From assembly GCA_949741925.1 (NCBI GenBank), contig CATJOY010000019.1, positions 1-34,946 on the forward strand: DNA of 34,946 nucleotides, written 5' to 3'. The DNA comes from an uncultured Desulfovibrionaceae bacterium (GTDB taxonomy: Bacteria; Desulfobacterota; Desulfovibrionia; Desulfovibrionales; Desulfovibrionaceae). The position numbers and the translations under genes are program-made. The notes beneath the pieces were generated by a model that worked only from the letters and a program-made list of their open reading frames with translations, ran no database searches and was not told the DNA's origin. Of the stretch, positions 1 to 34,946 are shown piece after piece; within the stretch, counting starts at the first letter, position 1; every line of letters begins with the position of its first letter.

Positions 1-78
1 AACATCAGGATTACCGGGAACATCAGGATTGCCGGGAACATCAGGATTACCGGGAACATCAGGATTGCCGGGAATATC
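1..78. repeat. 18-bp tandem repeat array encoding DVPGNP units
   Basis: About four copies of an 18-bp unit (GGGAACATCAGGATTRCC on the plus strand) run from the left edge, ending with a slightly diverged copy. One position alternates strictly A, G, A, G between successive copies, so the true period is 36 bp. The array is in frame with the adhesin and adds six residues per unit. It probably continues outside the window. Confidence 0.9.
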
Positions 79-573
79 AGGTTCAGCCGGGGGAATATTC
101 CCTCCAAGGTTTTCGGCGGGCAACGGCGAATTGCCGTCATCTCCAAATCCGGTCAAATCCTTCTCCGGCTCCTCAGCTCGGTCGAACCCCAAATCCAGTC
201 CTCCCAGGCGGTCAATGCCGCCCATGAGACTGGAATTGGCATACTCATGATAACGCGCTCCGTTGGTGGCTGTTCCGGCGGCAGGCCCGGCAGCGGGCAT
301 GAGATCCGGTTCGTTCATGGCCGTGAAGAAATCCGCGCCGGAGATGGTTGCACCATCTATCTCAAAGTCCGGCATTTTTTCACTGTTGTAGGTTGTGTAG
401 AAGTTGGTTAGCTCAATGGAGCCACCGTCATCGAAGGTAAAAACAAGATTGTCGCTAGAGCGCGTTATTATTGCTTCGGCAGTAGGAAAGTCGAAAACAA
501 AGCGGCTATCCGGGGTGCAGGCAATAGTTTGATTTGTGCCGGAAGGGACTTTGGAAAGGCGGATGTCTGCCAT
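1..573 (-). CDS. N-terminal part of a giant LapA-type type I secreted adhesin (3' end outside window)
   Basis: The reading frame begins at an ATG at 573, preceded by a good Shine-Dalgarno (AAGGAG), and stays open for 191 codons to the left edge, so only the N-terminus is visible. The first ~90 residues form a compact domain resembling the periplasm-retained N-terminal module of LapA-like adhesins. Residues 93-96 and 97-100 are two consecutive PAAG motifs, matching the (T/P)AA(G/V) site cut by LapG proteases. From about residue 160 the protein becomes a proline/glycine tandem repeat with unit DVPGNP, encoded by 18-bp repeats that continue off the window. A TolC/ABC/membrane-fusion exporter set lies upstream on the same strand and a LapG protease is divergent. 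Expected role: surface attachment and biofilm formation, released by proteolysis. The RTX repeats and C-terminal secretion signal expected of this family lie outside the window and cannot be checked. Confidence 0.8.
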   Translation of the reverse strand, partial: MADIRLSKVPSGTNQTIACTPDSRFVFDFPTAEAIITRSSDNLVFTFDDGGSIELTNFYTTYNSEKMPDFEIDGATISGADFFTAMNEPDLMPAAGPAAGTATNGARYHEYANSSLMGGIDRLGGLDLGFDRAEEPEKDLTGFGDDGNSPLPAENLGGNIPPAEPDIPGNPDVPGNPDVPGNPDVPGNPDV

Positions 574-631
574 GACGATCTCCTTCAGTATCTTTTTGGG
601 ATAAACAGCAGATAGAGCGAGCAAAACAGAG

Positions 632-680
632 AAATTCAAAAATAAGACAGCCCATATGAGTCAGGCGTCTCTCATGGGCT
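632..680 (-). terminator. Terminator-like hairpin in the adhesin 5' leader
   Basis: Read on the minus strand, a ~10-bp stem (AGCCCATGAG / CTC-AT-ATGGGCT, with a 2-nt bulge) encloses a 10-nt loop and is followed by a T-rich run (TCTTATTTTTG). It lies about 75 bp upstream of the adhesin start. It could end transcripts arriving from the exporter operon or act as an attenuator for the adhesin gene. The sequence alone does not distinguish these. Confidence 0.5.
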
Positions 681-781
681 GTGCTAAGATAGTGGAATTT
701 TAGTTAAAAAATAAAAACTTGCGCTGTCTTTAGCATACAAAATTTTTCGAGAGAGCATAAAAAAACCTACTAAATCAATAG

Positions 782-787
782 ATTATA
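782..787 (-). promoter_or_regulatory. Candidate -10 box for the adhesin gene
   Basis: A perfect TATAAT on the minus strand in an AT-rich stretch, about 210 bp upstream of the adhesin ATG. No good -35 is seen at 17 bp. A transcript from here would carry the terminator-like hairpin in its leader. Confidence 0.3.
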
Positions 788-1294
788 CACATCTGGCAAT
801 ACTAATCCGGGGATGCGAGAATCCAAATGACGTAGTAGGATCTCTGAGGGACGACACATATCCATCCCTCATTTTTTCCGTTTTTCCATATTAAATTTTT
901 ATCGAACATGTCAAGCCGTACAGCCGCATGAGAGAGCTTATGGAGGCGTTGCGCTGTGTGTGGGGCTTCTCCTGGCGCGCCCGTCATCTACACCGGGAAC
1001 AGGGGGTTTCATTCCCGGCAAAATTGTGTTGACGTGGCCGGATAGCTCCGAAGAGCAATTCCGCTTTCTTACATTATGCCTTGAATAACAAGAAGGTAGG
1101 GAGACTCTGTGCCGCAATGGAGAGAATGCTGTACAGATGCATCAGGCTCAAGAGCACATCCTGTCTCGCCATGTGGATGAACTGCTGAGCGCTTACAAAC
1201 GGTGGAAAAGCTTCTACGGCGTATGGCCCTCGTGCATGCCTGCCTATGCTTGCAGTCTTATATGCTGTGTCCTGCCGTGATGCAGCTATCGTTT

Positions 1295-3025
1295 TCAGCG
1301 TTCCCGCAACGCGTTCTGTTTGGCCTTGAGGATGGGCTTGAGCAGGTAATCCAACACGGTTTTCTTGCCGATCAGAATATCCGCGACGACAACCATGCCC
1401 GGAATGATGGGCAGCACCGTATCGTTATGAATGATTGAAGTTTTTTGTGTCCGCACTTTGACAAGATAGTAGTAATCTCCTTTTTTATCCTCAATGGTAT
1501 CCGCGCTGATGGATTCCAGCTTGCCCGTCAGGCCGCCATAGATGGAAAAATCATAGGTCGAGACCTTGACCATTACATCCTGCCCCGGCCGCAGAAAGGC
1601 CACATCCTTGGGGCTGACGCGGGCTTCCACCAGCAGGGTGTCATCCAGGGGCACGATATCCATGATCGGTTCGCCGGGTTTGACTACCCCGCCGAGCGTG
1701 TTGATGTGGATCTGCTTCACGGTGCCGCGTACAGGGGTGCGCAGTTCGGTACGGGTTACTCTGTCTCCGCCGGCGGAAAGGGTTTCCCGAAGGGAGTTTA
1801 GCTCCAACCGGCGTTTGCGGATCTCGTCGGTAATGGCCGCGTTCTGTTCCGCCCGGCGCGAGGCGATGCGCTGCCGCGATTCCTCGGCGGCGGCCTGCGC
1901 TTTGGGAATGCTGGCGGAAAGCACGCTGATCTGCCCCCGCAGTTCCACCACCTTTTGTTCCAGATTCAGAAACTCCAGGCGCGAAAAGTTGTTGCGCTGT
2001 AAAAGAGCGCCCGCCGTATCCCGCTGCCTGCCGGCCAGGGCCAGACTGTGTTCCAGATGCGCCTTATGCGCCTCCTGCTCCTGTACTTCCCGCCGGCGCT
2101 GTTCGTATTGGGCTTCAAGCACGCTGATTTCCGACTCCAATAAGTGCTGGCGCGAACGGTAAGCATTTTCCTGGTCAAGCACAAGCTGGCGCGCGCGCGC
2201 CAGGGTTTTTTCATCCACACTTCGCTGGATTTTGTGAGAAAGCCATGCCTCAAGATCGTTGGGAAACACAGGTTCCGTACCCTGGAGTTCCGCTTCCAGA
2301 CGAATCAGCGCCAGACTGTTTTCTATAGCCTTGCTCACTGCGTCGCGGAAGGAAGATTCGGCGAGTTCGTTGTCCAGCTGCGCTAACACGTCGTCCTTTT
2401 CCACAATTTGGCCTTCCCTCACCAGTATGCCGCGCAGGATGCCGCCTTCAAGATTTTGAATGGTTTGGGTGCGCTGCGATCCCACCACCTGCCCTTCGGC
2501 GTGCGTGACTTCATCAATTTCGGCAAAGGCAGCCCACACCAGCAGACAGGCAAACATCACGGTCACGGTCACAGAGAGGGCGCGTGCGCCGAACCGCGGC
2601 CGCCGCGCTAGGGCGGCGTCAACTTCTCCGGCAAAACGGATATCGTCGGGAGTGAGCCCGCGCAACGGCGCGTCCATGGCCGCAAAGAGACCGGGAGAAG
2701 CCGGCGGCCGAAAACCGCCCTCCTCGCCGGGCGGGGCCTCCTTCGGAGCGCGGTGCGTAGCCGCGCGCATGGATTGAAACAGCGTCTGATCCGGCTTTTG
2801 TTCATTTTCTCCGCCGAGGGTCAGAGCGCGTAAAAAGGACATGGCACCGGCCATGTTGCTATCACTGCCCGCGTCCCTGTTCGGCCCGGTTTCTTGCCCC
2901 CGCGGCGCGGACTGGTCCGCTGAGGACGCCGCATTCTCCACGTCGTCCCCCGGCGCGCATGTCGCGCCGGGTATACCGGTGGTACCGGGCGCGGAGGCAT
3001 TGGCTATATTGGATGTCCGCGTCAT
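1295..3025 (-). CDS. Type I secretion membrane fusion protein (HlyD/LapC family)
   Basis: This 576-residue protein has the HlyD layout: a cytoplasmic N-terminus, one membrane segment at about residues 148-168, a lipoyl-like half-motif after it (GGILRGILVREGQIVEKDDV region), a long coiled-coil hairpin (roughly residues 220-430, rich in E, Q, R and L), then a second half-motif and a beta-barrel-like C-terminus. It bridges the inner-membrane ABC exporter and the outer-membrane channel for adhesin secretion. Its ATG overlaps the stop of the ABC gene (ATGA), indicating translational coupling. The ~145-residue N-terminal extension is unusually long for HlyD proteins. It is low-complexity (A, G, P, D, E) and probably disordered. 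Family assignment is firm; the LapC role is inferred from context. Confidence 0.93.
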   Translation of the reverse strand: MTRTSNIANASAPGTTGIPGATCAPGDDVENAASSADQSAPRGQETGPNRDAGSDSNMAGAMSFLRALTLGGENEQKPDQTLFQSMRAATHRAPKEAPPGEEGGFRPPASPGLFAAMDAPLRGLTPDDIRFAGEVDAALARRPRFGARALSVTVTVMFACLLVWAAFAEIDEVTHAEGQVVGSQRTQTIQNLEGGILRGILVREGQIVEKDDVLAQLDNELAESSFRDAVSKAIENSLALIRLEAELQGTEPVFPNDLEAWLSHKIQRSVDEKTLARARQLVLDQENAYRSRQHLLESEISVLEAQYEQRRREVQEQEAHKAHLEHSLALAGRQRDTAGALLQRNNFSRLEFLNLEQKVVELRGQISVLSASIPKAQAAAEESRQRIASRRAEQNAAITDEIRKRRLELNSLRETLSAGGDRVTRTELRTPVRGTVKQIHINTLGGVVKPGEPIMDIVPLDDTLLVEARVSPKDVAFLRPGQDVMVKVSTYDFSIYGGLTGKLESISADTIEDKKGDYYYLVKVRTQKTSIIHNDTVLPIIPGMVVVADILIGKKTVLDYLLKPILKAKQNALRER

Positions 3026-5322
3026 TTGCCTCCCTCTCCGGGCTGCCCCGTTCCCTGTACGGACGGCGTTGCACCATGCGGCGGCCGGGCCGGAGCCGCA
3101 GCATTCGCAGCGCGCCTCGGCGCTTCTCCGCGCAGGCGACGCAATATTTTATCGCGTGGGCCGTCCAGCTTGATCCGGCCATTCTCCATAACAATCAGGC
3201 GGTCCACCATGCGAAGCATGGACAGGCGATGGGTGATGAGCAGTAGGGTTCGCCCTTCCATGACTGTGTGCAGACGCTTTTGCAGCATGAGTTCTGCATC
3301 CGTGTCCATGTTGCTTGTCGGCTCATCCAGAATGAGGACTTCCGGATCGCGCACAATCGCGCGGGCCAGGGCCACGGCCTGGCGTTGTCCGCCCGAAAGC
3401 GCTTTGCCCTGTTCTCCTACCTGGGCTGCGAAACCGGCCGGGTTATGGCGCAGAAAATCGGTCACGCCGGCGAGGGTGGCGGCCCGCAGAATCAGGTGAT
3501 CATTGATGGAGGGATCACCCAGCGCGATGTTATCGCGCACCGGGCCGTAAAACAGCACCACATCCTGCGGCAAAACGCTCACCCTGCTCCGCAGATCGGA
3601 ACTCGGCATTTGGCGGATATCCACTCCGCCGAACTTCACGGCACCCTCGGAGGGCTGGTACAGGCCGATAAGCAGACGTGACAGCGTGCTTTTGCCTGAT
3701 CCCATGGGACCGATGATCCCCACCCGCTCACCTGGCTCAATGCGCAGGTTCACCCTGTCCAGCGCCGGCCGCTCGGCATGGGGGTAGGTGAATGACACCC
3801 CTTCCATGCGGAAGGAGGAAGGGAGCGCGCTGAAATCTATACAGGAATGCCTGTCCTGGTTTTCCGAAGGCAGTTCCATGAGCAGATCCAGCGCTTTCAG
3901 CGCCACCCGCGAATTCTGCATCCTCGTGAGCAGCGAGGCCATCTGGAGCAGAGGCGCCATCACCCGGCCAACCAGAATGTTGCAGCCGATGAGCGCGCCC
4001 ATGGTCATCATTCCGTCGGTGATAAGATATACGCCCCAGATAATCATCGCTACGGTCACGATCTGGGTTATGAGCGTGGATACCGCAATGGCCAGGTTGT
4101 TGTATTTGCGCGCCTGACTGGAGGATGCGGCCGACAATCCGGCTACGGCCTCCCACAAGCGCTGCATGCAGCTTTCAGCCATGCAGGCCTTGAGGGTTTC
4201 AAGGCCGTTCACCATCTCTACCAGCAGAGCGTTCTTCTGCATATTCTGCCGGTAGCTGCTCTCGGCGCAACGTTTCGCCCTCCTCTGGAGAAGAAGCCCC
4301 ACCCCGAGCAGCACCGGCATGGCGCCAAGCGGTAGAAAAACGATCGGCCCACCGATAAAACTAATCAGCAGCAGGAAGATGACAAGAAAGGGCAAATCAA
4401 TACAGGCTAGAAGACTGGAAGAACTGAAAAACTCGCGCAACTGCTCGAATTCGCGCAGATTGTTGACCATTGCCCCGGTAGATTCCGGCCGCGCATCCAG
4501 ACGCATGGAAAGTATTTTGTCCACTAGTGTGCTTGAAAGCACAATATCCGCATTGCGCCCGGCCACGTCCACAAAATGCGTGCGGAGGGAAGAAAGCAGA
4601 AAATTGAACAGATAGATGATCACAATGCCCGCGGCCAGAACCCAAAGCGTTTCCGTCGCGTTGTTGGGCACGACGCGGTCATAGACGTTCATGACGAAAA
4701 GGGGGCTGCCCACGGCAATCAGGTTGATGACTATGCTGGCCAGCGCCACATGGCGATAGATGGGCGCATAGTAGCACAGCACATCCCAGAACCACCGTTT
4801 GCCGTGAAAAAGCGCAGGATTTTCTGTGCGCCGATCCGGCGCGCTCTCCACCGCCCCAAACAGGGCATAGCCCGAATACTCCTGCCGTAAATCATCCACG
4901 GGCACGCGCTGGGCGCTGTCGCCGGTTTCGGGAAAAATCACCTCCGCCATGCCGTCCCGCATGGACGTGAGCACACAGGATCTATCCCCCCCGAGGAGAA
5001 GAATGCAGGGGAGCACCGGAGTCGGGATATCCTCCAGCCGAGGGCGAAAAACAATACGCCCCGAAAGTCCCGCCTGGCGCGCCGCGCGCAGACAGGACCG
5101 GGGCGTCACCTTACTGCCCGACAGCCCGGCCAGCAACATTTGAGGAGAAACGATCCGCCCCCGTAGCCGCAACAATACCGAAAGGCTCCGCAACAGGCCG
5201 GGCATAAAATCCACGTCCGACGGGCGAAGCGCGGCCGCCCCACCATTCGCACTCGGGGCGGATTTCTCCTTCCGCCTCGGATCCCTCTCCGGAGCTGAGG
5301 CGGAAAGCGTTGTCATACGCAT
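3022..5322 (-). CDS. Type I secretion ABC transporter with cysteine-less C39-like domain (LapB family)
   Basis: The 766-residue protein carries an N-terminal peptidase-C39-like region (about residues 40-155), a six-helix membrane domain (about 180-470) and a C-terminal ATPase. Walker A GPMGSGKST is at 538-546, signature LSGGQ at 642-646 and Walker B LILDE at 663-667. The N-terminal domain has no cysteine at the position of the C39 catalytic residue near its start, so it should bind substrate without cleaving it, as in the C39-like domains of HlyB and LapB. It powers export of the adhesin encoded downstream. It sits 18 bp after the tolC-like gene and overlaps the membrane fusion gene by 4 bp. 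The ATG at 5322 has an AAGGGG sequence 7 bp upstream; a second ATG two codons in is possible. Confidence 0.94.
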   Translation of the reverse strand: MRMTTLSASAPERDPRRKEKSAPSANGGAAALRPSDVDFMPGLLRSLSVLLRLRGRIVSPQMLLAGLSGSKVTPRSCLRAARQAGLSGRIVFRPRLEDIPTPVLPCILLLGGDRSCVLTSMRDGMAEVIFPETGDSAQRVPVDDLRQEYSGYALFGAVESAPDRRTENPALFHGKRWFWDVLCYYAPIYRHVALASIVINLIAVGSPLFVMNVYDRVVPNNATETLWVLAAGIVIIYLFNFLLSSLRTHFVDVAGRNADIVLSSTLVDKILSMRLDARPESTGAMVNNLREFEQLREFFSSSSLLACIDLPFLVIFLLLISFIGGPIVFLPLGAMPVLLGVGLLLQRRAKRCAESSYRQNMQKNALLVEMVNGLETLKACMAESCMQRLWEAVAGLSAASSSQARKYNNLAIAVSTLITQIVTVAMIIWGVYLITDGMMTMGALIGCNILVGRVMAPLLQMASLLTRMQNSRVALKALDLLMELPSENQDRHSCIDFSALPSSFRMEGVSFTYPHAERPALDRVNLRIEPGERVGIIGPMGSGKSTLSRLLIGLYQPSEGAVKFGGVDIRQMPSSDLRSRVSVLPQDVVLFYGPVRDNIALGDPSINDHLILRAATLAGVTDFLRHNPAGFAAQVGEQGKALSGGQRQAVALARAIVRDPEVLILDEPTSNMDTDAELMLQKRLHTVMEGRTLLLITHRLSMLRMVDRLIVMENGRIKLDGPRDKILRRLRGEAPRRAANAAAPARPPHGATPSVQGTGQPGEGGK

Positions 5323-5340
5323 AACCGGGCCCCTTTCGCC

Positions 5341-6774
5341 TTACTTAAACCAGCCCGGAGGGAACGCCTCACGCGAATCTTCAGGGTCCACAGGCGGATT
5401 CATGGCAAGCGGTTCGGTATTGATGGAAAGCATCGGGAGCAGGTTTCCGGTCAGCGCGCAGAGCCGGTACGCACCCACAAGGATATTCCCGCGCGCGGTT
5501 TCCGCCTGGGTAGATGAATTGTACAGTTCGTTTTCTGCATCCAGCACGTCAAGGAGACTGCGCTGGCCGATTTGGAACTGCTCAAGATAGGCGGCGCGGG
5601 TGTACTCGTTGTACTCGACAGCTTCGGTATAGTGTTTGTATTGTTCCTGCGCGGCCTGATAGTTGATCCAGGTGCTTTCGATATCCAGTCTGAGGTCGTC
5701 GGCGAAATCATGCATGACCTGCCGCGCCTGACGAATGCGGGCTGAAGCCGCCTTGCGTTCCGCCACGTCAGCCCCGCTGTTGAAGATATTCCAGCGCATG
5801 GTGCCGAGCACGTCGAAGCTGTACACCCAGCGGTTGGAACTGCCGCCCCGATCTGTATAGCTGGGACCGGCCTCCAAATTGAAGGTGGGGTAGAAGGTGG
5901 ATTCCGCCAGTTCCTTCTGGGCTTGGGCGGCCCGGATATCCTGAAGATACGCCGCCAGCTTGGGATTGTGCTTTTGCGCCTTTTCAAAGACCAGCTCCGG
6001 ACCGGTGAATGTTTCGGGCGGCATGCTTACAGGCTCCATCTGGACCGCGGCCGGCATTCCTGTCAATCGCATATAGGTGTCTTCGGCCACCAGCAGGGCG
6101 GCTCTGGCTTCAGAAAGGCTCGACTGCGCGCGGGAGAGACGGGATTGTGCCTGGCTTACGTCCGCCGCGGTATCCGCCCCCAGTTCGGCGCGTTCGCGCG
6201 CCTGGGCCAGAATAGCCTTGTGCTGGGCCACGTTTTTTTCGGCAAGCGCATAGATTGAACGGCGGCGCAGAAGATCAATATGCGCGATCACACCATCCAG
6301 AGAGAGCGTCGTGGCCGTGTCGAACACCCGGGCCTTGACGGAATCAAGCGTGGATTGCGCGTTGCGCACCCGGGATCGGGTGGCGAAGCCATCCCAGATG
6401 GGTTGCACCAGACGGGCACTCCCCCCGACAACACTGTGCATGCCTTTATCTAGCCCCTGCGCCCTGGTCGTGGAATCGCTCAGCTGACCGAAACCGGCCT
6501 CTCCCGAAAGATCTACGCGCGGGCCAAAGCCGGCTTTTGCCCGTTCCACTTCGTGTTCGAGCACCTGCCGGTTTTCCAGCATACCGCGCAGGGAGCGGTG
6601 CGTGCGCAGCACGCCGTAAATGCTGTCCGTAACGGAAACAGCCTGCCCCGAAGGAGGCTGCGGAGGGTAATTACCGTCAACAAGAGGGGCGGCAACAGCC
6701 AGAGAGCTTACTAGCAGCGAAAGAAAAAGAGTATAAAAAGAAAGCGTAACAGGCCGATTCTTTCCTGATTTCAT
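5341..6774 (-). CDS. TolC-family outer membrane channel (LapE-like)
   Basis: This is a 477-residue outer-membrane efflux protein with an N-terminal signal peptide (hydrophobic core at about residues 10-28, cleaved near AVAAP), followed by the two repeated long-helix plus beta-strand halves typical of TolC. It forms the outer-membrane duct of the type I system. The frame is open to a GTG at 6783, but the Shine-Dalgarno GGGAG touches that codon and is 8 bp from the ATG at 6774, so I place the start at 6774. It is the first gene of the exporter operon tolC-ABC-HlyD on the minus strand and is divergent from lapG. Confidence 0.93.
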   Translation of the reverse strand: MKSGKNRPVTLSFYTLFLSLLVSSLAVAAPLVDGNYPPQPPSGQAVSVTDSIYGVLRTHRSLRGMLENRQVLEHEVERAKAGFGPRVDLSGEAGFGQLSDSTTRAQGLDKGMHSVVGGSARLVQPIWDGFATRSRVRNAQSTLDSVKARVFDTATTLSLDGVIAHIDLLRRRSIYALAEKNVAQHKAILAQARERAELGADTAADVSQAQSRLSRAQSSLSEARAALLVAEDTYMRLTGMPAAVQMEPVSMPPETFTGPELVFEKAQKHNPKLAAYLQDIRAAQAQKELAESTFYPTFNLEAGPSYTDRGGSSNRWVYSFDVLGTMRWNIFNSGADVAERKAASARIRQARQVMHDFADDLRLDIESTWINYQAAQEQYKHYTEAVEYNEYTRAAYLEQFQIGQRSLLDVLDAENELYNSSTQAETARGNILVGAYRLCALTGNLLPMLSINTEPLAMNPPVDPEDSREAFPPGWFK

Positions 6775-6867
6775 TGAACTCACTCCCTACGCTTTAGTTG
6801 TGGAAAGCGAATCAGGATATACTTAGATCCGCCTCCCTTCCTGAAAATAATGCGTCACACCGAACTT

Positions 6868-6896
6868 GCTATAAGTAGTTTTATTGTTTACGGCAA
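6868..6896 (-). promoter_or_regulatory. Candidate sigma-70 promoter of the exporter operon
   Basis: Minus-strand TTGCCG (6891-6896) and TATAGC (6868-6873) are separated by exactly 17 bp in an AT-rich patch about 95 bp upstream of the tolC-like start. Each box matches consensus at four of six positions. Confidence 0.4.
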
Positions 6897-7043
6897 CAAA
6901 AACGCTGAAAAACTATTCTTGACGCAGCGCTCTTGAGCGCCGCGCAAAGGCCGCCCGTGAAACGGGCACGTTTCCGGTCAGAGGGGTATTTTCTCTGTAA
7001 GGCCGTCTGTAGAGCGGCAAAAACGGATTTTCAAGGTGGAGGC

Positions 7044-7793
7044 ATGAGGGCTGAGGCTGACCATAACAAGCCGGCGCACCCCCGGAACCGCGCGGCTTCA
7101 TGGCTGGCTGTCGCGTCTCCACTCACAACGGCTCGGCGGCTTTGCGGTGTGGTGGCGCTTCTCTGCATGGTGCTCGGCGCCGGTCTCCCGCCCGCTCAGG
7201 CCGCCCCCGCCGCGGCTGAAACACCGAAAGTAAAGCTGTTTGGCACTGTGGAATTCAAGCGCCCGCTCTCTTCCCTGCCCGCGTGGCTTGATCTGCTTAA
7301 GCGCAATCAGGATAGCCCGGTGTTTTTGCCGCAAAAACGCTTTAATAAGAAAGCTACCTGGGGTGAATTCAGGGCGACAGCTCAGGGCAAAGGCGCTCTG
7401 GAGCTCCTGCGGTATGTCAATGCCTTCTGGAATACCTGGCCCTACCGCGAGGATATCAAAAATTGGGGAAAGCCGGATTACTGGGCTATTCCAGCGGAAT
7501 TCCTGAAAAAATCCGGGGATTGCGAAGACTACGCCATCATCAAGTATTTTACTCTTAAAGAGCTTGGCATCCCGCCCGAAACCATGCGCATTGTCGTCCT
7601 GCGCGATACGATTCGCAACCTGGCCCATGCCGTTCTCGTGGTATATATGAATGATGACGCCTATGTTCTCGATAACCTGAGCAACGCGGTTTTATCCCAC
7701 ACCCGTTTTAAACATTACAGTCCGCAGTATTCCGTTAATGAATTCGGGCGCTGGGCACACCTCAAGGGGCGACCTGCGAAACGGAGTAAATGA
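7044..7793 (+). CDS. lapG: LapG-type periplasmic transglutaminase-like cysteine protease
   Basis: This 249-residue protein belongs to the bacterial transglutaminase-like cysteine protease family (DUF920, LapG). The catalytic triad is visible as Cys160 in the DCED motif, His195 in AHAVL and Asp210 in VLDNL. The acidic residues flanking the Cys match the calcium-binding pair of LapG. An N-terminal hydrophobic segment ending in AQAAPA (about residues 31-55) is a signal or anchor for the periplasm. The frame is open further upstream, but the ATG at 7044 has an AGGTGGAGG ribosome site 3-4 bases before it. The likely substrate is the adhesin at 1-573, which carries two PAAG sites. The next gene starts one base after the stop. 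Family membership is strongly supported; the substrate is inferred. Confidence 0.92.
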   Translation: MRAEADHNKPAHPRNRAASWLAVASPLTTARRLCGVVALLCMVLGAGLPPAQAAPAAAETPKVKLFGTVEFKRPLSSLPAWLDLLKRNQDSPVFLPQKRFNKKATWGEFRATAQGKGALELLRYVNAFWNTWPYREDIKNWGKPDYWAIPAEFLKKSGDCEDYAIIKYFTLKELGIPPETMRIVVLRDTIRNLAHAVLVVYMNDDAYVLDNLSNAVLSHTRFKHYSPQYSVNEFGRWAHLKGRPAKRSK

Positions 7794-7794
7794 T

Positions 7795-9927
7795 ATGGAA
7801 CTTCAGGAAATGGACGAGGCGAGCGCCCTCCGGCGCTATCGCATGAAAAAAACAGCGGCGGCGGCAGGCGCATTGGTTCTTTTTGTGCTGGCTGCCGTTG
7901 TGGCCTTTGCCCTGTGCAGCCTCCGTCTCCAGTATGTCACGCAGGATATTTTAGGCAAACAGCGCGATATTCAACAGGCCTGGGTGGATAAATCGCTGGA
8001 ATCCGTCCGCACCTGGCGCAACAAGCTGGTGGAGCAGGCGCGCTTTATCAGCGGTGCGGAAATGTTCCGTCTCTTCGCGGCGGATGCGCGCGCCCTGGGC
8101 AGTGATGCGGTCAAGGAACTCGCCGCGCCGCAAGCCCTGGAAAACCCGGATGAAGGCCTGCAATCTATGGCCGAACAGCTTGTTTATATGCAAGATATTC
8201 TTCAAGATTTTGTAAACCGACGCGGCTGGATCGCCGCGCGGCTGACTACCCCGGAGGGCACACCTCTGGTGGTTCCGGCAGAGAGCGCCCCTCTCGGCGC
8301 GGAACAGCTTGCCCTGATCCACCATGCTGGTACGGAAAGGGGGACGGTTTTCGGAGCATTGCGCATGCAGGAAGGCACGCTGGTCATCGATATGGCCGAT
8401 CCGCTGTACGAAGTGCTCGGCGGGGATGAATCCTCCTCCGTGGCGACGCTCCTGATCACCGTGCCTGTGGAAAAAAGCCTGGCGTTATTTTTGGCCGTCA
8501 ACGATGAGCAGCGCGAAACGCTTCAGCCTTCCATTATAGGCGACCGGCAGAGAGTTTTTCTCTATACAGGCCATATGGAGAAGGCGAGCGGAATAGTGCT
8601 TGAGCCGTTCGTCGGGCGGACGGATTCTTCCGATGCCGCCCTGACGGCCTTTGCCCGTCGCCCGGCTCTGGATGGCAACGGCGAGGCCTATTCCCTAATC
8701 GGTAAACTTTCCCTGCCGGATTGGCGCGTGGCGGTGGAAACCCCAGCCGCCCTAGTGGACGCTCAGATAAAAACCCAGAAGTTGCAGATCTACGGGCTTG
8801 GCGCGCTGGGAAGCCTTGGCGTCGGCTTGCTGCTGGCGGTCATCTGCGTGAGCCTGGTCAGCCGGGCGCACCAGAGAACGGCCCGCCGCTTCCAGCAGCT
8901 TTACACCGTGATCCGTCACCAGAAACTGCTGCTGGATAGCATCAACGCCTCCCTGCAAGTCGGCCTGCTACTGGTGGATGATTATGGCCGTCTCCAGTTG
9001 TGCAACCCGGAATTCTGCCGGATTGCGGATTGTGCCGATACCGATGGCGCTGCCTTGGCTGACGTGCTGCCCGAACAGGCGGCCCTTGCCCTGCGCCGCG
9101 GCATGGAGGCGGTGGCGGCCGACGGTAAGGCGGACAGCATGGAAATTTCCCTTGCCGCGCCCGACGCCGCACCCGAAGAGGCGCGCCTGTACCGCGTGAC
9201 GCTTTTTCCCTTTGAAGAGCCGGAGGAAGACGGAAGCCGGACCGGCGGCGGATGTGTGGGCATTTTTCAGGATATCACCCAGTTTCGCCGCCGGGCCGAG
9301 GCCGCGCGCAAACGCCAGATCGGCGTGGTCCAAGGGCTGGTGCGGGCTATTGAAAGCGTAGATAGCAACCTTGTTGGGCATTCGGATAAAATGGCCCGCG
9401 TGGCGGAACTCCTGGGCGAGCGCATGGCCCTGCCTGACAAGGATAAGGAAACGCTGCGTCTCGCCGCGCGCTTGTCGCAGGTGGGCAAGATCTTCGTACC
9501 CCGGCATCTTCTAACCAAGCGGGGCAAACTTACGCCCGAAGAACGGCAGGAAGTGGCGCGCGCGCCGGAATACGCCATCAGCGTTTTGAGCAATTTACAG
9601 TTTGATCTGCCCGTACCCGAAACTGTCAGCCAGATGGGCGAGCGTTTTGACGGGCTCGGCACGCCTAAGGGGCTTAAGGGTAAGGAAATCCTGCTTTGCG
9701 CCCGTATTTTGTCGGTGATCAACGCCTTTATCGCTATGGTCAGCGCCCGTTCCTATCGTGCAGGCATGAGCATTGACCAGGCTGTGGCCCAGCTTTCGCG
9801 CGACCCCGGCTTTGACCCTGATGTGGTTCGCGCCCTGGCTGATATTCCGGCCGATGCAGTGCGCCGCGTCGTGGACAACGCGACGGAAACAGAGCTACGG
9901 GGCGACGTCCGCTCGATAACGGGCTGA
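7795..9927 (+). CDS. Membrane sensor with PAS-like and degenerate HD-GYP domains (functional LapD replacement?)
   Basis: The 710-residue protein has a membrane segment at about residues 16-40, a ~300-residue extracytoplasmic sensor region, a second membrane segment near residues 325-350, a PAS-like segment (about 385-500) and a C-terminal HD-GYP fold. The HD-GYP motifs are broken. The HD pair is Ser561-Gln562 (L-S-Q-V-G-K), the HHE motif reads QMGE (613-616), GYP reads GTP (622-624), and the metal-binding Asp of the later helix is Asn. His529 and the fold-defining residues (ERFDGLG, PKGLKG, SYR) remain. It should therefore lack phosphodiesterase activity and may bind a ligand or act as a scaffold. 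The start at 7795 has GGAG 8 bp upstream; an earlier in-frame ATG at 7738 lies inside lapG. Context suggests it controls LapG, as LapD does elsewhere, but it has no GGDEF or EAL domain. Confidence 0.82.
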   Translation: MELQEMDEASALRRYRMKKTAAAAGALVLFVLAAVVAFALCSLRLQYVTQDILGKQRDIQQAWVDKSLESVRTWRNKLVEQARFISGAEMFRLFAADARALGSDAVKELAAPQALENPDEGLQSMAEQLVYMQDILQDFVNRRGWIAARLTTPEGTPLVVPAESAPLGAEQLALIHHAGTERGTVFGALRMQEGTLVIDMADPLYEVLGGDESSSVATLLITVPVEKSLALFLAVNDEQRETLQPSIIGDRQRVFLYTGHMEKASGIVLEPFVGRTDSSDAALTAFARRPALDGNGEAYSLIGKLSLPDWRVAVETPAALVDAQIKTQKLQIYGLGALGSLGVGLLLAVICVSLVSRAHQRTARRFQQLYTVIRHQKLLLDSINASLQVGLLLVDDYGRLQLCNPEFCRIADCADTDGAALADVLPEQAALALRRGMEAVAADGKADSMEISLAAPDAAPEEARLYRVTLFPFEEPEEDGSRTGGGCVGIFQDITQFRRRAEAARKRQIGVVQGLVRAIESVDSNLVGHSDKMARVAELLGERMALPDKDKETLRLAARLSQVGKIFVPRHLLTKRGKLTPEERQEVARAPEYAISVLSNLQFDLPVPETVSQMGERFDGLGTPKGLKGKEILLCARILSVINAFIAMVSARSYRAGMSIDQAVAQLSRDPGFDPDVVRALADIPADAVRRVVDNATETELRGDVRSITG

Positions 9928-10366
9928 TCCGCTTTCTTGCCCCGCGCCACACCCTGATCAGCGCAGGCCAATGGGGCATGGCGGGAGCAAGCCGGAGCTC
10001 TCGCTTTAGGGTATCCTTGGAAGAGGTAAAAGGCAGCCCAAATGCCGAGTATGCCGGGAAAACCGCTCAATTTACAACCCCTTGGCCTAAGCTGGGTATC
10101 CATGGTGTTATTGCAGATCCGAGCTTGCCGGAGTGGAAGAGCCCAACCAGCCTGCTCACAGGCCCCAATGATTTCAAGCAGCCCTGAATAACGAATTCCC
10201 CCTCATGGCTCTCAAATTTTAGGCGCGTCTGCCCCGCGTTTCAATGCCGGGTATCTTCTGATTGGGGGCGGACAGTCCCCAAGAGTGGTGCCGGACGGGA
10301 AAACCCTGGACAAAAAAAAACAAGCCGGATATAACCTTTCTACTTATTACATCAGGATATATTGAT
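9928..10366. other. 440-bp intergenic region upstream of panC
   Basis: I see no convincing gene, RNA or terminator. A 69-codon frame at 9978-10187 has no ribosome site and no recognisable motif. The last 60 bp are AT-rich with an A9 run at 10314-10322 and probably hold the panC promoter, but no clear boxes can be called. Confidence 0.5.
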
Positions 10367-11215
10367 ATGCAAATTATACGGACGCCTCAAGAGCTTCAGA
10401 AAACATGCCTGCCCTGGCGGTTTTCCGGCCTTTCCACGGCTTTAGTCCCCACCATGGGCTTTTTCCATGCCGGGCATGAGAGTCTGATGCGCTATGCTCG
10501 GGCGCACGCGGAAAAATGTATTGTCAGCCTGTTTGTCAATCCATCCCAGTTCGGCCCGGGGGAGGATTTGGCGGCCTACCCTCGTGATTTCGAGCGGGAT
10601 GCGCGCATTGCTGAATCCTTAGGTATGGATGTGCTTTTCGCTCCCGAGCCCGGGGCCATGTATGCGGAAGATCACGCCGCCTGGATCGAGGTTCCCGAGC
10701 TTGCGGGCACGCTCTGCGGCCTCTCCCGGCCGACCCATTTTCGCGGCGTCTGCACAGTGGTGGCCAAGCTGTTTATGCTTGCCTTGCCGCAAACCGCCTA
10801 TTTTGGCGAAAAAGATTGGCAGCAACTGGCTATCCTGAAACGTATGGTCAGGGATCTGAACATACCGGTTAGAGTGGAAGGATTACCCATCGTGCGCGAG
10901 GCCGATGGGTTGGCCATGAGTTCCCGAAACGCCTACCTGAGTCCGGAGGAGCGGGCCATGGCTCCGGCGCTTTTCGCAGGCCTGCGCCGAGCGGCCGAAA
11001 TCGCGGCTGAAGGCGAAAAAGACAGCGTCCGGTTGGTGGAGGCCGTTCGGGCTTACTGGGCGGAACACCTTCCTTGCGGCCGGGAAGAGTATCTTATGGT
11101 TGTCGATCCCGAAAGCCTGGCTGATAAAGCCCTGGTGGATGGACCTGCGTTGATGGCGGCCGCCGTCCGCCTCGGCAAAGCCAGACTTATCGATAATATT
11201 GTCTTGAGGCCCTGA
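10367..11215 (+). CDS. panC: Pantothenate synthetase
   Basis: PanC condenses pantoate and beta-alanine using ATP to make pantothenate for coenzyme A. The 282-residue length is normal. The nucleotide-binding HxGH motif is seen as HAGH at residues 34-37 after the PTMGFFH stretch. Family blocks SLFVNPSQF, YPRDFERD, YFGEKDWQQL and the KMSKS-like AMSSRN are intact. The frame is open 35 codons further upstream, but homology begins at MQIIRTP, whose ATG at 10367 follows an AGGA 9 bp upstream. It stands alone; panB and panD are not in the window. It has no terminator that I can see before metK. Confidence 0.96.
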   Translation: MQIIRTPQELQKTCLPWRFSGLSTALVPTMGFFHAGHESLMRYARAHAEKCIVSLFVNPSQFGPGEDLAAYPRDFERDARIAESLGMDVLFAPEPGAMYAEDHAAWIEVPELAGTLCGLSRPTHFRGVCTVVAKLFMLALPQTAYFGEKDWQQLAILKRMVRDLNIPVRVEGLPIVREADGLAMSSRNAYLSPEERAMAPALFAGLRRAAEIAAEGEKDSVRLVEAVRAYWAEHLPCGREEYLMVVDPESLADKALVDGPALMAAAVRLGKARLIDNIVLRP

Positions 11216-11380
11216 ACGTTCACTATCCGGGCCGTCACCAGCGTATTAGGCCCGCAATTACTCGTCCCGTGTAATGCCTGAAACAATGTATTTTTCCTGT
11301 GCGGAAAATCTGCAGTCGCAGCGTGACCGTTGGGAGAGTGCAGAGCAGGGCCTTACAGGGTGCTCGACCCAGGAGGCACA

Positions 11381-12553
11381 ATGATTCCTGAAAAAGGTAA
11401 ATACTATTTTACGTCCGAATCCGTTACCGAAGGCCACCCCGATAAAATCGCAGACCAAATTTCCGATGCGGTTCTTGACGCCCTGATCGGTGCTGATCCC
11501 GAATCCCACGTGGCCTGTGAAACCCTTGTCACTACGGGGCTTGTTGTCATCGCCGGGGAGATCACCACCAGAGCGTATGCGGATCTGCCCTCCATTGTGC
11601 GTTCCACCATCAAGGGCATTGGCTATTCCGGCTCGGAAATGGGCTTTGATTGGCAGACCTGCGCGGTGATGAGCACCATAGATAAGCAATCTCCCGATAT
11701 CGCCCAAGGCGTTAACCGGGCCAAGGAAGAAGACCAGGGCGCCGGCGACCAGGGCATGATGTTCGGTTTCGCCTGCGACGAGACCCCCACCCTGATGCCT
11801 GCTCCTATTTACTGGGCCCACCGTCTTTCCGAACGCTTGACCGCTGTGCGCAAACAAGGCCTTGTCCCCTACCTCAGACCTGACGGCAAGACCCAAATTT
11901 CCTTTGAATATATCGACGGCAAGCCTGTCCGCGTGAAAAACGTGGTTGTTTCTTCCCAGCACGCGGAAAGCGCCAGCCATGCTACTATCGAGGCCGACAT
12001 CATCAAGCATGTGATCATTCCGACTCTGCCGGAATCCATGTTCAACCCGGATGAGTGCGAAATTCTCATCAACACTACCGGCCGTTTTGTGGTCGGCGGC
12101 CCCATGGGCGATTGCGGCCTGACCGGACGCAATATTATTAACGATACTTACGGCGGCATGGGCAACCATGGCGGCGGCGCTTTCTCCGGTAAGGACCCCT
12201 CCAAGGTGGACCGTTCCGCGGCCTACATGGCTCGCTACATCGCTAAAAACGTTGTGGCTTCGGGGCTCGCTCCCAAATGCGAGGTGCAGATTGCCTATGC
12301 CATCGGCGTTGCTCAGCCCGTTTCTGTGCTCTGCTCCTCCCTCGGCACCGGCCACGTGCCCGATGAGGTGCTGACCAAGGCTGTTACCGAGGTCTTTGAT
12401 CTCAGGCCCTTCCACATCATCAAGCGCTTGGATCTGAAGCGGCCCATTTTCAATAAAACTTCCTGCTACGGTCACTTCGGCCGCGAGCTGCCCGAATTCA
12501 CTTGGGAAAAAACCGACGCCGCATCTGATCTGCGCACGGCGGCCAAGATCTAA
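11381..12553 (+). CDS. metK: S-adenosylmethionine synthetase
   Basis: MetK makes S-adenosylmethionine from methionine and ATP. The 390-residue protein shows the family signatures: the [10 protein letters not shown] block at residues 13-22, the [10 protein letters not shown] block, the [12 protein letters not shown] block and a glycine-rich KDPSKVDRS stretch. The ATG at 11381 follows a perfect AGGAGG with a 4-bp spacer. A strong hairpin terminator follows. I looked for a SAM or SAH riboswitch in the 165 bp upstream and did not recognise one. The homocysteine-biosynthesis gene 8 kb downstream belongs to the same metabolic branch. Confidence 0.97.
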
Positions 12554-12600
12554 ACCGGGCTTGGGTAGAGGCTCTCCTGCGCCTCAGCCGTTTTCCAGCC

Positions 12601-12638
12601 GGGGCGTCGCGCGAAGCTCGCGCGACGCCCCTTTGTTT
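12601..12638 (+). terminator. Rho-independent terminator after metK
   Basis: A perfect 14-bp stem (GGGGCGTCGCGCGA and its complement) with a 3-nt loop is followed by TTTGTTTG. It lies about 50 bp after the metK stop. Confidence 0.88.
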
Positions 12639-12712
12639 GGGTGAATTTTACCCTTGACGCAAGGGCGGTCATGACCGATTTTTTAAGGGGATACTTCCCT
12701 CTTGGAGCGACA

Positions 12713-13684
12713 ATGAACACGACGTTGCGGCGAACTGTATGCATATGCTTTTTGGCGGCGGCTTTCCTGGCTGTTTCCTCACTTCCCGCTGAGGCTGCCC
12801 GTTTCGGCGGCGGCCGTTCCTTTGGGGGGCAGAGCATGCAGCGCGCGGCCCCTCCTGTCCGTCCGGCTGCGCCCGCTCGAGAGCCCGCGCGGCAGAACCT
12901 TCAGCAACAGAATGCGGCGCGAAACACCGCCGCCGCACCGGCCATGGCCCCGCGCGGAGGTGGTTTTCTCGGCGGTATGCTGGCCGGAAGCCTTCTCGGC
13001 ATGCTGCTTTTCGGCGGTCCCTACAGCGGTTTTGGCCTGGCGGATATGGCCCTTGTTGCCCTCCTGGCCTTCGGCGCTTTTATGCTGTTCCGGGCTATTC
13101 TGAGGCGCAAGGCGGCTCCAGCGGGAAGCGGGGCGGAAAGTCCCGGCGCTGTCCCGTTGCACTCTTCGGCTCAGCCCGTCGAGCCTGTTGATTCCCCTTT
13201 CAGAAGCACGACACCGAGCCCGGCCTCCGACCCGGATCCCTGGGCCCGGCTGCGCGGTTCTGAGAACGCTTCCGCGGCGGGAAGCGGAGCCCTTGCTCCG
13301 GATGCTCCCATGCAGCGAGAGGATTTTGACGCTGAAGATTTTCTGAAAGGCGCGCGGATTCTCTATACACGCCTTCAGGCCGCTTGGGACCGGCGCGATC
13401 TGGACGACATCGCGCAGTTTGCCACACCGGCCGTGGTCGAGGAAATCCGCAAGCAGACCGCCGCTGACCCCGGGCCTTCCCATACTGATATTTTGTTGGT
13501 TAACGCGGACTTGCTTTCACTGAATACCGAAGGGGCTACCGAGGTAGCCGAGGTTTCTTTTGACGTGCTGCTGCGCGAGCATCCCGAAGAGGAAAAGACA
13601 ACGCAGGTCCGGGAGATCTGGTATTTTGTCCGGCCTCTTTCCGGCGGCTTCTGGCAGGTGGACGGCATCCGACAGGTTGATTGA
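12713..13684 (+). CDS. Tim44-like domain membrane protein
   Basis: This 323-residue protein has an N-terminal signal or anchor (about residues 5-28, ending AEAAR), a low-complexity G/R/Q/A/P region, one or two hydrophobic segments at about residues 85-125, a variable linker, and a C-terminal Tim44-like domain (about 205-322). That domain carries the family pattern of an acidic start (DFDAEDFLKGA), a DLDDIAQFATP segment and a WYFVRP strand near the end. Bacterial Tim44-domain proteins of this layout are common, but their role is not well defined; a membrane-associated scaffold or binding function is the usual assumption. GGAG 5 bp before the ATG at 12713 fixes the start; the frame extends further upstream, overlapping the metK terminator tail. 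The stop overlaps the hutI ribosome-site region, so the two may be co-transcribed. Confidence 0.8.
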   Translation: MNTTLRRTVCICFLAAAFLAVSSLPAEAARFGGGRSFGGQSMQRAAPPVRPAAPAREPARQNLQQQNAARNTAAAPAMAPRGGGFLGGMLAGSLLGMLLFGGPYSGFGLADMALVALLAFGAFMLFRAILRRKAAPAGSGAESPGAVPLHSSAQPVEPVDSPFRSTTPSPASDPDPWARLRGSENASAAGSGALAPDAPMQREDFDAEDFLKGARILYTRLQAAWDRRDLDDIAQFATPAVVEEIRKQTAADPGPSHTDILLVNADLLSLNTEGATEVAEVSFDVLLREHPEEEKTTQVREIWYFVRPLSGGFWQVDGIRQVD

Positions 13685-13698
13685 AAGGAGTTTTGGCC

Positions 13699-14979
13699 AT
13701 GGATGAGGTCTTTTCGCTTCAGGAAGGGGATGTTATCTGGAGCCATGCCCGCTTTGCGACCATGGACCCGGAACGGGATGGGGCCTATGGGCTTCTGGAA
13801 CAGCACAGCATGGTCACGCGGGGGGAGACCATTGTGGGGTTTGTGCCGGGCCTTCCGGATATTTCCGGCCGCCTTGCCGGGCGCGTTCACGTGTTTGACG
13901 CGCATGACGCGTTGGTTACCCCGGGGCTGGTGGATTGCCACACGCACCTTATTTTTGGCGGCGATCGGGCTAAGGAGTGGGAAATGCGCCTGAACGGCGT
14001 ATCCTATGCCGCTATCGCCCAAGAAGGAGGCGGCATAAACTTTACGGTCAGTCGGACGCGCGCCGCCTCAGCAGCTTCCCTCTACGACCGGGCGGAAAAA
14101 CGGTTGCTGCCCTTTTTGGCGGAAGGGGTTACCACCCTGGAGACCAAGTCCGGCTACGGGCTTGATCTCGTCAACGAACGTAAGCAGCTTGAAGTTGCTC
14201 GGAAGCTGGGGGAGAACCACGCCTTGGCTATATGCCCCACCCTGCTCTCCGCCCATGCGGTTCCGCCCGAATATCAAAACGATCCCGACGGGTACGTGGA
14301 TCTGATCTGCCGTGAAATCATGCCCACGCTGTGGCGGGAAGGGCTTTTCGAGGCTGTGGACGTCTTTTGTGAATCCGTGGGCTTTTCCTTGGAGCAGACC
14401 CGGAAAATTTACGAGACGGCCCGAGACCTGGGCATTCCGGTCAAAGGGCACATGGAACAGATGTCCGACTGCGGCGGGAGCGAGCTGGCGGCGGAATTCG
14501 GGGCCTTGTCCGTAGACCATATTGAGTATCTCGGAGAAAAGGCGATCCGCAAGCTCTCCGGCGGCCGAACCGTGGCCGTGCTCCTTCCCTTGGCCTTTTA
14601 CTTCTTGAGAGAGAAGCAAAAACCCCCTGTGGCCCTGCTTCGTAAATACCAAGTTCCCATGGCCGTTTCTTCCGACTTTAATCCGGGCACAAGCCCCTTT
14701 GCCTCGCTTCGCCTGGCCATGAACGCTGCCTGCGTGGAGTTTGGCCTTACCCCTCTGGAAGCTTGGGCGGGGGTGACGCGCAACGCCGCCCGGGCTCTGG
14801 GCAGAGAAAACAGCATCGGCATGCTGAAGGCGGGGTATAGAGCCGACTTTGCTGTATGGGACGCGCGCGAGCCGGTGGAAATATTGTACGAGCTTGGCGT
14901 CAACCCGCTCAAAGCAACGGTCTTCCGGGGCCGCTATGTGCCTCGTGGCCGGGAAGGCGCGGAAGCTGGGGCGCAGTAA
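13699..14979 (+). CDS. hutI: Imidazolonepropionase
   Basis: HutI hydrolyses 4-imidazolone-5-propanoate to N-formimino-L-glutamate, the third step of histidine breakdown. The 426-residue amidohydrolase has metal ligands His81 and His83 (DCHTHLIFGG), then the family blocks AQEGGGI, LETKSGYGLD, VKGHMEQ, SVDHIEYL and SSDFNPGT. The ATG at 13699 has AGGAG 8 bp upstream; a TTG start six codons earlier is less likely. No hutH, hutU or formiminotransferase gene is in the window, so it sits apart from any hut operon. Closely related cyclic amidohydrolases exist, but the conserved blocks favour HutI. Confidence 0.9.
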   Translation: MDEVFSLQEGDVIWSHARFATMDPERDGAYGLLEQHSMVTRGETIVGFVPGLPDISGRLAGRVHVFDAHDALVTPGLVDCHTHLIFGGDRAKEWEMRLNGVSYAAIAQEGGGINFTVSRTRAASAASLYDRAEKRLLPFLAEGVTTLETKSGYGLDLVNERKQLEVARKLGENHALAICPTLLSAHAVPPEYQNDPDGYVDLICREIMPTLWREGLFEAVDVFCESVGFSLEQTRKIYETARDLGIPVKGHMEQMSDCGGSELAAEFGALSVDHIEYLGEKAIRKLSGGRTVAVLLPLAFYFLREKQKPPVALLRKYQVPMAVSSDFNPGTSPFASLRLAMNAACVEFGLTPLEAWAGVTRNAARALGRENSIGMLKAGYRADFAVWDAREPVEILYELGVNPLKATVFRGRYVPRGREGAEAGAQ

Positions 14980-14990
14980 TAAGGCAGAAA

Positions 14991-15106
14991 GATTTGGGGG
15001 CTGCTTGCCCCCAAATCTCCGGCAACGGAATGATTCCCCTCCCCCGGCAGGTTCCCGGCACTGCATGTCGAGCCCTCAAGCAGGGGGCGGGGGATGATGC
15101 TCCGGC
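14991..15106 (-). repeat. Dispersed intergenic repeat, copy A
   Basis: Read on the minus strand, this segment has two conserved blocks (15106-15075 and 15039-14991) 35 bp apart. They match the two blocks of copy B at 33201-33316, which are also 35 bp apart. Shared strings include GGGGAATCATT and AGCCCCCAA. One block contains a perfect 11-bp hairpin (GATTTGGGGGC, loop TGCTT) at 14991-15017. No T-run follows the hairpin, so it is a repeat element rather than a simple terminator. Confidence 0.75.
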
Positions 15107-15344
15107 AGAATTTTACCCTCCCCGTTATCAAGAAAGCGCCCCGATGCCGACCCTTAGCCGTTCTTGGCAAAGGCGAAAAATCCTAGTATGTTCCCTCCTT
15201 CGGTTAGCGGCCGTCCCCATGTATTCGACGGAAGAAGCCGTATCCGCGTGGATGTGCTTTCCCTTCACAGGACAGCCGGAGCGCGGAGGATACGCGGCGT
15301 GTTTTTCCGGATCACCGGCAACCTCAACCTGATAAGGATTCCCC
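15107..15344. other. Remainder of the hutI-aminotransferase intergenic region
   Basis: Together with copy A of the repeat this makes a 365-bp gap. Several frames are open across it, but none has a convincing ribosome site or motif. It presumably contains the aminotransferase promoter; no clear boxes are seen. Confidence 0.45.
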
Positions 15345-16487
15345 ATGGCGCAATCTCTGAGTGAGGGGGTCAGCTCCTTCCTGGTTATGGACGTGTTGGA
15401 AAAAGCGCAGGAACTGGAGCAACAGGGCCGTAACGTTATTCATCTTGAAATAGGCCAGCCTGATTTTGCAACTCCCGCCTTTATCAGCGAGGCTGCCGCC
15501 AAGGCCGCCCGGGAAGGCAATACGGGCTACACCCACAGCTTGGGCCTGCTTCCTTTGCGCGAAGCCGTTGCCGCCTATTACGAGAGAGAATACGGCGTAG
15601 CCGTTTCCCCTGAACGCATCGTGGTCACCAGCGGCAGTTCCCCGGCCATACTTATGCTGTTCATGGCTTTGCTCAGACAGGGAGATTCCGTACTTTTGCC
15701 CGACCCGACCTACGCTTGCTACAGCAGTTGCATCGGCGTGGCAGGGGGGAAGTGCGTTTTCTTGCCCACTCGGGAGGAAGACGGATTTCAACTCAAAATG
15801 AGTGAGGTTGCGGCAAAGCGAGATGCTTCTGTTCGGGCCGTGATGATCAATTCTCCCTCGAACCCGGCCGGAACCATCATCCCTGATGAGGATCTCAAGG
15901 AACTTTGTTCCCTGGGGCTGCCTATCGTCTCTGATGAAATTTACCACGGTTTGGTTTACGAGGGCCGGGCTTCCTCGGCTCTGCAATTCAGCCCCGATGC
16001 CTGTGTTATTGATGGCTTTTCCAAGCGCTACGCCATGACCGGTTGGCGTCTCGGCTGGATGGTGCTGCCGGAATACCTGATGGGTCCGGTCCAGCGCATG
16101 CAGCAGAACTTTTTCATCTGCGCCGGCAACGCCGCCCAATGGGCGGGCATTGCCGCGCTGGAACACGGCAAGCCCGAAACCGAACGCATGGCCGCCGAAT
16201 ACAACAAGCGCCGCATCGCTCTGCTCAACGGGCTGCGCGCTTTGGGCTTTGGCGTCTCCTCCGCCCCGGTGGGAGCCTTTTATATTCTGGCCAACGCCCG
16301 GCATCTTGGCGGGGATAGCTTGGCCCTGGCTTTTGACATTTTGGAAAAGGCCGGTGTGGGCTGCGCCCCGGGGATAGATTTCGGGCCGGGCGCGGAAGGC
16401 TACCTTAGGTTTACCTATGCCAATTCCCTGGAAAACATTGAAGAAGCCTTGCACCGCCTGAAATTGTATCTGGAAAGACGGTCGTAG
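15345..16487 (+). CDS. PLP-dependent class I/II aminotransferase
   Basis: This 380-residue fold-type I aminotransferase has the family landmarks: GQPDF (37-41), SPSNPAG (170-176), the SDEIY block with the pyridine-nitrogen Asp197, the Schiff-base Lys227 in DGFSKRYAM, and the RLGW arginine block. It transfers an amino group between an amino acid and a 2-oxoacid; the substrate cannot be read from the sequence. Aspartate, alanine or aromatic aminotransferase activity is possible. AAGGA lies 7-8 bp before the ATG. A short hairpin terminator follows, so it is probably monocistronic. Confidence 0.9.
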   Translation: MAQSLSEGVSSFLVMDVLEKAQELEQQGRNVIHLEIGQPDFATPAFISEAAAKAAREGNTGYTHSLGLLPLREAVAAYYEREYGVAVSPERIVVTSGSSPAILMLFMALLRQGDSVLLPDPTYACYSSCIGVAGGKCVFLPTREEDGFQLKMSEVAAKRDASVRAVMINSPSNPAGTIIPDEDLKELCSLGLPIVSDEIYHGLVYEGRASSALQFSPDACVIDGFSKRYAMTGWRLGWMVLPEYLMGPVQRMQQNFFICAGNAAQWAGIAALEHGKPETERMAAEYNKRRIALLNGLRALGFGVSSAPVGAFYILANARHLGGDSLALAFDILEKAGVGCAPGIDFGPGAEGYLRFTYANSLENIEEALHRLKLYLERRS

Positions 16488-16498
16488 AGGATTCCTTG

Positions 16499-16529
16499 GG
16501 AACACCCTGAGGATGTTCCTTTTGCTTTC
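16499..16529 (+). terminator. Probable terminator after the aminotransferase
   Basis: A 6-bp GGAACA/TGTTCC stem with a 9-nt loop is followed by TTTTGCTTTCT, starting 11 bp after the stop codon. The stem is short. Confidence 0.55.
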
Positions 16530-16847
16530 TGCCGTCAGGTAACTACTGCCCCGTCTTCTGATCCAACGGATTGGGGGCGGGGCAGAGAAACTGCGGCATA
16601 AAAAGACAGGAAGGTATTTCGCGGCAGCGTGTGGGCTGTGTTCTCTATCCGGATATACTTCTGCTAAAGAGGCCAATACCGGGGACACCGCTCCTCTATC
16701 CTCCTTAAGAAGGGAACCGCTGGGTGACCTCTTTGATCAATCCATCCTCTACGAAAGTTGAAGGCGCCGTAAAGATATTGCGCGAGGGGTATGCGCTTAC
16801 TCTGTTGCAGAGAGAAGACAAAAGAAATAGAGATGTAAAAAAGAATA
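16530..16847. other. Intergenic region between convergent genes
   Basis: It lies between the end of the aminotransferase and the end of the minus-strand glycosyltransferase. Base composition falls from GC-rich to AT-rich towards the right. I see no gene with a ribosome site and no clear terminator for the glycosyltransferase. Confidence 0.4.
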
Positions 16848-17726
16848 TTACTGTATTTTTTCTTGTAAAATATCTGCAATTTTTTCTTTATAAACAGGAA
16901 TCTTAAAGATTTTTATTACCCTCTCATCATTTTTTGTGGTTTTTTCTTCATAGAATAGGGAGATGATATTTGCCCAAGGAGCTTTTTGCTTTCGCTTAAC
17001 AGAATACGTTTTGATATCCTTTCCACCGATAATATCACTTGTCACACACTGCCCGTAGGCTGTTGGCATCGTGCAGTATTTTTTTTGGAGATAGTGTAAG
17101 GCTGTGAAAAAACGGTCGCCAATGGTTCCTCGTGAAAAGTGCCAGCAGGCAACTTGCAGCACTCTTGATGCAATGCCGAATTTCTCCTTAGCCTGTATGC
17201 AGAAATCTTCAATATACAGATCAAAGGGCAAGGATTCATCAAATCGAAGCGCATACTTTTTCAGCAATGAGGAATGCACAAGAAGGCACTGGCAATCAAA
17301 CGTATCAACTTTTGTTCCGGTTCTTACGGAAATTCCTTTGAGACAGGGATTGCTGCCATCTTTATTGCTTGAATAAATTCTTCCCAGACGATAGAGATAG
17401 ATATTTTTTCTCCAATAGAACGAACGAGTGCCCGCGGGACCATAAATGGATGTTGTATCAAGCCGGGCAAGCAGAGGGGAAATATCTTCAAGGAGTTGCC
17501 AATCTTCATGGCAAAACATAAACCATGTTTCTGTATCCTCTGCATATGTATCTAAAAAATTATTGTACCGTGTGGAAATACTTTTATTTATATGGGTATT
17601 ATCGAGCATAATATGTTTTGCTGTACGTAAATATTTGTTTGTTTTTATACATTGCGTATAAAAATCATAATTCTTTACAACAGTAATAACAGTGAGACCG
17701 TTCATTTTTGCTCTTAGAGTACTCAT
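16848..17726 (-). CDS. AT-rich putative glycosyltransferase (Glyco_tranf_2_5-like)
   Basis: About 292 residues. The N-terminus LTVITVVKNY starts a GT-A-type fold, and the FMFCHED block (CHED at 72-75 from this start) followed by an IYGPAGTR segment resembles small family-2-like glycosyltransferases (PF13712 type). I expect it to decorate a surface polysaccharide or glycoprotein; donor and acceptor are unknown. The frame is open to 17987, but the upstream 87 codons are GC-rich with a different composition and look non-coding. I favour the ATG at 17726 or 17705, neither with a strong ribosome site. The gene is much more AT-rich than its neighbours and uses codons such as AAA, ATA and TTT heavily, which suggests horizontal acquisition. 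It is a single insertion-like gene between housekeeping genes. Confidence 0.65.
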   Translation of the reverse strand: MSTLRAKMNGLTVITVVKNYDFYTQCIKTNKYLRTAKHIMLDNTHINKSISTRYNNFLDTYAEDTETWFMFCHEDWQLLEDISPLLARLDTTSIYGPAGTRSFYWRKNIYLYRLGRIYSSNKDGSNPCLKGISVRTGTKVDTFDCQCLLVHSSLLKKYALRFDESLPFDLYIEDFCIQAKEKFGIASRVLQVACWHFSRGTIGDRFFTALHYLQKKYCTMPTAYGQCVTSDIIGGKDIKTYSVKRKQKAPWANIISLFYEEKTTKNDERVIKIFKIPVYKEKIADILQEKIQ

Positions 17727-17989
17727 TTTTAGATAACAGAGGGTAAAAATAGCCTCAATTCCATAGCGGAGCTTTCTCTTGGGGCGAGGCGAACAGGCGC
17801 TTTGCGCGGCCTCATGATACCCGGATTGAGGGTATTTTTCCATCCCCTCTTGTTTTTGTGGAAAGATGCTATCCGGCCGGTGTTCCGGCTGGCTGAGCAA
17901 CGACTTGCCAACCGCCGGACGACTGTTTATTCTTTCTTTAACAGGAAACCTATTTCTTTGAAACCCTCTGCTACGAAGGATATCCACAC

Positions 17990-18841
17990 ATGACCAGCAG
18001 ATTTCGCACCTTTCTTCTCATGGCTCTTCTTTCGGGCCTTGTCCTGCTTCTCGGCCGGGCTATCGGCGGCAGCGGTGGCCTTTTGATTGCCCTGATCATC
18101 GCTTTGGTGATGAATGTCGGTTCCTATTGGTTTTCTTCGTCCATTGTGCTGAAGATGTACCGGGCCCGTGAACTCGGGCCGGATGAAGCCCCTATGCTTC
18201 ATTCCATGGTCAAAGAGTTGGCCCATAATGCCGGTATCCCCATGCCCAAAATCTGTATTGTTCCGGACCCCTCGCCTAATGCCTTTGCCACCGGACGCAA
18301 TCCGGAAAACGGCGTAGTTGCCGTGACCGACGGCATTATGCGCCTGCTCTCGCCTGAAGAGTTGCGCGGGGTTTTGGCCCACGAGATCACCCATATTGCC
18401 AACCGGGATATTCTGGTGCAGACTATTGCCGCCGTTATGGGCACGGTGGTTGTCTATCTCGCCCACATGGCGCAGATCGCGGCCATTTTCGGCGGTCGGC
18501 GTGAAGATGGTTCCGGCGGCAGCGCTCTAGGCGGTCTTCTGATGGCTATTCTGGCGCCCATCGCCGCTTCATTGATCCAGTTCGCTATTTCCCGATCCAG
18601 GGAGTATATGGCCGATGAAGGCGGCGCGCATATTTCCGGAACGCCTCTTGCCCTAGCTTCGGCTTTGGAAAAGCTCAGCTCCTGGTCTAAACAAATTCCC
18701 ATGCGCGAGCAGAACCCCACCACGGAAAATATGTTCATTGTCAGTCCGCTGGCCGGCGGCGGCATCAGTTCCCTTTTCAGCACCCATCCGCCCATTGCCG
18801 AGCGTGTTGCGCGTCTCAGAAGCATGCAGGCCGGTCGGTAG
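17990..18841 (+). CDS. htpX: Membrane zinc metalloprotease HtpX
   Basis: HtpX is an inner-membrane protease that degrades misfolded membrane proteins. The 283-residue length is normal. Two membrane segments are seen near residues 5-22 and 28-48, the zinc site HEITH at 131-135, two more hydrophobic segments after it (about 145-165 and 178-200), and the third-ligand helix REYMADEGG. The C-terminal STHPP motif is present. AAGGA lies 9 bp before the ATG. It is divergent from the AT-rich glycosyltransferase. Stress regulation is expected but no clear promoter is visible. Confidence 0.95.
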   Translation: MTSRFRTFLLMALLSGLVLLLGRAIGGSGGLLIALIIALVMNVGSYWFSSSIVLKMYRARELGPDEAPMLHSMVKELAHNAGIPMPKICIVPDPSPNAFATGRNPENGVVAVTDGIMRLLSPEELRGVLAHEITHIANRDILVQTIAAVMGTVVVYLAHMAQIAAIFGGRREDGSGGSALGGLLMAILAPIAASLIQFAISRSREYMADEGGAHISGTPLALASALEKLSSWSKQIPMREQNPTTENMFIVSPLAGGGISSLFSTHPPIAERVARLRSMQAGR

Positions 18842-18965
18842 ATTTGTCCCTCTTGCGGTCCGCCGTCATTGCGGGCGGCGGGCCTATAAAACCCTCTCTT
18901 TGCTTTTCCCAAAGCCCGGGCTTTTAACGGCTATCCGCCCCTTGTCGAAACTGGAGGCATACCCT

Positions 18966-20102
18966 ATGAGCGGCGCTAAGGCCCATCTGGTGTACTTGAT
19001 GAACACCGAATATCCTAACCGGAAGGCCCACAGTGTGCAGTTGACCAAGCTGTTGGCTTCCCTGGCCCCTTGGTATACCGTGGATGCCTACTTTGCGGGG
19101 CTTACCGTGCCCCCGGAAGCAATTCACCAGGCCGCCAAGGAGCAGTACGGGCATTCGCTGGATCATGTCCGCTTCCACGAAGCGGGCAAAGGCTCTATGA
19201 CCGGACTCAGGTTTTTCCTGACGCTGTGGCGTATTCTCAAGGAAACCCCGCCGGACGCCTTTTTTTATACCCGCAAGTTTGGCGTGGCCTCGAAAATTAT
19301 TGCCACACGCTTTCTTCACGGGCGTAAGGTGGTCATCGAATCCCACAAGAAAGACGGCTACCTTAAGGAAGAACGCGTGGAATCCAACCGGTATGCCCAT
19401 ATCCGCGGCCGCTGGGAAAAAGAAAAGCGGGGCAGCGCCGAACTGCGCCGGGTATACCGGAATGCGGATCTTGTGCTCTTTACCTCCCCCGGGAGCGAGG
19501 CCGTTGTGCGCAAGGATGAGCCTGGCATGGCGTCCGCCGTCATCTGGTATCCTCTTGATCCGAAGCACGGACTCGGCGGGGAGCGGCCGCGTCGCTTTGT
19601 TTACTGCGGCTCCCTGATGCAAAGTAAACTTATTGATATGCTCCTGGACGCTTTAGCCGCGTGTCCTCCTGAGATCACTGTTGATTGCTACGGAGGCAAG
19701 GAAGCGGATCTGGCCCGGGTCCGCGGGGAGCTGGCCGCCCGGGGATTGGAGAACCGTTTCATTCTTAAGGGCTGGCTGCCCTATACGGAACTTGAGCGCA
19801 TTCTCCCCCAGTATCAATATGGCTTGACCACCATGGAGGGCATTAAGGTTGTCGATTACCTGGAATACGGGGTTATTCCCCTCTGTTCACGGGTTAACAC
19901 CTATACCGGCGTTTTTGGGGATGCTTTTCCCTATTTTACCCCGGATTCCCCGGAAAGTCTGGCCCGTTTGATGTGTGCCATCGATGCTTTTCCCTTACAG
20001 CCCGAGGCGGTGAACGCGATTATTGAGCGCTATTCGCTGCCCCGGTTCGGCGCAACCCTGCACACGCTGTTCAGCCGGTATGTGACGCAGAAAACGCTGT
20101 AA
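18966..20102 (+). CDS. GT-B fold glycosyltransferase
   Basis: This 378-residue protein has a Rossmann-like N-terminal half beginning AHLVYLMNTEYPNRKAHSVQ and a C-terminal half with FVYCGSLMQSKLIDMLLDAL, LKGWLPYTELERILPQ and a loosely family-4-like donor-binding region (VVDYLEYGVIP). It is most likely a cytoplasmic glycosyltransferase for cell-envelope polysaccharide or protein glycosylation. Donor and acceptor cannot be read. GGAGG is 8 bp before the ATG at 18966; an upstream in-frame extension into htpX is spurious. It follows htpX by 124 bp in the same direction. Confidence 0.8.
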   Translation: MSGAKAHLVYLMNTEYPNRKAHSVQLTKLLASLAPWYTVDAYFAGLTVPPEAIHQAAKEQYGHSLDHVRFHEAGKGSMTGLRFFLTLWRILKETPPDAFFYTRKFGVASKIIATRFLHGRKVVIESHKKDGYLKEERVESNRYAHIRGRWEKEKRGSAELRRVYRNADLVLFTSPGSEAVVRKDEPGMASAVIWYPLDPKHGLGGERPRRFVYCGSLMQSKLIDMLLDALAACPPEITVDCYGGKEADLARVRGELAARGLENRFILKGWLPYTELERILPQYQYGLTTMEGIKVVDYLEYGVIPLCSRVNTYTGVFGDAFPYFTPDSPESLARLMCAIDAFPLQPEAVNAIIERYSLPRFGATLHTLFSRYVTQKTL

Positions 20103-20295
20103 CGGTAAAGTTGCCGGAAAGGTTTCTTTGCGGTTGCGTCGCGCGGCCAACTCGCTTACTCTCCAGGGGCTGTTTTGAATGAGAGTTCTGCTGCCGCGCC
20201 GCCTTTTCTCCTGAAGACATCCGCCGAAAAAACCGCTTGCGGGGCGCAGAGAATATGCCTTTGCCCGCTGCTTTCCTTTTTTGCCGGGGGAAACC

Positions 20296-20373
20296 ATGCG
20301 CCTTTTCACAGATGCAATGCTGTTCGCCGCAGCCTCCGGCGCATTCACTTTTTCAGCACAGGAAATGCCATGA
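20296..20373 (+). CDS. Possible 25-codon leader peptide upstream of the DUF39 gene
   Basis: A short frame (ATG at 20296) preceded by GGGGGAAACC ends with TGA overlapping the ATG of the DUF39 gene (ATGA). The peptide has three methionines in 25 residues and is otherwise hydrophobic. The exact overlap and the purine-rich sequence before the ATG suggest translational coupling; no family is recognised and it may be chance. Confidence 0.3.
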   Translation: MRLFTDAMLFAAASGAFTFSAQEMP

Positions 20374-21536
20374 GCACAAAAATCAAGACCATCGCGGAAA
20401 TCAACGAACGTATTCGCAAAGGGAAAGCCGTTGTTCTCAACGCCGCTGAAATGACAGAGCTGGTACGCCGTTCCGGCAAGGAAAAAGCGGCCCGTGAAGT
20501 TGATGTGGTGACCACGGGCACCTTTTCGCCCATGTGCTCTTCGGGCATGCTCTTCAATATCGGTCAGGCCGAACCGCCGACCATCAAGACCTCTGCGGTT
20601 ACCTTGAACAACGTACCCGCATACGCCGGGCTGGCCGCTGTGGATTCCTATCTTGGAGCCACGGAGCCCGCCCTGGATGATCCTTTGAACAAGGTCTATC
20701 CCGGTCAGTTCAAATACGGCGGCGGGCATGTCATTGAGGATTTGGTGCAGGGCAGATCCGTGCGGCTCAAAGCCACGGCCTACGGAACCGACTGTTACCC
20801 GCGCAAAGAGCTGGATCGCCAAATTTCTTTGGCCGACTTGCCCTTTGCCCAGCTCCTCAATCCGCGCAACTGCTACCAGAGCTACAACGTGGCCGTAAAC
20901 GTCACCAATAAGACGAAATACACGTACATGGGCGTGCTCAACGCCAACATGCGCAACGCCAACTATGCCACGGCCGGAGAACTTTCTCCGCTGCTTAACG
21001 ACCCCTTTTTCCGGACTATCGGCCTGGGGACCAAGATCCTGCTGGGCGGCGGCATCGGGTGGGTATTGGGCGCGGGCACCCAGCACAATGCGAAGCCCCG
21101 GCGCACCGAGCGGGGCATACCGCTTTCCGGCGCGGGCACGTTGATGCTGCGCGGGGATATGAAAGGCATGAACCCCCGTTACCTCAGGGGACTTTCCTTT
21201 ACCGGTTACGGCTGCACCTTTGCCGTGGGCGTAGCTATTCCCATTCCCATCCTGGATGAGGAACTAGCCTTTTTCACCGGGGTTAGCGACGCGGATATTC
21301 CCATGCCCGTCAAGGATTACGGCTATGACTACCCGCATGGCGATCCCCGGGTTATTACCCATCTGACTTACGAACAGTTGCGCTCCGGTGAGGTAACCAT
21401 TCTCGGCAAGCAGGTTGAAACCGTACCGTTGACCAGTTACTCCCTCTCGTTGGAGTGTGCGGAGAACCTTAAGGAACTGATTGTCAAGGGTGAATTTTTG
21501 CTGACCGAACCCCAGGAAGCCATCCCGGCTGCCTAG
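20370..21536 (+). CDS. Homocysteine biosynthesis protein, DUF39/COG1900 family
   Basis: The 388-residue protein matches the DUF39 family, which in methanogens and sulfate reducers is required to make homocysteine from aspartate semialdehyde and a sulfide-derived sulfur without the usual acyl-homoserine route. Visible features are an N-terminal INERIRKGKAVV start, a CSSGM cysteine, the GTDCYPRKE block with a candidate catalytic cysteine, and a glycine-rich GTKILLGGGIGWVLGAGTQH stretch. No CBS or NIL/ferredoxin domain is attached. The ATG at 20370 has AGGA close upstream. The LarE-like gene starts 3 bp after its stop. Methionine-pathway partner metK is 8 kb upstream. Family call is firm; pathway role follows from published family work. 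Confidence 0.88.
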   Translation: MSTKIKTIAEINERIRKGKAVVLNAAEMTELVRRSGKEKAAREVDVVTTGTFSPMCSSGMLFNIGQAEPPTIKTSAVTLNNVPAYAGLAAVDSYLGATEPALDDPLNKVYPGQFKYGGGHVIEDLVQGRSVRLKATAYGTDCYPRKELDRQISLADLPFAQLLNPRNCYQSYNVAVNVTNKTKYTYMGVLNANMRNANYATAGELSPLLNDPFFRTIGLGTKILLGGGIGWVLGAGTQHNAKPRRTERGIPLSGAGTLMLRGDMKGMNPRYLRGLSFTGYGCTFAVGVAIPIPILDEELAFFTGVSDADIPMPVKDYGYDYPHGDPRVITHLTYEQLRSGEVTILGKQVETVPLTSYSLSLECAENLKELIVKGEFLLTEPQEAIPAA

Positions 21537-21539
21537 CAC

Positions 21540-22469
21540 ATGATGCACGATGCGCGCGCCGTGCCCGGCCCGGAGGAGAAAAACCGGCTGCGGGCCCTGG
21601 AAGAACAGGCCGCTGCCTGTCTGCAAAAGGCTTCTCAAGGCTGCCCCGGGCTCTCTATAGCCCTTTCCGGCGGGCTGGATAGCCGTTTGCTGATCCATCT
21701 CGCCCAACGGGCCGGGGTGGAGGTTACCGCCTGCCACCTGGCCGGGCCCCACGTGCCCCCGGCGGAAACTGCCTTTGCTAAGCGCTGGGCCGCAGAGCGG
21801 GGCATACCGTTGCGTATGCTCCAGGTTGATGTGTTGGAAGATGCGCAGGTAGCCGCCAACGGTCCGGAGCGTTGCTATTTCTGCAAACGTCGTTTGTTCA
21901 GCACCTTACAGGATGCTGTGGGAGATCAGCCGCTTTGCGACGGGACCAATGCCTCGGATCATGGCCTCTACCGGCCTGGCCTCAAGGCGCTGCATGAACT
22001 CGGGATTCTGTCGCCGTTGGCGGAGGCGGGTCTTTTCAAAGACGATATCCGGGCTTTGGCTCGCTTTACCGGGCTGGAGGCCCCCGGGCAGCGCGCCCGG
22101 CCCTGTCTTTTAACCCGTTTTCAGTACGGCCTCAGGCCAACCCATGTCTTGTTGGCCCGTCTGGCGGTGGCCGAGGCCGCTATTGCCGGTATTCTGGAGC
22201 GCCATGGTCTGACCGCGGGCCCGGCCATGCCGGTGGCCGAGGAGCCCGCCCGAGCCGAACCTGCCGACTTCCGTTTGCGGGTGATCGGAGAAAATGCCTA
22301 TGCGCTGCATCTGGCCTTGCCCGAAATTCCCGCGGCAGCTCTTCGAGAACTGGAAGCCGCGCTCATGGAACATGGCTTTCCCGGCGCGTCGTTGGCTGTG
22401 ATGGAGACAGTCAGCGGGCATTACGATAGGCAGCGGGCGCAGCCGGAGCCCAGGCCGGTTGCGGTCTGA
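21540..22469 (+). CDS. LarE-like PP-loop ATP-dependent sulfurtransferase with three cysteines
   Basis: The 309-residue protein has a PP-loop SGGLDS at residues 43-48, where the canonical form is SGGVDS; the family AMPylates its substrate and then transfers sulfur. Cys112 and Cys115 form the RCYFCK motif, and Cys189 (RARPCLLTRF) matches the position of the sacrificial cysteine of LarE. LarE homologues with three such cysteines are reported to bind a [4Fe-4S] cluster, so this one may be cluster-dependent and not self-consuming. It has no clear ribosome site and starts 3 bp after the DUF39 gene, so it is probably translationally coupled. No larA, larB or larC is present, making lactate-racemase cofactor synthesis unlikely. 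A role in sulfur supply to the DUF39 reaction is inference. Confidence 0.85.
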   Translation: MMHDARAVPGPEEKNRLRALEEQAAACLQKASQGCPGLSIALSGGLDSRLLIHLAQRAGVEVTACHLAGPHVPPAETAFAKRWAAERGIPLRMLQVDVLEDAQVAANGPERCYFCKRRLFSTLQDAVGDQPLCDGTNASDHGLYRPGLKALHELGILSPLAEAGLFKDDIRALARFTGLEAPGQRARPCLLTRFQYGLRPTHVLLARLAVAEAAIAGILERHGLTAGPAMPVAEEPARAEPADFRLRVIGENAYALHLALPEIPAAALRELEAALMEHGFPGASLAVMETVSGHYDRQRAQPEPRPVAV

Positions 22470-22687
22470 AGAAAGATGATGGCGAGAACAGCCTGGCCCC
22501 TTGCTCCCGGGGGGCCGGAAGGACGTTCTCATGTCCTCTTGTGTTTCCCTATGCCTCCCCTTTCGGAGGCGGGGTAGCGCCTCGGCTGGCGGAGGTCTAC
22601 ACCATAACGCGGTAGACGGCCCTACCGGCTTTGCCGGTTTCCCCCGTTTTATTTCCTGCGGGAAATGTTTTCAAAAAGGCAGTTTGT

Positions 22688-23395
22688 ATGAACATATGTG
22701 TTGCCCCCGAAGTGTTTCAAGGGTTCCCCGGGTTTGTCCGTTATCTTTTGGTGGTCGAAGATATGGATAACAGCGGTATGGATGCAGCGTTAGAGGCCAT
22801 GTTCCGGGATGCGGAAAAAGCCCTCCGGGAAGATGATTCCCTGGCGGAACTAAAAACCCATCCACTGTTGGCCTCCTGGTGCGCCGCTTTTTCTTCTTTC
22901 GGCATCAACCCTAATCGCTGCCCGCCCTCGGTGCTGAACCTTATCAAGCGCATTCGCGGCGGCAAGGATATGCCCCTGGTCAACAAGCTGGTGGCCGTCT
23001 TCAATATCGTCAGTATGCGTTACCGGATTCCGGCGGGGGCGGATGATCTTGATAGCGTGCGGGGGGATCTCCTCCTTGGCCCGGCTGTTGGGAATGAACG
23101 GTATGTGCCGTTGGGGGGCGAAGGCGAAGAGCAACCCAAGCCCGGCGAAGTCGTGCTCAAGGATACCGGCTCCGGCATAGTCTTTTGCCGGGCCTGGTGC
23201 TGGAAAAACGGCGATGTCAGCAAGATTACCGAAGCAACCCGCCGGGCCGCCGTGAATCTGGATTTTCTGCCTCCGGCCGACGCGGAAAAGGGCTCTGAGG
23301 CTGCGGAATTCACAGCGGATTTGCTGCGGCGTTTCTGCAAAGCCACTGTGACAATCAGCCGCTTGGATGCCGCCTCTCCCTGCCATTTCCTGTGA
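22688..23395 (+). CDS. B3/B4 tRNA-binding-like domain protein (COG3382)
   Basis: The 235-residue protein is a stand-alone B3/B4 domain, the editing and substrate-binding fold found inside the phenylalanyl-tRNA synthetase beta chain. The pattern seen includes FSSFGINPNRCPPSVLNLIKRI, NKLVAVFNIVSMRYRIPAGADDLD and VFCRAWCWKNGDVSKITE. Stand-alone members may hydrolyse mischarged tRNAs or act on other substrates, but this is not established here. The ATG at 22688 has AAGG about 10 bp upstream; the earlier in-frame start at 22631 has none. The 218 bp upstream contain small GC-rich hairpins with no T-run. It ends before a 480-bp gap and is probably not part of the hydantoinase operon. Confidence 0.8.
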   Translation: MNICVAPEVFQGFPGFVRYLLVVEDMDNSGMDAALEAMFRDAEKALREDDSLAELKTHPLLASWCAAFSSFGINPNRCPPSVLNLIKRIRGGKDMPLVNKLVAVFNIVSMRYRIPAGADDLDSVRGDLLLGPAVGNERYVPLGGEGEEQPKPGEVVLKDTGSGIVFCRAWCWKNGDVSKITEATRRAAVNLDFLPPADAEKGSEAAEFTADLLRRFCKATVTISRLDAASPCHFL

Positions 23396-23590
23396 TTGCC
23401 CGGTCCTTTGCCGGGAAACCTTCAAGTAAACGCGCCTCAGGAGACGACTCCCGAAAGAGGCTGCACCGGATACATTTCCACCCCCGAGGGACGTTTCCCG
23501 GCAAGCCGCTGGGAGACGTTTCCCTGGGCCGGGATAAGGCGCGCTGGGGGCGTCGTGGCCTGGTTGTGTTGATCCTTTTATGGTCTTTTG
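23396..23590. other. Intergenic region, hairpin-rich half
   Basis: This is the left part of a 480-bp gap. It contains GC-rich inverted repeats (CCCGGC...GCCGGG) and a repeated GACGTTTCCC string, but no gene with a ribosome site and no T-tailed terminator. Confidence 0.4.
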
Positions 23591-23631
23591 TTGACAATAG
23601 CCTGATTTTTTTGTTATTTATAGACAACTAT
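23591..23631 (+). promoter_or_regulatory. Candidate promoter and operator of the hydantoinase operon
   Basis: A perfect -35 TTGACA lies at 23591-23596, with TATTTA 18 bp downstream at 23615-23620 as a weak -10. Overlapping the expected start region is an inverted repeat ATAG-ACAA-CTAT at 23620-23631, a plausible repressor site. This is the only strongly AT-rich patch before the operon. It would give a ~240-nt leader. Confidence 0.4.
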
Positions 23632-23781
23632 TAGAATATAGACGTTCTCATCCGCAGCGCTGCCGGCGCTTCGCCACACGATCCTTTCTTAGAAATCGCC
23701 TTTTTTAGGGGGAAGAAGGCCTCCACCAACGGCGAAGCGATAAAACATCCTTTTTGGGCAGCGCCTTTCTTTAAAGAGCGG

Positions 23782-23797
23782 TACGCCGCGCGGCGTA
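23782..23797. promoter_or_regulatory. 16-bp perfect palindrome in the hydantoinase leader
   Basis: TACGCCGCGCGGCGTA is a perfect palindrome about 80 bp upstream of the hydantoinase ATG. It could be a dimeric regulator site or an RNA hairpin. The rest of the leader (23632-23875) shows no gene or known riboswitch pattern. Confidence 0.35.
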
Positions 23798-23875
23798 TCT
23801 TTGCCATCTCGGAGTTAGTGGGCGGAGGGGGCGGCTCGAATAGGCACAGCAATCCTCTGACCGGGGGGAGTCTCC

Positions 23876-25279
23876 ATGGGCATTCTGATCAGGAACGGCG
23901 TCCTCGTTACCGCCGGCGACACCTACAGGGCGGATATTCTGGTTGAAGCAGGGCACATCAAAGCCATCGGAGCGAATCTGGGGGATGGTTCGGAAACGGT
24001 GTACGACGCTGCCGGAAAATATATTTTTCCCGGCGGCATTGACGGCCACGTACATCTCGCTCAGATTTCTTCGCGGGGAACGGCCCTGACCGATTTCTCC
24101 ACCACCGTTGCTGCCCTTGCCGGCGGCACCACTACTGTTATTGCCTACGCCACGCAAAAGGAGAGCACGGGTATACTCGATTCCCTGGAACAGTTCCGTG
24201 AGGAACAGATCGAAGGGAAAAGCGCGGTGGATGTGGGCATGCATGCTTATTTGCGCAGTCCAAATGAAAACTCTTTGGCGGAGTTTCCCGCCCTGGCCGA
24301 AGCGGGCATTCCCACGGTCAAATTGTTTATGGCCGCCAAGGGTTCCGCTGTACACTGCGATGATAGGGCTATCTTCACCGCGTTGCGCAAGGCTAAAGAG
24401 TGCGGCATGCTGGTTATGGTCCACGCGGAAAATTCCGACCTTCTCAGCGTGCTCCAACAGGAGTTTGTGGATTCAGGCCGCACCGAACCTCTCTGGCACG
24501 GGCGGGCCCATCCGGAAGTCGCCGAAGAGGAGGCCACGGTGCGGGCCATACTTTTGGCCAAAGCCGCGGCCGCCCCTCTTTTTGTGGTTCATGTTTCCTG
24601 TGCCGACGCCATGCGCCGCGTCCGGGAGGGCAGGCAGAGCGGCGTCAGGGTGCTGGCGGAAACCTGCCCGCACTACCTGGTGCTTGATGCCTCGCGTTTG
24701 GCCCTGCCGGATTTTGAAGGCGGCAAATATGTCTGTTCCCCGCCGCTTCGCGATGCCGCCAACCAGGAGCCTTTGTGGCGTGCGCTCCAGGAGAGCTGGA
24801 TAGGGGTTGTGGGCTCGGATCACTGCGCTTTCAACTTCCACGGCGTCAAAGATCTCGGAAAAGGCTATTTCCCGAAAATTTCCAACGGGGTTCCCGGCAT
24901 GCAGGATCGCTTGCATATTCTCTATACCTACGGGGTGCTTGCCGGAAAACTTTCTCTGAACCGCATGGTGGATGTCTGGACCACCACCCCGGCCAAGGTT
25001 TTCGGGCTGTACCCGCAAAAGGGAAGCCTGGCCGTGGGCGCGGATGCGGATATCGTCATTTTTGACCCGGAATATTCCGATATTATTACGGCGGCAAGTT
25101 CGCTGGAGGGCATTGACTACGCCCTGTACGAGGGCTTTGTCCGAAAGGGCAGAGCGGAGAAGGTCTTCCTTCGCGGCGAGTTGGTTATGGATCAGGGCAA
25201 GTTTGTCGGCCATCTCGGCCAAGGGCGTTTTATCCGGCGCGCGCCTTTCGGATCGGCCTATGACGCGCCGGCTCTGTAA
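23876..25279 (+). CDS. Dihydropyrimidinase / hydantoinase
   Basis: This 467-residue cyclic amidohydrolase opens hydantoin or dihydropyrimidine rings to N-carbamoyl amino acids. The binuclear metal site is complete: His58 and His60 (GHVH), Lys149 as the carboxylated lysine (VKLFMAAKG), His183 (MVHAEN), His239 (VVHVSC) and Asp315 (GSDHCAFN). The sequence around the metal site (GGIDGHVH, LAGGTTTVI) is of the hydantoinase/dihydropyrimidinase type rather than classical allantoinase, but this superfamily changes substrate easily. GGGGGAG 5 bp before the ATG is a strong ribosome site. It is the first gene of the operon with the racemase-like protein, TRAP transporter and ureidoglycine aminohydrolase, which points to a cyclic ureide as substrate. 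Confidence 0.9.
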   Translation: MGILIRNGVLVTAGDTYRADILVEAGHIKAIGANLGDGSETVYDAAGKYIFPGGIDGHVHLAQISSRGTALTDFSTTVAALAGGTTTVIAYATQKESTGILDSLEQFREEQIEGKSAVDVGMHAYLRSPNENSLAEFPALAEAGIPTVKLFMAAKGSAVHCDDRAIFTALRKAKECGMLVMVHAENSDLLSVLQQEFVDSGRTEPLWHGRAHPEVAEEEATVRAILLAKAAAAPLFVVHVSCADAMRRVREGRQSGVRVLAETCPHYLVLDASRLALPDFEGGKYVCSPPLRDAANQEPLWRALQESWIGVVGSDHCAFNFHGVKDLGKGYFPKISNGVPGMQDRLHILYTYGVLAGKLSLNRMVDVWTTTPAKVFGLYPQKGSLAVGADADIVIFDPEYSDIITAASSLEGIDYALYEGFVRKGRAEKVFLRGELVMDQGKFVGHLGQGRFIRRAPFGSAYDAPAL

Positions 25280-25328
25280 TTGCGGCGCCGGAAACGAGCC
25301 TGCCGCGCCCTATGCATGAGGAGGAGGT

Positions 25329-26087
25329 ATGTGGAAGAAACTGGGAGCCCTGAGTATAGGCCACGCGCCCCGGCCACGGAGCATGGATGATTTTTTGCGG
25401 CTGCGTCCGGGGCTGCGCCTCATCGAGGTGGGGGCCTTGGATGGCGTTGATCCAACGAGCATTCCTTCGCTCAAACTTGAAGAGATCATGGCAGGACCGG
25501 GCCCGCGTCCGGCGGGGCAGTGGGAACCGGAGCCCGGCAAACAGTATCCTCCGGATACGTACCGCCTGATCACCCACATGAACCCCTGGCAGGTGGTTTC
25601 CATCGAGCATAGGGATCTGATGCCTCTGCTCCAGAAAAAAATTGACGAACTGAATAAAACGGATGCCGACGCCATTCTTATTCAATGTACAGGCCTTTTC
25701 CCGGGCCTGGTTTCCGCCAAACCGCTGCTGATACCCCACCTGGTTTTTGCCGGGGCTATGCAGTGGCTCAAGCCCGCCGGCAAGGTGGCCGTGGTCTGCC
25801 CTGTGGAAGGGCAAAAAAAGGCCGCAGCCGAGAAATGGCGGGCCGAGGGCTTGAATCCGGATGTGCTGGTGGCCTCTCCGTATTCGAGTCGGGATATTGA
25901 AAAGACCGGCCTGGCCCTGAAAGCGATGCGTCCCGAGGCGGTCATCCTGGATTGCTTCGGGTTTGCCGAGGAAAGCAAGGAGGGGCTTTCAGCCTATGTA
26001 GAGTGCCCCGTGCTCTCCATCCGCATGATCGTGCGTGATCTTCTCCTGCAGTGCTTCAACGAGCCCGCGGGATCGGATATCCCTTAA
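25329..26087 (+). CDS. AroM family protein, putative Asp/Glu/hydantoin-type racemase
   Basis: The 252-residue protein matches the AroM family (GALSIGHAPRPRSM at the N-terminus), within the aspartate/glutamate/hydantoin racemase superfamily. Two cysteines sit where the racemase catalytic pair is expected: Cys120 in ILIQCTG and Cys209 in ILDCFGF. AroM proteins have no proven function; in this operon, next to a hydantoinase, racemisation of a hydantoin or allantoin enantiomer is a reasonable inference. AGGAGGAGG lies just before the ATG. It starts 49 bp after the hydantoinase and 40 bp before dctP. Confidence 0.82.
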   Translation: MWKKLGALSIGHAPRPRSMDDFLRLRPGLRLIEVGALDGVDPTSIPSLKLEEIMAGPGPRPAGQWEPEPGKQYPPDTYRLITHMNPWQVVSIEHRDLMPLLQKKIDELNKTDADAILIQCTGLFPGLVSAKPLLIPHLVFAGAMQWLKPAGKVAVVCPVEGQKKAAAEKWRAEGLNPDVLVASPYSSRDIEKTGLALKAMRPEAVILDCFGFAEESKEGLSAYVECPVLSIRMIVRDLLLQCFNEPAGSDIP

Positions 26088-26127
26088 CCCTCAGCATTGC
26101 CTTGAAAAGGCAGCCGGAGACCAGAGC

Positions 26128-27114
26128 ATGAAACGTTTTTTCTCCCTTGTTATGTGTCTGATCGTCGTATGCGCATGGGCTTTTCCCGCTTCTGCGGCAA
26201 CGACGTTGCGCATGGGGCACCACCAGGGCCTCAACTCTATGCTGGATCGCACTGCCAAGCACTTTGCCAAACTGGTCAATGAAAAGACCAACGGCGAAGT
26301 CAAGGTGCGGGTTTTTCCCAGCGGCCAGTTGGGCGGTGAAACCGAAGCCCTGGATCTGCTCGAACAGGGCGGCATTGATATGACCATAACCTCCATCGGG
26401 CAGCAGGATAAGTACCTTCCGGCCATCGCCGCCCTCAGCTCCGCCTATACGTTCCGCGATACCGCGCATGCCGAAAAGGCCATGTTGGGCGAGTTTGGGG
26501 ATAAGGTCATCAAGGATGCGGCGGAGGCCTGCAACATCCAGATTCTCGGCTGGCTCCTGGTCGGCCCTCGGGATATGATGTTTAAGGGGGAGCCTGTGAC
26601 CTCTCTGGCGGAGCTGCAAGGGCTGAAGATGCGTTCCCCCGAGCAGTTCACCTGGGTTCGCATGTTTGAGCTTTTGGGCGCGCGCCCGACCCCGGTGCCC
26701 TGGGGCGAAGTGTACACCGCCATGCAGGCCGGTTTGGTCTTTGGCCTGGATACCCCGGCCCAGCAGGCGCTGGATATGAAGTTTTTTGAAGTTTCCAAGT
26801 CGCTTTCCAAGACCGGGCACATCTTCTTGCTCATGACCATCAACATCAACAAAAATAAGCTGGCCTCTCTCAAGCCCGAACACCGACAGGCCATTATGGA
26901 AGCCGGCAAGGAAACCTGCGCCTGGAGCAACGAGACCATCATCAAGCCGGAAAACGCCAAGGCTTATGATGACTTACAAGCCAAGGGCATCAAGGTAGTC
27001 GAGGTGAAGGATCTGCCCCAATGGGCCGAAGCCGTGAAGCCCATGCGTAAAGAAGTGGCCGAAAAGTTTCCCGGCGCGGATACATACTTTGAAGCCATCG
27101 ACAGCGTACAATAA
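26128..27114 (+). CDS. dctP: TRAP transporter substrate-binding protein (DctP family)
   Basis: The 328-residue periplasmic protein has a signal peptide (hydrophobic residues about 3-20, ending ASAATT) and the DctP fold, with LRMGHH at the start, the GQLGGETEALDLLEQGGIDM block and the GLKMRSPEQ arginine region that usually binds a substrate carboxylate. It captures the substrate for the DctQM permease. The ligand cannot be read directly; the operon suggests a ureide or a carboxylate derived from it. The ATG at 26128 has GGAG 9 bp upstream; a longer in-frame start overlapping the AroM-like gene is unlikely because the signal peptide begins here. Confidence 0.93.
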   Translation: MKRFFSLVMCLIVVCAWAFPASAATTLRMGHHQGLNSMLDRTAKHFAKLVNEKTNGEVKVRVFPSGQLGGETEALDLLEQGGIDMTITSIGQQDKYLPAIAALSSAYTFRDTAHAEKAMLGEFGDKVIKDAAEACNIQILGWLLVGPRDMMFKGEPVTSLAELQGLKMRSPEQFTWVRMFELLGARPTPVPWGEVYTAMQAGLVFGLDTPAQQALDMKFFEVSKSLSKTGHIFLLMTININKNKLASLKPEHRQAIMEAGKETCAWSNETIIKPENAKAYDDLQAKGIKVVEVKDLPQWAEAVKPMRKEVAEKFPGADTYFEAIDSVQ

Positions 27115-27126
27115 CTTCCCCATGAA

Positions 27127-27152
27127 AGCCGGAGCGCCATGGCGCTCCGGCT
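27127..27152 (+). other. Stem-loop between dctP and dctQ
   Basis: A perfect 26-bp palindrome of 13-bp arms begins 12 bp after the dctP stop. There is no T-run. Hairpins at this place often stabilise binding-protein mRNA and reduce expression of the downstream permease genes. Confidence 0.65.
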
Positions 27153-27224
27153 GTTCCGGCAGCGCGGTTTGCCGCGCTTCACCCCGTACGGGCGCCCCTC
27201 TGCGCCTGACAAGGAATTTCGCTT

Positions 27225-27701
27225 ATGACCCGCCTTATTAAGGTAATTTCCGCGGCAGTGCTCGGCATTGCCGTGTTGCTGGTCACTGTGCAGGTCTTTC
27301 TGCGTTTTGTCTTCAACGCGCCGCTGGCCTGGGTTGAGGAAGTGGGCCGTTATCTCTTTGTTTGGTCGGTATTTCTCGGCGCGGCCGCGGCGCTGGTCGA
27401 GGATAAGCATATCCGCATTACCGTACTGATCGACCGTTTCGGGCCGAAAGCCGAATTTTTCTCCCGGATGCTGGGGCATCTTCTCGGGCTGGGCAGCTTT
27501 AGCTTTGTGGCCTATTACGGGTACAAGATCGCTTTTTCCAACTGGAGCACCGGTTTTTACACCATTCCTGAACTGCCCCGAATTATTTTTTACCTGGCTG
27601 TGCCTGTTTCCATGACCATTATGGTCATCTATCTGCTCGGGCTTGTGTATGCCTTGTTTACGAAAAAGCAGGAGCCCGGCCCCGGCTCCTCGTCCGATTG
27701 A
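27225..27701 (+). CDS. dctQ: TRAP transporter small permease (DctQ family)
   Basis: The 158-residue protein has four predicted membrane segments (about residues 5-25, 40-60, 85-105 and 120-145) and the DctQ pattern FVFNAPLAWVEEVGRYLFVW followed by HIRI. It pairs with the large permease in the inner membrane. AAGGA is 9 bp before the ATG. It is 19 bp upstream of dctM. Confidence 0.93.
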   Translation: MTRLIKVISAAVLGIAVLLVTVQVFLRFVFNAPLAWVEEVGRYLFVWSVFLGAAAALVEDKHIRITVLIDRFGPKAEFFSRMLGHLLGLGSFSFVAYYGYKIAFSNWSTGFYTIPELPRIIFYLAVPVSMTIMVIYLLGLVYALFTKKQEPGPGSSSD

Positions 27702-27720
27702 TTGAGGGGAGACCGCCTGC

Positions 27721-28995
27721 ATGGAACTTATACTGCTTTTCGCGACCTTCCTTATCCTTGTTTTTCTAGCCGTGCCCATTTCTACGGCCATGCTCGCCGC
27801 TTCGGTGCTCAACGTTTTGATAACCGGGGTTCCGGGCGTTGTTACCGCGGATAAGATGCTCAACTCCATGAATTCATTCCCGCTGATGGCCGTGCCCTTC
27901 TTTATCCTGGCCGGGAACATCATGAACCAGGCCGGGCTGACCCATCGGCTGGTGGCCGCCTCCAAGGCTCTTGTCGGCCACTATTACGGGGGCACAGCCC
28001 AGGTCAACGTAGTTACAAATATTGTGTTCGCGGGTATTTCCGGCTCCGCCACGGCAGATGGCGCGGCTATCGGCACCACGCTTATTCCCTCGATGAAAAA
28101 AGAAGGCTACGGGACCGGCTTTTCCGCCGGTCTTACCGCCGCAGCCAGTATGGTTGGTCCTGTTATTCCGCCGAGTATCGGCCTGATCGTCTATGCAACC
28201 ATTGCTGAACTTTCCGTGGCCCGGCTGTTCCTGGCCGGTCTCGGCCCCGGGCTTGCCATGGGGCTTGCCCTGATGATCTATGTGGCTGTTGTTTCGCGGA
28301 AGCGCGGGTATCCCAAATCGCAACGCATGCCATGGAGCGAGCGCCTCGTCGTGATTACTCGGGCCCTGCCCGCCGTGGCCGCGCCGGTGATCCTGGTGGG
28401 CGGCATTGTTACCGGCCTGTACACCGCCACCGAGGGCGGCGTGGTGGCCTGTGTTTACGGCGTTGTGTTGGGATTGTTCATTTACAGGGATCTGCACCTG
28501 CGGGATATCCCCGGTATTCTTCTTGAGGCCGCGCAGATGACGGCAGTTTCCCTATTCATCCTCTCTACCGCCGTTATCTTCGGTTTTTTGCTGACTGTGC
28601 ATGGTTTTTCGGATGTGCTGGTTGACCTTATCGCCTACCTCGATCCTTCCCCGACGGCCTTGATTCTGCTGATCGTGGTCTTTTTCCTGTTGGTCGGCAT
28701 GTTCGTCGAGGGGATGGCGACTATGATCATCTTTGTGCCGGTGCTGATTCCCATCATTGCTGAGTATAATCTTGATCCGGTCCACCTCGCTTTGATTATC
28801 CATGTTTCTATTCTGGTCAGCATGATTACCCCGCCTGTGGGCATCATGCTGTATATTGAAGCGGCCATTGCCAAGATTCCGGTGCATGAGGTGGAGGTTA
28901 TCCCCTTTGTGACAACTATTCTGGCCGTTATCCTGTTGATGGCTTTCTTTCCGCCGTTGGTCACCTTTTTACCGAACTACTTTATGGGCTCCTAG
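27721..28995 (+). CDS. dctM: TRAP transporter large permease (DctM family)
   Basis: The 424-residue, twelve-segment membrane protein is the transport subunit of the sodium-coupled TRAP system. Family blocks are present: PLMAVPFFILAGNIMNQAG, FAGISGSATADGAAIGT, MVGPVIPPSI and the C-terminal SMITPPVGIMLY. GGGGAGA precedes the ATG. Its stop is 15 bp before the ureidoglycine aminohydrolase gene. Confidence 0.96.
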   Translation: MELILLFATFLILVFLAVPISTAMLAASVLNVLITGVPGVVTADKMLNSMNSFPLMAVPFFILAGNIMNQAGLTHRLVAASKALVGHYYGGTAQVNVVTNIVFAGISGSATADGAAIGTTLIPSMKKEGYGTGFSAGLTAAASMVGPVIPPSIGLIVYATIAELSVARLFLAGLGPGLAMGLALMIYVAVVSRKRGYPKSQRMPWSERLVVITRALPAVAAPVILVGGIVTGLYTATEGGVVACVYGVVLGLFIYRDLHLRDIPGILLEAAQMTAVSLFILSTAVIFGFLLTVHGFSDVLVDLIAYLDPSPTALILLIVVFFLLVGMFVEGMATMIIFVPVLIPIIAEYNLDPVHLALIIHVSILVSMITPPVGIMLYIEAAIAKIPVHEVEVIPFVTTILAVILLMAFFPPLVTFLPNYFMGS

Positions 28996-29010
28996 CCCGG
29001 AGGATGCAGC

Positions 29011-29772
29011 ATGCCTAAAATCAGACACGATCAGGTGGATATCATCTCCCGCAGCCGCGCTACTGTGGCCGAGGGGTACATGGTTATTCCCAAAGTCAAC
29101 CGTTGCAACAGCGTGTTGCCACAGTTTGAAAACGTTGAGGCCTTTGTGCTGGCCACGCCCGATATCGGCGCCAAATTCATAGAACATGAGCTGGTGTTTG
29201 CCGCGGACGGTCGCACCAGAAGTTGCATCAATGATCCTTTTGAGCATTTTCTGTATGTGCTGGAAGGGGGCGTCAAGCTGACCATCGGAGAGAAGACCCG
29301 CCACGAATTCACCGAGGGCGGGTATGCCTATCTGCCGCCGGGAACCACGTTCAGCCTGGAAAATACCGGAGCCGAAGAAAGCCGGATGCTCTGGCTCAAG
29401 CACCGTTTTATGCCGTGGGAAGATCTCGCGCCTAAGCTGTACATCGGCAGCGAAAAAGATGTAACCAGCCGCCCCGGGCAGCCGCTCCTGCCTTTTGCGG
29501 ATGATCTGGCCTATGATTTGGGCATGCTTATCGTCAACGTGGAGCCCGGCCGCGGCATCTCCCAGGTGGAGACGCACATTATGGAACACGGGCTGTATAT
29601 GCTGGATGGCCAGGGGCTTTACTGGCTGAACGGCGCTTATCATGAAGTGATGAAGGACGACTTCATCTATTTTGCCCGGTACTGTCCGCAATACTTTTAC
29701 GTGACAGGCGAATCCACGGGGCGCTATCTTCTCTATAAGGATGTCAACCGGGATTACGACGATATGCTGTAA
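29011..29772 (+). CDS. allE: (S)-ureidoglycine aminohydrolase-like bicupin
   Basis: AllE-type enzymes release ammonia from (S)-ureidoglycine to give ureidoglycolate in purine (allantoin) breakdown. The 253-residue protein has two cupin halves (about 55-130 and 170-250). The manganese ligands of the family are all seen in the C-terminal cupin: Glu187, His189, His193 and Gln227 (VETHIMEHGLYM and RYCPQYFY). Their spacing (2, 4, 34) equals that of the plant enzyme, and the ending RYLLYKDVNRDY is typical. A GGAGGA ribosome site fixes the start. It is the last gene of the operon. No allantoate amidohydrolase or ureidoglycolate enzyme is in the window, so either these lie elsewhere or this member acts on a related ureido compound. 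Confidence 0.85.
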   Translation: MPKIRHDQVDIISRSRATVAEGYMVIPKVNRCNSVLPQFENVEAFVLATPDIGAKFIEHELVFAADGRTRSCINDPFEHFLYVLEGGVKLTIGEKTRHEFTEGGYAYLPPGTTFSLENTGAEESRMLWLKHRFMPWEDLAPKLYIGSEKDVTSRPGQPLLPFADDLAYDLGMLIVNVEPGRGISQVETHIMEHGLYMLDGQGLYWLNGAYHEVMKDDFIYFARYCPQYFYVTGESTGRYLLYKDVNRDYDDML

Positions 29773-29779
29773 CGGGATA

Positions 29780-29829
29780 GCCCCCCTCGGGTTCTGTCTG
29801 AAGCCCGGGATTGTTGCTCCGAGGGGGGC
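29780..29829 (+). terminator. GC-rich hairpin closing the hydantoinase operon
   Basis: An 11-bp GCCCCCCTCGG / CCGAGGGGGGC stem with a loop of about 28 nt starts 8 bp after the allE stop. There is no T-run, so it may be a Rho-assisted terminator or a 3' stabilising element. Confidence 0.4.
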
Positions 29830-29905
29830 CGCTTTGCCGCCTGGCGGCATGTGAAGTGTCATATTGTGGAGCCCTCCGGCCCGGCGGGGGGCTCGTGGTG
29901 TTTGT

Positions 29906-30072
29906 AATGGAGAATTGAGGCTGGAGAATGGAAACGTATTCCTTGTCGCTGGGGGCACGTTGTTTCCTTCCTTTGGCGTAAAGTCTCTGCCCTTGCTTTT
30001 CTGCTTACGGCATATGCAGCCCTTCCGTGCCCGTTTTTTGCCTTTCATTCTCCATTCCTACTTCTCCAGCCC
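29906..30072. repeat. Inverted pair of composite GGAGAAT motifs
   Basis: The left end (29906-29933) contains AATGGAGAAT and GGCTGGAGAAT. The right end (30041-30072) contains both in inverted orientation. The two ends enclose about 110 bp. It looks like a short non-coding element with imperfect terminal inverted repeats, but no target-site duplication is clear. Confidence 0.3.
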
Positions 30073-30382
30073 CCATAGCTTCAGCTCCGGGCTGTTTTCC
30101 ATCCTCCGTTGCCTGATACCCCTGAAAAGGCGAAAGAGTTTCTTTGGTAAGGAAGAAGGGAAAAAGCGGGTGAAGGTGTTGGAGATATGCCGAGAAGTTT
30201 TTTTGGGGCTGGCGCCACCAGGGGAACAAGCTCTCGGAATAGGCTGCCCCGGGGAGGGGACCGCCAGCGCTGAGGCATTAGAAGGCGATTCAGAGGGAAA
30301 GGCATACGGAATGAGTTCTCCCTAGATGCCGTTCCTGTTTTTTTAATTGAAAAAATTTTCGGCAAAGGAGAAGACGGGCCTC
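30073..30382. other. Rest of the 710-bp gap before korD
   Basis: A long plus-strand frame (29864-30325) crosses this region but has low-complexity, lysine- and phenylalanine-biased content and no ribosome site. I treat it as non-coding. The right end becomes AT-rich towards the kor promoter. Confidence 0.4.
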
Positions 30383-30411
30383 TTTTCCATGATTATAAAA
30401 ACTGGTATGAT
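30383..30411 (+). promoter_or_regulatory. Candidate promoter of the kor operon
   Basis: TATGAT at 30406-30411 (five of six matches to a -10) has a weak TTTTCC 17 bp upstream. It lies about 70 bp before the korD start, in the only AT-rich stretch nearby. Confidence 0.3.
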
Positions 30412-30482
30412 TATTCTCTTCATCAACGACGCGTGTCCTCATGCCGGACGGCGGACCGCGCCACAGCTTTCGAGGATTGCCC

Positions 30483-30707
30483 ATGTCACGGGTTGTTTTT
30501 CTGGAAGAGCGCTGTAAGGGCTGCATGCTCTGCGCCGAGCTCTGTCCCAAAAAGATTATTATTCAGTCTACACGCATTAACCGCCAGGGCTACAAGGTGG
30601 CCGAGGTGTCGGAAATGGATACATGCACGGGCTGCGCCTCCTGCGCGCTCATCTGCCCTGATTGTGCTATTCGCGTGTTCCGATCCCAAAAAGGCGAAGG
30701 AGCGTAA
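30483..30707 (+). CDS. korD: 2-oxoacid:ferredoxin oxidoreductase, ferredoxin-like delta subunit
   Basis: The 74-residue protein has two [4Fe-4S] motifs, CKGCMLCAELCP and CTGCASCALICP, the bacterial 2[4Fe-4S] ferredoxin pattern. It carries electrons from the catalytic subunits to free ferredoxin. The ATG at 30483 has GAGGA 6 bp upstream; an in-frame start 14 codons earlier is not supported. korA starts 3 bp after its stop. Confidence 0.93.
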   Translation: MSRVVFLEERCKGCMLCAELCPKKIIIQSTRINRQGYKVAEVSEMDTCTGCASCALICPDCAIRVFRSQKGEGA

Positions 30708-30710
30708 GGT

Positions 30711-31774
30711 ATGAGGATGAACGGAGAACGAAAGTTCATCAAAGGGAATGAAGCCGTGGGGTACGGAGCCATGGCGGCCGGCCTGCGCTGTTATTTCGGC
30801 TATCCCATTACCCCGCAGAATGAAATACCGGAATTTCTTTCCTCGGCCCTGCCCGCGGCCGGGGGTGAGTTTGTTCAGGCCGAGTCTGAGCTGGCAGCGG
30901 CCAATATGCTTTTGGGAGCCGTATCAACCGGCGTCAGGGCTATGACCTCCTCCTCCAGCCCCGGCATCTCCCTCATGCAGGAAGCCATTTCGTATATGGC
31001 CGGTTCTGAATTGCCCGGCGTTATTGTGAACATGAACCGGGGCGGTCCGGGGCTTGGGGATATCGGCCCGGCCCAAGGCGATTATTTTCAGAGCACGCGC
31101 GGCGGCGGCCACGGCGATTACAGAACGCTGGTGCTTGCTCCTTCTACCTGCCAAGAAGCTTACGACATGATGATTGCCTCTTTTGACCTGGCGTTTAAGT
31201 ACCGGAACCCGGTGCTGATGCTGGGAGACGGCATCATTGGCGGTATGAAGGAGCCGGTAACCATGTGGCAGCCGGAACGGCCTGCTGATCATGCCGAAGC
31301 CTGGCAGGTGGACGGCGCCGCGGGCCGGGAAAAGCGTTTGATTCGCTCTCTCCGGCTGGATGAGGGCGAACTGGCCCAGCACAACCGGCATTTGGCGGCC
31401 AAGTACGAGGCCATGAAGGCTGAGGCCAGGGCTGAATGCTTTCTCACCGACGATGCCGAGTTGGTTGTTGTGGCCTTTGGCTCCATGGGCCGTATTGCCA
31501 AGAGCGGCATCCGCAAGCTGCGCTCCGAAGGCTTTAAGGTCGGCCTGGTGCGGCCCATCACTCTCTACCCCTTCCCCGCGGATGTGCTGGAAACCCTGGC
31601 TGCACAGGGGAAACGCTTCTTGACCATTGAGCAAAACACCGGCCAGATGGTCGAAGATGTACGCCTTGCAATCCGCCGCCATGCGGATTCGGAATTTTTC
31701 GGTATGATGCCCGGGGAACTGCCCGGCGCTGAAGACCTGATGGCGCCCATGCTGGACGCCGTGAGGAGGAAATA

Positions 31775-31775
<1 letters not shown>
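30711..31775 (+). CDS. korA: 2-oxoacid:ferredoxin oxidoreductase, alpha subunit
   Basis: The 354-residue subunit oxidises a 2-oxoacid (most likely 2-oxoglutarate) with CoA to acyl-CoA and CO2, together with KorB, KorC and KorD. Family motifs include GNEAVGYGAMAAGLRCYFGYPITPQNEI at the start, the TSSSSPGISLMQEAISYMAG block and GGPGLGDIGPAQGDYFQ. AAGGAG is 8 bp before the ATG. The stop overlaps the korB start by one base (TAATG). The branched-chain (Vor) alternative cannot be excluded from sequence alone. Confidence 0.93.
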
Positions 31776-32610
<835 letters not shown>

Positions 32611-32611
<1 letters not shown>

Positions 32612-33162
32612 TGGCTCTTTATCAAGATGTGATTATGGCCGGTTTCGGCGGCCAGGGGGTTATGCTCATCGGGAACCTTTTGGCGTATGCGGGCATGGAT
32701 GCCGGGCTCAACGTGACCTTTATCCCGGTGTATGGGCCGGAGATGCGCGGGGGTACGGCCAACTGCACGGTTGTGGTTTCTGACGATGAAATCGGTTCTC
32801 CGATCATTCAGCGTCCTCTTGGGGCTATTGTGCTGAACCAGCCTTCGTTGGAAAAATTCCAGCCCAGAATCCAAGATGGCGGGGTACAGATCGTCAATGC
32901 GTCCCTGGTGGATGCCGCCTTGGTTGAGCGCGGCAGGATCAGAAGCGTCTGTATTCCGGTTAACGACATTGCCGATAGGCTCGGCAACCCGCGTATGCTT
33001 AACATGGTGGCTCTCGGCGCGTTTATCAAGGCTACCGGCCTTCTCTCCTTGGAGCAGGTGGAGAAAAGCCTTTCTAACGTTATCGCCTCCCATTACAGCT
33101 ATCTGATCCCCAAGAATGCCGAGGCCCTGCGTGCGGGCTATGCCTTCCGGGAAGGAGATTGA
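32611..33162 (+). CDS. korC: 2-oxoacid:ferredoxin oxidoreductase, gamma subunit
   Basis: The 183-residue protein has the gamma-subunit signature GFGGQGVMLIGNLLAYAG near the start and the PVYGPEMRGGTANCTVVVSD block. It completes the four-subunit enzyme, whose order korD-korA-korB-korC is typical of KGOR operons. No T-tailed terminator follows; the stop is 38 bp before the repeat-rich region. Confidence 0.93.
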
Positions 33163-33200
33163 AAGGCCCTCGAGCGCATCGCTCGTTGCAACCGCGCCCT

Positions 33201-33316
33201 GCCGGGGGCATGATGCCCCGAGCCCCCGGTTGAGCGTGGCGTATACTTTACCCCTCAATCGGGGGTGCAGGGGAATCATTCTCCTGCCGAGGGGGTTGGG
33301 GGAGAGTAGCCCCCAA
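33201..33316 (+). repeat. Dispersed intergenic repeat, copy B
   Basis: Block 1 (33201-33234) and block 2 (33270-33316) are 35 bp apart and match copy A, which lies in inverted orientation at 14991-15106. A further partial copy of block 1 follows at about 33352-33400, sharing GCCGGGG...CCCC.AGCC...TGGCGTA. Several GC-rich hairpins are formed. Confidence 0.75.
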
Positions 33317-33400
33317 GCCTTTATTGCAATGTGGGGCGCTGCCCCACGGCTTGCCGGGGATATGACGCCCCCAGCCTCTCTGTTGGGGCCTGGCGTACAG

Positions 33401-33598
33401 CGTGAGCGGCATTGTGAAAGTGCGGGGAAACATGTGCCGAGGGGCGTAAGGCAATAATAATTTGCAAAATTTTTATTTTGACCCGTTAGCAAAAGGTTCC
33501 GGGTCTTGCGAGTCCGGCGGCTCGTTGTTATTATCCTTCGGTCCGGTCGGGATAGTCCATGGCGACCCGCCGGCGAGTGGAATCCGGAGGAAAAGCAC
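33401..33598. other. Intergenic region between the repeat and the unknown gene
   Basis: With the repeat it makes a 436-bp gap after korC. An AT-rich patch at 33453-33482 (AATAATAATTTGCAAAATTTTTATTTTG) may hold a promoter for the next gene. No gene or terminator is recognised. Confidence 0.35.
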
Positions 33599-34018
33599 AT
33601 GGCAACCTATAAAACGGAACTCTTCGGGCATGTTGTCTACAGCCCTGAATTGACATACGAAGATCTCCTGGCCAGGGAAGAAGAGGTCAAGGAACACATC
33701 CGCGCTGTGCTGACTGAACACGGCGGAGATTTTTTGCATTTTGAAGCCTTGGGGGATACGCTGCGGGTGCAGTGCGTCTTTCAGGCCGGCGATGAAGATT
33801 TTTTCCAGGCTCTCTGTGCGGCCGTGGCCCCTTGGTTCAACGAGGGCATTAGCGCTCGGCTGCTTTTTATTGATAAGGATCTGGAAAGTTTGTTTTTTTA
33901 CGGAATTCGCGACGGGGCATGGCAAGAGGCGGTGTTGGCTTTGCCGGAATGCGGTTTTCTGGATGCTGCGGCCCCGGCGGTGACTGTAGGCGAGGTGTGG
34001 GCCAACCCTGTAAAGTAG
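33599..34018 (+). CDS. Small acidic protein of unknown function
   Basis: The 139-residue protein has no signal peptide or membrane segment and is acidic, rich in aromatic and Glu/Asp residues (for example EDLLAREEEVKEHIRAVL and YKTELFGHVVYSPELTYED). I do not recognise the family. The ATG at 33599 follows a strong GGAGG with 8-bp spacing, and composition is like the neighbouring genes, so it is likely real. It stands alone between the repeat region and the tRNA gene, with no terminator visible. Confidence 0.7.
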   Translation: MATYKTELFGHVVYSPELTYEDLLAREEEVKEHIRAVLTEHGGDFLHFEALGDTLRVQCVFQAGDEDFFQALCAAVAPWFNEGISARLLFIDKDLESLFFYGIRDGAWQEAVLALPECGFLDAAAPAVTVGEVWANPVK

Positions 34019-34095
34019 TTTTCAGGCTGGTGCGGGACTTCGCGGAAAAATTACGGTTGTGCTGCATACCTAATATGCCGTATTTTTAGAGCAGG

Positions 34096-34195
34096 TACTC
34101 TCGTGCGGAGCTCCCGATAGGGTTCTTCCCGGGAAGCAGGCTAACGCTCCGGCTCTTGGAGGCATACGGAATACCTTGTGCATGGTACGAGAGTA
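34096..34195. other. Structured non-coding stretch upstream of tRNA-Leu
   Basis: A 9-bp inverted repeat (TACTCTCGT at 34096-34104, ACGAGAGTA at 34187-34195) encloses internal complementary blocks (GGAG.../...GCTCC). It may be a structured RNA or part of the tRNA transcript leader. I recognise no known family. Confidence 0.3.
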
Positions 34196-34225
34196 GAGTA
34201 AGGGGATACACGTTAAAATCATCCT

Positions 34226-34312
34226 GCCCGGGTGATGGAATAGGTATACATAGCAGACTTAAAATCTGCGGGCCGAAAGGCCGTGCGGGTTCAAGTCCCG
34301 CCCCGGGCACCA
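34226..34312 (+). tRNA. tRNA-Leu (anticodon UAA)
   Basis: An 87-nt class II tRNA. The acceptor arms GCCCGGG (34226-34232) and CCCGGGC (34302-34308) pair, followed by discriminator A and encoded CCA. The anticodon stem GCAGA/TCTGC holds loop CTTAAAA, anticodon TAA at 34260-34262. The long variable arm GGGCCGAAAGGCC and the T-loop GTTCAAG are typical of leucine tRNA. Confidence 0.97.
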
Positions 34313-34725
34313 AGGAAGAATTTCAGGAAGACCCAGGCAGCCTCAACACTTTGCTATCCCTTTGAGCTGTCTGATTTTCCGGCGGCAATTCGGGAAGCTG
34401 AGAGGAGAGGCGCGAGGGAAACGGCGCAATGTGCCGGAAAGCTTCCCGGATTCCTGCATCGCTGATACGCGCGTTATGAGGTCCCGCCGGATTATTAGAG
34501 GCGCTTACGCCCGTATTTCTACGGCACGACGCGGCGGTAAGCCCTTTTTTAGCGGCTTCTGAACAAGGCAGGGCACGCCAAGGAATTCCATAAATTCTTT
34601 GCTTGCCTGATGGCGGATGACTGGCTACAAAAGAGGCTTCGGGCCGGTGTTCCAGCACCAACCCGACGGACACGGCGCGTTATGCGCTCCCACTCGTTAC
34701 GCGGTTATGGCTACTTCATGTTTTA
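34313..34725. other. Gene-poor stretch after tRNA-Leu, possible ncRNA
   Basis: No supported protein gene. It contains an inverted repeat around 34388-34399 and 34439-34450 (GGGAAGCT/AGCTTCCC type) enclosing ~40 bp, and ends at a strong plus-strand terminator. Something may therefore be transcribed here, either tRNA 3' trailer or a separate small RNA. Confidence 0.35.
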
Positions 34726-34769
34726 GCCCCTGTCCGGCTGCAACCGGACGGGGGCCTTTGTTTATTTTA
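34726..34769 (+). terminator. Strong orphan Rho-independent terminator
   Basis: A 12-bp stem (GCCCCTGTCCGG / CCGGACGGGGGC, one G-T pair) with loop CTGCAA is followed by CTTTGTTTATTTTA. It has no protein gene upstream within 400 bp. Confidence 0.78.
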
Positions 34770-34838
34770 CATCCGGCTTGAAGACCGGAGCAACAGACAA
34801 AGGATCGTCAGCAGCGCCAAGACAAGAAGGCGTCTCAT
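34767..34838 (-). CDS. Possible 23-residue hydrophobic membrane peptide
   Basis: The ATG at 34838 is preceded by AAAGGAG with 8-bp spacing. The peptide starts MRR, has a fully hydrophobic core (LLVLALLTILCLLL) and ends with a basic tail, the layout of a single-pass small membrane protein. The stop sits at the edge of the orphan terminator. It is too short for homology judgement and could be chance. Confidence 0.35.
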   Translation of the reverse strand: MRRLLVLALLTILCLLLRSSSRM

Positions 34839-34946
34839 GCGGCCAACTCCTTTACCCGTGAACGGGAGTATGCGCCGTGTCAGCGCATGGAGTGAACCGC
34901 GTAACGCAGCAGCCTTGTACAATGTGGGGAACGAAGAAACAAGAGA
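34839..34946. other. Right edge of window
   Basis: Short hairpins (CCCGT/ACGGG, ATGCGC/GCGCAT) but no recognisable gene. It would be the upstream region of the small peptide frame. Confidence 0.3.

Follow-up and report, generated by a model that had tools for sequence, protein, structure and literature searches.

Organization of the operon

The window (the whole stretch of 34,946 nucleotides analysed, from an uncultured Desulfovibrionaceae bacterium) carries an operon of six intact genes, all on the (+) strand, as delineated by gene calls and profile searches. The first gene (23876..25279) encodes a 467-aa cyclic amidohydrolase of the D-hydantoinase/dihydropyrimidinase family and is followed, after 49 nt, by a gene for a 252-aa AroM family protein (25329..26087; PF07302, 126 bits with a gathering score of 23.8). 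After another 40 nt begins a full DctP-TRAP set consisting of the solute-binding protein DctP (26128..27114, 328 aa; TIGR00787, 188 bits, cut-off 175), the small permease DctQ (27225..27701, 158 aa; PF04290, 109 bits, cut-off 28) and the large permease DctM (27721..28995, 424 aa; TIGR00786, 368 bits, cut-off 268), with gaps of 110 and 19 nt between them. The last gene, 15 nt further downstream, encodes a 253-aa AllE-type bicupin of the (S)-ureidoglycine aminohydrolase family (29011..29772).

The first-pass annotation had described six co-directional genes with short gaps, and all of them are indeed present, 15–110 nt apart, with purine-rich stretches resembling ribosome-binding sites ahead of the gene starts. 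Its operon start at 23591 has to be moved, since the first start codon is at 23876 and position 23591 sits in an AT-rich upstream region. The start of DctP was corrected to 26128, and the residue numbers of this protein are counted from there. Directly past the last gene lies a strong hairpin (29773..29840, +; about -34 kcal/mol) with a terminator-like site at 29786-29809, which is probably the transcript end. A perfect 13-bp inverted repeat in the dctP/dctQ gap (27127..27152) might form a hairpin stabilising or attenuating the transcript. The base composition gave no sign of a recent transfer, the GC content being 57.0% in the operon and 57.3% in the rest of the window.

Properties of the encoded proteins

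The best-scoring family for the cyclic amidohydrolase is TIGR02033, named dihydropyrimidinase, whose NCBIfam equivalog cut-off of 393 is exceeded with 487 bits. On the allantoinase AllB model (TIGR03178) it scored 265 bits, far under the cut-off of 358, and on the two models of the hydantoin-5-propionate amidohydrolase ErtD it reached 221 and 201 bits, with cut-offs of 650 and 600. The complete metal site noted at first pass was confirmed by alignment, with all six ligands of the binuclear center in place (H58, H60, K149, H183, H239 and D315). At the position expected to hold Tyr155, however, the enzyme has an alanine (Ala154), while tyrosine is found in 20 of the 20 hydantoinase-type relatives compared. 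In dihydropyrimidinase, Tyr155 participates in substrate or ligand binding (PMC8860565). The substitution had escaped the first reading of the sequence. No close copy of the enzyme was found in the 287 other genomes of the family, where the best match was 43% identical; the nearest relative found overall shares 45% identity. A low-information search of viral contigs with this protein returned no confirmed relatives.

The AroM protein had been described as a two-cysteine protein of the racemase type. The cysteines themselves stand: Cys120 and Cys209 align to the two cysteines of the Asp/Glu/hydantoin racemases (PF01177; hhalign probability of 79%), while the racemase role is one that the protein may have, suggested by this match. 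An AlphaFold model built from the single sequence had a pLDDT of 50, and the PDB search with it was uninformative. Low-information searches of the genome collection and the viral contigs with AroM gave no confirmed relatives. A literature search on AroM function found no established function, and one on allantoin racemase together with hydantoinase yielded nothing useful.

Alignment of DctP to the solved SiaP and other TRAP binding proteins showed that it retains the carboxylate-selecting arginine (Arg169), with an altered NP motif in which the usual asparagine is replaced by Thr209. The conserved arginine limits DctP-TRAP systems to carboxylates (PMC4646407). This weakens the proposal of the first-pass annotation that hydantoin, a dihydropyrimidine or allantoin is imported, all of which are neutral, and the alanine in place of Tyr155 in the hydantoinase likewise argues against plain allantoin or hydantoin. 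The imported ureide probably carries a carboxylate.

The bicupin surpasses the AllE equivalog cut-off (TIGR03214, 240 bits, cut-off 200) and is the sole AllE match in the genome. All four metal ligands claimed for it were recovered in invariant alignment columns of the C-terminal domain (E187, H189, H193 and Q227), corresponding to the Glu/His/His/Gln set of the Arabidopsis enzyme; Y204, Y239 and K243 are further residues listed with them. As with the hydantoinase, the 287 other genomes of the family contain no close copy (best identities of 33-36%), and the nearest relative found overall is 43% identical. Neither AroM nor a co-directional TRAP system lies near any of the 80 closest AllE cupins found, and a by-eye check of the contexts of the nearest cupins (L032, L033, L036, L039 and L049) revealed no conserved ureide neighbours.

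Related genes elsewhere in the genome

Profile searches detected no allantoate amidohydrolase in the operon, as had been noted before, and two candidate M20 amidohydrolases of the carbamoyl/allantoate type are located elsewhere in the genome. The one on contig C39 scored 433 bits on the 'allantoate amidohydrolase' subfamily model (cut-off 399); with ErtE, the model for N-carbamoyl-glutamate amidohydrolase, it reached 388 of the 520 bits required. The gene on C20 runs off the contig. Contig C39 additionally encodes an allantoinase-like enzyme (323 bits) with its own TRAP system and an ErtD-like protein (458 bits), and an ErtD-like enzyme linked to a TRAP transporter is present in the genome. 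A ureidoglycolate dehydrogenase AllD (556 bits, cut-off 496) is encoded on C84 in the order AllD-GntR-carbamate kinase, that is, next to a GntR/FCD regulator and a carbamate kinase but without AllE. AllG occurs at two loci (C20 and C49), each with FdrA beside it; the control search for AllG was positive in E. coli only. The remaining steps seem to have their genes at other places in this genome, and the route cannot be called self-contained, since the M20 step, AllD, FdrA/AllG and carbamate kinase are all on other contigs. The anaerobic purine route of the YgeX type was ruled out by the lack of any match to 2,3-diaminopropionate ammonia-lyase (TIGR03528) in the genome. A common GntR operator was also considered and rejected: the TGGTCTGACCA-like repeat of C84 is not found upstream of the operon and occurs in the window at chance level.

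Comparison with known systems

The first-pass annotation had named lack of conservation of the neighbourhood in relatives as a refutation of its reading, and the exact six-gene combination fails by this measure, as it was found in no other genome searched. Parts of it do recur. A member of the same family (G031, locus L147) has a standard allantoin operon with an importer, a PF01177 racemase, an allantoinase (395 bits, cut-off 358), M20, a KARI-like gene and AllE. The slots for importer, racemase-type protein, cyclic amidohydrolase and AllE are the same as in the window operon, whereas the importer is of the ABC type, the racemase belongs to PF01177, the allantoinase is a true one, and the M20 and KARI-like genes are part of the operon. 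The AllE encoded there shares only 35% identity with the cupin of the window. In Kaistia and Sagittula (L034, L093 and L008), hydantoinase-type enzymes are likewise encoded near AllE-type cupins, but these clusters also contain M20, RidA and ABC-importer genes, have neither AroM nor TRAP, and encode hydantoinases that retain Tyr155. In a genome of the same phylum (G121, L029), AroM occurs in a hydantoin-type operon that also encodes an M20 carbamoylase and a cyclic amidohydrolase resembling ErtD. In contrast to the window, this operon has an ABC importer and M20 and no cupin, its amidohydrolase and AroM being 31% and 29% identical to those of the window.

The E. coli anaerobic allantoin pathway, an orphan step of which has been discussed (PMC3364942), employs AllB, AllC, AllE, AllD, FdrA/YlbE/YlbF and carbamate kinase. 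Shared with it are the AllE-type cupin in the operon and AllD, AllG/FdrA, carbamate kinase and M20 amidohydrolases in the genome. Unlike in E. coli, the genes are scattered over contigs with M20 and AllD outside the operon, the ring opener is a D-hydantoinase-family enzyme instead of AllB, and the TRAP importer and AroM are extra. In a sibling genome (G001), the locus matching C84 has the order AllE-GntR-AllD, which makes the window cupin a candidate supplier of the AllE absent from C84.

Proposed function

The six genes probably serve to import a ring-shaped, urea-like nitrogen compound, to open its ring and to strip off ammonia. More specifically, we infer a ureide-utilisation operon of non-standard enzyme families whose ureidoglycolate feeds into the scattered AllD/FdrA-AllG/carbamate kinase route, a reading to which we assign a probability of about one half. 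According to this scheme, a ureide, probably carboxylated, would be taken up by the TRAP system, AroM would equilibrate the stereocenter at C5 of the ring in the role of a hydantoin or allantoin racemase, and the hydantoinase-family enzyme would open the ring, producing an N-carbamoyl (ureido) acid. A carbamoyl group would then be removed by an M20 amidohydrolase from C39 or C20, the AllE-type cupin would convert ureidoglycine to ureidoglycolate and ammonia, and AllD and carbamate kinase from C84 with FdrA/AllG from C20 or C49 would oxidise and split ureidoglycolate, yielding carbamoyl phosphate and ATP. The scheme is supported by the association of AroM with cyclic amidohydrolase and M20 in L029 and its racemase-like cysteines, by the score, metal ligands and uniqueness of the cupin, by the downstream and M20 genes elsewhere in the genome, and by the parallels in G031, Kaistia and Sagittula. 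It is weakened by the arginine of DctP with respect to neutral allantoin and hydantoin, by the low allantoinase score and missing Tyr155 of the hydantoinase, by the absence from the operon of the C84 repeat and with it of any sign of shared regulation, by the C39 allantoinase-like enzyme, from which the allantoate might actually come, and by the lack of conservation of the combination.

A possible but clearly less probable explanation is that the substrate taken up by the TRAP system is dihydroorotate or a hydantoin whose side chain is acidic, for instance hydantoin-5-propionate or -acetate. AroM would racemise it, the hydantoinase would turn it into an N-carbamoyl acidic amino acid, and an M20 enzyme from another contig would finally free the amino acid. 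The arginine of DctP, the D-hydantoinase rather than allantoinase score of the amidohydrolase, the ErtE score of the C39 M20, albeit under the cut-off, and the TRAP-linked ErtD-like enzyme are all consistent with it. But the cupin, which would need a role other than ureidoglycine hydrolysis, is left without one despite its AllE ligands and score, and the C39 protein is a better ErtD candidate than the window hydantoinase.

It seems rather unlikely that the locus is a patchwork in which enzymes of different pathways lie on either side of a TRAP importer for carboxylates and the cupin replaces the missing AllE of C84. The absence of close copies of the hydantoinase and cupin in the family, the presence of AllE at the sibling's locus and the failure to find a shared operator agree with such an origin, while the tight co-directional spacing, the parallel with the slots of G031 and the uniform base composition, which gives no sign of separate recent acquisitions, speak against it. 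Ring opening of a hydantoin with an amino group at C5 gives ureidoglycine, the AllE substrate, directly. The middle step might hence be dispensable, with racemase, hydantoinase and cupin sufficing as a short pathway around allantoate and the Tyr155-to-Ala change accommodating a carboxylated 5-amino- or N-substituted-amino-hydantoin recognised by the TRAP system, although we consider this improbable. Least probable is catabolism of dihydrouracil-type pyrimidines, which the name of TIGR02033 would suggest, given the alanine in place of the ligand-binding tyrosine, the absence of dihydropyrimidine dehydrogenase and beta-ureidopropionase-type genes from the operon in profile searches, and the neutrality of dihydrouracil, which has no stereocenter to racemise.

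Should the ureide-utilisation reading be correct, ureides would be added to what this anaerobe can draw on for nitrogen and energy, AllE being absent from most of its relatives. The D-hydantoinase family would come to include an enzyme that acts on a natural substrate without Tyr155, and AroM would gain a testable role. Furthermore, a direct genetic prediction follows from the cupin in the window and the lack of AllE at the AllD locus.

Gene content of the operon

Six co-directional genes were found on the forward strand at 23876-29772, as proposed in the first-pass annotation. The end at 29772 stands, whereas the start proposed at 23591 falls in an AT-rich stretch upstream of the first gene, around which a simple scan detected no sigma-70 site. 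NCBIfam and Pfam profiles assigned the genes, all on the plus strand, to a hydantoinase (TIGR02033, 487 bits; equivalog cut-off 393), AroM (PF07302, 126 bits), the TRAP proteins DctP (TIGR00787, 188 bits; start corrected to 26128), DctQ (PF04290, 109 bits) and DctM (TIGR00786, 368 bits), and an AllE-type bicupin (TIGR03214, 240 bits; equivalog cut-off 200). With the corrected start, the intergenic gaps are 49, 40, 110, 19 and 15 nt. A perfect 13-bp inverted repeat lies 3' of dctP and a strong hairpin 3' of the cupin gene.

The window also encodes an imidazolonepropionase HutI (13699-14979; TIGR01224, 430 bits). Two genes 3 bases apart at 20367-22469 encode a member of the homocysteine-biosynthesis family (485 bits to PF01837) and then a LarE-like sulfur transferase (164 bits to TIGR00268); a LarC2 gene (NF052512) lies on another contig, C39. 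Type I secretion genes recognized by eye (ABC exporter, membrane fusion protein and outer membrane protein; 1-6783) adjoin a repetitive GNPDVP tract protein at the contig edge.

Candidate route genes elsewhere in the genome

The simplest account of the observed gene content, scores, residues and neighbours is that this operon handles a ureide and supplies ureidoglycolate to AllD, FdrA/AllG and carbamate kinase encoded at scattered loci. AroM would act as a racemase, and the M20 amidohydrolase step would be provided in trans from another contig. Genes of the E. coli anaerobic allantoin route (AllD, FdrA/AllG, carbamate kinase, M20) are indeed present on other contigs of this genome (109 contigs, 2.79 Mb, 98% complete). 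On C39, an M20 carbamoylase passes the cut-off of a subfamily model named "allantoate amidohydrolase"; C20 carries another M20 gene, truncated by the contig edge. C84 carries AllD (556 bits against a cut-off of 496) and, in divergent orientation to it, a GntR/FCD regulator with a carbamate kinase gene behind it. FdrA and AllG occur together on C20 and C49; the control search for AllG matched in E. coli only, whose fdrA, ylbE and ylbF have been discussed as oxamate carbamoyltransferase candidates (PMC3364942). AllE itself is matched once in this genome, by the window cupin. No support was found for co-regulation of the operon with the scattered genes.

The second FdrA/AllG context, on C49 (L142:6694-16516), clusters them with TRAP genes, a PRK09061-type amidohydrolase and an AtzE-like amidase. 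A second cyclic-amidohydrolase/TRAP system lies near the M20 gene of C39 (L017:9255-18420), where an ErtD-like amidohydrolase has its own TRAP genes and a sigma-54 regulator.

Active-site residues and the probable substrate

The metal sites are complete, as the first reading of the sequence had claimed: the hydantoinase has 6/6 ligands and the cupin all four (E187, H189, H193, Q227), which, like Y204, Y239 and K243, are invariant in a five-sequence alignment. Cys120 and Cys209 of AroM align with the PF01177 racemase cysteine pair (hhalign probability 79%), which supports a distant relationship to these racemases rather than the activity itself. In dihydropyrimidinase the ligand is bound by Tyr155, Ser289 and Asn337 (PMC8860565). 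By alignment, the window hydantoinase keeps the latter two and has Ala154 at the Tyr155 position, which is Tyr in 20/20 other hydantoinase-type proteins and Asp, Asn or Glu in allantoinase-like and ErtD-like proteins. This change need not abolish binding, since a Y155A mutant still binds 5-aminouracil, about 2.5-fold more weakly (PMC8860565). In DctP, the customary NP motif has Thr for Asn, and the carboxylate-selecting arginine (Arg169) is kept. This arginine and the Tyr155 change argue against import of allantoin, hydantoin or dihydrouracil in simple form, which would leave allantoate-type ureides and acidic hydantoins as candidate substrates. A more daring option, which we consider improbable, fits the anatomy of the operon: ring opening of a 5-amino-type hydantoin would give ureidoglycine directly, and the middle step would therefore be unnecessary.

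Conservation and related loci

After the window's own proteins, the best matches in 288 family genomes (this genome among them) are a hydantoinase of 43% identity and cupins of 33-36%; the phylum sample holds no other hydantoinase closer than 45% and no other AroM closer than 44%. In the GTDB collection, AllE-type cupins are at most 43% identical to the window cupin (80 nearest listed). A hydantoinase-type gene lies near five of these 80 (L034, L035, L041, L090, L093) and on a Sagittula plasmid (L008), and an allantoinase-like gene near six of the listed cupin loci. Since AroM accompanies none of the listed cupins, and TRAP genes only two, both on the opposite strand, the exact combination is seen only in the window. 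AroM and hydantoinase queries of other collections found no relatives, which is weak evidence.

For the ureidoglycolate-supplying reading, related loci offer comparisons. A sibling genome (G001) holds AllE, a GntR regulator and AllD in one locus, whereas at the matching locus here AllD and the regulator are joined by carbamate kinase and AllE is absent. The allantoin operon of a same-family genome (G031) comprises an ABC importer, PF01177 racemase, allantoinase above cut-off, M20, a ketol-acid reductoisomerase (KARI)-like gene and AllE; the window operon fills the same functional slots with other families but lacks M20. In another family of the phylum (L029, in G121), an ErtD-like amidohydrolase, ABC importer and M20 enzyme precede AroM, which independently ties AroM to cyclic-ureide catabolism; the AroM genes at L028, L030 and L031, however, sit among unrelated genes.

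The KARI-like gene (L147:9972-10997), lying within a standard allantoin operon, may act on a ureide intermediate, since a search of that genome gave no AllD. In Kaistia and Sagittula (L034, L093, L008), an AllE-type cupin is clustered with hydantoinase, RidA and M20 genes and, further, with BtpA and TenA; the Kaistia clusters also carry a PTE-family gene.
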